Shown piece after piece: positions 1 through 64,000 of a DNA stretch of 64,000 nt. Source of the stretch: a candidate division LCP-89 bacterium B3_LCP. GTDB lineage: Bacteria > Electryoneota > B3-LCP. The notes beneath the pieces were generated by a model that saw only the letters and a program-made list of their open reading frames with translations, was not told the origin of the DNA and did not search any database. Location of the stretch: assembly GCA_005223185.1 (NCBI GenBank), contig NJBN01000003.1:248001-312000 (forward strand), read 5' to 3'. Made by a program: the position numbers and the translations under genes. Every line of letters begins with the position of its first letter. The first letter of the stretch is position 1.

Positions 1-226
1 GAAACATACTTTGGGGAATCTGACAGTAATAACTCAACCACTTAATAGCTCAATAAGTAACGGAGGATACGATAAGAAAAAGGATGAAATCATTAAACAA
101 AGCGTGCTGGTTATAAACAATTATCTGCGTGATGTAGATAAATGGGATGAAGCAGCGATAACTGAACGAGCCGAGTTTCTTTTCGAGTATGCAAAAGAAA
201 TATGGCCAAGACCAATTAACAACTGA
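1..226 (+). CDS. C-terminal end of a GmrSD-type (DUF262/DUF1524) restriction protein, 5' partial
   Basis: The reading frame is open from the left window edge, so the true start lies outside; about 74 residues are visible. They hold the closing part of a DUF1524/HNH-like domain: LGNLT, then LNSS.SNG..DKKK, and a WDE..I..RA.FL...AK.IWP.P tail. This ending is typical of the GmrD nuclease half in modification-dependent type IV restriction enzymes, usually fused to a DUF262 NTPase half. Only the tail is seen, so the fusion state and activity cannot be judged. It sits next to integrative element 1, which suits a defence-rich accessory region. The family call rests on the LGNLT and IWP motifs; moderately sure. 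Confidence 0.72.
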   Translation, partial: KHTLGNLTVITQPLNSSISNGGYDKKKDEIIKQSVLVINNYLRDVDKWDEAAITERAEFLFEYAKEIWPRPINN

Positions 227-257
227 ACATGGATTGCATTAAGACTGTTTTAGATAG

Positions 258-290
258 TAAGAGGGTGGGCAAGGCCCACCTTCTGTTTAT
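258..290 (+). terminator. Rho-independent terminator-like hairpin after the restriction gene
   Basis: A GC-rich stem (AGAGGGTGGGC, loop AAG, GCCCACCTTCT, one G-T pair) lies about 30 nt after the stop codon. The following TTCTGTTTAT is only a weak T-rich tail. Confidence 0.55.
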
Positions 291-566
291 CAATTGGTTC
301 AAGTTCTATCTGCTTCATACTCCAAGATGCCCTTTCTTGCGCTCTACATAAGGCCCCACAACGCTTTCAGCAATTAAAATGCCTTAGTAGGGGTAAACCA
401 CAGGGTGAGAATTTTAATTTAAAATAAGGCGTTTTTCCTGCACGATGATTTCATTAAGCGGATTCTGCATATCTGACCAGATGAATAGGGGGAGAATAGG
501 CTAAGAATAAGGTTAAGTTGCAGATCCAGGTGATTCTAATATCCAGCCTACTGTCCAAATGCAAAT

Positions 567-598
567 CATAAAGCGGAATCATCTAACTCCGCTTTATG
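567..598. repeat. Perfect 11-bp inverted repeat in the 227-809 gap
   Basis: CATAAAGCGGA (567-577) and TCCGCTTTATG (588-598) are perfect inverted arms around a 10-nt loop, followed by GCTTATTTTG. It could be a weak terminator or an integrase or regulator site. The rest of 227-809 contains no open frame I can support and no tRNA; it is the outer flank of integrative element 1. Confidence 0.5.
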
Positions 599-743
599 GC
601 TTATTTTGCCTGCGATAATGCCAATTTCCCAAGCAATATCTTACTTACGATATTGCGGAAATTGTTAAGTAAAAACTGCCTATTATTTCCATTTTACTCT
701 TGAACGTAGTACTATACCCCTCTGAAGGAGTTTTAAATCAAGA

Positions 744-769
744 AACCCTATCTACACGTAGGGTTCCTT
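744..769 (-). terminator. Hairpin downstream of element-1 integrase
   Basis: On the minus strand AACCCT...AGGGTT pairs around a ten-base loop about 40 nt after the integrase stop codon, with a TTTCTTGATTT tail. It is a plausible but weak end for the ardC-1 to integrase operon. Confidence 0.4.
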
Positions 770-809
770 GCGAAAAACGGCAATTCTGAAGGGTATCAGA
801 GACCGATTA

Positions 810-1787
810 TCAGCCTTTAGCAGACTTATCCCACTCCTCAAGCAGTTTCGCTAACCTGCCAGCCTCATCTTTGCGGTTATCGTTATAGATACTGGTGGTT
901 CTGACGTCCTTGTGTCCGGCAAATTGTTGTACTCCGGTGATATTGCCGTTAGTCAGTTCCAGCAGATCCGTTACAGAGCTATGCCGTATTGCATGTGGTC
1001 TGGTTTTCACACCGACCTTAGCGCCAAGCGTTCTAACTATGTGATATACGCCGGTGCCGGTTATGCGTTTTCTGATCTCAGGATTACGATGCAGGTTATA
1101 GAACAGGGCACCAGGGGAATTGCCTCTCTCTTCGATCCAGATACCAAGTGCCTTTTTTGTCTCTTCGGGTAAGGTTCTGATCCGCTTCTCAAGCTTTCCC
1201 TTTTCCAATACGGCAATCGTTCCAGAATCTAAATTCACATCCTCAAGGTCAAGGTTGACAATAGCGCCTCGTCTTAAGCCCAAATACCGGTGAAGCATCA
1301 GTATTGCTACATCCCTCTTCGCCTTGGGAGTAAACTGTTGCTTTCGGGCTGTCTCAAGCATATTCAGGAATACAACCTGAGTCGGTCCTGAAGTATCCCT
1401 AAATGCTTCGGTAGGTACGTTCTTGATTCTCAGTTCCCATTGAATCAATCCCATTACCTGCATGAAGCGCACTAATGCTCGCAGGGCTGTTAAACGGGTA
1501 TTGATGGTTCCAGGTGATAGACCTCGCTCTTTAAGATTGGTCTGGTATCTCAGGGCTGTGCGATATGCTTCGACGGGGCTTGATTGGAGAAAGCTTAGAA
1601 GTGCTGGAAAGATCTCATTCTCGCCGATGAATTGCGCAAAGTCCTTGAGTCCCTGCTGGTAGGTTCTACAGGTACGCTCATTCAAATGGGAAAAGAAATC
1701 ATCAGCCACTTCCCGGATATTCTCAAGAGATGGACTCCCGGAATTAACCGGGAACCCATCAGAGTTTAGAGCTGGATTAGCATTCAT
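810..1787 (-). CDS. Tyrosine recombinase/integrase of element 1
   Basis: Site-specific recombinase expected to insert and excise the element carrying ardC-1. The start at 1787 gives MNANPAL and has a strong ribosome site (GGAGG, 6 nt upstream); a longer frame upstream only overlaps the ATPase gene. About 325 residues. The N-terminal half is a SAM-like core-binding domain; the C-terminal half carries the catalytic set: Arg in LGLRRGAI, Lys in the EKGKLEKR beta-hairpin, HAIRH box, the GHKD His and the nucleophile Tyr in SIYND. The layout is XerC/XerD-like. It overlaps the preceding ATPase gene by 11 nt, so it is last in a four-gene operon driven from the ardC-1 leader. Fully intact by motif content; the attachment site it uses is not identified with certainty. 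Confidence 0.9.
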
Positions 1788-2469
1788 TTGGAACCTCCAG
1801 CCCGCCTTGGCAGTCAAGCATTTCACCCATTTCAACAGCTTGAAGCATGGTTCTGAAGTTGTTGCCGGTCTTTCTGGCAAGCTTCACATAGTCCTCAATC
1901 GGCTTTCCGTCCAGACCGGCGCCCATAGCTATTTCCTTGCACCGTTCGGCAAAGGGTTGAGTTAAATCACGTTGCGCTAAATCCAGAACTATACACCGGC
2001 TTATAAGTGGAGAGGCATCAATGTTCTCATCGAATAGATTCTTCTCCCCAAGTTTGGTGGTGGTAAAGCAGATCAGACCGTTGCCGATTTCACTCCTTGC
2101 GAGTCTCTCAAGCAAGACAAGCAGAGCCCTGATCGTATCTTTACGGAGTCCATGCGCTTCATTGATGATTAAGGCATGTCCACCTTTTCCCCAAAGTGTC
2201 GAATAGCACCAGGTGGATACGATGGAGTCAAGCTGTGCAGGTGATAACTTGGTATCCGCATCTATCTCATGAGTGGTGAGATCATCGGCAATTTCTTTGG
2301 CTATTAACCGGCAGATCGTACTTTTTCCGGTGCCGGATTTGCCGGTTACCCATAGTGCACGTCCACTTAATCCTCGTTTGCGGATCAGGTCCAGCTTTGC
2401 CAGGACTTTATCCTGACCAATAACCTCGTCAAAGGTAGCCGGTCTAAATTCTTCATATAGTGCTTGCAT
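1777..2469 (-). CDS. Miniature clamp-loader-like AAA+ ATPase (copy 1)
   Basis: A 230-residue protein made almost only of a AAA+ module. It opens with [14 protein letters not shown], the usual start of DnaX/RFC small subunits. Walker A is GKSGTGKST (about residues 43-51). The Walker B position reads LIINEAHG, with Asn where the family normally has Asp. A clamp-loader SRC motif (LISRC) supplies the expected arginine finger. A short lid helical region follows, but the C-terminal collar domain of true clamp loaders is missing. The family loads sliding clamps on DNA; here a role in element DNA metabolism is inferred only. It lies 2 nt after the zinc-ribbon gene and overlaps the integrase. It is nearly identical to the protein at 37663-38325 but has a longer tail ([11 protein letters not shown]). 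Confidence 0.82.
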
Positions 2470-2471
2470 GT

Positions 2472-2759
2472 CTATTTTCCCCCTTTTGTTTTTAGAATCT
2501 GCACAATCTCAGCCTCATCAAGCTCAACAATATGACGGCAATTGAGGCATTCAAAGAATCCGTCATCACAGCTACCGTCAACATAGTTGAATTGCAGATC
2601 ACCTGCCAGGTCAAGACTCACCTCTGCATGGGTAATCTCAGGGATGTAGATCAAATTATCATTGCGTAAATCTGCATCGCAGTTCTGGCAATAAGGGGAA
2701 AGCTCTTCTTTTCCTGATTCATCGGGAATTACCCTGCTATTATGTATTGTATTATTCAT
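2472..2759 (-). CDS. Small zinc-ribbon protein of element 1
   Basis: A 95-residue acidic protein starting MNNTIHN; the start at 2759 is chosen because GGGAG sits 8 nt upstream and the upstream alternative overlaps ardC-1. Two Cys pairs, YCQNC near residue 24 and ECLNC near residue 70, are spaced as in a split zinc ribbon. No catalytic motif is seen. It lies between ardC-1 and the clamp-loader-like ATPase, with 1-2 nt gaps, so it is cotranslated with them. The related locus at 36.8 kb lacks this gene, so it is dispensable for whatever the ardC-ATPase pair does. Function unknown; nucleic-acid binding or protein contact is possible. Confidence 0.7.
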
Positions 2760-2760
2760 T

Positions 2761-3627
2761 TTATTCACTCCCTTCATGCGTTTTGTTCAGAATGAAATCA
2801 GCCGCTTTCTGGCCTTGACTGGCCGCTTGAACTAAGAATTTCTTATCAGAACGTAGCCTCTTTAACCAGCCCTGAATGTATCCGGCTGAGTTGTCAATCA
2901 CTCGTTCAACAATGCCAGACTCCCCGCAGAGGAAAGCTGAACCTAACTCAGCGCATAGTTCCTCTTTAGAATAGCTGTGGGAACCATAGCCTTGAAGCTC
3001 TGTGATCCCTTTTCTATTCAGCCGGTTTTCATGGCCAGTTGAGTGAGTTAACTCGTGAAAAAGCGTTGAATAGTATTCCTCATCGGATTTGAAGAGTTTC
3101 TTTTTCGGCATGTTTACCAGGTCTGCACTCGGTCGGTAGTAAGCTTGGCTTTCGACATGCTGAATTTCTGGCCGCCTTGGCATTCCGGCAACAATTCTCT
3201 CGGCCGTCTCAATCGGTTTGAATTCCTTGGTTTCTTCTGTAAGTGCAGGAATTTTATCCTCTGGAATGCCTACCGTTTGAGTTAGATTAAATACGGTATA
3301 ATACCTCAAGAACGGTATTTTGTCAACTTCACCAGTTACCTCATCCTCTCTTTCGATCCATTTCCAGAATACCACCGGGGTTCCCTTTTCCCCGGCTTTA
3401 ATTCCGCCGCTTAAATCATTCGCTTGCTTGAACGTCAACCAGTAAGGTGAAGTGAACCTCATGGAAGCCAGCAGGAAGGGATTGATTCCCCGGTACTCTT
3501 TACCGGAAACTAAATTCCTCGGCATATCATTTCCTGCATTCCAGGGCTTCTGCCAAGGGATTTCCTCCTTCTCAAGCAGATCACAAATTCGGTCTGTGAT
3601 CACTTGATAAGCATCTTTCTTTTGCAT
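2761..3627 (-). CDS. ardC: ArdC-like antirestriction protein with zincin domain (copy 1)
   Basis: A 288-residue protein of the ArdC type: an N-terminal ssDNA-binding domain (DUF1738; [45 protein letters not shown]) followed by a zincin metallopeptidase-like domain with the [12 protein letters not shown] zinc motif (about residues 190-201). ArdC proteins of conjugative plasmids bind single-stranded DNA and protect incoming DNA from restriction. First gene of the element-1 operon, preceded by a structured leader. The start at 3627 is preceded by CGAGGTAAAAC, a good ribosome site. It is highly similar to the protein at 36794-37663. Antirestriction is inferred from family; which enzyme it counters is unknown. 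Confidence 0.88.
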   Translation of the reverse strand: MQKKDAYQVITDRICDLLEKEEIPWQKPWNAGNDMPRNLVSGKEYRGINPFLLASMRFTSPYWLTFKQANDLSGGIKAGEKGTPVVFWKWIEREDEVTGEVDKIPFLRYYTVFNLTQTVGIPEDKIPALTEETKEFKPIETAERIVAGMPRRPEIQHVESQAYYRPSADLVNMPKKKLFKSDEEYYSTLFHELTHSTGHENRLNRKGITELQGYGSHSYSKEELCAELGSAFLCGESGIVERVIDNSAGYIQGWLKRLRSDKKFLVQAASQGQKAADFILNKTHEGSE

Positions 3628-3807
3628 GTTTTACCTCGTTGATTTTGACATGTAAAAATCCCAGACTTGTCAACGCCCAACGAGGTTGAAGCGCCCGATG
3701 CCTCGCGACAATCGGAGTCTGGGATGAGTTGCTATTAAGTGCAAACAAAAAAATACCTCGTTTGGTTTTGACGCTTATAATATAACAATTAACCATGCGT
3801 AAGTCAA
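3628..3807 (-). promoter_or_regulatory. Promoter and structured 5' leader of ardC-1 (leader L1)
   Basis: Minus-strand promoter TTGACT (3802-3807), 17-nt spacer, TATATT (3779-3784). The RNA should start near 3772, at a segment GCGTCAAAACCAAACGAGG (3756-3774). Next comes a 10-bp stem ATCCCAGACT (3716-3725) with AGTCTGGGAT (3658-3667). Directly abutting the 5' strand is a small hairpin (3695-3715) with a bulge and a GCGA tetraloop. Abutting the 3' strand is a segment (3668-3685) complementary to the 5' segment. A TTTTT run follows the stem. The ribosome-site region GTCAAAATCAACGAGG (3635-3650) repeats the 5' segment, so the internal strand can pair with either. Two related leaders exist at 36600-36793 and 15081-15259. 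Confidence 0.8.
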
Positions 3808-3911
3808 GTGAAATAATAATTATTTTGATTTCCGTAATTTTCTCATATTCTATAATATCATATATTTAGGGAAATTCCGAGTGAGATTTACCCCTACCTA
3901 CTTTTCGCAAA

Positions 3912-3978
3912 GCTATCTTTTCGGCTATTCATATCCTATTTTATGCTTATTTCAGCCCTATATCAATGCTATTTCATG
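3912..3978 (-). repeat. Six 11-bp phased repeats upstream of the ardC-1 promoter
   Basis: Read on the minus strand, units such as GAAATAGCATT, GATATAGGGCT, GAAATAAGCAT and AAAATAGGATA follow each other at 11-bp steps. An analogous array lies at 36284-36360 upstream of ardC-2. The position and phasing suggest an iteron-like replication, partition or integrase-arm site. Confidence 0.5.
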
Positions 3979-4397
3979 GGTATTATGAGCTAAATTTTAC
4001 GGATACAATATGAGAAATCGCATTAATTTAGACCGGGGGGGTGTCAGGATATTCGGAATGAAAAAGCTAAAACCAAGGTGGGGGTACTTTGCTGAAAACA
4101 GGTATTCCATCAACGCCCGCTTGCGTTAAGTATTTAATATTTCATAAATAATGCACGTGGGGGGGTACTCATTCATTCGGAGATCGGATCATAGGTGGGA
4201 GTCCCGTTCCAGCCCCCTAAGGGAGGAAAACAGTTATCCCCACCCGTGTCTATACACATAATAAAAGTAACGTTAGGGACCCATCACTTATTACATCGTT
4301 AGTGTTGAAAGCGTGCTTTAGCAGGATGTTCTTCCTCGTTAAGAGCATTTATTGAATCGGCGATTGAAATATTTTGAAGTAATAAGATAAATACTCC
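3979..4397. other. Intergenic right flank of element 1
   Basis: No open frame with a ribosome site is seen. The stretch contains several G-runs (a GGGGGGG near 4034 and a GGGGGG near 4159), and no recognisable tRNA end or inverted repeat marks the element boundary. Confidence 0.5.
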
Positions 4398-4552
4398 TTG
4401 ACATTTTCACAACCCCGTGATACATTTAATGTATCTGATCTGGCATATTCAACTCATCCGACATAGGATGCTTTGCCGCAGAGGACAGAGGACTGAAATA
4501 CGAAGGCGCTATCTGATATATCTCGGCTGGGTGTGTTGGTAGGCGCCTTTTC
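4398..4552 (+). promoter_or_regulatory. Promoter and hairpin-terminator-like leader of the secreted-protein cluster
   Basis: TTGACA (4398-4403), 17-nt spacer, TACATT (4421-4426) form a good sigma-70 promoter. About 70 nt into the transcript, AAGGCGC (4503-4509) pairs with GCGCCTT (4543-4549), followed by TTTTCT, 80 nt before the first gene. The arrangement looks like an attenuator. I could not match it to a known riboswitch. Confidence 0.5.
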
Positions 4553-4631
4553 TAATTTATAAAAATGAAATATTATCGGTATCCCTAAATAGAACCTCAT
4601 ATGTAATGAATTATCATAAAGGAGTACAATA

Positions 4632-5510
4632 ATGACTTGCAAGAAAAAAGTTCTTTTTCCCGTTATAATTATTTCTTGCGCGATTAGCCTGCAGAGCTTT
4701 GCTCAAGAAATAAACAATGACTACATAGACTCAGGATTCATCTTCTATGATGGGAAATACATTGAAGCGCCGTATAAGGTGGAGATGCGGGATTTGGCAG
4801 TGTTTATAAATGGGATTCAGATTACCTCGGCACTAAAAATCAAACCGAAAATTGATGTTTTAGAGGATCCTGGTGTTCCCCTGGACCTAACAACGGATAT
4901 GACCTTAGGTGAAATGGCAGATATCAAATGGCAAGATTTGATGCCTTTCTACTTCGCTAAACTGTATTATTTATGGGCTACCTACAATAAAAAAGAAGCG
5001 CAAGATAGAATGATTGAATATTATCGCAACCTGCCGAATGTTGCGAAAGCAGAGAGGGTTCGTGGTGAATATGTGAAATTATGGGATCATTCTGGCAATT
5101 CTCTGTTGGTCGATAATTACGTATCCGATTTAACCTTGCAGGAACCACCAACAATGGAGGAGATTCAAAGCAATATCTATAAGCTAGTCGTAATGTATAG
5201 AAAACAATTGCTTAAAGGAAATAGTTATTTCTTCTTCGCAAACGGTACCATAATCATTTTAACAGATCGCAAAGCAGTCAACGTCCTTCGGGAAATGGAC
5301 GCTACGCTCACAGATCCTTCGTTAAACCTTGACGAGAAGAAAACTCGGTTGCATAAAATTGAGCTAATCCCCGAAGAGAATGATCAACTGACTTCATCTT
5401 TAATTGAGAATTATCTTCGTAATCCTCAGTTCGAAAAGCGTTTAGCTGAGGCAACTCAGTCTATCATCAATAAATATGGTGTAAGCTCAATTCGTTCGTA
5501 TGATTGGTAA
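4632..5510 (+). CDS. Secreted protein of unknown function
   Basis: A 292-residue protein with an N-terminal signal peptide (basic MTCKKK, hydrophobic stretch to about residue 22, cleavage near SFAQ/E). The mature part is mixed alpha/beta, acidic, with WATYNKKEAQDRMIEYYRNLP and a helical C-terminus. It has no sorting domain, unlike its neighbours. The start is well supported by AAAGGAG 8 nt upstream. First gene of a plus-strand cluster with two giant secreted proteins and a PorV-like barrel, so it may belong to the same export or surface programme. I recognise no family. Confidence 0.75.
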   Translation: MTCKKKVLFPVIIISCAISLQSFAQEINNDYIDSGFIFYDGKYIEAPYKVEMRDLAVFINGIQITSALKIKPKIDVLEDPGVPLDLTTDMTLGEMADIKWQDLMPFYFAKLYYLWATYNKKEAQDRMIEYYRNLPNVAKAERVRGEYVKLWDHSGNSLLVDNYVSDLTLQEPPTMEEIQSNIYKLVVMYRKQLLKGNSYFFFANGTIIILTDRKAVNVLREMDATLTDPSLNLDEKKTRLHKIELIPEENDQLTSSLIENYLRNPQFEKRLAEATQSIINKYGVSSIRSYDW

Positions 5511-5579
5511 ACATGATTAGCATTCAAACCAATGACTAAAAGTTAGTGACTTACCAACGATTATTAAAGGAGTCCTAAG

Positions 5580-8500
5580 ATGATGTCAATACTACATAGA
5601 TCTCTAATACTACTTACCGCAGGCTTCCTTCTCCTGTTAACTGTGGATACAATCCAGGCTCAAATTGCCTTTTCACCCGATGGCACATTCATGAAAGTAT
5701 ATTCACCATGCGCATTCGATCAGGGTCTTTTCCCTGATGCTGTGTACCAAGAAGTGGGCAATTTGATACAAGAGCAGGATTATAATGTCACAACTGTTAT
5801 CTACAGGGATGCAACGTCAGAAGATGATGACTGCGGATCATGCACGCTTGATAATTTCATCAATTGCGGTCTTGGGGGTTTTGTATATTTCTATTCTCAT
5901 GGAAGTGCATCAAGTGTGGCAGGCATTTATCTGGACACCCAACAGGCCGTGGTTGATTGGGAGGGTGGCGATCCTGGTGATCCAAACATAGAGGTGGGCC
6001 AGTCAAGCGCATATTCTTGGGCATACTATGCGGTAGTTTTCCCCGATTGGTTTGAACAGGAATGGCAGGACTACCTCGACCAGTCAAGAGCGATAACAAT
6101 AATCAGCACCTGTCACGGTCATCCGGCTACAACATCAAAGGTAGTTAGTTCAACAAACGACGGGGGTGTGTGTTTTGGATACATAGATAGTCCGAATGTC
6201 TCCACCAATCAATTTAACAACTCACGTCTCCTAACAAGGATGAATGGGACATCTGATAATGCAGAGAGAAGAACGGCTGGGCGAGCATGGGATAGTGGAT
6301 CGGGATACCAGGAAGGCTTCAACATGTTCGGAAATCCACACATCACCCTTTGCCCGGCTACCGAGGAATATTACCCTCAAGATGGGATGGTCGTTTCAAG
6401 TTCGGGAAGAGGTTATTTTGAGACAGATACGTACTGTACAGAGGATGCCTCTGCAGAAGAGGCGTTGACATTCCAAACGGTGGGAAATGTAACTATCGAT
6501 AACGTGCACTGGGTTGGCAGTGGACAAGTAAACAGGATTGAATTCGACTGGGACGGGAACGGATATTTCGAAGTTACTACTACAGCACATGCTGATAAGT
6601 TTAAGAGTTGGGGAGCGGCAGTCTCTAATTCCCATGCATTAGATGGCGACAGAGTCTCCCCAAATGGAGATGATGTTGAGTTCGAATTCTTTGCAGGATC
6701 CGTGGATGTTGCACTAGTAATAGACAAATCTGGTAGTATGGGTAGCGGTTATTCAAATTATATAGTGCCGGCAAAAATTGCGGCCAGCACTTTCGTGGGT
6801 TTTATGCAGGTCGGCGACAATCTTGCCGTGGTGAGTTTCAATTCCGGCCAAACGGTCAATTTCCCCATGACAATGATAACCTCACCTGCAACAATTGCAG
6901 CTGCACAGTCAGCGATTGCTCCCATATCAGCTGGAGGCAGCACAGCCATTGGTGGTGCTATGACAGCAGGTCAGGGACAGTTGAATATAGTTGATGAAGG
7001 ATTTCCTCAAGCCATGGTTCTTCTTTCTGATGGATATGAAACTGCCGGACCTTATGTGTCCCAGGTTATTGGATCAATCCGTGATAACGTTGATATTTAT
7101 ACCATCGCCTTGGGTCCCGATTCCGATCAGGGATTGTTGAACTCTATAGCTGCAACTACAAGTGGCATATACCTGTATGCACCCGGAGGCAGCGACTTGT
7201 TGGCTTTGTATAATATTATACGCAGCGCAGTAGTTGGCCAGCAAACCATCGTTATGGACGGCGGAACTATCGACCAGGGGGAGAATCTGTTTCATTCTGT
7301 GCTGATTGATCAATTGGCATTTTTCGTGAATTTCTCCATGGTTTTCGAAGGTAGTGACGTAGATCTTGAGTTGATTACACCAAGTGGCTTGACCATCGAT
7401 TCAGCCGCTGCCAGTTTAGATCCTGACATCGATTTTACTGAAGGTTCCACCTATGATTACTACATCGTTCACTCGCCTGAAGCTGGCGAATGGCAGCTAA
7501 GTGTTATCGGAACAGATTTACCCGCTCCAGAACATTATACAATCTCTGTACAAGGGTTCTCCACGTTAACCATGGACGCATATCTGGATAAAGGTGAATA
7601 TGACGAGAATCAGCCGATTCTAGTCGGGGCGGAAGTAACAGAAGAAGGTCAAATCATTACCGGATCATCCGTTTGGGTTGAAGTACAGGTGCCAACAACC
7701 CTGGCTTCTAACTATATCTTAGGTTACAATCCTGCTCATGAAGTCGAACGGGATTTGAATAATCCGATTGGATCAAAGCTACCAGTTCCATATTACCTGG
7801 CTTCCCCGGATAGCCTGACACTTTACGACGATGGCATCCACGGCGATGCAGAAGCCGGCGACGGAATCTACGGCAATTATTTCACTAACACTGAAAATAC
7901 GGGAAGTTATACTTTCACAGTGTATGCGTCCGGAGTGGGAAATCTGGGTGGTCAATTCACACGTGAAAGCACCTTCTCCACATTTGTAAGCGCCTCCAAC
8001 CGGCCTGCTGCACCTTTGCCTGTCACTCCAATAAATGGTGCTATCGGTTTGCCAGCATCACCAATGCTGGTTTGGACCTCGATAACCGATGCGAATTCAT
8101 ACAGTTTGCAGTTATCCACAGAATATGATTTCAGCACAACTATTCTGGATACAACAGGTCTAATTGATTCCACATTTGCGGTTGTCGGATTAGGTAATAA
8201 TGCGCAATACTATTGGCGGGTTAGTTCTGTCAACTATTATGGTACCAGCGACTGGTCTATCGTGAATAGTTTCCAGACAATCACCAATCTGAATGATGTC
8301 GTCGTCTACCCTAATCCCTATAAACCCCATAGTGGATTAGGACACACTGGTATCAGCTTCGGCCATCCAACAGATGCAACTAAACGATTGACCGTACCGG
8401 CAACAGTAGAGATATACACCATTGCCGGCGAAAAGGTACGTACACTGAAGGAACCTGAATCGGACGGTGACCCGAATGGCATTATTGAGTGGGATGTGAC

Positions 8501-8600
8501 TAATGACAGTGGTGAAGATGTAGTAAGTGGTATATACCTATACCGCATCAGCAATCCTTCTGATGAGGAGATTATAGGGAAGTTGGCTATAATAAGGTGA
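5580..8600 (+). CDS. Giant secreted protein: caspase-fold-like N-terminus, VWA domain, FnIII and sorting tail
   Basis: A 1006-residue exported protein (signal peptide to about residue 28, IQAQ). Residues about 30-260 contain FYSHG (His107) and ISTCHGH (Cys178), each after a hydrophobic strand, the His-Cys pattern of clan CD peptidases such as gingipains and caspases. Residues about 373-560 form a von Willebrand A domain with an intact MIDAS DKSGS. A jelly-roll-like region with DVDLELITPSG follows, then a FnIII-like domain near 820-895. The final 90 residues are a FlgD-like/type IX sorting domain (YPNPYKPHSG...SGIYLYRIS...GKLAIIR). AAAGGAG precedes the start. The last 100 residues match those of the next gene almost exactly. 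Confidence 0.85.
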   Translation: MMSILHRSLILLTAGFLLLLTVDTIQAQIAFSPDGTFMKVYSPCAFDQGLFPDAVYQEVGNLIQEQDYNVTTVIYRDATSEDDDCGSCTLDNFINCGLGGFVYFYSHGSASSVAGIYLDTQQAVVDWEGGDPGDPNIEVGQSSAYSWAYYAVVFPDWFEQEWQDYLDQSRAITIISTCHGHPATTSKVVSSTNDGGVCFGYIDSPNVSTNQFNNSRLLTRMNGTSDNAERRTAGRAWDSGSGYQEGFNMFGNPHITLCPATEEYYPQDGMVVSSSGRGYFETDTYCTEDASAEEALTFQTVGNVTIDNVHWVGSGQVNRIEFDWDGNGYFEVTTTAHADKFKSWGAAVSNSHALDGDRVSPNGDDVEFEFFAGSVDVALVIDKSGSMGSGYSNYIVPAKIAASTFVGFMQVGDNLAVVSFNSGQTVNFPMTMITSPATIAAAQSAIAPISAGGSTAIGGAMTAGQGQLNIVDEGFPQAMVLLSDGYETAGPYVSQVIGSIRDNVDIYTIALGPDSDQGLLNSIAATTSGIYLYAPGGSDLLALYNIIRSAVVGQQTIVMDGGTIDQGENLFHSVLIDQLAFFVNFSMVFEGSDVDLELITPSGLTIDSAAASLDPDIDFTEGSTYDYYIVHSPEAGEWQLSVIGTDLPAPEHYTISVQGFSTLTMDAYLDKGEYDENQPILVGAEVTEEGQIITGSSVWVEVQVPTTLASNYILGYNPAHEVERDLNNPIGSKLPVPYYLASPDSLTLYDDGIHGDAEAGDGIYGNYFTNTENTGSYTFTVYASGVGNLGGQFTRESTFSTFVSASNRPAAPLPVTPINGAIGLPASPMLVWTSITDANSYSLQLSTEYDFSTTILDTTGLIDSTFAVVGLGNNAQYYWRVSSVNYYGTSDWSIVNSFQTITNLNDVVVYPNPYKPHSGLGHTGISFGHPTDATKRLTVPATVEIYTIAGEKVRTLKEPESDGDPNGIIEWDVTNDSGEDVVSGIYLYRISNPSDEEIIGKLAIIR

Positions 8601-8668
8601 GGTGGTTCGGTAATGCTCATCTACTTGATATAAGCAGGTAGATCTGTACGAAATACCTGGAGTAATTC

Positions 8669-11600
8669 ATGAAGAGATTTATCCATAGTCTGTTATTTGT
8701 CTTGATCATTACGAGTTTTGCCGTGAGCGATGATTCTGCAAAACAAGCAATGCTGGACCACCGAGCCGCGCCTGAAACCAGTCCCTTCGGTCCCGAAGAT
8801 GCCCTTATTCAGATGGATGAATCTCGTCTGGATACTATCAAAACCTGGGATCTGGCCGATACATCTCAAGCAGGCCAACTCACCTTTCTAACAACAGGTA
8901 ATGAGTTCGGGTATCGGGGTTTTCAAGTCGCGGTCGGTGACGTTAATGGTGATGGAGATTTAGATATAATCATTGGTAGTGCTTACCTGTCCGGCCAAGG
9001 GTACATCTACTGTGGAGGTGCGTATATTTTTTATGGTCCCAGAGATATTTACTCCACGCTGGACTTTGAATCTGCTAACGTGATAATATATGGTCCCTGC
9101 ACTGAAGCCTGGACCGAGGGCCTTGATGTTGGTGATGTCAGCGGTGATGGTATCGCTGATATCGTTTTGGGATCTGTAGGAGTCGACGAAGTATACTTAG
9201 TACTGGGCAGATCTATACTACCCAGTGTTATCGTGTTAGATTCCGGGTACGACAGTAAAATGACCGGAATAGACGATAATTACACAGGATCGACTATTTC
9301 CTTAGCAGATGTGGATGGGGATTATATTGAAGATATTCTCATTGCTGCACCCTTTGGTGATGGCCCCGATAGTTCGAGACCGAAATGCGGCAATTACTAT
9401 GTGGTCTGCGGCAGAGATTCCTGGCCGACAGATATTTATCTACCCGATGAGACGGTTATTTTCGGAGCTGAATCTGAAGATGGAGTTGCAAATATTGGTG
9501 GTGGTGATTATGTGTATTATCCAGGTATGCAGATAGTATCTGGTGATATAAATGGTGATGGACTTAGCGATATTCTAATAGGAGCTCCTGGAGGCGATGG
9601 TCCTGATAATTCCTGCTTTGAATGTGGCGAAGCATATGCGATATATGGAAGAACTGCGATTACCGATACAATTGACCTACTAACCGATGCAGATCTTATA
9701 TGTTACGGTATAGATACTGAAGATCATATCGTTCGTCTCGGATCAGGGGACGTCAATGGTGATGATATTGATGATTTTCTCATGGGAGCAAGAGATGCAG
9801 ATGGTAGTAGTAACACCCTGCCGGATGCCGGGGAGATTTACATCGTCTATGGGCGAGCTGATCTGCCGGCCACCATGGAAATGAGCACAGATGCGGATGT
9901 AACTATTTACGGGATGAATCCGGGTGACATTCTGGGTCGTATGTTAGCACACGATGTGAACGGAGATGGGGTGAGCGATCTCTTTTTGGGCGCACCAGGA
10001 GCGGATGGTCCGGATAATTCACGGGAACATTGTGGCGAAGTTTACATTGTTTATGGATATGATCTTCCTGATGAAATCGAATTAATGGACTATCCATGTT
10101 ATATAATTTACGGTGTCGATGAAGAAGACGGATTGGGTGGCTTTGGAGCCATGGCATTTGGTGATATAAACGCCAATGGAATCGCCGATATACTTATTGG
10201 TGCAGCTAGCGCTGACGGATTGGGAAACAGCTATGAAGATGCGGGTGAAGCTTATGTCATTAGTGGTTGGCATCTGATCGGCTGCAGGATCGATGCGGCA
10301 GTCACAGATCTCATTGCTCCTCTGGGGGAAGTCGTCGAAGATACGACCATTACACCTTCTGCTGAAGTGAGAAACCTGGGTCTCTATACGGAAACCTTCC
10401 CTGTCCATTTCACTATCGGCACGGATTACGAAGAGACTATTGAAGTTACATTAGATCCTAATGAAGTCGATACGTTGGATTTTCCTGCATGGACGGCAAC
10501 AATCCAGGGTACGCATGTAGTCGCCTGTTCTACCGCCTTAGTTGGAGATGAAAACAGTGTCAATGATCAGAAACATGGCACCGTCATCGTCGTTGCAGGT
10601 CCTGAGCCGATTATAACGGAAATATCGCCAGATCATGGTGGGAATACGGGTTCGGTGACCGTAGAAATAGCTGGATTACAATTTTTAGAAGGAATCGAAA
10701 TAAAACTTACAAAAACAGGCCAACCAGATGTTAATGTCGATTCTGCAATGATATCATTTGTTGATTCTACGAAGTTATTCGTTACATTGAATCTATATGG
10801 TTTGGAAACAGGTGCCTGGAACGTTGTTCTTACAAATCCGGATGGTTATGCTGGAATTTATTATGATGGATTTATGATCGAAGAAGGATACACTGATCTG
10901 TGGGTTGATATTATTGGATCTGACCAGATTTTAGTAGGCGCAGAACAATCCTATTTTGTATGTTTTGGAAATTCAAGCAATATTGATGAGTATGATTTAC
11001 TTCTTTGCTTATTCCTTCCTGAAGGAGTCGAGTATTCAATGGATTTTCCAGCACCACCTCTGATGGGAATTCCTGTGGATTCCATACCACAAGGTATAGT
11101 TAGTACAGAGGGGATTTTTATTCCCTTGTGGATTATGAAATTAATGATGGGAGCTAGTGAATATTTTACCCTAAATATAACAGTTCCTACTAGTATGCTA
11201 GGGCAAACATTGACCTATACGGTTGAATTCAATAAAGCAGTTGAATCCTCATTTTCGATTACTGGTGATGCAACAGTCGTTAGCGAATCACCAATAGGTC
11301 AGGAAATATTCAACATTATTTCTGAATGTGCAGATTCACTCGGGATTCTCCAACCTGTTGTTGGTACACTCAGTAACCAACAAGATCCAGAGCTAGAAGA
11401 GGCATGGAGCAATGTATTGAATGGGCTACTTGGTCTACCTATTGGTACTTATACGCTTATTGGTGTTGGCGTTGCTGTAGTAGGTGTAGTTGCTGTAGGA
11501 ACAGCTAGTGTTTGGGCTCCAGCGATTGCGACTTTCTGTGTATTGTCTGGGATGTCACTTGATCTATTTAACACCGCGTACCAAATAGGTGTTGGTGGGG

Positions 11601-12703
11601 GTGGAGGATTTCTAAATTACCATTATCAGCAAATGAACGAGGCAATAAGTGAAGCAGTTGGATCATATGATCCCAACGACAAATCCGGCCCGGCTGGCTT
11701 TGGGGATAATGGGTATATACCACCCTATGAACCATTCTATTATGTGATAAACTTCGAGAATGTCGATTCAGCCACAGCTGCTGCACAGAATATCTGGGTT
11801 ACGGATACCCTGGATATCAACTTGGATTGGTCAACTCTGGTTTTCGATACTGCCAGCCACGTTCCGACTATACAGACAATAGATACGCTTACAGGTATAA
11901 TAAACTGGCACTGGGCTGATATCTTCCTTCCCCCCAACGTCAATCCACCAGAGGGGGAAGGTATGGTTATGTTCCACATAGACCAAAAGCCCAACCTTAC
12001 TAGCGGCACTGAAATTCACAACTACGCTTCCATTACTTTTGATTATAACGATCCCATCATCACAAACACCGTGTTGAATACAATAGATGCTGCACCGCCA
12101 ACGAGTACAATGAACCTGCTGCCGTCATCAAGTTTTCCCAATTTTGAGGTTGGCTGGGCAGGCACGGATGAAGACTCTGGCTCAGGCATAGCGAGTTACA
12201 CCATTTACATATCTACTGACGGCGGAACCTTCGAAACGTGGTTGATAAATAGTGCGGACACTTCGGCGACATTTGAAGGAGAGCTCGATTCAACTTACGC
12301 CTTCTGCTGCGTTGCCAGGGATAACGTGGGACATGTAGAGGTTAAAACTATTATAGCAGAAACGCAAACACAGGTTCAACTCCCGAATGTTCTCGGCAAT
12401 GTCGTCGTCTACCCCAATCCCTTTAAACCGCATAGTGGTCTGGGGCATACAGGTATCAACTTTGGCCACCCGAACGATGCAACTAAAAGATTGACCGTGC
12501 CAGCAACAGTAGAGATATACACAATTGCCGGCGAAAAGGTTCGCACACTGAAGGAACCGGAAACGGATGGCAATGCAGACGGCGTCATTAATTGGGATGT
12601 AACTAACGACAGCGGTGAAAAGGTGGTGAGTGGTGTCTATATTTACCGCATCTCCAATCCTGCTGGTGAAGAGATCGTCGGGAAGCTGGCTATAATCAGA
12701 TAA
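8669..12703 (+). CDS. Giant secreted FG-GAP (integrin-like propeller) protein with sorting tail
   Basis: A 1344-residue exported protein; signal peptide to about residue 20. Residues about 75-540 hold seven FG-GAP blades with calcium loops (GDVNGDGDLD, ADVDGDYIED, GDINGDGLSD and similar) linked by conserved IGAPGGDGPDNS segments. A CARDB-like region (about 545-640), an IPT/TIG domain (about 645-735) and a glycine/valine-rich stretch follow. SYDPNDKSGP starts a conserved-repeat domain common in FCB surface proteins. The sorting tail (YPNPFKPHSG...GKLAIIR) copies that of the upstream gene. Role inferred as surface adhesion or recognition. Confidence 0.85.
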   Translation: MKRFIHSLLFVLIITSFAVSDDSAKQAMLDHRAAPETSPFGPEDALIQMDESRLDTIKTWDLADTSQAGQLTFLTTGNEFGYRGFQVAVGDVNGDGDLDIIIGSAYLSGQGYIYCGGAYIFYGPRDIYSTLDFESANVIIYGPCTEAWTEGLDVGDVSGDGIADIVLGSVGVDEVYLVLGRSILPSVIVLDSGYDSKMTGIDDNYTGSTISLADVDGDYIEDILIAAPFGDGPDSSRPKCGNYYVVCGRDSWPTDIYLPDETVIFGAESEDGVANIGGGDYVYYPGMQIVSGDINGDGLSDILIGAPGGDGPDNSCFECGEAYAIYGRTAITDTIDLLTDADLICYGIDTEDHIVRLGSGDVNGDDIDDFLMGARDADGSSNTLPDAGEIYIVYGRADLPATMEMSTDADVTIYGMNPGDILGRMLAHDVNGDGVSDLFLGAPGADGPDNSREHCGEVYIVYGYDLPDEIELMDYPCYIIYGVDEEDGLGGFGAMAFGDINANGIADILIGAASADGLGNSYEDAGEAYVISGWHLIGCRIDAAVTDLIAPLGEVVEDTTITPSAEVRNLGLYTETFPVHFTIGTDYEETIEVTLDPNEVDTLDFPAWTATIQGTHVVACSTALVGDENSVNDQKHGTVIVVAGPEPIITEISPDHGGNTGSVTVEIAGLQFLEGIEIKLTKTGQPDVNVDSAMISFVDSTKLFVTLNLYGLETGAWNVVLTNPDGYAGIYYDGFMIEEGYTDLWVDIIGSDQILVGAEQSYFVCFGNSSNIDEYDLLLCLFLPEGVEYSMDFPAPPLMGIPVDSIPQGIVSTEGIFIPLWIMKLMMGASEYFTLNITVPTSMLGQTLTYTVEFNKAVESSFSITGDATVVSESPIGQEIFNIISECADSLGILQPVVGTLSNQQDPELEEAWSNVLNGLLGLPIGTYTLIGVGVAVVGVVAVGTASVWAPAIATFCVLSGMSLDLFNTAYQIGVGGGGGFLNYHYQQMNEAISEAVGSYDPNDKSGPAGFGDNGYIPPYEPFYYVINFENVDSATAAAQNIWVTDTLDINLDWSTLVFDTASHVPTIQTIDTLTGIINWHWADIFLPPNVNPPEGEGMVMFHIDQKPNLTSGTEIHNYASITFDYNDPIITNTVLNTIDAAPPTSTMNLLPSSSFPNFEVGWAGTDEDSGSGIASYTIYISTDGGTFETWLINSADTSATFEGELDSTYAFCCVARDNVGHVEVKTIIAETQTQVQLPNVLGNVVVYPNPFKPHSGLGHTGINFGHPNDATKRLTVPATVEIYTIAGEKVRTLKEPETDGNADGVINWDVTNDSGEKVVSGVYIYRISNPAGEEIVGKLAIIR

Positions 12704-12747
12704 AATTATATCTTTATATATGGAATCCAAAACAACTTGAGGTTCTC

Positions 12748-13653
12748 ATGAAAACAATCAGCTGGTTAATCATGTTTGGTTTGTCGGTTATGTTAATACC
12801 CGAAGCGATTTTTGCAGGAGGTCCCGGGACTACTGGGGCAGCGTATCTGAAACCGGCTCAGAACGCCCGAGCAGCAGCTATGGGTGGCATCCAGGCAGTT
12901 CCAATGGATGGTGAGAGCGCCATCTTCAGCAATCCCGGGGGATTGACATATGCCGACAAGGTCGGATTCACCTGTTCATATGTATCCTGGTTTCAGGACA
13001 TCAGCTTTGGCAATATATCCTTGGTCTATCCCGGGGACAAGTTGTCCTTCGGCCTGGGTGCAATCTATCTGAATTATGGGGATATTCCAGGTTATGACGT
13101 TAATGCCAATCCCACCAGTGATTTTGGAGCTCATGATCTCTGTGGTTTACTTGGTATAGGCTACGACCTTGGCAATGGAATCAGGTTCGGCGGGACGGTA
13201 AAATTCATCAATGAAAAGATCGAGGAGGAGTCTGCCTTCGGTTTAGGATTGGATATCGGAGGATTATACCATTTCCAGAATCTACCCTTGCGTTTGGGCG
13301 CTGTTCTCCAACATATGGGATTAGTGGATATGAGATTTGTTGAAGAGGATACTCCCTGGCCAACTTTAATGCGCTTCGGGGCGGCGTATTCTGCTCTCGA
13401 CGACGCGCTGATATTTGCTGCGGAAGCAAACTCAGTTCTCGGTGATGAAACTCACTTTGATGGTGGTGTTGAATACATATATGATGAGATGTTCGCCTTG
13501 CGTTTAGGATACCGTACCGGCCCATCTGATGTTGGCAGCGGCTTATGCGCAGGAGCTGGTTTTTACTGGAAACAATACGGTGTGAATTATGCGTTTGAAC
13601 CATACGGAGTTTTAGGGAATACTCATCGGTTCTCAATTTTGATTCAGGTATAA
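12748..13653 (+). CDS. PorV/PorQ-family outer-membrane beta-barrel
   Basis: A 301-residue protein with a signal peptide (to about residue 23, IFAGG) and the PorV/UPF0164 pattern: GAAYLKPAQNARAAAMGG followed by AIFSNPGGL, then alternating strands with glycine-rich turns to a C-terminal FSILIQV strand. PorV proteins are barrels that shuttle type IX substrates to the attachment machinery, and PorQ is a relative. It lies 44 nt after a gene encoding a sorting-domain protein, which suits a cargo-shuttle set. Which subfamily it belongs to cannot be told by eye. Confidence 0.82.
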   Translation: MKTISWLIMFGLSVMLIPEAIFAGGPGTTGAAYLKPAQNARAAAMGGIQAVPMDGESAIFSNPGGLTYADKVGFTCSYVSWFQDISFGNISLVYPGDKLSFGLGAIYLNYGDIPGYDVNANPTSDFGAHDLCGLLGIGYDLGNGIRFGGTVKFINEKIEEESAFGLGLDIGGLYHFQNLPLRLGAVLQHMGLVDMRFVEEDTPWPTLMRFGAAYSALDDALIFAAEANSVLGDETHFDGGVEYIYDEMFALRLGYRTGPSDVGSGLCAGAGFYWKQYGVNYAFEPYGVLGNTHRFSILIQV

Positions 13654-13713
13654 ATTGCACTAATATATCCCGGAACATTTGACAGCAGTATTTTGCGGTT
13701 GTGCAAGAATAAG

Positions 13714-13824
13714 ATGCCAATCAGACTTGACAAATTAAGGAAGATGTCCTCTGGCAAGACTATCTGGTATGTCTATTACCAGGATAGCCAAGGGAAGAAG
13801 CGCGGTATCTCTTTCAATTTCTGA
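13714..13824 (+). pseudogene. Integrase N-terminal remnant
   Basis: A 36-codon frame (MPIRLDKLRK..., ending RGISFNF) with an IWYVYYQDSQGKKR segment that resembles the first beta-strands of tyrosine integrases, such as IWHVTYYLNGR in the neighbouring integrase. It stops abruptly before the attachment region at 13.9 kb. Likely the 5' stump of an integrase cut by insertion or deletion at the att site. Confidence 0.5.
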
Positions 13825-13844
13825 TCTTGTCCAATTTAAGGTAT

Positions 13845-13863
13845 TGCAAAAGTACTGCAAAAG
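13845..13863 (+). repeat. Paired TGCAAAAG direct repeat beside the attachment site
   Basis: TGCAAAAG occurs twice with a 3-nt gap, about 40 nt before the tRNA-Arg remnant. The same design (TGCAAGG twice) is found near the other attachment-like sites at 38583 and 42237. Spacing and position suit integrase arm-type binding sites. Confidence 0.45.
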
Positions 13864-13898
13864 GGCTGTTTTCGTCGGTTTTTACGCATGAAACCACT

Positions 13899-13943
13899 GG
13901 CCTTCTAAGCCGAGGGTTCCGGGTTCGAGTCCCGGCGGGCGTA
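13899..13943 (+). tRNA. 3' fragment of tRNA-Arg(UCU), element-2 attachment site
   Basis: The sequence starts at the anticodon loop CTTCTAA (anticodon UCU) and continues through GCCGA, a variable loop, a full T arm (CCGGG TTCGAGT CCCGG) and acceptor strand CGGGCGT plus A. No D arm or 5' acceptor strand precedes it; GGC is all that remains of the 5' anticodon stem. It is therefore not a functional gene but the usual duplicate left when an integrase targets the anticodon loop. Partial relatives lie at 50122, 53363 and 58416. Confidence 0.8.
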
Positions 13944-14030
13944 CAGCTTAAATGCTTAATATACAACTACTCCCTGTATCACCGCACATTGGTCTGTGTG
14001 GGTCTGATACGGGGATTTTTGGTATATTTA

Positions 14031-14051
14031 ATCGCGTATTAATCGCACGAG
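14031..14051 (+). repeat. Copy 1 of the ATCGCGTATTAATCGCA repeat
   Basis: ATCGCGTATTAATCGCACGAG abuts the integrase stop codon. The full 21 nt recur at 50067-50087 and the first 17 nt at 38475-38491, each time next to an attachment-like core. Likely an integrase arm site. Confidence 0.55.
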
Positions 14052-15080
14052 CTAACCAACACATGTTAAAACCTCCACGGTATCAAGCAAATCAGGAACG
14101 GTTACATGTGTGTATACCTCAGTAGTTTTAGTACTACTATGACCTAAGAGTTTGGCAACCTTTGAAAGGTGTATTCCAGCGCGAACAAGATCGCTGCAAG
14201 TTGTGTGGCGTAGACAATGCAAATGCAGACTTTCTCTCAGGTCAGCCCTACGCAGGTACTCTTTAAATAGGTGAGAAACCCAATCTGCTCCATAATTGAA
14301 AGGTCTAGGTTGCCCTCTATCCAATGACATAATAATTTGCATAAGTTCCAATCCTATAGGGATTGTTCTATCCCTTTTGGTCTTAGTATTCCTAAATGTC
14401 AACCGCCTCTGTTCAACGTCTATATCCGCCCACTGTAACTTTATCGCTTCACTTCTACGGCATCCGGTAAGCAAATAGAACCTGAACAGGCGTGAATGGT
14501 TCTCATCCCTAATTACGGATAAGAAGCGTGCTTTCTCGTCAGGGGAAAGACAGAGGGGGATATTCTTTCCTTCAACTACCGGAATTATCCCTTTTCTCGT
14601 AAATGGATTGTAGCGGAGATATTTCTGTCCAGGTTTTTCTACAGCCCAATTCAGAGCAGCTCGTATAGACCGTAGTTCGATACTTGCTGAAGTTTGTTTA
14701 ATAGTCTCGTCTTTGTGTTTCCTATACTGAAGGGCTATTATCTCGGTAATTGCAGTTAATGCAATGTCACCAACGAATGTGAGTAACCGGCTTAATGAAT
14801 AAGCGTCTGTGGATATAGTTCTTGCGGCCTTATCTTGTCGCTTCCTCTCTTCGAGGTAAATCTCGATAAATTCAGACAATAGAATCGGGATTATTTTTAC
14901 TTCAGGTTCTAATCCCTGCTCGATGCGAGCAGCCTCGGCTTCTATCTTTTTCAACACTTCCAAGGCCACCTTCTTGTCGCTTGTCCCAGTTGATTTGGTA
15001 TGATGCCTTCCATTTAGATAGTAAGTTACATGCCAAATATAACTACCACCTTTCTTTTTCCGCTTATACAAACTTGCCAT
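14052..15080 (-). CDS. Tyrosine integrase of element 2
   Basis: A 342-residue phage-type integrase. The N-terminus (ASLYKRKKKGGSYIWHVTYYLNGRHH) resembles an arm-type binding domain; a core-binding domain follows (about 65-165). The catalytic domain has Arg in TGCRRSEA, Lys in RNTKTKRDR, HCLRHTT, LGHSS and Tyr in EVYTHV. It is the left-most gene of element 2 and lies next to a tRNA-Arg 3' fragment, its likely target. It is preceded by leader L3 and translated from a GGAGG site 4 nt before the ATG. Relation to the element-1 integrase is distant. Intact by motifs. Confidence 0.92.
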   Translation of the reverse strand: MASLYKRKKKGGSYIWHVTYYLNGRHHTKSTGTSDKKVALEVLKKIEAEAARIEQGLEPEVKIIPILLSEFIEIYLEERKRQDKAARTISTDAYSLSRLLTFVGDIALTAITEIIALQYRKHKDETIKQTSASIELRSIRAALNWAVEKPGQKYLRYNPFTRKGIIPVVEGKNIPLCLSPDEKARFLSVIRDENHSRLFRFYLLTGCRRSEAIKLQWADIDVEQRRLTFRNTKTKRDRTIPIGLELMQIIMSLDRGQPRPFNYGADWVSHLFKEYLRRADLRESLHLHCLRHTTCSDLVRAGIHLSKVAKLLGHSSTKTTEVYTHVTVPDLLDTVEVLTCVG

Positions 15081-15259
15081 ATTTCCTCCGTAGAGAGAAA
15101 AACCCGACAGCGTCCACGCTCACACTAGGTTAGCGTTTGGGTCCTCACGGATACCCAACTGTCGGGCGGTTATGCAACGAAAATGCCGAGGAAATTCTCG
15201 GCGATTTCCTAGTGTGATGTGGACAATTGAAATATAACACTTCGAATTGCAAAAGTCAA
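15081..15259 (-). promoter_or_regulatory. Promoter and structured 5' leader of the element-2 integrase (leader L3)
   Basis: Promoter TTGACT (15254-15259), 17-nt spacer, TATATT (15231-15236). The 5' segment (15208-15225) is complementary to an internal segment (15111-15129). The latter abuts the 3' strand CTGTCGGG (15103-15110) of an 8-bp stem; the 5' strand CCCGACAG (15159-15166) abuts a hairpin (15137-15158) with a GTGA tetraloop and a bulge. TTTTT follows the stem. This is the same plan as the ardC leaders with different bases. Here the ribosome site ACGGAGG is not clearly complementary to the internal segment. An extra GCCGAG/CTCGGC hairpin lies between the 5' segment and the stem. Confidence 0.78.
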
Positions 15260-15267
15260 GCACTTTT

Positions 15268-15537
15268 TTAAAATCCCTCATATAATATTCCAGTCGTTGA
15301 CACCTCTGCTCGATCTAACCACTTGTCTAATTTGGATTTCTTGAAACGAATTTGCTTGTTAACCTTGTGATGAGGAACCTTCCGCAAACGTACCCATTCC
15401 CGCAGAGTATAATTACTAATCGCGAGATAATCCGCGGCCTGATCAACCGTAAGTATATCTCGTACAGGTTCAGTCTGCTCTCGAATTGCCTCGAGTACAG
15501 CCAAAATCTGTTCAAGCTGTCGCGAATTAGCATCCAT
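15268..15537 (-). CDS. Excisionase-family helix-turn-helix protein
   Basis: An 89-residue protein. The N-terminal 30 residues form an amphipathic helix (QLEQILAVLEAIREQ). The rest is a MerR-like winged helix of the HTH_17/excisionase type: LTVDQAADYLAISNYTLREWVRLRKVPHHKVNKQIRFKKSKLDKWL. Such proteins bend attachment-site DNA or repress early genes. It lies upstream of the integrase in the same direction, but the integrase has its own promoter. Its start codon overlaps the preceding stop (TAATG), so translation is coupled to the next gene. Confidence 0.83.
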   Translation of the reverse strand: MDANSRQLEQILAVLEAIREQTEPVRDILTVDQAADYLAISNYTLREWVRLRKVPHHKVNKQIRFKKSKLDKWLDRAEVSTTGILYEGF

Positions 15538-15737
15538 TACTTATCGCGCCCAATTACTTGGTTGAATTCCTTAGACTGTTCAGCTATTTCTTGCTTCGGA
15601 AGTTTACCAAACCTGAACGGCCAGAGTTGACATCTCCTATCTTCACATTCGGCAACGCTTTTCCAGGACTTGCCGAGACATCTATAACAGAATTGCCTGA
15701 TTGCCTTCAATGCTGACCGTCTGTGTCTAAATGCCAT
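15537..15737 (-). CDS. Small phage-type zinc-finger protein
   Basis: A 66-residue basic protein with two Cys pairs, FCYRC and CEDRRC, followed by QLWPFRFG. This layout (CxxC ... C....C.LWP.R.G) occurs in small proteins of phages and integrative elements and probably binds zinc. A basic N-terminus precedes it. AGGGA lies near the start at 15737. Coupled to the excisionase gene. Function unknown, likely DNA-related. Confidence 0.68.
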   Translation of the reverse strand: MAFRHRRSALKAIRQFCYRCLGKSWKSVAECEDRRCQLWPFRFGKLPKQEIAEQSKEFNQVIGRDK

Positions 15738-16034
15738 CTATGATTCCCTCGCATTTCATTTTACTCCGTAACACTTAAGGGGAGTGGATTTCGTGGAGCG
15801 ATTATATCAGTTGTTTTGTGGTTTTATGTGTATTGGCTGTGAAAAGTCTTGGAATTGAGTGCCTCCGACTCACTTTGAGATTAGGTTTCATTAATCACTC
15901 CCAGAATTGTATTTCTTCAGAATTTCTATTTACTCCCTGGTAAGTATCGGATGAGTCATTCATTTGTCATTTAGATGGTTGAAGTCGATTAAACTAAATT
16001 AAACTTTAACCATATTTCCTTATACCTTCTCTCT
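15738..16034. other. Intergenic stretch without a supported gene
   Basis: AT-rich, with short in-frame stops on both strands. I see no terminator with a clear T-run and no repeats. Confidence 0.5.
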
Positions 16035-16232
16035 TCAGGATTCTTTTAGTACTATATAAATGCCACTATGGTCAGACCTGCTAACTTCCCACTCGAAACA
16101 CTCATCATGTTCTGCTTGATTGAATGTTATATAGAGGTCGTGTTCAGATTCAGTCAATTCCGGCTTTGGTAGCTCGTTCAGTTCGAACCGCTGATACAGA
16201 TAGATGTAGAACCACAGGTTGGACTTTTCCAT
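16035..16232 (-). CDS. Small acidic protein of element 2
   Basis: A 65-residue acidic protein (MEKSNLWFYIYLYQRF...). An AAAGG lies 7 nt before the start. It contains an aromatic N-terminal helix and HDECFEWEVSRSDHSGIYIVLK, which looks like a small beta-rich domain. It lies between the origin-like repeats and the zinc-finger gene in the same direction. No family recognised; could be a regulator of replication. Real-gene status is probable rather than certain. Confidence 0.5.
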   Translation of the reverse strand: MEKSNLWFYIYLYQRFELNELPKPELTESEHDLYITFNQAEHDECFEWEVSRSDHSGIYIVLKES

Positions 16233-16377
16233 TTTTTGCCTTTCTTAAATCATTTTGTGTTTCACTTTATTTATTCGGCTTCTTCGTCGAGCTCATACCT
16301 TTAAGAAGAGTAAATCTCCCCAAATCCCATGTTGATAAGGCGTTTTCTGCGTATTCTCTCACGAATAGGTGAATGGT

Positions 16378-16661
16378 GTGAATGCTAGTGAATGCTCATT
16401 TTTTGTAGCATTCACTTTGTTTTCACCGTATATTTCATTGACATTTAGGTAAAGTGAATGCAGTGAATGCTCTTTTATATAAATTATGTTAGACTAAACT
16501 ATTAAAAGAGGAGATAAGAGAAAAGGTATTATTATATAAGAAATTAGTTTTTGAAAAAGCATTCACACCATTCACTATTTGAACAAACTCCATGAAATAA
16601 TCATGTGTTAAGTGGTGAAAGGTCTATGATTCGAGCATTCACTAGCATTCACTGCATTCAC
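16378..16661. repeat. Iteron-type origin of replication of element 2
   Basis: The octamer GTGAATGC occurs nine times: at 16378, 16388, 16454 and 16463 in direct orientation and at 16408, 16559, 16635, 16645 and 16654 inverted. Near-matches also lie close to 16428 and 16568. Neighbouring copies are spaced 9-10 bp. The forward copies on the left and inverted copies on the right flank an AT-rich stretch (about 16471-16555) that could be the unwinding region. It lies directly downstream of the ATPase and primase genes, the usual place for origins of phage satellites and plasmid-like elements. Confidence 0.72.
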
Positions 16662-16694
16662 TTTCTAACTGGGCAGTAAAGAGAAACATCACTT

Positions 16695-17810
16695 CTAAAA
16701 GGGTGGTGAATCAGAGTTATCAGTGTTATCACAGTTATTTTCTGCATTATCATCATTAGCTGAATGTTCTCGTTCAGATGGATCTGTTCTCTTCACAAAA
16801 GTAAGGTACCTTCGCCTGCCTCCCTGTTTCCTGATAGTAATTTTATAATCTCGTTCGAGCCAGGGGATAAGATTCTTTAGATACTGCGAAAACGATGCAG
16901 GTTTGTTTATTGAAAATGGTCTATTCTCTTCGTCTGCTAGTTTTTTCAATGCCATAAATAGATCAGGTCCAGTTATGCCACTTATCTTACCGTCATTCTT
17001 GTTAACATATAATTCTAAAAGATCAACAATCTCATCTCCTTCCAACGTAAACTCTGTCTGCTCCTGTGACATTTTATCAAGGATTGTTTCAACCTCAGAT
17101 TCACGGTCGACATGGATCGCCCAACGCAGCGCCAGGGTAGCAAAATCGGCCATACGGAAATTAGTTTTGAAGATTCCAGCGTCGAGATGTTTAGTTTGCT
17201 GAAAAGCTTTGATAACTTCCTGAAAACGCTCGAACAACAGTCGTAGAAGCTCCGCACGGTTGTTGATGACGGCTTGTGATAATTCACTTGCGGCTATAAA
17301 AGCATTTTTCGGGATGCGTTCCAGCCTCAGTACCAACAGACGGTCAGCCACATCTGACCTACGGAAATGAGGATTATGTGATGCCAGAGCGATTATGGCG
17401 TTTAATGGAAATTCCACCATAGTGTTAGTCGTATATAATTTTCTAACCGAATAATTGGCACCAGTAGCAGATGTAGCAAGGGCATCTTCAAGCCATTTAT
17501 TTGGAGAATCTACATTATCCAGTGGCGCAAATGCCATATTGGATACTATTGTCGCAAAATCCCGTTTGTCTCTTGGAACATCAATAACGTCTGCTCTTGA
17601 TCCGAACAGGAGTTTCATCAATTTACTTAGCGCCAGTGATTTCCCACTGCCCGGTTCACCAACCAGTGCCAGGATAGGTCGCGTTGGCATCAGTGAAGTG
17701 AAAGGAATACTGCGGATCCAGAGGTCGAAGATCAGCCGTTTTTCAACCGGTGTCAATATGTCATCACTGAAGTTGATCGGATTTAGTATTAGTTCATCAA
17801 ACAGATCCAT
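16695..17810 (-). CDS. P-loop ATPase, likely replicative helicase/initiator of element 2
   Basis: A 371-residue protein. The start at 17810 (MDLFDEL) is preceded by AGGAAG and overlaps the primase gene by 14 nt; a further TTG start at 17828 is possible. Walker A is GEPGSGKS (about residue 50). A PLDNVDSP segment takes the Walker B place, and IIALASHNPHFRRSDVADRLLVLRL looks like sensor plus arginine finger. A winged-helix-like C-terminus (about 270-340) and an acidic Asn/Asp tail follow. It resembles ATPases paired with primases in phages and integrative elements, which unwind the origin. The repeats 30 nt downstream support that job. Exact family uncertain. Confidence 0.75.
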   Translation of the reverse strand: MDLFDELILNPINFSDDILTPVEKRLIFDLWIRSIPFTSLMPTRPILALVGEPGSGKSLALSKLMKLLFGSRADVIDVPRDKRDFATIVSNMAFAPLDNVDSPNKWLEDALATSATGANYSVRKLYTTNTMVEFPLNAIIALASHNPHFRRSDVADRLLVLRLERIPKNAFIAASELSQAVINNRAELLRLLFERFQEVIKAFQQTKHLDAGIFKTNFRMADFATLALRWAIHVDRESEVETILDKMSQEQTEFTLEGDEIVDLLELYVNKNDGKISGITGPDLFMALKKLADEENRPFSINKPASFSQYLKNLIPWLERDYKITIRKQGGRRRYLTFVKRTDPSEREHSANDDNAENNCDNTDNSDSPPF

Positions 17811-19707
17811 GGGCTGCTTCCTGTTCAATTAGAATAGGTTCGCTACCATGCTGTGGCAGCAGGAATACATTATCTTCACCGTTATTTATTTTTTGCATAG
17901 TATCACCGTTCAGTTTGTACATTTCTCCAGCGCTGGCTGAGATGTATAATATTGCAGAATTCCTGTCGAAATATGAAAAACGGTGAATGGGGACTTCCTT
18001 TCCACTTCGCCATGCCTCCTGGCAAAGTTCATTTTTGAGATATTTGAAAAGACGGTCAGTGGGATTAATTTTGTAGGTACCCATCAGTAGTTGATATTCT
18101 TTCGATTCAGCGGAAATTTCCACCAAAGTTTTTGTCGCGACCATGAAGAAATAAACTCTTTTGGTATTGGCATCAGTATATAGTTTAGCAAGTCTGAACA
18201 AATCGGGAAGAAAAATTTGTTTGACTTCCTGATTCATCAGGTATTCTGGTAATCCACGGCGAATTCTTAGCTTGTGAATTTGATCTGTTGGAGATAGGCT
18301 CTTATTTTCTTCGTACATCGACTCCTGTTCCATTTCCTTGAACCTTTTCTCACTTTGAATTTTGGTTATTCCAAGCCCTCCTTCTTTACGATTCTTGGCT
18401 AGCATTGCAGCATATTTATTCCTCTCTAAATCGCCTCGCTTGGAGAGTGGTTTATACACAAAGCTATTTAAATAGTTGTCAGTTCTACTTAGTGGGATAT
18501 TTGCTGAAGACAGATAATTGATGAGCGTGGATATTATCGACAACGACTGTGCTTTTAGTTTGTTGAAATCCTCAATTGTATTTCCCAAGAGGAACCAGTC
18601 GTTTAAATCTTTGATTTTGACTAATTTTGCATAATCATCGATTTTGGGCAATGAGCCTCTAATTTTGCGGGCAGCGTCCCTGTCGTGCTCGAATTTTATT
18701 ACACCAGCCTTTGCACGCTCTTGTGTTGGTAATTCCATCAAATAAGTCTCACCATGTGATCTTTCACTCTGTGCCGCATATGTTTTGAGACCCAAGTTCA
18801 GTGCAGCCAACCAACCCTTCCTGTCGTCATCATTATCTGCAATGATATAGACCTCTCGAGTACTACTAAATATCTTCGGATCCTCAAGGTTATCTGCACC
18901 TAGAATCCCGACCGCATCTAATCCCAGTGACAGTGCAGTCAAGGTATCCGGTATTCCTTCAGCGATGTACACTTCGTTTCGATTAAATGATGCATCCATG
19001 TTATATAAATAGGTTTTTGATCCAATTTTTAATGGACCAGCGGCTAAATTTATATACTTTCTATCTGCAAGTGAATCGTCTTCCAAAAACTTGCCGCAAA
19101 TGCCGTAAACGACCTTCTGTTGCTTTATTACGGGATACCATAGCCTTGTTGCTGAGACAATTGGATGCAGCTTATCTTTTTTGCGTACTAATAAACCAGC
19201 AAGTTCAAGACATTCATCACTAATGGATTTTCGAAGCGACTTGATATTGATTATTCCAATTCTCATAGATTTCAGGAGCTTTTCTTTAAATCCCCGCTTC
19301 TTGAGATATGAGCGCGCCTTCTTAGCTTCCTGTGATGAATTCTCTGTCCACAGAATATCAAAGCAGTGGTTGGTAACCTTTTCCAGAATTATCGTACGCT
19401 GCAAAACTCTCTCTTGGTGATTAACTTCTTCGAGTGTTAATTCATGATCATGGATACCCAACTGATCTTTTGCGTGGTTGATCGCATCTTTGACTGACCA
19501 GTTATTCAAATGCATCAAGAAATCGATGACTGTTCCGCCTCTATTGCAGCCAAAACAATTGAATGAGTTTGATTCCGGGTAATGAACAAAAGATGCATTT
19601 TCATCAGTGTGATCATCGAATGGGCAGTTGATCGTGTTCTTCATCTGCAACTCCGAGATGATGTCGGAGATTAGCAGGTCTTGTTTGATTTTGTCGATTA
19701 CTGTCAT
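17797..19707 (-). CDS. DnaG-type primase with CHC2 zinc finger and TOPRIM domain
   Basis: A 636-residue protein. An N-terminal CHC2 zinc-binding domain is clear (INCPFDDH ... FNCFGCNRGG, about residues 27-58). The RNA polymerase/TOPRIM part follows, with VYIAEGIPDTLTAL (catalytic Glu, about 248), GADN and IIADNDDDRKG (metal-binding Asp cluster, about 290). The C-terminal 200 residues (SSANIPLSRTDNYLN ... ) are not a DnaB-binding domain I recognise. Primes DNA synthesis at the element origin. AGGAG lies close before the ATG. Translation coupled to the downstream ATPase. Confidence 0.88.
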   Translation of the reverse strand: MTVIDKIKQDLLISDIISELQMKNTINCPFDDHTDENASFVHYPESNSFNCFGCNRGGTVIDFLMHLNNWSVKDAINHAKDQLGIHDHELTLEEVNHQERVLQRTIILEKVTNHCFDILWTENSSQEAKKARSYLKKRGFKEKLLKSMRIGIINIKSLRKSISDECLELAGLLVRKKDKLHPIVSATRLWYPVIKQQKVVYGICGKFLEDDSLADRKYINLAAGPLKIGSKTYLYNMDASFNRNEVYIAEGIPDTLTALSLGLDAVGILGADNLEDPKIFSSTREVYIIADNDDDRKGWLAALNLGLKTYAAQSERSHGETYLMELPTQERAKAGVIKFEHDRDAARKIRGSLPKIDDYAKLVKIKDLNDWFLLGNTIEDFNKLKAQSLSIISTLINYLSSANIPLSRTDNYLNSFVYKPLSKRGDLERNKYAAMLAKNRKEGGLGITKIQSEKRFKEMEQESMYEENKSLSPTDQIHKLRIRRGLPEYLMNQEVKQIFLPDLFRLAKLYTDANTKRVYFFMVATKTLVEISAESKEYQLLMGTYKINPTDRLFKYLKNELCQEAWRSGKEVPIHRFSYFDRNSAILYISASAGEMYKLNGDTMQKINNGEDNVFLLPQHGSEPILIEQEAAHGSV

Positions 19708-19801
19708 TTTTTCTCCTAATTGAGTTATGTTAATTTATTAAGCCACAAGGTACAAAGTTTTCCGGTGTTCCAATTACCCATCAAACTCGAGCCTATTCTG
19801 T

Positions 19802-20023
19802 TTATATATTAGTTACAGTTTTGCGTGGAATGCACGGGCAATATTGTATCAGATTCTGTATAACAGATCGTAAACTACTTAAAAACTCAGAGTCAACAGG
19901 CCGAATTGAATTCAATCTCATCGACAGCAACGGTGCTGAAATACCCATTTCCATTGCTATCGTTTTCTGTCTAATTCTGTGATAGGCTATCAAAGCCCTT
20001 AGTTCATCTAATTCTTGGTTCAT
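19802..20023 (-). CDS. Small HTH regulator
   Basis: A 73-residue protein with a Cro/XRE-like helix-turn-helix: YHRIRQKTIAMEMGISAPLLSMRLNS. No other domain. It sits between the primase and the sigma-54-type activator, all on the minus strand. Inverted repeats at 20178-20238 in its upstream region are candidate operators, so it may repress its own promoter. Confidence 0.65.
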   Translation of the reverse strand: MNQELDELRALIAYHRIRQKTIAMEMGISAPLLSMRLNSIRPVDSEFLSSLRSVIQNLIQYCPCIPRKTVTNI

Positions 20024-20177
20024 ATATGATAAGCACCTGTAAATACCTTAATCAGTTTAAGCAGGAACTTCATTGATTCCATGTTTCTAAAGTATATAAA
20101 GGCAAGTCATGTGCCAATCACCCAATATTCGTATGTAATTGATAATATAACAGTTATATTAATAGATAGTTTCACAA

Positions 20178-20238
20178 ACTCTCAATAATTGCGATTCAAT
20201 AATAATCCAAAGAAAATACCTCTCAATAATTGAGAGGT
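20178..20238. promoter_or_regulatory. Candidate operator: repeated CTCTCAATAATTG motif
   Basis: ACCTCTCAA (20218-20226) and TTGAGAGGT (20230-20238) form a perfect 9-bp inverted repeat with loop TAA. The half motif CTCTCAATAATTG also occurs at 20179. Placed between the HTH gene and the activator gene, it suits binding by a dimeric regulator. The rest of 20024-20320 shows no gene. Confidence 0.5.
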
Positions 20239-20320
20239 TATGCGTATTGTTGTGAGTTATTATAGAAACTGTAGAACCAACAAGGAAATTTTATGAATGG
20301 AATAGCTTGCCGCGGAAATT

Positions 20321-21706
20321 CTATGGCCAATTCCAAGAATCTGGAATTGTCTCTATCATTTGACGCTGTCTCTTGAAAGTATTAGGAGCTATACCTAAGA
20401 TTTCTCCAGCCTTTTTATCTGAGATTCCTGGGTGTGTTTCAAGAAAAGCTCGTATATAACGCAATTTGATGTTTTTAAAGCTGAGGTTCTTCATCGCAAG
20501 CTTTCTGAAGAAGCTGTTATCTCTTAATTCATGCATGCTATCTTCAAATGTTATGTCACTTGAGAACTTTCTATGGAGAGCAATATCCTTCCATGGATTA
20601 ATAACCATTTCCCTTAAAGGAATTGGCCAAAATTTAACCTCTTCATCTGCCGCAAAGTTTTTTAGGGAATCATAGGGAGGGCACTGGGAAATAATGGAAC
20701 CATCTGTAAAAACTGTATTCTTTCTCTGCCACTGACAGGCACGACGCACTCTGCTCCTAAGTTCACGAACTCCTCCAGTCAATGGAGCTTCTAGCAAATA
20801 CTCCAAAAAAGACAGACTGATATGATCAATATTAGTCTTCCTCTCTTGGTTATATTGGTGGATAAATCCATATATAAATATCGGTATGTCTTCAATTCTC
20901 TCTTTGTTTACAATTGCACGCAATTTGTCCGTATGTTTAATACCAGATCTGAGAGCATTCATTTCTTCCGATTTTATTGGATTCAATGCTGGAACTTGAA
21001 TGGTCAAGGAATTAATACGGTATATAAGATCTTGCCTTAGTGGTGGCACATTTTCATCATGTTCATCCACAAATATATTCCTATTAGTGGCGGCTATTAT
21101 TCGAACGTCTGCTTCTCTAGGTTTGGTTCGAGTATCACCAACACGTCTGAAGGTACCGTCATTTAAAAATCGAAGTAATTTCGTTTGCAATAGGGGATCC
21201 ATATCACCAATCTCATCAAGAAATAAGGTACCTTTATCAGCTTGTTCTACCAATCCTTCTCTGTCTTCATCTGCACCAGTATATGATCCTTTTTCATGCC
21301 CAAACATCTCACCATCAAGTAGAGTCTCTGGTATAGCAGTGCAGTTAATCGCCTGGAAAGGGTCGTTCTTCCGGTCAGATCGTTTGTGTAATGACTTCGC
21401 TATTAGTTCTTTCCCCGATCCTGTAGCACCTAGGATAAGTACCGAATCATCAGATGTAGCATACCGATTTATTAGTCCATAAATGCTTTGAATGCTGTCG
21501 CTGATTCCCCAAAATTCCTCATTCCAAAAGCTCTTAAGAAGATTAACCTCCTCCTCAATTAAATTAGACAAATATCCTTCAAGATCAGGAAGCGAGAATT
21601 CAGTATACCTGACTTGCTCCTCTATTTTATCGACTGTTTCCCTACTTGTAACGATTTCACGAATTAATTCCTCAGGAAAGACAGGTACTTCTTTCTTTTC
21701 TGGCAT
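20321..21706 (-). CDS. Sigma-54-type AAA+ transcription activator without receiver domain
   Basis: A 461-residue protein. Residues about 70-310 are a sigma-54 interaction AAA+ domain: GATGSGKE (Walker A), GHEKGSYTGAD (contact loop reading GSYTGA instead of GAFTGA), GTLFLDEIGD (Walker B) and FRRVGDTRTKPREADVRIIAATN. A C-terminal Fis-like helix-turn-helix follows (YIRAFLETHPGISDKKAGEILGIAPNTFKRQRQMI). The N-terminal 60 residues lack a REC or GAF domain. It probably opens a sigma-54 promoter for element genes, but no -24/-12 site was found by eye nearby. Divergent from the restriction operon. Confidence 0.82.
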   Translation of the reverse strand: MPEKKEVPVFPEELIREIVTSRETVDKIEEQVRYTEFSLPDLEGYLSNLIEEEVNLLKSFWNEEFWGISDSIQSIYGLINRYATSDDSVLILGATGSGKELIAKSLHKRSDRKNDPFQAINCTAIPETLLDGEMFGHEKGSYTGADEDREGLVEQADKGTLFLDEIGDMDPLLQTKLLRFLNDGTFRRVGDTRTKPREADVRIIAATNRNIFVDEHDENVPPLRQDLIYRINSLTIQVPALNPIKSEEMNALRSGIKHTDKLRAIVNKERIEDIPIFIYGFIHQYNQERKTNIDHISLSFLEYLLEAPLTGGVRELRSRVRRACQWQRKNTVFTDGSIISQCPPYDSLKNFAADEEVKFWPIPLREMVINPWKDIALHRKFSSDITFEDSMHELRDNSFFRKLAMKNLSFKNIKLRYIRAFLETHPGISDKKAGEILGIAPNTFKRQRQMIETIPDSWNWP

Positions 21707-21888
21707 TTCTTATCCCCTTCAATTACAGAGATTGATATAAGAACTAGGAAACTGTTATAGACACCCCAGCAACACTGATAAGACAATTTATGAACTATTA
21801 GAAAATAAGGGGGAGTCTACACAAAATCAAGAGAAAGTTTTATAAGTGACAATACAAATCAAGTTTTTCCTATTTTAAAGACTTGCTA

Positions 21889-22072
21889 TTGACAAACTGA
21901 GTTAATTTCACTATATTATTCAATAATATGATAATCTAGAACTGCTCGCGAGATTACACTAGTTCACTAAAGGCTTGTACACATTGTACAAGTCGTCTAT
22001 CGTATAAGAGCGAGACTAATATGAGGCACTACTGAATCCTTTCTGGGGAAGGGATTTGGTAGTGCTTTATTA
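21889..22072 (+). ncRNA. Predicted small RNA with own promoter and terminator
   Basis: TTGACA (21889-21894), exactly 17 nt, TATATT (21912-21917) give a strong promoter; RNA should start near 21924. It ends in a strong terminator: GCACTAC (22026-22032) and GTAGTGC (22059-22065) with inner AATCC/GGATT, then TTTATTAG. Inside are a perfect 8-bp hairpin CTTGTACA/TGTACAAG (21974-21992) and a CTCGC/GCGAG stem (21945-21949, 22010-22014). No ribosome site with a convincing frame is seen. The ~147-nt transcript lies 400 nt before hsdM, so it could be free or an attenuated leader. Between 22073 and 22477 I see nothing else. Confidence 0.58.
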
Positions 22073-22477
22073 GTTTATTAATTATACATCAGAACGAGTA
22101 ACTATAAAATAGGTTACATAATTTGATAATAACATCCAAAGCTAACGAACTAAGGTATACGGATAAATTAAATTTGGTGTTCGCCACGAGGATTTCTTTG
22201 AGATTGCGATATTCAAAGCTTCCAGAGTCTGGACATTACTCCTTTTCCTGGGAAACAGAATCGGAAAGTATATTTGGTGTGTTATGGCTATTTCTCTTGA
22301 TTCTAAAGCCAGTTAGAGTTATATTTCGAAATAGTACAGCGTCCTCGCAGGACTGCTCGCCCTGATAAACGGCATAACCAACGCCACCATTGTTAAGCTG
22401 AAACCGACCTGAAAAATCACTCCAACTCGGTGGCTACTGGATTCAATCCAAGACATAATTTAACTTAGATATCGACC

Positions 22478-24928
22478 ATGGCCCTAAAGAAATCCCAACT
22501 CTACAGCTCGCTTTGGAGTAGTTGTGATGAACTGCGTGGCGGAATGGATGCCTCGCAGTACAAGGACTATGTCCTCACGCTGCTGTTCATGAAATACGTC
22601 TCCGACAAGTACGGTGGCAAGCCCGATGCAACCATTGAGGTGCCGGAAGGCGGCAGCTTTGCTGATATGGTCAAACTCAAAGGTGACAAGGAGATCGGAG
22701 ACAAGATTAACAAGATCATTGGTGTCTTTGCCGAGGCTAACGATCTTAAGAACGTAATTGACCAGGCTGATTTCAACGATGAGGACAAGCTCGGCCGCGG
22801 TAAGGAGATGCAGGACCGTCTATCCAAACTAGTGGCGATCTTTGATGGGCTGGATTTCCGAACCAACCGGGCTGAGGGGGATGACCTGCTGGGAGATGCT
22901 TATGAGTACCTGATGCGGAACTTCGCTACAGAATCCGGAAAGAGTAAAGGACAGTTCTACACCCCAGCCGAAGTTTCCCGTATTATGGCAAATGTTATTG
23001 GAATCGATAGGGCTGGTGAATTTCGTGATCCCACAGTCTATGATCCAACTTGCGGATCGGGATCTTTGTTAATTAAAGCAGCTGATGAAGCGAACATAAA
23101 GAACATAGCTATCTATGGTCAGGAGATGGACAATGCGACTTGGGCTCTTGCACGAATGAATATGATTCTGCATGACTATCCTGCACATGAGATATGGAAA
23201 GACAATACACTTTCGTTGCCAAAATTTAAGAATCCCGATAACAGTCTTCAGACCTTTGATTTTGCCATCGCCAATCCTCCATTCTCTTCCAAGGCATGGA
23301 CTACAGGATTCGATCCAGCTAATGATGAGTTTCATCGGTTTGAATATGGTGTTCCCCCGGCCAAGAACGGTGATTATGCCTTCCTATTGCACCTGATCAA
23401 GTCTCTGAAGAGCAAGGGTAAGGGAGCCATTATTCTGCCACATGGTGTGCTTTTCCGCGGGCATAGGGAAGCAAATATCCGTCGTAATATTGTGAAACGC
23501 GGCTTGATTAAGGGTATTATTGGTCTGCCTGCAAACCTGTTCTATGGCACAGGCATTCCTGCATGCATCTTGGTCATCGATAAAGAACATGCCCATGCTC
23601 GCACCGGTATCTTCATGATCGACGCATCTAAGGGATTTATGAAAGACGGCAACAAAAACCGGCTCCGGTCGCAGGACATCCACAAGATCGTGGAGGTGTT
23701 CAATAAGCAGATCGAGCTACCGCGCTATTCCCGCATGATACCGGTGGCTGAAATTGCTGATCCTGCCAACGATTACAATTTAAACATCCCGAGGTACATC
23801 GACTCCAGCGAACCGGAAGATCTGCACGATCTTCACGCCCACTTAAATGGCGGCATTCCCAACCGGGATGTTGATGCACTGCAACCATACTGGGATGTTT
23901 TCCCATCACTACGAAATGTGCTTTTCAGGAACAATGGCACCGAAGGATATAGCGAACCCAGCATTGAGACTCAGCAGGTTAAACCAACCATCCTCGCTCA
24001 CCCTGAATACAAGGCGTTCGCCGGACGTGTTACGACTATTTTCGAACAATGGCGTGAGGTTCATGAGCCGCTGCTTAAAGGACTTGATATTGGTACCAAA
24101 CCAAAGGAAGCGATTCATACAATTTCCGAAGATCTTTTGGCACATTTCACCGACATACCGTTGCTCAATCGCTACGACGCATATCAACGGCTGATGGACT
24201 ATTGGGCGGATGCGATGCAAGACGATATTTACCTGATTGCTGTCGATGGCTGGATAGACGCAGCCAAACCTCGCGGGATAATTGAGGATAAAGAGAAGAA
24301 GATCAAAGAGACCCCAGACCTTACGCTTGGCCGGATAAAATACAAGATGGATTTAATCCCTCCGAACTTGATCGTTGCCCGTTATTTCGAAGGTGATCAA
24401 GCTGAGGTTGACGAGTTAAGGACCAAGCAGGAATCCGCGACTCAGGAGCTGGAGGAATTCGTCGAGGAGCATACCGGCGAAGAGGGTCTACTCGCTGATG
24501 TAACCAACGATAAGGGAAAAGTTACCAAGGGTGCCGTTAAGGAACGGCTTAAGCAGATCGGCAAGGATCCGGAATTCGCCGATGAGCATGATGCTCTGAC
24601 TCGTTGCATGAAATTGATTGTGGCAGAATCAGAGGCAACTAAAGCTGTAAAGAATGCCCAAGCAGAACTCAACACACGAATATTGGCAAAGTATCCTAAG
24701 CTCTCCGGGATTGAGATCAAAGCCCTCGTTGTTGAGGATAAATGGTTCGCATCGGTTCAATCTGCTATAATAGGAGAAGTACAGCGGGTAATACAACAAC
24801 TTGCAGGAAGGGTAAAGGAACTTGATGATCGCTATGCTGATCCTTTACCAAGACTGGAAACAGATGTAAACACACTAAGTACTAAGGTTGAAGACCACTT
24901 GAAAAAAATGGGATTTGAATGGATATAA
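22478..24928 (+). CDS. hsdM: Type I restriction-modification DNA methyltransferase subunit
   Basis: An 816-residue N6-adenine methyltransferase subunit of a type I system. The N-terminal helical domain (SQLYSSLWSSCDELRGGMDASQYKDYVLTLLFMKYVSDKY) is typical. AdoMet motif I is DPTCGSGSL (about residue 188) and the catalytic motif IV is NPPFSSK (about 266). Usual HsdM is 490-530 residues; here a C-terminal extension of about 280 residues with charged coiled-coil segments (EELEEFVEEH, LAGRVKELDDRY) is present. Works with HsdS for modification and with HsdR for cleavage. First gene of the operon, overlapping hsdS by 10 nt. Confidence 0.95.
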   Translation: MALKKSQLYSSLWSSCDELRGGMDASQYKDYVLTLLFMKYVSDKYGGKPDATIEVPEGGSFADMVKLKGDKEIGDKINKIIGVFAEANDLKNVIDQADFNDEDKLGRGKEMQDRLSKLVAIFDGLDFRTNRAEGDDLLGDAYEYLMRNFATESGKSKGQFYTPAEVSRIMANVIGIDRAGEFRDPTVYDPTCGSGSLLIKAADEANIKNIAIYGQEMDNATWALARMNMILHDYPAHEIWKDNTLSLPKFKNPDNSLQTFDFAIANPPFSSKAWTTGFDPANDEFHRFEYGVPPAKNGDYAFLLHLIKSLKSKGKGAIILPHGVLFRGHREANIRRNIVKRGLIKGIIGLPANLFYGTGIPACILVIDKEHAHARTGIFMIDASKGFMKDGNKNRLRSQDIHKIVEVFNKQIELPRYSRMIPVAEIADPANDYNLNIPRYIDSSEPEDLHDLHAHLNGGIPNRDVDALQPYWDVFPSLRNVLFRNNGTEGYSEPSIETQQVKPTILAHPEYKAFAGRVTTIFEQWREVHEPLLKGLDIGTKPKEAIHTISEDLLAHFTDIPLLNRYDAYQRLMDYWADAMQDDIYLIAVDGWIDAAKPRGIIEDKEKKIKETPDLTLGRIKYKMDLIPPNLIVARYFEGDQAEVDELRTKQESATQELEEFVEEHTGEEGLLADVTNDKGKVTKGAVKERLKQIGKDPEFADEHDALTRCMKLIVAESEATKAVKNAQAELNTRILAKYPKLSGIEIKALVVEDKWFASVQSAIIGEVQRVIQQLAGRVKELDDRYADPLPRLETDVNTLSTKVEDHLKKMGFEWI

Positions 24929-26184
24929 ACGCTACAAGAAGGCAATTTAATCACCCAGACAATGCCTATGATGCGATGTCGATCCCAAGCGATTGGAGTT
25001 TCGCTCCACTTAATTTTATTACTATAGAAATCGGAGATGGAATCCACGCAACGCCTAACTATTCACAAGATGGGGAATACAATTTCATCAATGGCAATAA
25101 CATTTGTGATGGCCGGATAATTATAACCGAAGATACCAAAGCCGTGGAAAGCTCCGAATTCAATAAATATAAGAAAAATCTTGGAACTAATACCGTCCTC
25201 CTATCAATTAACGGTACGATAGGAAATGTGGCGTTGTATAGTGGAGAACCCGTCGTTCTTGGGAAAAGCGCTGCATACCTTAATGTAAAGAATAATGTTA
25301 ACAGAATTTATTTCTATTATTCTCTCCAAACAGACTTAGTTGCACAGCAATTCGAGGATGGTATTACAGGAACAACCATAAGAAACTTAGGCCTGGAAAC
25401 TATTCGACAAACACAAATTCCAATTCCACCAACTGAATCCGAACAACGCGCCATCGCTGAGGCATTGTCAGACGTGGATGAACTGGTCGGGGCATTGGAC
25501 AAGTTGATTGCCAAGAAGCGAGCAATCAAGCAGGGAACCATGCAGCTGCTGCTTACCGGAAAGACACGGTTGCCGGGATTTCGTGGGGAGTGGGATAGTA
25601 ATCCCTTATCCACTCTATGCACTATTGAAACCGGCCGTCGACCAAAGGGAGGAGTGACAGAGGAAGGCGACATACCTAGTTTAGGTGGTGAAAATATCCA
25701 CAATTCTAATGGATTGAAACTTGAGGTGATAAAGAGAGTACCAGAACTGTTCTTTAAATCAATGCATAGTGGTATCCTTAAGGAATTTGATATCATTATA
25801 AATAAAGATGGTGCGAATACAGGTAAGGTAGCAATCTATACTGGCACAGGTTTTACTCATGCATGTATAAACGAACATCTATTTCTTCTTCGTGCTAAAG
25901 AAGGTGTTGATGCTCGTTACTTTTATGAAGCTCTTTCTATGGACTCAATACGTAATGAAATCAATAAACATATCGCAAGTTCAGCTCAACCTGGTTTGAA
26001 TCGAAAATTCTATGAGGTAATTCAGATTCGGATTCCCGAATTAGAGGAGCAACGGGCAATCGCTAAGGTTCTATCTGATTTAGACGCCGAGATCACTGCC
26101 TTGGAACAGCGACGAGACAAGACTATGCAGATCAAACAGGGTATGATGCAGCAGCTTCTAGCAGGAAAGACGAGGCTAATATGA
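24919..26184 (+). CDS. hsdS: Type I restriction-modification specificity subunit
   Basis: A 421-residue HsdS with the standard two halves. Each half is a target-recognition domain (about 20-165 and 225-365) followed by a conserved helical spacer: ESEQRAIAEALSDVDELVGALDKLIAKKRAIKQGTMQLLLTGKTRLPGF and EEQRAIAKVLSDLDAEI...KQGMMQQLLAGKTRL. The two TRDs differ, so a bipartite asymmetric target is expected. The start overlaps hsdM; a second start at 24976 is possible. No inverted-repeat shuffling cassette is visible nearby. Confidence 0.94.
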   Translation: MDINATRRQFNHPDNAYDAMSIPSDWSFAPLNFITIEIGDGIHATPNYSQDGEYNFINGNNICDGRIIITEDTKAVESSEFNKYKKNLGTNTVLLSINGTIGNVALYSGEPVVLGKSAAYLNVKNNVNRIYFYYSLQTDLVAQQFEDGITGTTIRNLGLETIRQTQIPIPPTESEQRAIAEALSDVDELVGALDKLIAKKRAIKQGTMQLLLTGKTRLPGFRGEWDSNPLSTLCTIETGRRPKGGVTEEGDIPSLGGENIHNSNGLKLEVIKRVPELFFKSMHSGILKEFDIIINKDGANTGKVAIYTGTGFTHACINEHLFLLRAKEGVDARYFYEALSMDSIRNEINKHIASSAQPGLNRKFYEVIQIRIPELEEQRAIAKVLSDLDAEITALEQRRDKTMQIKQGMMQQLLAGKTRLI

Positions 26185-26251
26185 GAATCGTCGCTATCAA
26201 CAGACAGGAATATCGCCTGCCAGGTTAGCTTTAAACTTATTAAGGTGTGAG

Positions 26252-29200
26252 ATGAGTGAAGTAGGACAGAGAGAGATCCTGACTCAGGCGCACGTCGTTA
26301 AATTCTTCGACGAGGAGTTGGACTACAAATACATCGGTAATTGGGAAAATCGTCTCGGCAACAGCAACGTCGAAGAGGAATACCTTATTGACTGGCTTAA
26401 GCGGCAGGGACATAGCGACAGGATCATTGAAAAAGTACTTCGGGAGCTAGATAAGGCTAAGACATTGGGTGGGAGTAAGACACTCTACGATGCCAACCGA
26501 GAAGTTTACACTCTATTGCGCTATGGTATCAAAGTACGGCCTGAGGTTAGTGAGCAATATATTACCGTCTGGCTAATCGATTGGGAGAACATCAATAACA
26601 ACGATTTCGCAATCGCTGAAGAAGTAACAGTTGCCGGTGATGAAAACAATAAACGGCCTGACATTGTTTTATACGTCAACGGTATTGCCCTTGGTGTACT
26701 TGAACTGAAACGTTCGACGGTATCTGTGACCGAGGGTATCCGGCAGAACCTTGACAGTCAGAAAAAGGAATTCATAAAGCCGTTCTTTACCACCATCCAA
26801 TTAGTAATGGCAGGCAACGATACTGAGGGACTACGTTACGGTGTAATTGAGACACCCGAAAAATATTACCTGAAATGGAAAGAGGATAGCACAGTTGAAA
26901 ATCCTTTGGATCGAGCGCTCGGGCAACTTTGCCGCAAAGATCGCTTATTAGAGATAATTTACAATTTCATGGTCTTCGATGCTGGTAAAAAGAAAATCTG
27001 CCGGCACAACCAGTACTTTGGGGTTCGGGCAGCACAAGAGCATGTTAGGCGTCGCGAGGCCGGGATCATCTGGCACACTCAAGGCAGTGGCAAGAGCCTT
27101 ACCATGGTCTGGCTCGCCAAGTGGATCCGCGAACGTGTGACCAACAGCCGTGTCCTGATAATCACCGACCGGACTGAACTCGACGAACAAATCGAGAAAG
27201 TCTTTATGGGCGTCGATGAGGATATCTATCGAACCAGGAGTGGTACAGACTTGGTAAATGTCTTAAACGTGAACGAGGAGTGGCTGGTTTGCTCGTTAAT
27301 ACATAAGTTCGGTAGATCGGATGAGGCTGACATTGATGCCTTCCTCAAAGACATTGAAAAACACTTACCGCATGGATTTCGTGCGAAAGGTGAGCTATTC
27401 GTGTTCGTGGATGAGTGTCACCGCACCCAGTCAGGCAAATTTAACCAAGCAATGAAGGCTATTGTACCCGGTGCTATGTTGATCGGTTTTACCGGCACAC
27501 CTTTGCTCAAGAGGGATAAGAAAACGAGCATCGAGGTCTTTGGACCGTATATCCACACCTATAAATATGATGAAGCCGTGCTTGATGGTGTCGTGCTGGA
27601 CCTGCGCTACGAAGCCCGTGACATTGACCAGAACATCACCTCACAGGATAAGGTTGATCAATGGTTTGATATCAAGACAAGAGGGTTATCAGATTTAGCC
27701 AAGGCGCAGCTCAAACAGCGCTGGGGCACGATGCAGAAAGTGCTTAGTGCACAGGACCGGCTGGAAAAGATTATTGCGGATATCCTAATTGACATGGAGA
27801 CACAAGACCGGCTTAGGAGTGGCCACGGAAACGCAATGCTGGTCTCTGGGAGTATTTATTCGGCATGCCGGTTCTTTGAGATGTTCCAACGAACCGATTT
27901 GGCTGGGAAATGTGCGATTATAACATCCTATAAGCCGTCATCGTCTGACATCAAGGGGGAGGAGACGGGGGAAGGACAAACAGAGAAACTCCTGCAGTAT
28001 GATATTTATCGAAAGATGCTGGCGACTCACTTTGATGAACCGGAAGAAACGGCTATGCACAAAGTCGAACAGTTCGATAAGGATGTAAAGAAACGTTTCA
28101 TCGAAGAACCGGGGCAGATGAAACTCCTGATCGTAGTTGATAAGCTATTGACCGGTTTCGACGCCCCACCAGCGACGTACCTCTACATCGATAAGCATAT
28201 GCACGACCATGGTCTATTCCAGGCGATCTGCCGCGTCAACCGCCTCGATGGTGAGGATAAGGAATACGGCTACGTTATCGATTACAAAGACCTGTTTAAA
28301 TCACTTGAAAAATCGATCAAGGATTACACCGGTGAGGCATTTGATGCCTATGATTTAGAAGACGTCCAGGGCCTGCTGAAAGACCGTCTGGATCAAGCCC
28401 GGGAACGGTTAGAGGAGTGCCGTGAATCTATCAAGGCATTATGCGAGACGGTGGAGCCGCCACGCGACACGGCGGCCTACTTGCGATTCTTCTGTACAGC
28501 AGATAGTATGGATGGCCAGGCCTTAAAGGACAATGAACCGAAACGTGTAGCGCTCTATAAGATGACATCAGCATTTCTCCGGGCATATGCTAACCTGGCG
28601 AACGAAATGCCTGACGCTGGTTACTCCGACTCCGAAGCCCAGGAAATCAAGGCTGAGGTAAGCCATTACGAAAAAGTTCGTGAGGAGGTTAAATTGGCCA
28701 GCGGTGACTACATCGACATGAAGATGTATGAGCCAGCCATGCGTCACCTACTGGATACCTACATTCGTGCTGAGGAGAGTGAGATACTCTCTGAATTCGA
28801 TGATATGACGCTGGTGGAGTTGATCGTAGAACGTGGTGAGGACGCGGTAAAATCACTGCCAAAGGACATACGTGAAAATCAGGAGGCGATGTCTGAAACA
28901 ATTGAGAATAACGTCCGCAGGCTCATTATTGACGAGATGGCAGTAAATCCCAAATACTATGAAAAGATGTCGGAGCTGCTGGATGCTCTTATTCAAGCCC
29001 GCAAGAAAGAGGCACTGGATTACAAAGCCTACCTTGCAAAGATTGTTGAGCTGACGAAAAAGGTAAGCAAACCGGAAACACAATCGACATATCCTTCTTC
29101 TATAAATACATCCGCACTTAGAGCACTCTACGACAACTTGGATGAGAACGAGAACATAGCTGTTCAAATAGATACTGCTATTCGAACTGTGAAAAAGGCT

Positions 29201-29323
29201 GGTTGGCGCGGGAATAAGCTCAAGGAACGAGAAGTGCGAAACGCTATTAAATCCGTTCTGGGCGATGATGCCAGTCTTATAGAAAATACCTTCGAAATTG
29301 TAAAGAATCAACGTGACTACTAA
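26252..29323 (+). CDS. hsdR: Type I restriction endonuclease subunit
   Basis: A 1023-residue motor-nuclease. The N-terminal PD-(D/E)xK-type nuclease has RPDIVLYVNGIALGVLELKR (about 137-155). The SF2 motor follows, with Walker A TQGSGKSLT (about 273), DECH box FVDECHRTQSG (about 388), GFTGTPLLK, and motif VI in FQAICRVNRLDGE. The C-terminal third is helical, as expected for contact with the HsdM-HsdS core. Length is within the usual 950-1100. Sixty-seven nt after hsdS. A normal, intact restriction subunit. Confidence 0.95.
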   Translation: MSEVGQREILTQAHVVKFFDEELDYKYIGNWENRLGNSNVEEEYLIDWLKRQGHSDRIIEKVLRELDKAKTLGGSKTLYDANREVYTLLRYGIKVRPEVSEQYITVWLIDWENINNNDFAIAEEVTVAGDENNKRPDIVLYVNGIALGVLELKRSTVSVTEGIRQNLDSQKKEFIKPFFTTIQLVMAGNDTEGLRYGVIETPEKYYLKWKEDSTVENPLDRALGQLCRKDRLLEIIYNFMVFDAGKKKICRHNQYFGVRAAQEHVRRREAGIIWHTQGSGKSLTMVWLAKWIRERVTNSRVLIITDRTELDEQIEKVFMGVDEDIYRTRSGTDLVNVLNVNEEWLVCSLIHKFGRSDEADIDAFLKDIEKHLPHGFRAKGELFVFVDECHRTQSGKFNQAMKAIVPGAMLIGFTGTPLLKRDKKTSIEVFGPYIHTYKYDEAVLDGVVLDLRYEARDIDQNITSQDKVDQWFDIKTRGLSDLAKAQLKQRWGTMQKVLSAQDRLEKIIADILIDMETQDRLRSGHGNAMLVSGSIYSACRFFEMFQRTDLAGKCAIITSYKPSSSDIKGEETGEGQTEKLLQYDIYRKMLATHFDEPEETAMHKVEQFDKDVKKRFIEEPGQMKLLIVVDKLLTGFDAPPATYLYIDKHMHDHGLFQAICRVNRLDGEDKEYGYVIDYKDLFKSLEKSIKDYTGEAFDAYDLEDVQGLLKDRLDQARERLEECRESIKALCETVEPPRDTAAYLRFFCTADSMDGQALKDNEPKRVALYKMTSAFLRAYANLANEMPDAGYSDSEAQEIKAEVSHYEKVREEVKLASGDYIDMKMYEPAMRHLLDTYIRAEESEILSEFDDMTLVELIVERGEDAVKSLPKDIRENQEAMSETIENNVRRLIIDEMAVNPKYYEKMSELLDALIQARKKEALDYKAYLAKIVELTKKVSKPETQSTYPSSINTSALRALYDNLDENENIAVQIDTAIRTVKKAGWRGNKLKEREVRNAIKSVLGDDASLIENTFEIVKNQRDY

Positions 29324-30041
29324 ACGACACCAGATTGTTGTTCAGGGCATAACCGTAGAGGTTGTCCGGAAGGATATAAAGAACCTCCACTTAGGTGTCT
29401 ATCCACCGAATGGCAGAGTTCGTGTATCTGTCCCATCACGCCTCGATGATGAGTCAGTTCGGTTGGCTGTAATATCACGCCTGGGTTGGATTAGAAAACA
29501 ACAAGATAAGTTTGAACAGCAAGCACGCCAGTCACAACGTGAGATGGTCACAGGGGAAAGCCATTACTTTCAGGGTCACCGATACCGACTCAATGTTATT
29601 TATTGTAAAGGCCCATCAAGTGTCAGTATTACGAAGAATTCAACTCTGGAGTTGCGGGTGCGTCCCGGAACTAAAAGAGACAAACGTGAGGTCATACTTA
29701 ATAGGTGGTACCGCCAGCAGTTAAGTGAACAAATTCCAGAGTTAATTGCTAAATGGGCACCAACAGTTGGTGTGACTGTGGCTGAATGGCGCATCAAGAG
29801 GATGAAGACTCGTTGGGGAACCTGTAATACTAAAGCCAAGCGAATTTGGTTGAATTTAGAGCTGGCAAAGAAACCTGATTCTTGTCTCGAGTATATTGTG
29901 GTACATGAAATTGTTCATTTACTGGAACGACAGCATAACGAACGCTTTAGGGAATATATGAATCGTTTCATGCCTCAGTGGCATATATATCGCGATGAAC
30001 TTAAACAAGTTCCTCTTGCACATGAGCATTGGATATATTAG
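29313..30041 (+). CDS. YgjP-like (DUF45) metallopeptidase in the restriction operon
   Basis: A 242-residue zinc metallopeptidase-like protein. It contains RMKTRWGTCNTK (the WGxC box of this family) and the HEIVHLLERQHNERF zinc site with a third His four residues after LER. The start is GTG at 29313, overlapping hsdR by 11 nt. Genes of this family are very often the last gene of type I restriction operons, but their role there is not established; protein maturation or control of the restriction complex has been suggested. Intact. Confidence 0.88.
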   Translation: MTTKRHQIVVQGITVEVVRKDIKNLHLGVYPPNGRVRVSVPSRLDDESVRLAVISRLGWIRKQQDKFEQQARQSQREMVTGESHYFQGHRYRLNVIYCKGPSSVSITKNSTLELRVRPGTKRDKREVILNRWYRQQLSEQIPELIAKWAPTVGVTVAEWRIKRMKTRWGTCNTKAKRIWLNLELAKKPDSCLEYIVVHEIVHLLERQHNERFREYMNRFMPQWHIYRDELKQVPLAHEHWIY

Positions 30042-30315
30042 TCCAGGACTTTATTTGAGTTCAATGTGGCTGGATTAGAGTGATAATTGAATCGTCCATT
30101 TCATGGTTTGAGAAACGTATTGGAAATATCGAATGGACCGACACCGTGTTTGCGTTAACGTACACCTAAATACGAGATGAAGCGGAGATACAGAAAGGAT
30201 AGTTTTTGTTTTTCAGATGAATGGAATTAAACAAAAATCCGAACCCAAATTTCAGCTCCTTGGACAATTAATCTTAGAGCGGGTGTTTCGGGGGAACTAT
30301 TATTAACTAGGCGAT

Positions 30316-31215
30316 ATGGCACCAACGAATCCAGAAAATTTTCTTCGACAGATCAAAGACCCGGCTTTTCTTAGAAAGTGCGTTGTTTTTATTGGTGCAG
30401 GTTTATCCATTCCGCCAGGAAAGCGTTGGGATAAGCTCGTTCGAGAAATCGCTACGAAATGCGTGGTGGAGGTTCAGAGTAAAACTAATAAGCAGATAAT
30501 AGATGATTGCTTGTTGAAACCTGATGCGTACAAGAAGGCCTTTAGGGAGCTATTCCCAAAGTATCAAGCAGCCTGCAGGACTGCACTACCCTATATCCTT
30601 CATATAGAATTTAAGGCATATATTACTACAAACTTTGGTCCATACTTAAGAAACCTTGCTAGTTCAAGAGACATAAATCGAGTACATGTCTATCCGGATC
30701 TTCCTCTGAATCATGGTCTTTCAAAAGCAATATATTATATTCATGGGTGTTATGATTCTGAAGATCCGAATTCTGATCCTGAACAACTCATTTTTGGATT
30801 TCAATCTTTCGAGGATGGCTATGGCTCGCCTAGCTTATTGCCAGGCTTTCTTCTAAGTCTATTTACTTATGAAAATATTCTTTTTTTAGGTTTTGATCCA
30901 CTAGAAGAAAAGATTAGAGCTATATTAGAGGAATCTATAGAAGTTAGGAAGAGTGTTTGGCAGACCAATTCAAAGCACGGAAACACTGGGCCTAAAAGAT
31001 ATGTACTTTGGCCATCTCCACTAATAGACAACGCTGGAGAAAGGGCTAAGTTGGAATCAACAATCGAAGAATTTAAAGCTTTAGATCTAGATCCAATTAC
31101 CTATGATCCTATTTATGAAGATTATAGTGGTCTTGAAAAATTACTACACGAAATAATTGCACAAGAGGAATTCGTCAATCGTCCTCCTCCATTTACTAGT
31201 GGTTTTGATTTATGA
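30316..31215 (+). CDS. SIR2-like domain protein, putative NADase effector
   Basis: A 299-residue stand-alone SIR2-like (SIR2_2) protein. NAD-fold motifs are present: FIGAGLS (about residues 26-32), YITTNF (about 100), the catalytic-type His in YYIHGCYD (about 141), FGFQSFEDGY and NILFLGFDPLEEKIR (about 190-205). In defence systems such domains deplete NAD upon phage infection. The stop overlaps the start of the next gene by 4 nt (ATGA), so the two are cotranslated. It follows the restriction operon after 275 nt without a gene. No signal or membrane segment. Defence role is inferred from domain and neighbours. Confidence 0.82.
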   Translation: MAPTNPENFLRQIKDPAFLRKCVVFIGAGLSIPPGKRWDKLVREIATKCVVEVQSKTNKQIIDDCLLKPDAYKKAFRELFPKYQAACRTALPYILHIEFKAYITTNFGPYLRNLASSRDINRVHVYPDLPLNHGLSKAIYYIHGCYDSEDPNSDPEQLIFGFQSFEDGYGSPSLLPGFLLSLFTYENILFLGFDPLEEKIRAILEESIEVRKSVWQTNSKHGNTGPKRYVLWPSPLIDNAGERAKLESTIEEFKALDLDPITYDPIYEDYSGLEKLLHEIIAQEEFVNRPPPFTSGFDL

Positions 31216-34181
31216 AGAATAACGAAAAACATCAATTGTCGATGAAGAATAAAAAATACTTTGATCTACAAGATGATATCGATAGATTCGTTAGAAGCAA
31301 TTTAAGTCCGGATGCTCTTGTAGCGAATATTATGGAAGTTGTTTCCGAGCAAAGCTTGGTAGAATATTTTTTAAAACAACTAGAACAACCTACCTATCTT
31401 CGGCCCTTGAAAGGGCACGGTTTTTTCAAAAATCCACCTAGTTCAATCCATCATGAAGAAGAGGGCACCATAAGTTTTCCAATCTGGGCAGAATCTCGTT
31501 ACCTCTCCCGAATGGCTGAACACGATCCAAAAACTGTTTTAAATATCATCCTGCAGATTCCAGAAACCGATAATGCCCGCGTCCATGAAGATTTGATTGA
31601 TGCTGTAATCAAAATGCCAGCTAATTTGGCTGTCGAGTTAAAAGACATGGTGAAAGAGTGGGCACAAGATCCCTACCTCTTATTACCAAAGAAAATCGGC
31701 ACATTAATATCTCACCTCGCACAAGGTGGGCAAGCTGAAGCTGCATTGGAGCTCGCCTCTTCTATACTTGGAATCCTACCTGATCCGGAGACTGATGAGA
31801 AACGGAAAGAAGATGAATATTTCCGCCCATCGCCTGAACCACGAGCCCGAATTAGACCCTTGACATACGAGAAGATCATTGAAAGAAATTTCCCTGATCT
31901 GGTTAAGGCAACAGGAATTCCAGCACTGAGCCTCCTCTGTGGTTTATTAGAAAACTATGTTCAGTATTCCCGCAGAACGGAAGAAGACAAAGGTCCTCAA
32001 GATTATTCATATATTTGGCGTCCGGCAATTGAAGAACATTCGCAGAATCATAAATATGGATTGAAAAGCATTTTAGTAAAAGGAGTTCGTGATACAGCAG
32101 ATCAAGTAATCGCCCTAGGCAAAGCTGACACACAAGAAGTCGTTCGCCAACTTGAAAGTCACAATTGGTATATTTTTAAACGAATATCCCTCTATATATT
32201 ATTTAGATACAACGAACAAAATTTGGATTTAATAGCAGGTTATCTTACTAATAAAACACTTTTTGAGGAGCCACATGCGCGTCATGAATATGTACTACTA
32301 GTTCAAAAATACTTCGATAAATTATCGAATGAGCAGCAACTAATGATCTTTGGATGGATTGATTCTGGTCCGGATGTCGATGCTTATCGAAACAATCCGA
32401 ATCCGATAACTGGAGAAAAGCCGACCGACGAACAAGTAGCGATATTTACAGAAAATTGGAAACTTAGACGTTATACATGGATTCGCGCTCATTTGTCCGG
32501 GGAGAAGTTGCAGCGTTGCGAAGAATTAATTAAGAAGTACGGAGAGCCAGAATTTCCCGATCTTCCTAGCCAGCAAGTCTCGTGGGCTGGACCGACAAGC
32601 CCGAAAACAACTGAAGAACTTCAAAAAATGCTGGTTCCTGATATCGTTGAATATCTGAAGACATGGGAACATACAGGAAAAGATATGGAGCCTTCGCCAA
32701 TTGGTTTAGGTCGTTCCCTGTCGCCAGTAATAAGCCAAGATCCGTCAAAATTTGCAGCAGAGGCCGAATTATTCAAAGAGTTAGATCCAACTTACGTTCG
32801 CCATTTTCTCGAAGGCCTGCATGAGGGACTGAAACAAGGGAAATCTTATGAATGGGAATCCGTACTTGATCTGTGTCTGTGGGCAGTCAAACAGCCCCGT
32901 GAAATTCCAGATAAGAAAGTAGAATATCTCGAAGCCGATCCACACTATGGTTGGGCTCGCAAATCAACGGCACAATTTCTGGGTGCAGGGTTTAACGATG
33001 GTCCCGGCTGCATACCTTTTGATAAGCGAGAAGTTGTATGGGAGATCCTGGAGAAAATAACAAAAGACACAGATCCCACACCGGATGTAGAGTCGAATTG
33101 GAGCAGCGGACCTTCTTCTCTATCCATAAATTCGACGCGTGGTGAAGCAATGCACAGCGTTATCCGTTACGCTCTATGGGTCGCCCGAAATATACATAAG
33201 ATGCCTAATGGTGATGAACGCCTCAAGCGTGGTTTCGATGAAATAACAGAGGTGCGGAACGTATTGGAAAAACATCTTGATACCAATGAAGAAAAATCAC
33301 TTGCAATAAGATCGGTTTATGGGCAATGGTTGCCATGGCTTGTGAAACTGGACCAGAAATGGCTTTTAGAAAACTTGAATATGATTCTCCCAATGGGAGA
33401 CAAAGAACTAGAATATTTCGATGTTGCTTGGATGACTTACGTGACTCATAATAGAGCTTATGATCCCGTGTTTGATATCCTTCAAGATCGGTACATTCAA
33501 GCCGTTGATCGACTTGGTGAAGAAAGGGAAAGAGATGACGAATATAATGAATATGAGAGATCTTTAGCACGCCACATTATGGAGTTATATTGGCGGGGAA
33601 GGATCGACAATTCTGGCTCGAAGGGACTTCTTTCTAAATTCTGGGAAAAGGCAAACAGGAATGTTAGAGGTCATGCAGTAGAGGTTATAGGTAACTGGTT
33701 GAAGGATGCGAAGGATGATATACCGGAAGAGGTTCTCGATCGCCTTCAAAGCCTGTGGGAAGGGCGGCTTGCTATAGCGAAAGGCGCTGAAGATAAAGAT
33801 CAATATAAACCTGAAATGAAGGAGTTTGGATGGTGGTTCGCATCCGGTCAGTTTGAAGACGATTGGGCATTCGCACAATTGAAAGAAGCTGTTAAGTTAG
33901 CTGGAAGACTGGATGTTGACTTTTTAGTAGTCAAGCACCTTGTGGAACTTGTCAAAACCTATCCCAAAAAAGCCATCGAGTGCCTGCATACAATGATTGA
34001 AGCAGATAATGAAGGCTGGAGTATTCTTGGATCTGAAAAAGAAGCCGAAATTATCCTGAAAGCCGCTATGGAAAGTACAGATAGTTCAGCCTCGCAGGCA
34101 GCTGAAGATCTGATTCATTATCTTGGCAGCAGAGGGTATCCGAAGTTCAGGTATTTACTGAAAAAACCTGATAGTAAATAG
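31212..34181 (+). CDS. Large helical-repeat protein paired with SIR2
   Basis: A 989-residue, soluble, mostly helical protein with a high charge. Repeating two-helix units (SRYLSRMAEHDPKTVLNIILQIP, VHEDLIDAVIKMPANLAVEL, AEAALELASSILGILPDP) give it a HEAT/ARM-like look over the first 250 residues and again near 690-960. I see no Walker box, nuclease motif or zinc site. It is translationally coupled to the SIR2 gene. In comparable two-gene systems the long partner senses the phage and restrains the NADase, which is a reasonable guess here. It could be a known but unannotated defence family; I do not recognise it. Confidence 0.75.
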   Translation: MKNNEKHQLSMKNKKYFDLQDDIDRFVRSNLSPDALVANIMEVVSEQSLVEYFLKQLEQPTYLRPLKGHGFFKNPPSSIHHEEEGTISFPIWAESRYLSRMAEHDPKTVLNIILQIPETDNARVHEDLIDAVIKMPANLAVELKDMVKEWAQDPYLLLPKKIGTLISHLAQGGQAEAALELASSILGILPDPETDEKRKEDEYFRPSPEPRARIRPLTYEKIIERNFPDLVKATGIPALSLLCGLLENYVQYSRRTEEDKGPQDYSYIWRPAIEEHSQNHKYGLKSILVKGVRDTADQVIALGKADTQEVVRQLESHNWYIFKRISLYILFRYNEQNLDLIAGYLTNKTLFEEPHARHEYVLLVQKYFDKLSNEQQLMIFGWIDSGPDVDAYRNNPNPITGEKPTDEQVAIFTENWKLRRYTWIRAHLSGEKLQRCEELIKKYGEPEFPDLPSQQVSWAGPTSPKTTEELQKMLVPDIVEYLKTWEHTGKDMEPSPIGLGRSLSPVISQDPSKFAAEAELFKELDPTYVRHFLEGLHEGLKQGKSYEWESVLDLCLWAVKQPREIPDKKVEYLEADPHYGWARKSTAQFLGAGFNDGPGCIPFDKREVVWEILEKITKDTDPTPDVESNWSSGPSSLSINSTRGEAMHSVIRYALWVARNIHKMPNGDERLKRGFDEITEVRNVLEKHLDTNEEKSLAIRSVYGQWLPWLVKLDQKWLLENLNMILPMGDKELEYFDVAWMTYVTHNRAYDPVFDILQDRYIQAVDRLGEERERDDEYNEYERSLARHIMELYWRGRIDNSGSKGLLSKFWEKANRNVRGHAVEVIGNWLKDAKDDIPEEVLDRLQSLWEGRLAIAKGAEDKDQYKPEMKEFGWWFASGQFEDDWAFAQLKEAVKLAGRLDVDFLVVKHLVELVKTYPKKAIECLHTMIEADNEGWSILGSEKEAEIILKAAMESTDSSASQAAEDLIHYLGSRGYPKFRYLLKKPDSK

Positions 34182-34388
34182 CGCTATTTCTTCGCGCGAA
34201 TGAACAAAACCGGTGGAAGTCCAATATATTGCATATTTTACTCACACAAGAGCAGAGTTCTCCTCTTTGAATATCCCCAATACCCGTTTAAAATCTTTCT
34301 ATTGTTGGTCATCATACTTAAAAGAAACCGGTGATTGGGAATACAGTTGGAAATCGCATTTCAGGGTAATAAAACAGGGATTAAGAAT

Positions 34389-34431
34389 CACTTCTAAGTC
34401 CCTATTATTATTGTTGTAACGGGGAGAGGAT
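34389..34431 (-). repeat. Left copy of a ~43-bp tRNA-edge direct repeat
   Basis: CACTTCTAAGTCCCTATTATT...CGGGGAGAGGAT recurs at 36018-36060 with a few changes. The shared block ends in the last 12 nt of a tRNA read on the minus strand. The pair may flank a 1.6-kb insertion carrying the NYN gene and two small genes. The remaining 34182-34388 shows no gene. Confidence 0.5.
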
Positions 34432-34457
34432 CTACCCAAAGGAAGTGCACTGAATCT

Positions 34458-34478
34458 GAGGGCTCGAGCCTCTTTTTG
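34458..34478 (+). terminator. Terminator on the plus strand before the NYN gene end
   Basis: GAGG/CCTC with inner C-TCGA-G loop (34458-34472), followed by TTTTTG. It would stop transcription running from the SIR2 pair into the oppositely oriented NYN gene. Confidence 0.6.
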
Positions 34479-35204
34479 TTAAGTGGTCAGTCCAACATAG
34501 ACCACCGGCGGAGTTTTTGAATCATCACGTTTAAGCGTAAAGATTTTAGGATAATCTTTGATAAGCGACTGAAGCCGTTCGTGACCGAATGTCCGGGGAT
34601 CGAATGCCGGATTCAACTTCCGAAGCACTGATCCTAGAGAAGACAGATGGACCCATTCTTCTTCCTTGGCCACCATTTCGAACGCCTGTATGAGGAGAGG
34701 TTTCGGATCAGGTGCATCCGACTTTCTCTTTTTCCTCGCTTTCCTGTTTACCCCAGCCTTATCGACCAGGTTTTCACAGTAAATAAACTGGTTACAGGCA
34801 TTGACAAAAGCTTCCGGAGTTTTCTTCTCACCGACACCGATGACGAAAAGCCCTTCCTCCCTGATTCTGGTTGCCAGACGGGTGTAGTCACTGTCACTGG
34901 AAACAATACCGAAACCGTCCACATCGTTACTGTGCAGTAAGTCCATGGCGTCAATGATCATGGCGCTGTCCGTAGCGTTCTTACCTATGGTGTACCGGAA
35001 CTGCTGAATCGGTTGAATGGCGTGCTTGTGAAGCAATGGCTTCCAACTGTTCATGTTGGTAGTAGTCCAATCTCCGTATATCCGCTTGATGGTAATCAGA
35101 CCAGACCTACTGATTTCAGCTAGTATCTGCGACAGAAGCGACGCCTGAGCATTATCCCCATCTATCAGTACTGCGAACCTTTGTTGGTCGGATTGATCAG
35201 CCAT
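34479..35204 (-). CDS. NYN-domain ribonuclease-like protein with OST-HTH/LOTUS tail
   Basis: A 241-residue protein. Residues 1-150 are a LabA/DUF88 NYN domain with acidic metal residues in VLIDGDNAQ, ATDSAMIIDAMDLL and IVSSDSDYTRLA, the PIN-like nuclease set. The C-terminal 75 residues (PLLIQAFEMVAKEEEWVHLSSLGSVLRKLNPAFDPRTFG...LIKDYPKIFTL) match an OST-HTH/LOTUS fold that binds RNA. The family is widespread in bacteria and thought to act on RNA; targets are unknown. It lies between two tRNA-edge repeats, on the opposite strand to the SIR2 pair. Confidence 0.87.
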   Translation of the reverse strand: MADQSDQQRFAVLIDGDNAQASLLSQILAEISRSGLITIKRIYGDWTTTNMNSWKPLLHKHAIQPIQQFRYTIGKNATDSAMIIDAMDLLHSNDVDGFGIVSSDSDYTRLATRIREEGLFVIGVGEKKTPEAFVNACNQFIYCENLVDKAGVNRKARKKRKSDAPDPKPLLIQAFEMVAKEEEWVHLSSLGSVLRKLNPAFDPRTFGHERLQSLIKDYPKIFTLKRDDSKTPPVVYVGLTT

Positions 35205-35277
35205 TTTGTACCTCTTTAATTAGGTATTTAGGAACTTCAGTCCGCTCACCGACCGGACTACAAACACCACCGGGCAA

Positions 35278-35385
35278 TTATTTATTCTTCTTTTCTTTTT
35301 TAAATTTGCGTTTTTCTTTTGGACTACGCTGGCTCTGTTTCTGTTGTTCTCTTTTGCCTTTGTCTTTTTTCCCCTTATCACCCAT
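35278..35385 (-). CDS. Very small lysine-rich protein
   Basis: A 35-residue frame MGDKGKKDKGKREQQ...KEKRKFKKEKKNK. An AAAGGAG lies 8 nt before the ATG at 35385, better placed than for the upstream ATG at 35391. Over half the residues are Lys, Arg, Gln or Glu. Short proteins of this composition are often found in environmental bacteria without a known role. Likely disordered and nucleic-acid binding. Confidence 0.6.
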   Translation of the reverse strand: MGDKGKKDKGKREQQKQSQRSPKEKRKFKKEKKNK

Positions 35386-35412
35386 CTCCATTTCTCCTTT
35401 GCTGAAGCACCT

Positions 35413-35652
35413 TTAACTTGAAATGTCTATTTTTATTTGCTCAAATTCTTCCTTACTAATTTCACCGTTGGCATATCTTTTCTTTAATATCTCCAAAGGT
35501 GTTTCTGACTCTGATCTTTCACTACTGTGATGCCCATCATAATATCCCATCCAAGGCGGTCTAAAGCCTCTTCTTCCGAACACCAGGAGACAGAAAATCA
35601 CCATTGCTATGCACATTATCATGGGGAATATCCACCATCCACTCCAACTCAT
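35413..35652 (-). CDS. Short membrane protein with SHOCT tail
   Basis: Starting at 35652 (MSWSGWW), 79 residues: one transmembrane helix (WIFPMIMCIAMVIFCLLVF) near the N-terminus, a Gly/Tyr/His linker, and a SHOCT motif (TPLEILKKRYANGEISKEEFEQIKIDI) at the end. A strong AAGGAGG lies 22 nt upstream, so an earlier start in the same frame is possible (about 25 residues more). SHOCT tails mediate oligomerisation. Function unknown. Confidence 0.7.
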   Translation of the reverse strand: MSWSGWWIFPMIMCIAMVIFCLLVFGRRGFRPPWMGYYDGHHSSERSESETPLEILKKRYANGEISKEEFEQIKIDISS

Positions 35653-36017
35653 ATGTTCGGGACCCCTTTTTCTCACCTCCTTTTTACTTAAGACAGCTAA
35701 CCATAACCACACTGCCCTGTACAAGACGCTGTCGTGACTTCGTCCATAGAGCTTATTACGCTATTTCAAATATAGATCGGTTCCTCCAAATTATCAACTA
35801 TAAACTCCTCCTTTTTCTTTATCGAACAGAAAAGCTATTTCAGTGCCTTACAGAAGATGGTGCTGATAAAAAATAACTGCTTAACGGCAGCCACATATCC
35901 GTTTTTTCGTAGTATATTGATGACTTTATTTACCGGAATTTCCCCCGATTCCAAGTATTTATATGGGAAATAGTATGGGAAAACGCATTATTAGAGAGAG
36001 AAAAAACGGCTTAGAAA

Positions 36018-36060
36018 CACTTCTAAGTCCCTGTTATTATATTAGTAGCGGGGAGAGGAT
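36018..36060 (-). repeat. Right copy of the ~43-bp tRNA-edge direct repeat
   Basis: CACTTCTAAGTCCCTGTTATT...GCGGGGAGAGGAT, matching 34389-34431. Here the block runs on into a longer tRNA remnant. Between 35725 and 36017 no gene is seen. Confidence 0.5.
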
Positions 36061-36097
36061 TTGAACCTTCGACCTTTGGGTTATGAGCCCGCCAAAT
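36049..36097 (-). tRNA. 3' fragment of a tRNA-Met-like gene (CAU), attachment remnant
   Basis: Read on the minus strand it contains GCGGG CTCATAA CCCAA (anticodon CAU), a variable loop, a T loop TTCAAAT and acceptor CTCCCCG. The 5' anticodon-stem strand no longer matches the 3' strand, the T stem is partly mispaired, and the D arm and 5' acceptor strand are missing. Not functional; it marks an anticodon-loop integration site. Confidence 0.65.
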
Positions 36098-36283
36098 TAT
36101 AGAATTATCTGTCCATTAGGGTAATTATATTACTCTTGTCGATTTTTTTATTTTTTTCTGGGACTCATGGGATTCAATAGAGTGAGAAGCCAAGGGATCC
36201 CTTATCCCATACACACATACACATACCCCATGGGTACTTGGTTCCCCCTTGGGGGTGTATGTCCTCTTAGCTTTTCAACTCCT

Positions 36284-36360
36284 CAAATAGCATTAGAATA
36301 ACAGGAAAATAGCACTTCAATAACATCCGAAATGAATCCACTTCAGCATTGAAATAAGCC
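36284..36360 (+). repeat. 11-bp phased repeats upstream of the ardC-2 leader
   Basis: CAAATAGCATT, AGAATAACAGG, AAAATAGCACT, TCAATAACATC and CGAAATGAATC follow at 11-bp steps, and GCATTGAAATAAGCC ends the array. The pattern matches the array at 3912-3978 in position relative to ardC. The rest of 36098-36599 is AT-rich and without a gene. Confidence 0.5.
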
Positions 36361-36599
36361 TTTCTCCGGCTCTTAAGAGCTATCCAGATATTAATCTCAC
36401 CCTAATCAATCCCTATTTACACCTTATTCCAGACCTATTTTTCAGAGTGATTTCGGTGATATGATATTGTCAATTGTGTTATTTGTTTCCCTCGTACCTT
36501 ATATATAAGAAAATTAGACAATTGTAATTTATTTACTCGACCTGTGATATTCTATGATATATACAGCAAATATTGGATGTTATTGTGCTTAAACATGAC

Positions 36600-36793
36600 T
36601 TGACTTTAGAATTCTAATGTGTTATATTGCCAGTAGCTAAAGTCATTCAAAGAGGTTTTTGTGTTTAAAACAATAATCGTATCTTCCCGGTTGGTGGTAG
36701 CGGTAACGCCCACGAAAGTTCCTCTTTGGACTTTAGCTCAACCGGGATTTCTATCTCTATGAGATAAACACAGCTAAAACCAAAGAGGTAAAA
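36600..36793 (+). promoter_or_regulatory. Promoter and structured 5' leader of ardC-2 (leader L2)
   Basis: TTGACT (36600-36605), 17-nt spacer, TATATT (36623-36628). The 5' segment AGCTAAAGTC...CAAAGAGG (36635-36655) starts at the expected first base. Stem CCCGGTTG (36686-36693) with CAACCGGG (36739-36746). A hairpin with a 2-nt bulge and GTAA tetraloop (36694-36713) abuts the 5' strand. CCTCTTTGGACTTTAGCT (36721-36738) abuts the 3' strand and is complementary to the 5' segment except for a 3-nt bulge. The ribosome-site region AGCTAAAACCAAAGAGG (36772-36788) repeats the 5' segment, so it competes for the same strand. An ATCTC/GAGAT hairpin lies at 36753-36765. Confidence 0.8.
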
Positions 36794-37663
36794 ATGCAAA
36801 AGAAAGACGCGTATCAAGTGATCACAGATCGAATCTGTGAACTGCTTGAAAAGGGTGAAATTCCCTGGCAGAGACCTTGGAACTCTGGCAATGATTTCCC
36901 CAAAAACCTTGCGAGTAAAAAAGAGTATAGAGGTATTAATCCCTTTATGCTGGCCAGCATGAGATATACCTCTCCATACTGGTTGACCTTCAAGCAAGCG
37001 AAGGATTTAGGTGGCGGAATTAAAGCCGGTGAAAAAGGAACTCCGGTAGTATTCTGGAAATGGATTGAAAGAGAAGATGAGTCAACCGGTGAGGTTAACA
37101 AGATTCCATTTCTGAGGTACTATACCGTATTTAATCTAACTCAAACGGTAGGCATCCCAGAGGATAAAATTCCTGCACTTGATGAAGAGACAAGGGAATT
37201 TAATCCTATTGAAGAGGCGGAAAAGATCGTAGCAAACATGCAGAGACGGCCAGAGATCCAGAACATTGAAAGCCGCGCTTATTACCGGCCAAGTCAAGAC
37301 CTGGTGAACATGCCCAAAAAGGAACTCTTCAAATCCGATGAAGAGTATTATTCAACTCTCTTTCACGAGTTGACTCATTCAACCGGCCATGAGAACCGGC
37401 TGAACCGAAAAGGCATCGGTGAACTTCAAGGTTTTGGTTCTCACAGTTATTCCAAAGAGGAGCTATGTGCTGAGTTTGGTTCTGCATTCCTTTGTGGAGA
37501 ATCTGGAATAGTTGAACGAGTCATTGAGAACTCAGCCGGATACATTCAGGGCTGGTTGAAGAGACTCCGGTCTGACAAGAAATTCTTAGTTCAAGCTGCC
37601 AGCCAAGGGCAGAAAGCGGCTGACTTCATTCTGAACAAAAACCGTGAAGTGGGGGTCGTCTGA
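36794..37663 (+). CDS. ardC: ArdC-like antirestriction protein with zincin domain (copy 2)
   Basis: A 289-residue near-twin of the protein at 2761-3627, differing mainly in scattered positions of the linker and at the C-terminus (NREVGVV). The ssDNA-binding N-terminus ([25 protein letters not shown]) and [12 protein letters not shown] zinc motif are intact. AAAGAGG lies 5 nt before the ATG. It overlaps the ATPase start (TGATG). Unlike copy 1 it has no zinc-ribbon gene behind it and no integrase, so this is a reduced locus. Family role is protection of incoming DNA from restriction. Confidence 0.87.
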
Positions 37664-38325
37664 TGCAAGTACTATATGAAGAATTTAGACCGGCTGCCTT
37701 TGACGAGGTTATCGGTCAAGATAAAGTCCTGGCAAAGCTGGACCTGATCCGCAAACGAGGATTAAGTGGACGTGCTCTCTGGGTGACGGGCAAATCCGGC
37801 ACCGGGAAAAGTACGATCTGCCGGTTAATAGCCAAAGAAATTGCCGATGATCTCACCACTCATGAGATAGATGCAGATACCAAGCTATCACCGGCACAGC
37901 TTGACTCCATCGTATCCACCTGGTGCTACTCTTCGCTATTCGGGCGTGGTGGGCATGCCTTGATTATCAATGAAGCGCATGGATTGCGCAAGGATACTAT
38001 ACGGGCATTGCTTGTCTTGCTTGAGAGACTCGCAAGGGGTGAAATCGGCAACGGTCTGATCTGCTTTACCACTACCAAACTTGGAGAGAAGAATCTGTTT
38101 GATGAGAACATAGATGCCTCTCCACTCATAAGCCGGTGTATAGTTCTGGATTTAGCGCAACGTGATTTAACTCAACCCTTCGCTAATCGATGCAAGGAAA
38201 TTGCTATGAGCGCCGGTCTGGACGGAAAGCCGATTGAAGAGTACGTCAAGCTCGCCCGAAAAACCGGTAACAACTTCAGAGCTATGCTTCAAGCGGTTGA
38301 AATGGGTGAGATGCTTGATGCTTAA
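37663..38325 (+). CDS. Miniature clamp-loader-like AAA+ ATPase (copy 2)
   Basis: A 220-residue near-twin of the protein at 1777-2469. Walker [10 protein letters not shown], the unusual LIINEAHG in place of a D-E-x-H Walker B, and LISRC are all kept. It ends at MLDA where copy 1 runs on ten residues. Its ATG overlaps the ardC-2 stop codon. The reading frame is kept although the integrase is gone, which suggests selection on the ardC-ATPase pair. Biochemical role not known. Confidence 0.82.
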
Positions 38326-38349
38326 TACATACCTATTCAAGCTTTATTC

Positions 38350-38385
38350 AGCGGCTTTGGGAATATCACCTGAAGCCGCTTTTCT
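38350..38385 (+). terminator. Terminator of the ardC-2 operon
   Basis: AGCGGCTT (38350-38357) pairs with AAGCCGCT (38373-38380) around a 15-nt loop, followed by TTTCT, 25 nt after the ATPase stop. Confidence 0.75.
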
Positions 38386-38474
38386 ATTATCTCATCAACG
38401 AAATTCAATACCGGCTGACCACTTATTTAATTCTTCCATTAATCTGATAAAATTGCTTGAAATTAGGAGTTCTT

Positions 38475-38491
38475 ATCGCGTATTAATCGCA
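38475..38491 (+). repeat. Copy 2 of the ATCGCGTATTAATCGCA repeat
   Basis: Exact 17-nt match to the copies at 14031 and 50067. It lies 26 nt before a large attachment-like dyad. Confidence 0.55.
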
Positions 38492-38516
38492 TTTCGTCTG
38501 AATGGGACTATTTCTC

Positions 38517-38557
38517 CGCACAAACGCAACGGATTATATGTCCGTTGTCTTTGTGCG
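38517..38557. other. Attachment-like dyad with 7-nt centre
   Basis: CGCACAAA (38517-38524) and CAACGGA (38527-38533) face TCCGTTG (38541-38547) and TTTGTGCG (38550-38557) around TTATATG. On the minus strand the centre reads CATATAA, close to the CTCATAA/CACATAA anticodon loops of the tRNA-Met-like remnants. The last base of the centre and the right arm resemble an anticodon stem-loop. It looks like a phage-side or excised attachment core. A terminator role is also possible but no T-run follows. Confidence 0.55.
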
Positions 38558-38582
38558 TAAATTTGCCCTAAAATGTACTCCG

Positions 38583-38600
38583 TGCAAGGTTTTTGCAAGG
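38583..38600 (+). repeat. Paired TGCAAGG direct repeat
   Basis: TGCAAGGTTTTTGCAAGG lies 25 nt right of the dyad and recurs exactly at 42237-42254. Candidate integrase arm site. Confidence 0.5.
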
Positions 38601-38612
38601 TAGCTAAGTTTA

Positions 38613-38651
38613 GAAAGCCTGATTTAGGAACAAATCAGGCTTTCTTTTTTT
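38613..38651 (+). terminator. Strong intrinsic terminator
   Basis: GAAAGCCTGATTT (38613-38625) pairs perfectly with AAATCAGGCTTTC (38632-38644), followed by TTTTTTT. It separates the ardC-2 locus from the minus-strand secreted-protein gene. Confidence 0.85.
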
Positions 38652-38672
38652 CATTTGCTATAATTTTCATGG

Positions 38673-41600
38673 TTATTTCATCAACACCATCTTCCCCGAA
38701 GCCACAAACTCTTCTGCTTTCAGTCTGTAAATATAAACACCTGAGGCCAGATTTGATCCATTGAAGGTGACCTCATGCATTCCGGCATCCCGCCAGCCGT
38801 TAACCACAGAGGTAATTTTACTTCCGGAAATATCATATACTGTGAGTTTTACATGGTTGGCAGCTGGTAGCTGGTAGCTGATTTTAGTCACCGGATTAAA
38901 GGGGTTTGGATAGCAATCTAAGACGACAAAATCACAGGCAACAGTATTTCCGAATACTTCTTCTAAGGGTTCGCCATCGTTCAACCAGTCACTGATCGCC
39001 TGCCCCATGCCGTCAGTCCAGAGCTGCTTTTCGAACTGGAAGGAATCCTGCGCCCAGACCGTTCCGGGATACACACCCGCATAGGCGATGTATTCATAAA
39101 ATCCTGCAGGGGCGTTTTCAGGTACAGTCTGTGTTCGGTCGCGCTCGATGTAAATACTGCCGGGCAGATTCAAGCTTATCGGCCCCAGAACCGGTCCGAA
39201 GGGATTCCCGTTGGGCAGTTCCACCATTATCCAGAAATCGAATGCGGCAGGTGCGGGATCCAGATTTTCCAGCGCAATATTGAAATCAAAGCTGCCTCCC
39301 CAAGCGGGAATCTGTATAGGTGGATTATAGGGTGTTAAAGTCACATTGATATTGGGAATTGTAACAGTACCACCACTGAAGCAGTAGGCATGCCCATCTC
39401 GAGTACCTCCCAGAAATTCAATAGCGCCGGTGTTATCGATATCCGGTATCCAGCCTACCGCATCGAAAGCATAGCTGGAACCGCCGCCATGAGTGTGACT
39501 GAAGAGGATTGAACCATCAGCTCCATCCACAGCGTAAAAAGTGCCGCTCATGATGCCGCAGCAGGCATCGGCAATGCCATCTCCAGTGACATCAGGTGTA
39601 GCAGCCAATGAAAGAACGTTTGATCCCAGTGGAAGTGACCATATAACAGCTCCAGTCAAGCCTTCCAAAGCATAGAACGTACCGCTGACAGAAGTAATCA
39701 GGATGTCATCATAGCTGTTACCATTCAGGTCATCTGTTACCTCCAGGTAATAATTAGTCCCCATCCCGGATACGTGCCAGAAGACATTCCCATTAAAACC
39801 GTCCAGAACGTAAACTCCCCCAAACGCTGCCGCAACGGCTACATCAGGGAAACCGTCGCCAGTAACGTCATCGATGCGGTTCAAAGAGAAGACCACGTTG
39901 TCAACTTCAGTACTCCAGATTACAATCCCATTCCAACCATTCAACATCTTAACATAATAGGTACCGGTGTAAGGGGACGTACCGCAAACCACTTCATCGT
40001 AGGGATCATAATTGAAATCGCCTAATCGGCGGACGCTATATACGGTTTCACCCAGGTGCGCTCGCCAGATCTGCGAACCATCCACACCGCTTATCAGGAA
40101 AACGCTTTTCGGTTCGTTACTTCCCGAAGGTCCACCCACAGCAGCGAGGACGTCCCAGACGTCGTCATTGTTCCAGTCATCTTCGCAGGTTACTTCATAG
40201 ACCCAACCACCTTCTCCACCGAATTCGTGCGTATCCAGATGCCACAGCTCCGCTCCATCCGCACCAGAAACGGCGAATATACTCCGTGAACCTCCACCTG
40301 TCCCTAAAGCAAAATCACCGATATCATCACCGTTAAGATCTGGTGCTGAAACGAGTCCACGTTCGTATTCCACCTTGCCCGTTCTCAACGGATCCCAGCC
40401 TGTGTCGAAGGTATAGAAGATATCTGCAATCCCGGCACTCTGGCCATTCCAGCAGTAAACGTTATAATTATCGTTGGCACCCAGCATCTCGGGGATACCA
40501 TCTCCGTTGACGTCATCGGTGTATTTCAGGCTGTTGAAACCATCAAAAGTCGCAGCTTCAGCCTGAAATTCCCAGATAATATCACCCACTCCAAAGTTCG
40601 CCGGCACACCCTGGCCGGAAAGCGTAATTTCGACAATCGGTGTGGAAGGATCATCCGTGATCAGCGTCATAGTACCTGAATAAGGAGTTACAGCTTCAGG
40701 CATGAAGTAGATAGTAAGTTCGGTAGTATCCATTGAAGCTAATGATCCCGGCTGGAAATCATCGGCGAAAAAGGCGGGATTATCTATCGTCAAGGATATC
40801 AGTTCAAGGGAAGAAACACCTAAATTATATATCTCGAGAGGCCTGCCGGTCATACCGTCTCCTTGAGCTACCCAGACGCTGCCAAAGTTGATGTTTGTAG
40901 AACTCACGCCTACAGTCTGCTGGGGATAAATACCGTATCCACTAAGGTCTACCGTCACATCAGGATTGATAGGGTCCTCACTCTGCACGTGCAGCAGACC
41001 GGAACTCGCTCCGAAATTGATGGGGCTGTAATAGATATTCACATCTACAGCTGAGCTTTGAACGACAACAAAAGGCAGTGTAACCGCTGGATCCACCCAA
41101 AATTCTCCACCGAACTGGTCAATGGGAAGTCCGGTTACGGTCAAATCAGCATCGCCGACATTGTTGATGGTTAGAGTTTGATTGGGAGATATCCCCAGGG
41201 GAATGAAGCCAAAATCAATTGTTGATGTGGAAAGTTGAATCTCTGGTGTCCCGCTACCGAAAGGCTCAATGATATAGAGGTGATCTATATCATACCCCTG
41301 ACCTTCATCGCAGACCCAGAGATAGGTGCCATCCCAGGTGATGCCTGCAGGTTCGGTGATGGGCGATGTGAAGCTGTATAACACATTGTGGCTCACCGGA
41401 TCGATCTGGTAGATCCAATCTGACCAGTAGTCGCACATCCAGAGTGTAGTTCCGTCCCATGCCAGATCCCAGGGCTGTGTATCAGGTGCCGTGAAGTTTT
41501 CCAGGATCGTACCCGCAGTATTGACCCGGTATATGGCTCCATCGGGATTATAGTAATCAGACATGTAGAGTTCGCTGCCGTTCCAGGCTAATCCGGACAT

Positions 41601-41966
41601 ATAATCGGAAGGATTGGGAAACGAGTAGATGATATTACCAAGAGTGTCAATCTGCAGGGTGAAATCCGAACCTATGTGGTTAGTCACCCAGAGAAACTGA
41701 CCGTCCCAGGTCATGCCGTAGGCATCATCGAGATTCGCGGTTCCGATATCCAATGAATCGACTACCTGACCCAGAGATATATTGAATTGATAGATCCATT
41801 CACCACCGGTGCCGTAGCGTCCGTACCAGATGTTCTGGCCGTCATAAGCCAGTCCGCTGGCGTGATCGTGTATTTCATATGTAGCTATAACCGTCTGCCC
41901 TATTGATATTCCTGTCAACGATAACAGAACTGATAACACTGTCACTGAAACGATTACCTTTTTCAT
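38673..41966 (-). CDS. Giant secreted propeller/ASH-domain protein with sorting tail
   Basis: A 1097-residue exported protein; the start at 41966 (MKKVIVSV) is preceded by GAGGAGA and opens a clean signal peptide (to about residue 23, SIGQ). N-terminal streptogramin-lyase-like propeller repeats (about 35-260: TWDGQFLWVTN, WDGTTLWMCDYW, WDGTYLWVCDEG). Two or three ASH/DUF1573-like choice-of-anchor domains (IDFGFIPLGISPNQTLTINNVGDADL). A PQQ/FG-GAP-like propeller (about 490-870). A beta-sandwich and the sorting tail (YPNPFNPVTKISYQLP...GKMVLMK). Surface or extracellular role; no enzyme motif seen. Confidence 0.85.
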   Translation of the reverse strand: MKKVIVSVTVLSVLLSLTGISIGQTVIATYEIHDHASGLAYDGQNIWYGRYGTGGEWIYQFNISLGQVVDSLDIGTANLDDAYGMTWDGQFLWVTNHIGSDFTLQIDTLGNIIYSFPNPSDYMSGLAWNGSELYMSDYYNPDGAIYRVNTAGTILENFTAPDTQPWDLAWDGTTLWMCDYWSDWIYQIDPVSHNVLYSFTSPITEPAGITWDGTYLWVCDEGQGYDIDHLYIIEPFGSGTPEIQLSTSTIDFGFIPLGISPNQTLTINNVGDADLTVTGLPIDQFGGEFWVDPAVTLPFVVVQSSAVDVNIYYSPINFGASSGLLHVQSEDPINPDVTVDLSGYGIYPQQTVGVSSTNINFGSVWVAQGDGMTGRPLEIYNLGVSSLELISLTIDNPAFFADDFQPGSLASMDTTELTIYFMPEAVTPYSGTMTLITDDPSTPIVEITLSGQGVPANFGVGDIIWEFQAEAATFDGFNSLKYTDDVNGDGIPEMLGANDNYNVYCWNGQSAGIADIFYTFDTGWDPLRTGKVEYERGLVSAPDLNGDDIGDFALGTGGGSRSIFAVSGADGAELWHLDTHEFGGEGGWVYEVTCEDDWNNDDVWDVLAAVGGPSGSNEPKSVFLISGVDGSQIWRAHLGETVYSVRRLGDFNYDPYDEVVCGTSPYTGTYYVKMLNGWNGIVIWSTEVDNVVFSLNRIDDVTGDGFPDVAVAAAFGGVYVLDGFNGNVFWHVSGMGTNYYLEVTDDLNGNSYDDILITSVSGTFYALEGLTGAVIWSLPLGSNVLSLAATPDVTGDGIADACCGIMSGTFYAVDGADGSILFSHTHGGGSSYAFDAVGWIPDIDNTGAIEFLGGTRDGHAYCFSGGTVTIPNINVTLTPYNPPIQIPAWGGSFDFNIALENLDPAPAAFDFWIMVELPNGNPFGPVLGPISLNLPGSIYIERDRTQTVPENAPAGFYEYIAYAGVYPGTVWAQDSFQFEKQLWTDGMGQAISDWLNDGEPLEEVFGNTVACDFVVLDCYPNPFNPVTKISYQLPAANHVKLTVYDISGSKITSVVNGWRDAGMHEVTFNGSNLASGVYIYRLKAEEFVASGKMVLMK

Positions 41967-42236
41967 GGCTCTCCTCATGTATTCATAAAAATCATGACAT
42001 GACATTTACCTCTATAATATACAAAGAAAAATCGGATTTTTCAAGTGATTTATTTCAAACAGGCAATTTTTCTGATAAAATAGGGCGTGGAATTAATCCC
42101 TGCACTAAATATAGGTTAGTATACAGCGCAAAGTCGCGCAGTATTCTACGGAGAGAGTGACGGCGATTCACACCAGCATTTTACCAGAAGATCTTAGAGA
42201 GGTCGCAGAAATATTGACGTGTCTGGATGATTCTCG

Positions 42237-42254
42237 TGCAAGGTTTTTGCAAGG
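42237..42254 (+). repeat. Second TGCAAGG pair
   Basis: Identical to 38583-38600 and about 100 nt left of a tRNA 3' fragment. The surrounding 42006-42354 has no gene. Confidence 0.5.
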
Positions 42255-42354
42255 TTTTATACCCTAAAATACCCCAAAATACATCAATATACCAACTCGC
42301 CGAGAGAAAATAGCGACACCTATTAATGCTGCTATTTCATCGTTTTGTGCTTGT

Positions 42355-42393
42355 GGGCCCAGTAGGACTCGAACCTACGACCGACGGATTATG
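42355..42393 (-). tRNA. 3' fragment of tRNA-Met/Ile2-like gene (CAU)
   Basis: On the minus strand: CATAA TCCGT, variable loop CGGTC, T arm GTAGG TTCGAGT CCTAC, acceptor TGGGCCC. The 5' half is absent and the base before CAU is A where T is universal. An integration remnant at the anticodon loop. Sequence from CATAA to TCCGT matches the dyad at 38517-38557 closely. Confidence 0.7.
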
Positions 42394-42553
42394 TGGCCGA
42401 TGTCTTAATTAAATTTCAAGGGGATTGGATCTTTGTACGAGGAATAAAATATTAAGGATTACACACTGTTTTTTCAACTCGACTACTGCAAAATGCTGAA
42501 TTTCGGCACTCTCTCCTTACGAAGTTCCCTGCCTGCATATCAGGTGCCCATGT

Positions 42554-44587
42554 TTATTTAAGCACCGTTATCCTATTCGACGAAGTCTGCTGTGGCGTCT
42601 CAAGCTGAATTATATACACCCCACTGGAATAGTCCGCAGCATCCCAGATGTAACTATGCGTACCGGGCGTTTGGAGACCAGAGGTGAGGGTGGTAACTTT
42701 GGCACCTAAGATGTTGTAAACGGCAAGTGTAGCTTCTTGCGGGGAAGGCAGGGTAAAACTGATCCAGGTAACCGGATTGGCGGGATTGGGACCGATGGAG
42801 AAATCTAACTTGGGGAAGGGAATATCTGGTCTCCTGGGACCGACCTCATTCTGACCGGTGACGTTGCGGAAGAAGAAGATGCCGCCAGCTTCGTCGCCTA
42901 TAAAGAGATCCAAATCAGTGTCAGAGTCTATGTTAGATAAGAAAGGTGTATAAATATACTGTATTACAGGATCGAAAAACATCTCAGCTTCCAGATACAT
43001 ATTGGGCATCTCAGGTGTACCGATGTTTCTATAGAAATAAAGATTGTTTGCCCATGGTGCTTCAATTAAAAGATCGAAATCTTCATCATTATCTAAATCT
43101 CCGAATGTAAATCCTTTCCAGTTATAAGTTGGATAATAGAATTGAATTCCCTGCCATTGTGAATCTACATACGTGAATTCGGGTGTGAATTGATCGCCAT
43201 CATTCTGGTAAAAGTAAAATTTACCTTGCCCTGCTGAAATGAACAGGTCGTAATCACCATCGGCGTCTATATCTGTTAGACCAGGATTTATGTTTACATG
43301 AAAAGCACCGTTAGTGATATATTCAGGATCGTAAAGGATTAACTCAGGTTCTTGAGGGGTACCGTGATTGATATATAAAGCAAGTGTAGGAGGGCCGGGA
43401 ATTACGCCCTCACCACAAAATAGGTCTTGATCCCCATCAGCATCAATATCCACGAAGAAAGGCTTGATGGATTCTCGTGCAACACTCTGCCATCCCTCTT
43501 GTATAAATTGGAAATGTGGATTTTCCATTGTTCCGATGTTTTCAAAATAGTGTAAGGATGTATAGTCTGGCGCAAAAAGATCCAGTTTGCCATCGTCGTT
43601 GATGTCCACCAGTTTGGGATTCGTTCTATTTTCTAGATCAATAGTAAGGTAGTTATCTGTGATCGGGGTAAAATATGGATTCTGGGGATCACCTCTGTTT
43701 TCATAGTAATAAATCCCATTCTCTTCCGAACCCACAAACAGATCATAGTCTCCATCGCCGTCTATGTCAGCGAATTCGGGAGAGGCGTAGTCGCCCACAT
43801 CTATATTAGCATAATTGTCCGATTGATAGATGAAATTGTAATTTATCGAATCGCCTTCGTTTAAGTAATACCAGATTTTACCGTATTTCTCTCCAATGAA
43901 CAGGTCTAAGTCGTTGTCAGAATCGATGTCACAAAGTGCAGGATCTGCATCATCACCGACACTGATTCCGAGCCAGAAGTCATCTTCTAGGTTAAACGAA
44001 AAACTATCCGGTGTACCAATATTCCTATAGAACTGTAAATGTCCCTGATATTCACCACAAATCAGGTCTCCATCATCATCATCATCTATATCAATCAATG
44101 AAACGTGTGTTCCAAAGACCCAATTGCTGTCAGTATCAAATAGTTGTTCTCGTAAGGAGTTAAAATTCGGCTCAGTAGCTGTTCCTATGTTCTCAACAAG
44201 AGTCACATATCCACAACCTATAATGGCATCCAAGTCCCCATCATTGTCTAGGTCATAGAATTCCGGGTTTGTGCGGCTATCGTTATCGAATGCCCTTAGC
44301 GAATCGCTTAGACTATCCTCCAATTCGTATTGTGGAAAATTGAGATCACCATTGTTTCTAAAGAACGGGATAGGAAATCCTAAGTATTCACCTACAAAAA
44401 GATCCAGGTCAAGATCTGCATCAATGTCTACAAAATCTGGTGCACTTTCTGTATAACCACCAGCCCAGGGTACGAACGGAGGCCATCCGTCGATCTCAAC
44501 TGGAATGGTTTCGAATTCTTGCTGAAACTCAAACTCGTGAGCATATACAAGCATTGGTAACACGATTATCATAAGTAAGAATCGCAT
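42554..44587 (-). CDS. Secreted VCBS/FG-GAP repeat protein with sorting tail
   Basis: A 677-residue exported protein; signal peptide to about residue 16 (VYAHE). Nine or more propeller-type repeats, each with an acidic calcium loop (DIDADLDLDLFVG, DLDNDGDLDAIIG, DIDGDGDYDLFVG) followed by FYRNIGTPE-like segments. The C-terminal 80 residues form a FlgD-like/type IX sorting domain (IGPNPANPVTWISFTLP...SSGVYIIQLE...NRITVLK). A GAGGTG ribosome site precedes the ATG. Probable surface-bound sugar or protein binding; no catalytic motif. Confidence 0.87.
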   Translation of the reverse strand: MRFLLMIIVLPMLVYAHEFEFQQEFETIPVEIDGWPPFVPWAGGYTESAPDFVDIDADLDLDLFVGEYLGFPIPFFRNNGDLNFPQYELEDSLSDSLRAFDNDSRTNPEFYDLDNDGDLDAIIGCGYVTLVENIGTATEPNFNSLREQLFDTDSNWVFGTHVSLIDIDDDDDGDLICGEYQGHLQFYRNIGTPDSFSFNLEDDFWLGISVGDDADPALCDIDSDNDLDLFIGEKYGKIWYYLNEGDSINYNFIYQSDNYANIDVGDYASPEFADIDGDGDYDLFVGSEENGIYYYENRGDPQNPYFTPITDNYLTIDLENRTNPKLVDINDDGKLDLFAPDYTSLHYFENIGTMENPHFQFIQEGWQSVARESIKPFFVDIDADGDQDLFCGEGVIPGPPTLALYINHGTPQEPELILYDPEYITNGAFHVNINPGLTDIDADGDYDLFISAGQGKFYFYQNDGDQFTPEFTYVDSQWQGIQFYYPTYNWKGFTFGDLDNDEDFDLLIEAPWANNLYFYRNIGTPEMPNMYLEAEMFFDPVIQYIYTPFLSNIDSDTDLDLFIGDEAGGIFFFRNVTGQNEVGPRRPDIPFPKLDFSIGPNPANPVTWISFTLPSPQEATLAVYNILGAKVTTLTSGLQTPGTHSYIWDAADYSSGVYIIQLETPQQTSSNRITVLK

Positions 44588-44709
44588 TTACACCTCGAGT
44601 TATTTACTAATAATATAAGAAAAAGTCCAGGCAGAGTCAAGTGGTTTATTTTTATTAGGGAAATTTAACAGGGGCGTTCCGCAACGACGGGACGCCCCTA
44701 AGTTGTTGA

Positions 44710-47700
44710 TTATTTCACAAGCACAAGTTTACCTACATCAACGAACTTCCCTCCCCGTTCTAAACCATCAGCGGTAATCCGGTAGAAATACACGCCGGAC
44801 GACAAATGGGAAGCGTTGTATTTGACTCTGGGCCAGCCTGCCTCTTCTACACCTTCGTGGATAATACCTAAGCTCCTCCCTGCCACATTGAACAGCTCGA
44901 TCTTTACAAACGATCTCTGCGGCAATTCCAGAGGAATGACCGTCTGAGCATTGAAGGGATTGGGATAGTTTTGCCCTAATTTATACTCCTTCGGTAACTG
45001 ATGCACAGATTCTATGCCATAGTACATGCTGCGCAGTGCGTAAAATCCAGCACCGAAGCCTGAATGAGTAGGAGCTATGGGATCATCAGGTTCGCTGTAG
45101 ATCATTGGGGGAGTCTCGAAAGTGATCTCCTGGTTTTCAGAGACATCGAACCAGACAAAAGTCATTGGGTTTCCTGATTCATAACCATCCACCTCATTCA
45201 ACGTGGCGATGTCATCCTTCCAGCAGCTTATCACCAGTGGGAATTCTCCTTCATAAACCGCAGCACCAACGCACAGATTTCCATCGAAGATGGCAATCTC
45301 ATCGCCTGATGCCAATGGGGATTCTTCCAGATCTATGGTATCGATTACTACTGGATAGAACCAGTGCGTGTATTTTTTAAACTGGAAATGGTTTGCCGAG
45401 GATGTAACGCTCGTAGTCTCCTTGGGATCTCCCGGAATACTCGAGGTTGACCAGTTGGGATAGCCGTCCCAGCCTTCGAAGGTCATGGAATTACCATGAC
45501 GGCGAAAGCCCAGGAAATAGCCCCGTCCCGGTTCAAGCTGACCGATCTGGTCAATCTCTCTGGTTACTCCACGACTGAAGTCGGGATCCTTGGGAATGTA
45601 CAAGTTACCCTCGTCTGTGGTGACCATTACCAGGTATTGTTCCGTGGAATCAAAGTGCGTATAACCATCGGTTGAATCCCACATCAGCCAGTGGAAGGGA
45701 CCCAAGTAACTGCAGTTATCGGGATGACCGTGTGGATTACTAGGGTGGTTGAAGACTGTACCCAACTTGCAGTATCCCGGCGCCGCGTAACCCATGAAGA
45801 ACCAGCCTTTGGTGTAAGGATCAAGCGGCTCACCATAATAGTAATCCCCCTCCTCATTCCAGGCGCTGTCCGGCTCTATGGTAAACGAATCCAGATCGAA
45901 CCTCTCCTGATCCTCAAACTCCCAGAAATGGGATTCATCCAGATATATGTAGTAGGCGTAATCCAGATCCCATTCCCACTGGGGAGATTGCGGATAATCG
46001 GGGTAATTTAAATCCGCCTCATTCCATTTATATAGCTCACCTTCATTTTCGTGGAACCAGTCGTTAGTCGTGCCGGTGGTGTCCAAGATTTCGATCATTT
46101 CGAGATAAGGTCCATAGTCATCTACCGGCTCTATATGCCAGGACACCAGGTTCCAGCCTTCGTGCAGTTGTAAGCCCTGGGAGTAGTCGTCGCCTTCAAT
46201 GGGAATGAGTTCTTCTTTAACGATCAACATTCCTGGACCCATCTCGCCATCCTCGAAATATATCCATCGATTTGAAAGTGTATCCGGTATATCAACTACA
46301 TGCACTTCTTTTTGAAATTGCATACCGCTTGGAGTATAGCAGTTTACCTTGTCATTGGGAGTATAATCAGTGTTCCACAGGTAGAAGTTCCAACCATTCT
46401 GAACGTAAAGATCTGCAGCAGTTTCCCCTTCATCGATCTCATGATCGGTGCGTAAGAAATGTATAACATCCCAATAATTTCCTCTTCGATAGCTGTACCG
46501 ATGTACAGCCGGTTCACCTTGGGGGACATCCTCAACGTCGCCTGCACTGTAAAAAGTAAGATCTCCATCAGGTTGGAATATCATACTCGCGCAGGTCTCG
46601 AAAACTTCATCATGGTAGGGATTCATCGCCAACCAGGGGACGTTATACATTAACAGGCGGTGAACTGTATCAGGATCATCGGGAAAAACGTCCACGCTGA
46701 ACATCTCGGCTATCTGAGCGGCAGACCAGTGGCGATCTCGTTCCAGGGTACCATAGTAATCATGGAAGAACCATTCCATAATGAAGAAGGGGTGTTCATT
46801 ACCATCCTCCATGACCGGTTGCCACTGGGGATTATCATCCTCACCGACAAATTCGTCCAAACCCTCCGTGTAAAATCCCCAGAAGAGGTGCTCCATACCA
46901 ATGCGGCGGGGATCGTCGGGATCTGTCGAATCGCAGGGAACCGGCGCAAAGGGATCTCTATAATCTACATAAAAACTTATATTTTGGCCTGCTGGTGCAT
47001 CTCCCTTTTTACCGCAATACGACTGCTGGCAGATATAGTCGCAGTAGTTCCAGAGGACATGATCGTAGTCAGATAGACTGTTCAGGGCGTTTAGATAGGG
47101 AAGGTCAAGTACGAGGTATTCGTAGTCGGGCCAGTTGTTGGCGAAATTGGGAGTGATGACTTCCAGGCTGTCTTGGTCGCTGTAGGCATTGATCGATATT
47201 TTCTTGATCATCTGGTACTCGCGAAACATCTTCTCGGCGATGTTGTTCAGTGCTAAGGAAAGTGTGTCATCGGGAAAAAAACCATAGCCGTACGTGCCAC
47301 AATTGGGTTCGTTCTCAAACTGGAATTGAGCAACTCCCCAGTCATCCCAACCGCTGCCACCTACGGCATATTGGTCGTATAATCCGTCGGGTCGGTATCG
47401 GTTGACCAGGTTGCGCACCCACATGGTATGCAGACATTCGTCACTGGTGCGGTTTCTGTTATCACCTGTTGAGCTATACGTATAATTCCCTCTTGTCCAG
47501 AATGGGGTATCCCAACTGCACAGGTGGCTCTGGCAGCTATTCTGTTCGACAATATCCAGTTTTTGATCAAACCAGTTCCAGAAGTAATGGCCCTGAAACA
47601 TCTCCATATGAGACCAGTACGGCATTAATCCGTACCGCTTGATATGAGAACACTCGTTGAGGTAATCATCGACGTCAAATGGACACATACCGGTAGCTCT

Positions 47701-49527
47701 CGCTTCAACCTCCGTGGCGCCAAGACCATCATGTGCCATTAGATCAACAACGTGGGCCTGAGGGTAGAGATAATTGGATTCGACGTATTTATAATCGATT
47801 GTATCGGGGAGTTCTTGAATTGGCGGTGTGCCTTGTGTATATGTCAATCTGCTTGCGGCGTCGTTAAAGTAAACGACGTTGTATCCATCGTTGCCAACGG
47901 CAAGGTCGTAGTCGAGGCTGTATTGATAGTACACTCTGGCTTTGAAATCATCCCAGACGTTCACTGAACTATCTATAAAGGTTTGGTCGATCGATACCCA
48001 ACCATTCACGAGGTTTACACACCAATCAGAATCGGCAACAGCTATGTCGTATTGGGCATCTTCTGAGCATTTAACGGAATCGACTTTGAAGAGAGGGAAG
48101 TAATCCAGGTAGATGATCCCATTTATCGAATCGAGCACTTCATCGTAGCAATCAAAGGATTTCTGTCCAGTAGTGTTTCCACCTCCATCAATATCACCCA
48201 AAGCCAGGCTGGTGCTGAGGTCTGCTGTCTCGGAAAATATTTCCGTTGGGAAAGTAACATCAGTACCACCTATTTCATTATACGGATCGAAGTGTATCTG
48301 TTCGAGGCCACGATCCCAAATGTAATCATCTCCAGTGTCCTTATAGGCTGGATAGGCGACTGCAACGACATCCATTGTATCGCTGCTTTCACCCAAATGA
48401 GCCCATTGGATGTCAGTGGCGGGCTGAGCAGTCGTCACCAGCGATTGTCCAACATGATCCAGTTCGCCAGCACCGGAATCATACGTATAGATGTCATTAC
48501 CCCAGGGATTCTTATCTATATTACCTGAAGCCCCGTTTCCTATAAAAATAAACGATCCCACCACCAGTGCCAGGGTGTCATCAGTACAGAAACCGAAGGA
48601 ACCGCAGAATGCATCTTCTACGTATCTGCTTTCAGGCGGATCTGGTTCATACGTCCACATAATGTGGCTGTCAAATGAGCCGTTGTCATTCTTGAAAATC
48701 GTGGGCCTTTTGTTGACATTTACGAATACATCCAAATAGCCGTCTCCATTGATGTCACCAAATTCCATGGTCGTTCCGGTTACTGGGTAGCATATAGGAT
48801 CTCCTAAATCATCCAGTACGCTTTTTTTATAGGTGGTAATTTGATCAGACCGGAGATCAATTGGCGTTGAGGAAGCTCCCAACTCGAGGCCGTCGTTTGG
48901 ATATAGACGAAGAACACCTCCAACTTCAAGCGTAGCTAAATCCAGGTCACCATCGCTATCATAATCCACCCACCGAATACAGTGACAATCATAGGAAGTG
49001 TCTGGGTCCCAGTAATTACTCGATATTTGATCACTAAAAAGGGAACTTATTTCAGGGGTTGGACCCGGGTAATCTTCCAACTGATTTTTCAGCACTATTA
49101 CTCCACCATCTTTGCCCTTACCAACCACAAATCCGACGGCGATATCCAGATCTCCATCTGAATCATAATCGGCAATTGCGATACAATCTATGCAACGTTT
49201 GTCAGAGGTCAAAGATGCTTGTGCATAGAAAGTACTGCTGCTTTCGTCCCATTCATAACCAACCAAATAGGCACCTATATCGGGAATTGATGACGTCTCC
49301 CCAAAATATTCCGGGTGTGTCGTGGGGAAAGTATAGGGATATTTGTAGTTCCCCGCAACAAGGTCTAAATAGCCATCACCATTCAGGTCAGCCAGCGCCA
49401 CACTCATGGTGAATTCATCATCTGATGAAATCCAATTGGGTGTTTCAGTCCAGGGATCTGCCTTACAAAGGGAAACTAGTAGGATTAAAACTAAACCAAG
49501 AACCAAAACATTGTTAAACCGCTTCAT
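44710..49527 (-). CDS. Giant secreted protein with VCBS repeats and a clan GH-A-like domain
   Basis: A 1605-residue exported protein (signal peptide to about residue 23, LCKAD). Residues about 30-480 hold VCBS/FG-GAP repeats with DxDxDGxxD loops. Residues about 590-990 look like a TIM-barrel glycosidase of clan GH-A: FQFENEPN (acid/base Glu near 737) and FFIMEWFFHD (nucleophile Glu near 914). A beta-sandwich region with many Trp/Tyr follows (1100-1500), then a sorting tail (YPNPFNAQTVIPLELP...GKLVLVK). AGGAGG precedes the ATG. Possible extracellular polysaccharide hydrolase; the substrate is unknown and the GH call is by motif only. Confidence 0.8.
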   Translation of the reverse strand: MKRFNNVLVLGLVLILLVSLCKADPWTETPNWISSDDEFTMSVALADLNGDGYLDLVAGNYKYPYTFPTTHPEYFGETSSIPDIGAYLVGYEWDESSSTFYAQASLTSDKRCIDCIAIADYDSDGDLDIAVGFVVGKGKDGGVIVLKNQLEDYPGPTPEISSLFSDQISSNYWDPDTSYDCHCIRWVDYDSDGDLDLATLEVGGVLRLYPNDGLELGASSTPIDLRSDQITTYKKSVLDDLGDPICYPVTGTTMEFGDINGDGYLDVFVNVNKRPTIFKNDNGSFDSHIMWTYEPDPPESRYVEDAFCGSFGFCTDDTLALVVGSFIFIGNGASGNIDKNPWGNDIYTYDSGAGELDHVGQSLVTTAQPATDIQWAHLGESSDTMDVVAVAYPAYKDTGDDYIWDRGLEQIHFDPYNEIGGTDVTFPTEIFSETADLSTSLALGDIDGGGNTTGQKSFDCYDEVLDSINGIIYLDYFPLFKVDSVKCSEDAQYDIAVADSDWCVNLVNGWVSIDQTFIDSSVNVWDDFKARVYYQYSLDYDLAVGNDGYNVVYFNDAASRLTYTQGTPPIQELPDTIDYKYVESNYLYPQAHVVDLMAHDGLGATEVEARATGMCPFDVDDYLNECSHIKRYGLMPYWSHMEMFQGHYFWNWFDQKLDIVEQNSCQSHLCSWDTPFWTRGNYTYSSTGDNRNRTSDECLHTMWVRNLVNRYRPDGLYDQYAVGGSGWDDWGVAQFQFENEPNCGTYGYGFFPDDTLSLALNNIAEKMFREYQMIKKISINAYSDQDSLEVITPNFANNWPDYEYLVLDLPYLNALNSLSDYDHVLWNYCDYICQQSYCGKKGDAPAGQNISFYVDYRDPFAPVPCDSTDPDDPRRIGMEHLFWGFYTEGLDEFVGEDDNPQWQPVMEDGNEHPFFIMEWFFHDYYGTLERDRHWSAAQIAEMFSVDVFPDDPDTVHRLLMYNVPWLAMNPYHDEVFETCASMIFQPDGDLTFYSAGDVEDVPQGEPAVHRYSYRRGNYWDVIHFLRTDHEIDEGETAADLYVQNGWNFYLWNTDYTPNDKVNCYTPSGMQFQKEVHVVDIPDTLSNRWIYFEDGEMGPGMLIVKEELIPIEGDDYSQGLQLHEGWNLVSWHIEPVDDYGPYLEMIEILDTTGTTNDWFHENEGELYKWNEADLNYPDYPQSPQWEWDLDYAYYIYLDESHFWEFEDQERFDLDSFTIEPDSAWNEEGDYYYGEPLDPYTKGWFFMGYAAPGYCKLGTVFNHPSNPHGHPDNCSYLGPFHWLMWDSTDGYTHFDSTEQYLVMVTTDEGNLYIPKDPDFSRGVTREIDQIGQLEPGRGYFLGFRRHGNSMTFEGWDGYPNWSTSSIPGDPKETTSVTSSANHFQFKKYTHWFYPVVIDTIDLEESPLASGDEIAIFDGNLCVGAAVYEGEFPLVISCWKDDIATLNEVDGYESGNPMTFVWFDVSENQEITFETPPMIYSEPDDPIAPTHSGFGAGFYALRSMYYGIESVHQLPKEYKLGQNYPNPFNAQTVIPLELPQRSFVKIELFNVAGRSLGIIHEGVEEAGWPRVKYNASHLSSGVYFYRITADGLERGGKFVDVGKLVLVK

Positions 49528-50019
49528 TTCTCTTCCTCCTAATTAAATGTTTAGTAAAACTCTGACTAAACGAGAAAATCCCAGAGAGGACACTACACAC
49601 CGTCCCTGGGATAGAAGTTTTTTGCACGAATGTATTTCTACCTGTTGCATAGTTATTCCTTAATAATTTCACGCCGACGTGGATATCTAAGAGTAACAGA
49701 ACAGGTACAAGATGAAAGTTAAAAACAAGCTTTCAATTAACAATATATGAAAACTTAAAGTAAAAGTCAAGAGGTTTTTTAATTTTTGAAAAGATATTTT
49801 ATTCGTGTCGGGAGTTTCTACTTATTTATTATGGAGTTATGATCTATTTGAAATTTTCCGTCTATTTCTTGTATTTTACCACATCCGGCTCGGTAAGTCA
49901 TCAATTGAGACACTGGATAACTACCTCACTTTTTTTCCCGCAATAGATATACATACCTACTCGGCTCTTTATCGCCCCTTGGGGGGATATGGCAAGAATG
50001 GTCCAGATCAGATGCATAA
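49528..50019. other. Intergenic stretch without a supported gene
   Basis: Upstream region of the giant secreted gene. No convincing promoter pair or repeats; a CCCAGAGAGGAC...GTCCCTGGG imperfect hairpin lies at 49579-49612. Confidence 0.45.
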
Positions 50020-50055
50020 AAGGCTGGATTCCTTTATTAATCCAGCCTTAGTTTT
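50020..50055 (+). terminator. Intrinsic terminator next to the attachment region
   Basis: AAGGCTGGATT (50020-50030) pairs with AATCCAGCCTT (50039-50049), then AGTTTT. No plus-strand gene lies just upstream, so it is likely the relic of a lost element gene. Confidence 0.7.
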
Positions 50056-50066
50056 AGAGTTTTGTA

Positions 50067-50087
50067 ATCGCGTATTAATCGCACGAG
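50067..50087 (+). repeat. Copy 3 of the ATCGCGTATTAATCGCA repeat
   Basis: Full 21-nt match (through CACGAG) to 14031-14051. It lies 35 nt before a tRNA-Arg fragment; CGCACAACCGCAAC just before the core resembles CGCACAAACGCAAC at 38517. Confidence 0.55.
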
Positions 50088-50121
50088 ATACGTTTCAGGT
50101 TAATTTTGCGCACAACCGCAA

Positions 50122-50189
50122 CGGCCTTCTAAGCCGAGGGTTCCGGGTTCCTCCGAAGGAGTTCCTACGGAAGAGTCTCGGCGGGCGTA
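50122..50189 (+). tRNA. tRNA-Arg(UCU) 3' fragment with a 22-nt insertion in the T loop
   Basis: CGGC CTTCTAA GCCGA (anticodon loop UCU), variable loop, T stem CCGGG, TTC, then 22 extra nt (50151-50172), GAGT, TCTCGG and acceptor CGGGCGT plus A. The insert holds two mini-hairpins, CTCC-GAA-GGAG and TTCC-TAC-GGAA. No D arm or 5' acceptor strand. Not functional. The following ACAAGAATAACAATAG recurs after the copy at 53363. Confidence 0.72.
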
Positions 50190-50464
50190 CAAGAATAACA
50201 ATAGAATTGTCCCATTCAGGAAGAACCTAATTACCTCGATTTAAGCACAAAAATACCCCTTTTTTTATCGTAACTGGTCCATTAGTGTCCCATTACCGTA
50301 AGAGGTAATCAGGTATTTATTGTATATCATATACTTATAATATTAAACCATAGGATTGTTAGTCCGAGGGGGACGGATTTATAAGCCAGTCCGTTCCTAT
50401 CTCAGTAAACCACTACATCTGATAATACAAAAAAATCCCCCGAGATGGGGGCTTGCCTTCATAC

Positions 50465-50785
50465 TGCCATTGCTACTGTTGGAAGCGTATAGGACACCCC
50501 AACCGGAGGTAATAATACCCCCCCCCCAGCAGCTGAACACACATCCACCTCATCATCTGCGACACCCACACCTCCCATCAACCCCTCGCTCGGTGATACC
50601 TGGATACGCCCAGCTGATCGGATAGTGTTCCCAGCGAACCCATACCTTCGATACACTCCTTTTCGAATGTGAACATGCCAAAGTCTTCAATGACCCAGGT
50701 GTAATCTCCCACATAGGCGTAATACGTGTAAATTCCAGCTGGTGCAAAGGCGGGAATCTCCTGTTTGCGGTCACGGTTCAATCTC
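50465..50785 (-). pseudogene. Frameshifted relic of a secreted-protein C-terminal module
   Basis: In one minus-strand frame NRDRKQEIPAFAPAGIYTYY matches the segment DRDRTQEVPDFAPAGTYTYY of the protein at 62020-64000; it continues through FTFEKE and GSLGTLSDQLG. A second frame then reads PPVGVSYTLPTVAMAV, matching its SYQLPVASLV. The gene is shifted, truncated at both ends and lacks the sorting tail. Confidence 0.65.
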
Positions 50786-50901
50786 TTATCTTCCCTCCCT
50801 CCTTATCAAAGGGGCCAGGGGAGATCAAACCAGCTACCATTTAAATCTCCTTCTAAAATCCTCATGTCTTTTGCTTGACTTTGATTTAAGGTAGATATAT
50901 A

Positions 50902-51585
50902 TTGGTGATCTATGATAATAAAAGACGAATGAAACCATATAGCACCTATTACAACGGGCATTATCGCCCTAATTATTTCATCGATTTCATATTTAAAGGA
51001 ACACCACAGTTTTGGGTAAATAATACCTTGATTTTCTCGGTGACTCCTGCGAGAGTAGCCAAACTGCAAGCTCACATCCTTAAAGGGAAAACAGTCATTA
51101 TTCCATTCTGCGGTTCTGGAATGGATGCTATCTATTTTGCAAAATCAAACATGAACTTAATACTATCGGACTCATCAAATGATGCTATAAATCTCACTAA
51201 AAAAAACCTTTCCGTCTCTATTGGCGCAAGCACGATAAATACAATAATTAGCAAATTGACATGGGAAAAAGCTCTTTTAAAATATAATGATAAATTTGAC
51301 TGCGTTTACCTTGATCCACCTTGGGGAGGACCTGAATATGCAAATCACGCTAATTTTACATTAGATATGTTTGAAGATGTTGATGGGGAGATTTTGTTGG
51401 AAAGCTTTTTTTCTGTGACCGATAATGTTCTGTTGAAGGTTCCATTTAATTTTAAAATGTATGATTTAAAAACGTTTGGGCTTCCTTTTTCAACATACCG
51501 AATATTTTATAAACACAAACCTCTTTTAAATTTAGTCCACTTCGGTCGATTTGAACCAGGCAAAGAGATCAATTTTAACAAGTGA
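50902..51585 (+). CDS. TGS1-like (RNA cap guanine-N2) methyltransferase-fold protein
   Basis: A 227-residue AdoMet-dependent methyltransferase. The order fits the trimethylguanosine synthase family (Methyltransf_15): an aromatic N-terminal lead, FSVTPARVA, AdoMet motif VIIPFCGSGMDAIYFA (about 68-83), acidic LILSDSS and the catalytic motif YLDPPWGGPEY (about 133-143), which is close to the SPPWGGPDY of eukaryotic TGS1. TGS1 methylates N2 of m7G caps; a bacterial substrate would have to be different. The start is uncertain: TTG at 50902, GTG at 50905 or ATG at 50929. First of three adjacent genes between tRNA-Arg remnants. Confidence 0.76.
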   Translation: MVIYDNKRRMKPYSTYYNGHYRPNYFIDFIFKGTPQFWVNNTLIFSVTPARVAKLQAHILKGKTVIIPFCGSGMDAIYFAKSNMNLILSDSSNDAINLTKKNLSVSIGASTINTIISKLTWEKALLKYNDKFDCVYLDPPWGGPEYANHANFTLDMFEDVDGEILLESFFSVTDNVLLKVPFNFKMYDLKTFGLPFSTYRIFYKHKPLLNLVHFGRFEPGKEINFNK

Positions 51586-51592
51586 GGTTAAC

Positions 51593-52057
51593 ATGTTAAA
51601 ACTCTGCGATAATGATAAATTAAATATACTGCTGAAGGTTTACGAATTCATGTTCTCAGAGATGCAGGAATTTCGCGCAAAAATGCTGAGACTTGTTCTT
51701 GCATACAACGGAGTTTTGATTATAATGGTTGGATGGCTTTTCAACACCCAGCTTGATTTAACGTTAGATCATAAAATCCTGCTATCTATAGGTGTATTAA
51801 CGGTTTTATCAATAACATTGATAGCAATTAAAACATTTAAGTCTTATTTTCTTAATATTGCTAAGGTTATCAATAAAATTGACCATGCTGTGCTTCTCTA
51901 TGAAGGTGGTCAGTATGTAGAAAATGCTACCGTCTTTCCAGATGAATGGGACACCTTTGGTAAAAAAACTTGGAAGGAACCTGTTTTTGACAACTCGAGA
52001 TTAACGATCTATGTAACTACAATATTTGTATTGTTACTGGTATGGTTTCTTGTCTAA
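51593..52057 (+). CDS. Small multi-pass membrane protein
   Basis: A 154-residue protein starting at 51593 (MLKLCDND) after GTGAGGT; a longer in-frame start at 51551 would overlap the methyltransferase gene. An N-terminal amphipathic helix (LLKVYEFMFSEMQEFRAKMLR) leads into two adjacent membrane helices (AYNGVLIIMVGWLF, ILLSIGVLTVLSITLIAI), a cytosolic stretch, and a last membrane helix at the end (IYVTTIFVLLLVWFLV). Seven nt after the methyltransferase stop, so cotranscribed. No family recognised. In defence cassettes such proteins may form pores, but that is only a guess here. Confidence 0.72.
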   Translation: MLKLCDNDKLNILLKVYEFMFSEMQEFRAKMLRLVLAYNGVLIIMVGWLFNTQLDLTLDHKILLSIGVLTVLSITLIAIKTFKSYFLNIAKVINKIDHAVLLYEGGQYVENATVFPDEWDTFGKKTWKEPVFDNSRLTIYVTTIFVLLLVWFLV

Positions 52058-52111
52058 CACAGCCAATCAATTAAATAGAAGGGGATTATCAACTTTCATA
52101 AGGATTCAGAC

Positions 52112-52708
52112 ATGTCGATTATTGCCATAATTGGACCTCCTGCAATCGGTAAAACACTGCTCTGTTCTCGAATCTCGGCTTATCTGGATTTAGCTCTAAT
52201 TCACGAAAGTGAAGAGCTTCCCTCAAGGATAATAGATAACATCAACAGGGATTTGAATTTTCTTGAGACACAGGTGTGGTTTCACAACCAGATGGTCCAC
52301 AACATAGAAAATGCGTTGAATATAGTCCAAGGTGGAGAATCTGTAATAATGGATACCTATTGGGGCTCACTCGAAATTTATACAATATCCGAGTGCCTGG
52401 ATGAATTCCATCTAAAAATATTACTAGAATTAAGCGCTTATAATCGACGTTTTCTACCTCAACCAGATCTGATAATTGGATTGACTTGTGATGAGCAGAA
52501 GCTTGCTTCTTTTTTTGAGGTGAGAGGTGCAAATTACGAAAAAAGCCCAAAGGCTTTCAGAAGAGCTTTAAAACTTAAAGATGAACATGAGAGATTTTAT
52601 CTGGAGAATCCAGATATCAAAGTAATTTCTACCGATAACTATGATTTTAATAAAGATGAGGATATAATCGCGTTCGTTAACAGAGCGGGAATAATAGCAG
52701 ATAGATAA
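52112..52708 (+). CDS. Deoxynucleoside-kinase-like P-loop protein
   Basis: A 198-residue P-loop kinase. Walker A is GPPAIGKT (residues 8-15). A Glu in HESEEL and aromatic VWFHNQM follow, as in deoxynucleoside kinases; SVIMDTYWGS sits at the DRS/ERS position. The sugar-phosphate/LID part reads LPQPDLIIGLTCDEQKL...VRGANYEKS. It resembles small dNK/thymidylate-kinase-fold proteins. AAGGA precedes the ATG. Last of the three-gene cassette. Whether it phosphorylates a nucleoside or another small molecule is unknown. Confidence 0.75.
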   Translation: MSIIAIIGPPAIGKTLLCSRISAYLDLALIHESEELPSRIIDNINRDLNFLETQVWFHNQMVHNIENALNIVQGGESVIMDTYWGSLEIYTISECLDEFHLKILLELSAYNRRFLPQPDLIIGLTCDEQKLASFFEVRGANYEKSPKAFRRALKLKDEHERFYLENPDIKVISTDNYDFNKDEDIIAFVNRAGIIADR

Positions 52709-53054
52709 AAATTACAGTTTTTACTCAGATTTATCTAAGGTGTGATCTGACACCTTGAGCTATTGCCCCGGCTGGCTCGCTCAGCTGGGATTTTCCCCCC
52801 TTTCCACCATCGCCCCAAAGTTGTCATTTCCCCAATCTATTTTGTAGCGAGAACACCAAGGTGTAGGAGAGTATCTTGCCGTTTCAGGAGCGAGATTTTG
52901 TAATTCATGGGATTTATACAATAAAATGACGCCGACTCGCAACGACTGCGGGGAATTAATCGGGAGGTAATATTTAAGGACGGAAGTATATTTATTCTGA
53001 CAATATAATCCTCAAATATATTGATTTAGAGTTATTGTGATAATAAAACTCATA
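52709..53054. other. Intergenic stretch without a supported gene
   Basis: Contains a C- and G-rich patch (52760-52830) and an AT-rich tail. I find no terminator with a T-run behind the kinase gene, no repeat and no RNA gene. Confidence 0.45.
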
Positions 53055-53362
53055 TTAGAGGACACTCACTTTGTCCTTCAATCCCAAATCGTTTATTATC
53101 TGCTGTAATTCTGACTCAAAATTACCTGCTGCCTCCTGCTTCACCTTAACCGAAAAATCAAGCTCGATTTGGAGTTGTTCACCCGATCGCAATTTGGGGA
53201 TTATCTTGGTACCAAGACGATTCCATATCTCAGGTGATATCTGACCTTTTATTTGAACCGTGCGCAAAGTAGATTCCTCTGGTGGTTGTGGTCCTGGTTC
53301 TGGAGTTGGGGGCGGGGGTGGTGTCGGCCCGGGTTCTGGTTGAGGTGGCTCAGAACCCGCCA
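53055..53362 (-). pseudogene. 3' stump of a large ATPase-type gene (DUF499-like C-terminus) cut at a tRNA edge
   Basis: The frame enters from 53362 with GSEPPQPEP followed by a proline-rich linker (about 30 residues of P, E, G, T) and then RTVQIKGQISPEIWNRLGTKIIPKLRSGEQLQIELDFSVKVK to the end. Such a tail after a Pro-rich linker is typical of long DUF499-type ATPases seen in accessory regions. No start is present; the coding part ends exactly where tRNA-Arg 3' sequence begins (GGCGTACA). Truncated by recombination at the tRNA. Confidence 0.6.
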
Positions 53363-53409
53363 GGCGTACAAGAATAACAATAGGTTACGGTAGATTCCGT
53401 GACCTATTG
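53363..53409 (+). terminator. tRNA-Arg 3' edge with its terminator (copy)
   Basis: GGCGTA (end of the acceptor) is followed by CAAGAATAACAATAGG and a hairpin AATAGGT-T-ACGG / CCGT-G-ACCTATT (53379-53409). The same block lies after the tRNA-Arg fragment at 58416. Only the last 6-8 nt of the tRNA remain. Confidence 0.55.
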
Positions 53410-53819
53410 TATTTGGTATGGGACACTAACTGACGATAAACCACGACAAATGAGTCTTGAATTATCCCATTGAAAATGGATTAAATTACCTCAAACCAAA
53501 TATGAATTCACACTTTAGCTCGTCATCCATTTTGATCCAATAAGGTATGACGAGATAAAACTATTCCCTTGAAAAAAGCTGGATTCAACTCTTTGAATTC
53601 CGGTTGAAAAATCGTATCTTAGTTGCGGATTAATTGTATCTGTCACCCAATTATCAATTTCTCGATGAAAGCATTCGCTGTACTAATTGTTGGCAACAAC
53701 CATAGATTCTGGTGGGTATGCTGATAGATGAATGTTCGTAGATATACAATGAGCGCAATCTGGATCATGTAAATATACAATTCAGGTTGCGTTTTTTTCA
53801 ATTCAACCGGAGGTGAAAA
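53410..53819. other. Upstream region of carA
   Basis: No gene seen. It ends in the carA ribosome site GGAGG (53809-53813). A pyrimidine-responsive attenuator was looked for and not found. Confidence 0.45.
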
Positions 53820-54968
53820 ACGGAATTATCGTCTCCTAAGAAATTTCCTTCTAATGGTTACCTTTTATTTGAAGATGGTACCCGATTTGATGGAGACCAG
53901 ATATACGGACCCACCCCTGTTTTTGGTGAAGCGGTATTCAACACATCCCACACCGGTTACCAGGAAATCCTCACGGATCCATCTTATCATCGCCAAATCA
54001 TGATATTCACCACCCCACACATTGGTAATGTGGGAGTGAATCCTCAAGATTTCGAATCATCGACGGTGCATACGGCTGGTTGTGTTGTCCGCAATCTGTC
54101 ACCTCAAGCCCGTAGCTGGCGGGCGGATGGTGACCTGAAATCCTGGTTGATCAATAAGCAAAAGACGATTCTGACCGGTGCAGACACACGATCTATAATC
54201 CTGCATATACGAGAAGCTGGAGCTATGCGGTCAGGGCTATTTGGTGCAGATCTGCCACTCGATGAAGCCTTAAACATGGTTCAATCATCGCTAAGTATGG
54301 TTGGAGCTGACTTAGCATCGGAAGTTACATGCAATGGGTCTCATAAACATGATTCTTCCTCAATTGAACTTGAGTGGCATAAAAAAAGCGAAATTGGGAA
54401 TGGATTACACGTTGCTGTCATGGATTTCGGCGTGAAGTTGAATATCCTGCAAGAACTGAGTCGAAGAGGGTGTAGAGTAACTGTCCTACCAGCTAATACT
54501 TCTTCCGATTTTATCCTCAAGGACGGTTATCATGGAGTCTTGTTATCCAATGGCCCCGGTGATCCTGCGGCGGTTTCCCAGGGTATAAAAACAGCTTCTG
54601 ATTTATTGGGTAAGTTGCCCATCTTCGGCATCTGTCTTGGGCATCAACTAATATCGCTTTCGGCCGGTTTGAAAACCTTCAAACTCCCCTTTGGCCACCG
54701 AGGGGCGAACCACCCTGTACTTAACAAATTAACGCAAACCGTTGAAATAACAAGCCAGAATCACGGATTTGCCGTGGATGGAGAGAAACTATCAGAAGAA
54801 TGGCAGATCACACACATCAATCTGAACGATGACACCGTCGAAGGGCTTCAACATAGATCCCTGCAGGTTTTCTCCATCCAATACCATCCCGAAGCCAGTC
54901 CTGGCCCACACGATAGTCTGGATTATTTTGACCGCTTTATTTGGGAAATGAGAAATGCCGCATCTTGA
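53820..54968 (+). CDS. carA: Carbamoyl-phosphate synthase small (glutaminase) subunit
   Basis: Hydrolyses glutamine and passes ammonia to CarB for carbamoyl phosphate, feeding arginine and pyrimidine synthesis. With the start at 53820 the protein has 382 residues. The N-terminal domain is clear ([35 protein letters not shown]) and the class I amidotransferase domain has the nucleophile in FGICLGHQL and HPEAS. The first codon is ACG: GGAGG lies 6 nt upstream and an in-frame stop (TGA, 53814-53816) excludes an earlier start. The first normal start is ATG at 54000, which would delete 60 conserved residues. Overlaps carB by 14 nt. Confidence 0.93.
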
Positions 54969-57900
54969 TGATATCCATTCGATTTTGGTGTTAGGCAGCG
55001 GCCCGATCGTTATCGGTCAAGCCTGTGAATTCGATTATTCCGGTACTCAGGCCGTCAGAGCGTTGAAAGAGGAGGGATTACGTGTCATCCTGATCAACAG
55101 CAATCCAGCAACCATCATGACCGATCCGTCCCTGGCAGACGCCACTTATGTCGAACCGTTGGAACCGGATATGGTTGAGCGCATCATTGCCCAGGAGAAG
55201 CCAGATGCAGTTCTACCCACGATGGGCGGCCAGACCGCTCTTAATTTGGCAATGGCGCTGGAATCCAAGAAGGTATTCGATAAAAACGGGATTCGTCTTT
55301 TAGGCGCTTCTACGGAAGCAATTCAGATTGCTGAAAACCGCGAACTGTTCCAGGAGGCTATGAATCGCATCGGTTTGGATGTGCCGAGAGGAGGGTTTGC
55401 CAAATCCGTCGATGAAGCGAATTCGGTCCTGGAGGAGACTGGTTTTCCCGTTATTATTCGTCCGTCTTTCACGCTTGGCGGCGTGGGTGGTTCGATTGTT
55501 TATAATAAAGAGGAATTTGAAAAATATATACGTTGGGGATTGTCCCGTAGTCCCATCGGTGAGATTTTGATTGAGGAAGCTCTGATCGGGTGGAAGGAAT
55601 TCGAACTTGAAGTCATGCGCGATCGTGCCGATCAATGTGTCGTCGTCTGTTCGATTGAAAATTTTGATCCATTGGGAATTCATACCGGGGATTCGATTAC
55701 CGTCGCTCCCCAGCAGACTTTAACAGACAAGGAATATCAGCGGATGCGGGATGCCGCTTTCGCCATTATCCGTGAAATTGGTGTGGAAACGGGGGGTAGC
55801 AACATCCAGTTTGCCGTTCATCCGGAAACGGGACGTATGGTGGTGATAGAGATGAATCCGCGCGTAAGCCGGTCTTCAGCGCTGGCTTCCAAGGCCACTG
55901 GATTCCCCATCGCCCGTATCGCCGCCAAACTGGCAATCGGGTACCGTTTAGATGAAATATCCAACGCAATTACCAGGAAAACACCCGCCTGTTTCGAACC
56001 AGCTCTGGATTATGTGGTGGTTAAAATCCCACGTTGGGCATTCGAAAAATTTCCCACTGTTGACCAGACTCTGGGCAGCCAAATGAAGTCCGTGGGTGAA
56101 GTGATGGCCATCGGACGGAGTTTTCCCGAAGCCCTGCAGAAAGCCATTCGCAGTCTCGAACAGGATCGCATGGGACTGGGCGCCGATGGCCGCGACGTAA
56201 TCGCTTCTGATCACATCGAACCACACCTGCTGCCCGAATGGCGCGCGACACTTCGGAGAATTCTGGCGACTCCCAGAGCTGAGAATGTCTTCTATCTACG
56301 TCACGCACTGAAATTGGGTATATCCATCGATGAAGTCGCTCAGATAACGGGCGTTCCGCCCTGGTTCCTCGATCAATTAGATGAAATCATCCAGGTGGAA
56401 AAGCAACTTAAGACCTCAGCGCCGAGCGGCCGAATTGATTTGACCAGCCTCCGCCAGGCTATTGCACCCGAATTGTTGTTAAAATGTAAACGTTTCGGTT
56501 ATTCCGATGTTCAAATAGCTCACCTGCTCAATTCGGATGATGGCACCATTCGCAGGTTGAGGGAAATCCATAACATTCGGCCTGTCCATCTTCCTGTTGA
56601 TACTTGTGCTGCTGAATTTGAAGCTTACACACCATATTATTATTCATCTTACGAAAGAGGTGAAGGAGAAGTCCGGCTCGATGAAAAGCCCAGAATTATC
56701 GTGCTGGGAAGCGGTCCCAACCGCATCGGACAGGGAATCGAGTTCGATTACTGCTGCGTCCACGCTTCCCTGACGCTTCGTGCCGAGGGGTATGCCAGCA
56801 TCATGGTCAACTGTAATCCCGAGACGGTATCGACGGATTATGATATCTCCAGCCGGTTGTACTTCGAACCTATCACACTCGAGGATGTCCTGGAAATCTG
56901 TAATGTCGAACAACCGGATGGCGTCATCGTCCAGTTCGGCGGGCAGACGCCCTTGAAGATCGCGCAGGCGCTGGCAAGACAGGGAATAAAAATACTGGGC
57001 ACCAGTCCGGGGAAGATCGCAGAGGCAGAGGATCGCGAAAAATTCGGCGCCCTGCTTCGCTTTCTCGATATCCCGCATCCCGCATACGGTATTGCCAGGA
57101 ATTTCAGCGAAGCCGAAGGGATCGCTGACCAGGTCGGGTATCCTGTGCTGGTGCGTCCCAGTTTCGTTCTGGGTGGTCGGGCGATGGAGATCGTTTACAA
57201 CAGGGAAGGATTGGAGATCTACCTGAGAGATTCCGCTGGGGAAGTAACGCCCGAACACCCGGTCCTGATTGACCGCTATATCGAAGACGCTTTTGAATTC
57301 GATCTGGATGCGGTTTCGGACAGCCATGAAACCTTGATCTGCGGCATCATGCAGCATATCGAAGAGGCTGGTGTGCACAGTGGTGACAGCGCCTGCGTTT
57401 TGCCTCCGTTCATCCTCAGCGAACAGCAGCGAGATCAGATGAAAGAGATCGTTTACAAACTGGCGGAAGCTCTCGAGGTTGTGGGTCTCATGAATATACA
57501 ATTTGCCTTCAAGGACGGTCAGATGTTCGTTCTGGAAGTCAACCCAAGAGCCAGCCGCACCATTCCATTCGTGTCCAAGGCGACGGGGACCAACTGGGTG
57601 CAGGTGGCCACTCGCTGCATCATCGGGCGATCGTTGAAAGAGCAGGGCATCCGCGAGAATCTCGATCCGGGTCATTATGCGGTCAAGGAGGTCGTTTTTC
57701 CGTTCAGCCGGTTCGAAGGGATCAATCCTTTCCTGGGGCCGGAGATGCGTTCGACGGGTGAGGTCATGGGCATCGCTGATACCTTCAGCGAAGCGTATTC
57801 CAAGGCGCTTTACGCGGCGGGCACCTACCTGCCGGTTGAGGGAAACGTGTTTATCTCAGTGAATCAGGATGATAGAAAACGGATGCTGCCCATCGCCCGG

Positions 57901-58248
57901 AAGCTCACTGACCTCGGCTTTCGCATCACAGCCACCAGCGGGACGAAGAAATTTTTGAATGATAACGGAGTCGAAGCCGAGTTCGTTTACAAGGTCAACG
58001 AAGGCCGTCCCAACATCGTCGATTCGATGAAAAACGGGGATAATCACCTGCTGATCAACACACCGCTGGGACGGGAATCCTATTACGATGAGCGCATTGT
58101 GGGGGAGACCGCCTACCGCATGGGCCTGCCTCTGATCACCACCCTGTCCGCCGCCGAAGCCGCTATCGAAGCCATCGAAGCTATCGGCCGCCGCCCGTTG
58201 CAACCCCTCAAACTGCAGGAATTGAACCAGCGCAATGCGGACGGATAG
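54955..58248 (+). CDS. carB: Carbamoyl-phosphate synthase large subunit
   Basis: A 1097-residue synthetase with two ATP-grasp halves. First half: [51 protein letters not shown]. Second half: [55 protein letters not shown]. The C-terminal methylglyoxal-synthase-like allosteric domain ([18 protein letters not shown]) is complete. Length matches the family. Forms a complex with CarA, in whose reading frame its start lies. Higher GC in the second half than in neighbouring genes. Housekeeping function. Confidence 0.98.
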
Positions 58249-58415
58249 TTCGCTGGAGTTCTACAATCCTCCGCTTCAAGAATATTTAGATTTGGAAGTC
58301 TAAACATAATACGAGTATTAGTAAGCCCAATTCTTCTTTCAAGTGCCCTATTATACTCTAACGGTGATATTAATCATATGATAGCAAGTAAATAAATGGT
58401 TTCATCATAGAAATA

Positions 58416-58476
58416 TTAAGCCGAGGATTCCGGGTTCTGGCATAGCCATTCCTACGGAAGAGTCTCGGCGGGCGTA
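58416..58476 (+). tRNA. tRNA-Arg 3' fragment with a second 22-nt T-loop insertion
   Basis: TAAGCCGAGG, variable loop, CCGGGTTC, a 22-nt insert (58438-58459: TGGC-ATA-GCCA then TTCC-TAC-GGAA), GAGTCTCGG, acceptor CGGGCGT. The anticodon loop is lost except its last bases. The insert has the same length and design as that at 50151-50172, but the first mini-hairpin has different, still paired bases. Confidence 0.7.
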
Positions 58477-58486
58477 CAAGGATAAC

Positions 58487-58526
58487 AATAGGTTACGATG
58501 AATATAGTGACCTATTCGACTTTTTT
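58487..58526 (+). terminator. Terminator behind the tRNA-Arg fragment
   Basis: AATAGGT (58487-58493) pairs with ACCTATT (58510-58516), followed by CGAC and TTTTTT. Relative of the hairpin at 53379-53409. Confidence 0.68.
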
Positions 58527-58560
58527 AGGACAATTTTAGGACATTAGGTAACAAAAAGCA

Positions 58561-58866
58561 ATGCATGATTTCGTTCCTACAAATCTTAAGAAATTAAGAA
58601 ATTCATTATTGACAAAATCCGGCTTTTACGGCATATTCATTAAAACGCCCTTCCTAGATCTGCCTCAACTTTGTTGTCCTAAAAGGATTCGGAAATGTCC
58701 CATTTGTGTTGAAGAAATCCAAAATGATGCTATCAATTGTCGCTATTTCGATCCTAAAGACCGCTATAACGATGTCAGCTTTCGATTAGTTTTAGTCCAT
58801 AATTACTGTTACCGCTTCAGTGTTGAGTTTTCCCTTGATCGCTTTTTTCATTCATCAGCTAATTAA
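58561..58866 (+). pseudogene. Decayed zinc-ribbon protein fragment
   Basis: The frame contains KCPICVEEIQNDAINCRYFDP, close to the common CPxCxEEIxxxAxxCxxC zinc ribbon, but the last Cys is replaced by Phe. The flanking residues look random and no ribosome site precedes the start. Probably a relic. Confidence 0.4.
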
Positions 58867-58981
58867 GTGATCATCTTTCTTTTCTAAATTATAAGTATCA
58901 AATCCTGGCACATAAGGGGTATCTCTTTCATACAGCACTCATCGATTGCTAGGCATAATTCACACCAATAAGGAGGATAGA

Positions 58982-60034
58982 ATGAAAATCCTTACAATTC
59001 TATTGTCAGTACTTTTGTGCAATACTATTGGAATGGCTCAGCAGGCTGGACAGATTAACAAAAATAATCAACAAAATCTAGCAGCTATCTACGGAAGGGT
59101 GTGGGGACCAGTCAATGAACCTGCTATTGGAGCGCATATCCTTGTAACTGATAATAAAATTGAAATTCTTTATGGTGAAGCAATTTCCCAATCAGATCCT
59201 GGACCGGATAATGGTAACTACCAGATTACAAACTTACCCTCAAATGAAGAAATATTAATCTTCGCTCTTCATGAAAATCTGCCTGGTGTCATTGAGATGC
59301 AAAAAATTATTCTCAATAACAATGAGTTTAGGTCTCTCAACTTATCAATCAAAATAAAATATACCGAACCTGGTTTTATAACCCTACCAGGTGGATTAGG
59401 TGGATTTGTTATGCGAATTATCACAGTTCTTAATCAATCGCAAATATTTCAATCCGCACAGACATTGACGAAGCGGTTGAAATCACTTCCAATTCCCAAA
59501 GTGCAGCAGAGTCTTAATACCAAATTATTAAGTATCGACAATAGCTGGAAATACAGAATACAATCTGACAATGAAGAATGGATCTCCACACTTTCCATTA
59601 TTGGGAATAAAGAAATATCTGGACAAAATTGGTGCGAATGTGATGTGAAAAGCATAGATAAATCCTACAAAATTTATCTTAGATTTAATGATAATGAGAT
59701 TATTGTACTGTTAGCGGATAATGTTACTTCGCCCGCCAAACTCTTGCTTAAATATCCCTGTGAAGTAAATGATAACTGGCTATATAAATTAGATGATAGG
59801 CACGGTTATTTTATTGAATGTTCTGCGGTGTCTCAAAACATGCAAATCCCAATTGGCACATTCAAGGATTGTGTCGAATATAGCATTTCAGATAATTGGA
59901 ACGATGGAATAACAGGATTCATTTGGTTTTGCCCTGATGTGGGTATACTTAAAGTGGAAACAAGGGATCCTCAAAGTGGAAATATTGTAAATATAGTATC
60001 ATGGGATTTAATTCAGTTCAATATATCTCCATGA
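58982..60034 (+). CDS. Secreted protein with carboxypeptidase-regulatory-like N-domain
   Basis: A 350-residue exported protein; start at 58982 (MKILTILLS) with AAGGAGG 6 nt upstream. Signal peptide to about residue 19 (GMAQQ). Residues about 35-130 look like a carboxypeptidase-regulatory/CNA-B-like fold (AIYGRVWGPVNEPAIGAHILVTD ... NYQITNLPSNEEILIFAL). The C-terminal half (about 190-350) is a beta-rich domain with ...YPCEVNDNWLYKLDD...TFKDCVEYSI...IWFCPDVGILKVE, similar to domains found in lipocalin-like lipoproteins of FCB bacteria. It has no sorting tail. Function unknown. Confidence 0.78.
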   Translation: MKILTILLSVLLCNTIGMAQQAGQINKNNQQNLAAIYGRVWGPVNEPAIGAHILVTDNKIEILYGEAISQSDPGPDNGNYQITNLPSNEEILIFALHENLPGVIEMQKIILNNNEFRSLNLSIKIKYTEPGFITLPGGLGGFVMRIITVLNQSQIFQSAQTLTKRLKSLPIPKVQQSLNTKLLSIDNSWKYRIQSDNEEWISTLSIIGNKEISGQNWCECDVKSIDKSYKIYLRFNDNEIIVLLADNVTSPAKLLLKYPCEVNDNWLYKLDDRHGYFIECSAVSQNMQIPIGTFKDCVEYSISDNWNDGITGFIWFCPDVGILKVETRDPQSGNIVNIVSWDLIQFNISP

Positions 60035-60246
60035 GTCGATTTAATACATTCTATAGTCGGTTCCTAGCATTGCTTACTTTATGGTAGTCCCCATAGATAT
60101 CATTGTAATATTTCGATAAATAAATGGAAAGAAACTGTGAAAGCATCCATGAAAGTTAACACCCTTAGCTCTTGCAAATTCAAAACATATTTCCTAACTT
60201 TTCAACAAATCTATCCGAGATATTATAGAGTTAAGTGAGCTAAATC

Positions 60247-61296
60247 ATGAAACGCATCGTGATCTGTTGCGATGGAACATGGAATACGCCTGATAAGAAT
60301 GAGGACAGTATTCCCGTTCCTACTAATGTGGTCAAAATTGCACAATCTACTAAGCACGTATCTACAGATGGCACAACACAACTGATGTACTATGATTCGG
60401 GAGTTGGTACGAGCGGTGGATGGCTAAAACGGATCATCGATGGTGCGACGGGAAGTGGTTTATCACAAAATATTCTGGAAGCGTACCGATACCTTATCTT
60501 AAACTATGATGTTGGCGATCAACTGTTTTTCTTTGGATTCAGTCGTGGCGCATTCACGGTACGTAGTTTAGTAGGACTAATCCGTAACTCTGGGCTCCTG
60601 CGGTCAAACGCTGTTGACATGGTGGATCGTGCATTTACGCTTTATAGAGCACGCACATTTAGTACACACCCAAAAGAGATAGAGGCCACTCTATTCCGTC
60701 GCACCTATGCAGTTGCTGATATCACACCAATCAAATTTATCGGGGTATGGGATACAGTGGGAGCGCTCGGTAATCCCTTACTACTCAAGAGTATCTCTGG
60801 TCGATGCAATCGTTTTCATGACACAAGATTAAGCTCAGCCGTCGAGCAAGCCTATCAGGCACTTGCCATTGACGAAAAACGCCACCATTTCAGAGCAACC
60901 ATGTGGCACCAACAACCGCACGACCAGAACCGGAATCTTGAACAGGTTTGGTTTACCGGAGCTCACTCAAATATCGGTGGTGGCCTTAAATCCACCGGAC
61001 TTTCTGACATTGCACTTGAGTGGATGACTGAAAAAGCTCGTCATTGCGGATTAGATTTCCATGCCGTCGCAACGAAATCTGACTCATTGCAACCTTACGA
61101 AGAGTCACGAAAAGGATTTTATAGATTAATACCCAAGTTCTATCGACCTATCGCAAAATCTGATTCCCAAAAGGGTGAGACTAACGAATCAGAGCATTCT
61201 TTGGTGCGGGAACGTTACAGAAAAGATATTACTTATCGTTCCCAAAACCTTGAAGACTATTATGTTCGGTTTCCAGATCTGCGCCCAAATCTTTGA
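60247..61296 (+). CDS. DUF2235 alpha/beta hydrolase (Tle1-like)
   Basis: A 349-residue protein beginning KRIVICCDGTWNTPDK, the hallmark of DUF2235. The nucleophile elbow is FFGFSRGAFT (Ser about 100). PIKFIGVWDTVGALG and VWFTGAHSNIGGG supply the likely Asp and His. The family includes Tle1-type phospholipases of type VI secretion, but stand-alone members are common. There is no signal peptide and no T6SS gene nearby. A stand-alone gene with about 200 nt non-coding on the left. Substrate unknown. Confidence 0.88.
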   Translation: MKRIVICCDGTWNTPDKNEDSIPVPTNVVKIAQSTKHVSTDGTTQLMYYDSGVGTSGGWLKRIIDGATGSGLSQNILEAYRYLILNYDVGDQLFFFGFSRGAFTVRSLVGLIRNSGLLRSNAVDMVDRAFTLYRARTFSTHPKEIEATLFRRTYAVADITPIKFIGVWDTVGALGNPLLLKSISGRCNRFHDTRLSSAVEQAYQALAIDEKRHHFRATMWHQQPHDQNRNLEQVWFTGAHSNIGGGLKSTGLSDIALEWMTEKARHCGLDFHAVATKSDSLQPYEESRKGFYRLIPKFYRPIAKSDSQKGETNESEHSLVRERYRKDITYRSQNLEDYYVRFPDLRPNL

Positions 61297-62019
61297 GGCA
61301 TATCTCCTTTATAGATTAATTTGGTGGACTGCGATAGAGTGGCATGGACATAGGCCGGGTGGCCAGGCTTCTTCTAAGCGGATCTCTTCTATTTTATGTT
61401 GCGCCAGGTCCTTAGCCATCCATCCATCCAAATATCCCCAGATTCCCCTTGCTTTTCCTCGCGAAATGTTGTATATTATATATATGCACACCTAATGCAG
61501 CGCTTGCCATTCCCACAAATCCTGAAGCCATTATGCTAATACACAACACCTGCTGTTTATCAATCTCGCCATTTTTACTTTCCCACAATCCTTCGATTTT
61601 CGCGGCAAATCTGTCATTTCTCAAATTCCGCTAAGCACAAATCCAACGACAAACCTGACGGACACGACATTTTGGCGGTCAAGTTTGTCGGATTTGACCT
61701 GCAGGATCGAAACGCCTCAACGGTGCCGGCCATCCGTTTCAGGAATTAGAGAAAATTCCCCTGACTCCAGGAGCCGGGGGAATTAATCTGACGGGTGGCC
61801 TGACTCTTCAGGGCCAGGTTTCTTTTATTACTGTGTTGGTTGTGTTGGCGTCAGGTCTCCTCAGTCAGCCAACTGCTAAGGACCCCGAAGACAAGCCTGA
61901 CACAACTATGAATACGCCCAGCGCTAAAGCACTGCGCTACGGATATTATAACCCACCTGAAGAGGGCTAGTCCCCTTATACCAGGTGCAGACACACAGGT
62001 CTGCCCCTACATTTATAGT
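61297..62019. other. Intergenic stretch with two strong hairpins
   Basis: No supported gene. AATTCCCC (61754-61761) pairs with GGGGAATT (61777-61784) with inner CTCC/GGAG; 20 nt later TGGCC.../GGGCCA (about 61795-61818) is followed by TTTCTTTT, a terminator-like end. Sequence of 61640-61740 is GC-richer than the flank. Confidence 0.5.
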
Positions 62020-64000
62020 TCACTTCATCAGCACCATCTTACCTGTGAGGTAGGTTGGATTCCCCGAATCCGACGCTTCCAACCGATATACATATATCCC
62101 CGAAACTAATCCCGAGCCATCGAAGGTGACCTCGTGTAAACCCGCATCCCGCCAGCCGTTGACAAGCTCGGTGACCAAGCGGCCGGATATGTCGTAGATG
62201 GACAGGTTCACGAGACTTGCAACTGGTAGCTGGTAACTGAGAGCTGTCGCCGGGTTGAAGGGGTTGGGATAGGGGTGATTAAATGTGTATTCGGAAGGAG
62301 GTTCGGATTCAAATATGACCTCTTGGAATTCCTCTCCTGTACAAATCCAATCTGATGGCGATCCCAATCCGCCAGGGTATGTAAATTGGTCACCCCCCGT
62401 TTTTTCAAAGGTAAAAGTATCATAGTGGTCAACGGACCATGGATAGGTACCTACATAGGCATAGTAGGTATAGGTTCCTGCGGGAGCGAAATCGGGAACT
62501 TCCTGAGTGCGATCACGATCAACACTGGTAAATGCCGGTAGTGAGTAATCAAGCAGGGTTATTATCGGCACAACTCCAACCTCAGGCAATCTGATATCAG
62601 TCCACAGATCAAACGTCTGCGCAGTTGAACTGAAGTTTTCGACCATGATGTTAAAATCGAAGGAGCCCCCACTCTGGGGAATAACTATAGGAGGATTGTA
62701 GGGTGTCAGCGTTACACCCACCAAGAGAGGCGCTTCGCCCGTTCCCTGTAACACGACCAGCACTGGTTCATCGTTATTTTCGATGGTCAGGATTTCATCA
62801 TAGAAGATAGCTTCTAATGGACTAAAGTAAACGGAGACTAAAAGGCTATCTCCAGGTACGAGTATGCTGTCTGCAGGATTAAAATCGGTACTGAAGCATG
62901 GATCGCTTGTGGATAGGTAATACAACACGAGAGTGCCTTCACCAATGTTATAGATCGTCAGAGGCATACTCTCCTGGTAGCCTATCGGTACTATACCAAA
63001 ATCCAGCAGATTAGTTGATAATTCTATATTGGATTCCGGCGTGACGTATGTCGAATCGAAGTAGAAAGCCCCTATATCGGCTATCGTACTGTCCGGATCG
63101 AATGGATAGCTTGGATCACCGGCGTCTATGCAGGGGGAATCCTCGGTGAGATGGAAATCCCCTCCCCACTGATCAACGAATGAGGGATTCAGGTAGATAT
63201 TGTGAAACACATCGCAGGAATCTCCATTGAAGTTGGTGGTGATCAATGGACCAAGACTGGCAGGAATTGAAGTCCCGCTGAAATTACCCTCGGCATTATA
63301 ATAGAAATCGCTGTAGGTCACTGTTGTACTGCCCGAAACTTCAAAATGGATGCCCGCACCGCCATTATTATTTGCCACGATATTATTTACGAGAGCTGCA
63401 GTCGAGGCTCCGATAGAAATACCCGCTCCTCCTCCCCAGGGATATGGATGATTATTACCCACAATAGTACAGTGCTCGAGGCTCCCATTTGAATTGAGAT
63501 CGACATCGATTCCGCCACCATAAACTCCATTCGCCGTGTTATCATGAATGACACACCGCGATACATTAAAAACAGCTGAGTTAACAATCCTGATTCCCCC
63601 ACCACTTTCAGCAGCAACGTTGTTGTTAATAATGCATCCGCTCATCGTGAGGTTTGCGCCGCTACCACCAATCGATAATCCTCCACCCCCGCCCTGTTGA
63701 GTAATATTCCAGCCAATTACGCTGTATTCAATGATAGGACTACAATCGCCTGAGCAGCCAATTCCACCGCCGGCAGCAGTACTCGTTGAGTTACCAAGTA
63801 TGGAGCAATAGCTGATAATTGGATCACAACCATTCCAAAAACTGATCCCTCCGCCATAATGTGCAATGTTCTCATTGATGATGCAATAACTGATGATCGG
63901 GTCACAATTATTCTCAAATTGTATCCCACCGCCACCAGCACTCGTTGTGTTCCTGTTAATGGAGGAATAGCGTATCAGCGGGCTGGAATTCGTTAGGTAT
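62020..64000 (-). CDS. Secreted right-handed beta-helix protein with sorting tail, 5' partial
   Basis: The minus-strand frame is open to the right edge of the window (660 residues visible), so the start lies outside. Residues from the edge carry PbH1 parallel beta-helix repeats of about 22-26 residues with the pattern NxCDPIISYCIINENIAHYGGGI, ending near SPCIDAGDP. An ASH/DUF1573-like domain (IDFGIVPIGYQESMPLTIYNIGEG), a beta-sandwich, and a sorting tail (YPNPFNPATALSYQLP...SGIYVYRLE...GKMVLMK) follow. Such proteins are surface-exposed, and some cut polysaccharides; no catalytic residues are identified here. The tail DNA is similar to that at 38680-38940. Confidence 0.87.
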   Translation of the reverse strand, partial: YLTNSSPLIRYSSINRNTTSAGGGGIQFENNCDPIISYCIINENIAHYGGGISFWNGCDPIISYCSILGNSTSTAAGGGIGCSGDCSPIIEYSVIGWNITQQGGGGGLSIGGSGANLTMSGCIINNNVAAESGGGIRIVNSAVFNVSRCVIHDNTANGVYGGGIDVDLNSNGSLEHCTIVGNNHPYPWGGGAGISIGASTAALVNNIVANNNGGAGIHFEVSGSTTVTYSDFYYNAEGNFSGTSIPASLGPLITTNFNGDSCDVFHNIYLNPSFVDQWGGDFHLTEDSPCIDAGDPSYPFDPDSTIADIGAFYFDSTYVTPESNIELSTNLLDFGIVPIGYQESMPLTIYNIGEGTLVLYYLSTSDPCFSTDFNPADSILVPGDSLLVSVYFSPLEAIFYDEILTIENNDEPVLVVLQGTGEAPLLVGVTLTPYNPPIVIPQSGGSFDFNIMVENFSSTAQTFDLWTDIRLPEVGVVPIITLLDYSLPAFTSVDRDRTQEVPDFAPAGTYTYYAYVGTYPWSVDHYDTFTFEKTGGDQFTYPGGLGSPSDWICTGEEFQEVIFESEPPSEYTFNHPYPNPFNPATALSYQLPVASLVNLSIYDISGRLVTELVNGWRDAGLHEVTFDGSGLVSGIYVYRLEASDSGNPTYLTGKMVLMK

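Follow-up and report, generated by a model that had tools for sequence, protein, structure and literature searches.

The window, meaning the whole 64-kb stretch of DNA that was analysed, carries on its minus strand a run of genes headed by a structured leader, L1. The first gene, ardC (2761–3627, minus strand), encodes an ArdcN domain together with an MPTase-PolyVal zincin domain (Pfam E 4e-33 and 3e-38) and matches a PHROG anti-restriction protein (E 3e-76). It is followed by a 101-residue ORF (2472–2777) with no Pfam or PHROG match, a clamp-loader-like AAA ATPase (1777–2469, minus strand) and a tyrosine integrase (810–1880, minus strand; Pfam Phage_integrase, E 7e-23). An intact tRNA-Arg(TCT) gene with an adjoining integrase lies 14 kb to the left of the window (L058, 5930–6003), and 28-bp copies of its 3' part are found at 13899–13926 and 50123–50150, both with the 23-bp repeat TAATCGCGTATTAATCGCACGAG nearby (14029 and 50065). 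These copies and repeats look like the att sites of tandem elements, and the sequence suggests that integrative elements have been inserted one after another at a single tRNA gene, with putative element limits. The second element of this presumed tandem holds leader L3, a type I restriction-modification system and leader L2. The region 22478–34181 contains the restriction-modification genes hsdM, hsdS and hsdR, a YgjP-like metallopeptidase, and a SIR2-like protein directly followed by a 989-residue protein with no Pfam match, these last two forming a possible defence pair. A NYN-domain protein with an OST-HTH/LOTUS domain (34479–35204) is located near L2.

The leaders and their parts

L1 extends on the minus strand from 3807 to 3625, with a promoter, a 5' segment, a stem, a hairpin, a U-run, a ribosome site and the ATG of ardC in that order. 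The promoter TTGACT-N17-TATATT (3779–3807) has a TG before the -10 box and scores 10/12 in a consensus scan. The 5' segment GTCAAAACCAAACGAGGT (3772–3755) is the predicted 5' end of the transcript, and in the pairing scan it is an upstream target copy, named a1b1 (GUCAAAACCAAACGAGGU). A C4-type antisense core with three helices and a U-run (3654–3725) is recognized by the covariance model R3 described below and by the minimum-free-energy (MFE) fold. The arms of the outer stem P1 (3658–3725), ATCCCAGACT at 3725–3716 and AGTCTGGGAT at 3667–3658, are complementary in 10/10 positions and also covary; TTTT stands directly behind them, giving the RNA a terminator-like UUUU, and a terminator scan of L1 did not call P1, the loop being too long for that scan. 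P2 (3695–3715) is a bulged hairpin, CCGAUUGUCGCGAGGCAUCGG, with the GNRA loop GCGA, seen in the sequence, in the MFE fold and in R3. P3 (3674–3693; CGCUU...GGGCG) is supported by the MFE fold and by covariation and has the segment b' in its loop (3678–3686), and the segment a', GUUGAC (3669–3674, pairing scan), is placed between P3 and the 3' arm of P1. The second target copy, a2b2 (GUCAAAAUCAACGAGGUA; 3632–3649, pairing scan), covers the ribosome site of ardC, a region reading GTCAAAATCAACGAGGTA (3649–3632). Folded in isolation, the core (3654–3725) gives the full structure at an MFE of -32 kcal/mol with a z of -3.8, and none of 200 shuffled sequences is as good.

The first-pass annotation had listed the promoter, the 5' segment, the outer stem, the bulged GCGA hairpin, an internal strand and the U-run of L1, and all of these statements hold on the minus strand; the third helix, P3 (3693–3674), had been overlooked. 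The internal strand, ACCTCGTTG...GTTGAC, is complementary to both the 5' segment and the ribosome-site region, and corresponds to the P3 loop (b') together with the 3' flank of P3 (a').

L2 is located on the plus strand and consists of the promoter TTGACT-N17-TATATT (36600–36628, motif scan), an a1b1 (36636–36656, duplex energy), a C4-type core (36685–36751, Rfam c4-2 and R3) and an a2b2 (36773–36789, pairing scan and duplex energy) over the ribosome site of the downstream ardC-2 (36794–37663, plus strand). On the minus strand, L3 has the same promoter motif (15231–15259, motif scan), an a1b1 (15208–15224, pairing scan and duplex energy) and a C4-type core (15098–15167, Rfam c4-2 and R3), with a terminator-like hairpin and T-rich tail (15185–15202) between the two, and is followed by a tyrosine integrase (14052–15080, minus strand; Pfam E 3e-26) that has no a2b2 at its ribosome site. 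The spacing from the -10 box to a1b1 is 6–7 nt in all three leaders, and most of the leaders found elsewhere are also preceded by similar promoters, as judged by eye. A fourth C4-type leader of this genome, on contig 18 (G000:C18:86008-86302; L002), is intact and stands before an ardC remnant, an open frame of 86 residues of which only the first 66 are covered by the query match.

Relation to the C4 antisense RNA clan

The Rfam family c4-2 (RF02944), a member of the clan of C4 antisense RNAs (CL00128), has a cut-off of 41 bits. L2 scores 40.8 bits, 0.2 below it (E 3.9e-7 over the whole genome), the contig 18 copy 37.4 bits, L3 29.1 bits and a related integrase leader 32.4 bits; L1 gives no match even at E 10, and none of the four leaders of this genome reaches 41 bits. 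The cut-off is passed by an integrase leader of genome G005 (L043, 49.0 bits) and by viral contig L050 (44.0 bits). A covariance model built from six leaders (R1) was searched in 41 genomes and found 10 further leaders outside its building set, all but one in the same family, and a second model built from 16 leaders (R2) added two ardC leaders (G002:C90 and G004:C65). In all, six genomes, each from the same phylum, yielded 18 leaders: 11 before ardC, 6 before integrases and 1 before an HNH gene. The third model, R3, was built from the leaders of other genomes, L043 included, and viral contig L050, with no row from this genome. Searched against 96 kb it recovers L1 with 63.2 bits (E 1.8e-14), L3 with 61.0 bits (E 6.8e-14), the contig 18 copy with 57.8 bits and L2 with 42.3 bits, the weakest E of the four being 8e-9, and in the whole genome L1 is found at E 7e-13; the E-values of these models are rough, and the margins are large. 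The R3 alignment was fitted with R2, which contained the leaders of this genome, making it independent in sequence and not in the choice of structure. By its R3 score L1 is homologous to bona fide members of c4-2.

Covariation was assessed in an alignment of 15 sequences, none from this genome (A5), where both partners vary in 18 of the 21 pairs, including 9/9 pairs of P1 and 5/5 of P3. Bases are paired in 92% of the cells against 65% after shuffling, and the covariation score is 0.764 against 0.238 for shuffled alignments and at most 0.245 for slid pairings; the fitting of A5 to the structure biases these counts in its favour, and the slid controls keep the relatedness of the sequences. The P2 hairpin is the part of the leaders most conserved in sequence. 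The GGW at the 5' end of the core, an RNase P signature, is present in none of the cores of alignment A4, and is a signature of the P1/P7 C4 RNAs that is not clan-wide. The first-pass annotation had proposed a conserved structured RNA with covariation, to be sought by covariance model before ardC or integrase genes, and the homologues beyond its three leaders, their covarying stems and their positions agree with this, the HNH gene being an addition.

It is highly improbable that the conserved unit is a DNA element, such as a single-stranded hairpin, an origin or a recombination site. The location in integrative elements beside integrase and ardC would fit such an element, and a STAXI motif near genes of this type was once discussed as possible single-stranded DNA (PMC2864571). 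That explanation is opposed by the fixed distance from a canonical promoter, the GNRA loops, the G-U pairs, the U-run and the overlap with the ribosome site, and by membership in a family with known antisense RNA. A small-molecule riboswitch was rejected, as no riboswitch family in Rfam matches the leaders and the core is kept, outside the P2 loop, as structure and not as sequence. An HDV-like, pistol or other ribozyme had been raised by the a-b-a'-b' topology; no such family was matched, and P3 and the C4 clan explain the topology.

Several other matches were set aside. The one in genome G028 (L034) is due to chance, as it falls within a cytochrome-oxidase-like gene and is no longer obtained with R2, and weak matches at G000:C7 and at window position 52766 were rejected. 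ArdC relatives of other phyla and of viruses (L006–L020) have no such leader upstream, and the DNA of L1 shows no similarity match to phage and plasmid records. C4-like cores are seen in a family of another phylum (L055, L056 and L057 in G230 and G088) before genes of unknown kind, one of them (L056) with a partly complementary stretch close to the start codon that follows.

The P2 of L3 (GGGTATCCGNGAGGACCC) recurs in viral contigs L051–L053, there too in the layout a1b1, core, a2b2. In L051 the RNA precedes an AntA/AntB antirepressor (Pfam E 4e-27), L053 being a near relative by sequence, and in L052 it precedes a gene for a Bro-N protein. The above-cut-off c4-2 of L050 stands before another AntA/AntB protein, and in L067 the RNA is found before a KilA-N-like gene, named by eye. 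Matches of the viral pattern in L054, L065 and L066 lack the C4 layout and were discarded. Contig L050 also contains a match to the type II hammerhead ribozyme (646–725; 49.6 bits, cut-off 37). The same RNA thus occurs before different genes in phages and here, the phage form guarding genes of the antirepressor type and the present form ardC, integrases and one HNH gene. A leader controlled by protein, with the GNRA/P1 core as the binding site through which ArdC, the AAA protein or a host factor turns down its own production, might be suggested by the sequence conservation of P2 and by the same core recurring before different genes. We consider it improbable, because those genes, ardC, integrases and HNH here and AntA/AntB in phages, have no protein in common, and because a'b' varies with its targets, which a protein site would not need.

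Pairing of the antisense segments with their targets

In a scan of both strands of the 64 kb, a2b2 is the best target of the L1 antisense, and in the genome it is the only exact-pattern match; a1b1 is the second best in the 64 kb when the antisense itself is left aside. The two targets of L2 rank best in the 64-kb scan, the upstream one tied with two others, and L3 has a single target there. Genome-wide, the L3 antisense has no second target within two mismatches, its own a1b1 being the only full one. Duplex energies were calculated for all targets against all antisense segments, and the cognate combinations were tested against permuted pairings. The cognate a1b1 and a2b2 duplexes have energies of -21.8 and -23.5 kcal/mol in L1 (each rank 1 of 16) and -24.3 and -21.2 kcal/mol in L2 (both rank 1), and that of a1b1 in L3 is -28.7 kcal/mol (rank 1). 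Over the leaders, a1b1:a'b' has a cognate mean of -25.4 kcal/mol against -15.2 for permuted pairings, and a2b2:a'b' in nine ardC leaders one of -22.3 against -14.2, with 0 of 20,000 permutations as good in either case; the two leaders found last agree with this result. In the integrase and HNH leaders a2b2:a'b' gives no signal (-14.4 against -13.7 kcal/mol). Among the a1b1 duplexes within this genome the cognate mean is -24.7 and the non-cognate mean -14.1, and the co-resident leaders differ from each other. The a'b' segment is the most variable part of the leader and varies together with its targets.

The a1b1 copy is located upstream of the core in 17 of the 18 leaders, as judged by eye. ardC leaders have both a1b1 and a2b2, and most integrase leaders, L3 included, have a1b1 only; before an integrase of a second type (L031) an a2b2 is present (GUUCAAAUCACAGGAG). 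An integrase leader of G001 (L005, 2198–2272), a genome of the same family as that of the window, keeps the C4-type core, with neither a1b1 nor a2b2 clear. Since most integrase leaders lack a2b2, a translational block cannot be their mechanism, which suggests that those with a1b1 only are controlled by termination. L2 and L3 had both been said to keep every pairing of L1. This is so for L2; L3 has the stem, the GNRA hairpin and the pairing of 5' and internal segments, and lacks the one at the ribosome site, where the energy with its own antisense is -11.3 kcal/mol and 250 of 300 shuffled sequences are as good, i.e. there is no complementarity.

The first-pass annotation had described a self-contained switch in cis, with no RNA acting in trans, in which the internal strand has two alternative partners: bound to the 5' segment it leaves the ribosome site accessible, and bound to the ribosome site it hides that site. 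A single molecule can form either pairing, and the two compete. In folds of 110-nt prefixes a1b1:a'b' is the minimum in L1, L2 and L3; at 130 nt, when the 3' arm of P1 has been made, L1 has switched to the C4 core and L2 and L3 retain the a1b1 pairing, although MFE prefixes, with pseudoknots ignored, show only roughly how an RNA folds while it is being transcribed. The change of partner as the L1 RNA grows speaks for such a switch, and the competing pairing and possible termination step of the earlier description are supported. A purely cis-acting leader nevertheless seems unlikely to us, as it leaves unexplained why the closed P1-P2-P3 core with its U-run is so strictly conserved, why the leaders are akin to C4 antisense RNAs and why there are integrase leaders with a1b1 and no a2b2, and there is no conserved ligand-like core left over. 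The switch would rather be one part of the mechanism, next to an antisense acting in trans, which is probable by analogy with C4 of phage P1 and CI of phage P4. As targets and antisense are on one transcript, action in cis and in trans is inseparable by sequence.

Proposed mode of action and comparison with known systems

In the classic cases of phage immunity regulated by RNA, those of P1 and the satellite phage P4, the regulators are the antisense RNAs C4 and CI. We judge with good confidence, from sequence comparison, that the leader is a C4-type antisense RNA repressing the gene that follows; the termination step, taken by itself, could equally well be right or wrong. On the basis of what the sequences establish, namely fold, covariation, two cognate targets, promoter position and family relation, we infer processing, trans action, termination, the order of events and their purpose as follows. 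Transcription would start at a1b1 and pass the P1-P2-P3 core, and the polymerase would then halt at P1 and the U-run or read on into ardC or the integrase gene. The core, released or processed, would expose b' in the P3 loop and a' in the 3' flank of P3. By analogy it probably acts as an antisense RNA in trans, for which the 5' segment would serve as a decoy or a further target. Cores from earlier transcripts might pair with a2b2 and block translation of ardC, in the manner of P1 C4 on its own target. By pairing with nascent a1b1 they might also free a'b' from its competitor, allowing P1 to form and transcription to end, in the manner of P4 CI with seqA. In a cell with no resident RNA, nascent a1b1 would pair with its own a'b' in cis, P1 would be delayed and the polymerase would pass. 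The expected outcome is that ArdC and integrase are made in a burst when the element enters, that the element then silences itself, and that elements sharing a specificity are immune to one another.

A self-limiting switch of the immunity type, on tandem elements integrated at tRNA-Arg, is therefore the likely function. We propose tentatively, and with somewhat less than even confidence, that non-phage integrative elements of this uncultured phylum use C4-type RNAs as determinants of immunity or incompatibility, each with its own a'b', a1b1 and a2b2, and that a newly arrived element makes ArdC and integrase only where no RNA of its type is already resident. Genomes can hold several such leaders, four here and seven in G005, and with a specificity of its own for each element, tandem elements in one genome would regulate themselves independently under the same incompatibility reading. 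It has long been asked what limits the expression of anti-restriction and integration genes to the first minutes after DNA enters a cell. If true, C4-type RNAs placed ahead of ardC and integrase genes would answer this question at the level of RNA, and the a'b' segments would predict mutual exclusion between elements and the RNA to which each leader responds.

The first-pass annotation knew of no described RNA with this arrangement before ardC genes; for the RNA itself this is wrong, as the arrangement is that of the C4 antisense RNAs (Rfam c4-2; PMC5320573). The leaders have the fold of the clan (CL00128), with P1, a P2 tetraloop hairpin and P3, and the upstream a1b1 copy; a2b2 over the ribosome site is present in L1, L2 and the other ardC leaders and absent from most integrase leaders. 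With c4-2 (RF02944) they share P1-P2-P3, the bulged GNRA P2, the P3 loop and 3' flank as pairing segments, and the U-run, but L1 is below detection by that model, and the gene that follows is ardC for L1, L2 and the contig 18 copy and an integrase for L3 and L043, as against an AntA/AntB antirepressor for the c4-2 of L050. The C4 RNA of P1 is processed from the transcript under its control, and the P1/P7 C4 RNAs (RF01695) have, like the leaders, three stems, a P2 tetraloop, antisense and target on one transcript, a b' complementary to the ribosome site, which it covers in P1, and an a' that gives specificity (PMC5320573). They differ in that the leaders target ardC or integrase and not the ant (antirepressor) operon, lack GGW at the 5' end of P1, have the U-run right behind P1, and would be processed only by analogy.

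The CI RNA of P4 pairs with seqA upstream and seqC downstream, leading to premature termination, and both it and IsrK of Gifsy-1 resemble the leaders in being an antisense flanked by upstream and downstream complementary copies, with a terminator-like hairpin after the upstream copy, here in L3 (PMC4825925). The genes are different, no CI family of Rfam was matched, and control by termination is presumptive in the leaders. The c4-a1b1 motif (Weinberg 2010), listed for gamma-Proteobacteria and phages, is alike in what its name conveys, an upstream target copy next to a C4 RNA. No paper placing a C4-type RNA before ardC was found in the literature searched. The kind of RNA is thus known, and what is new is its target genes and its host group.
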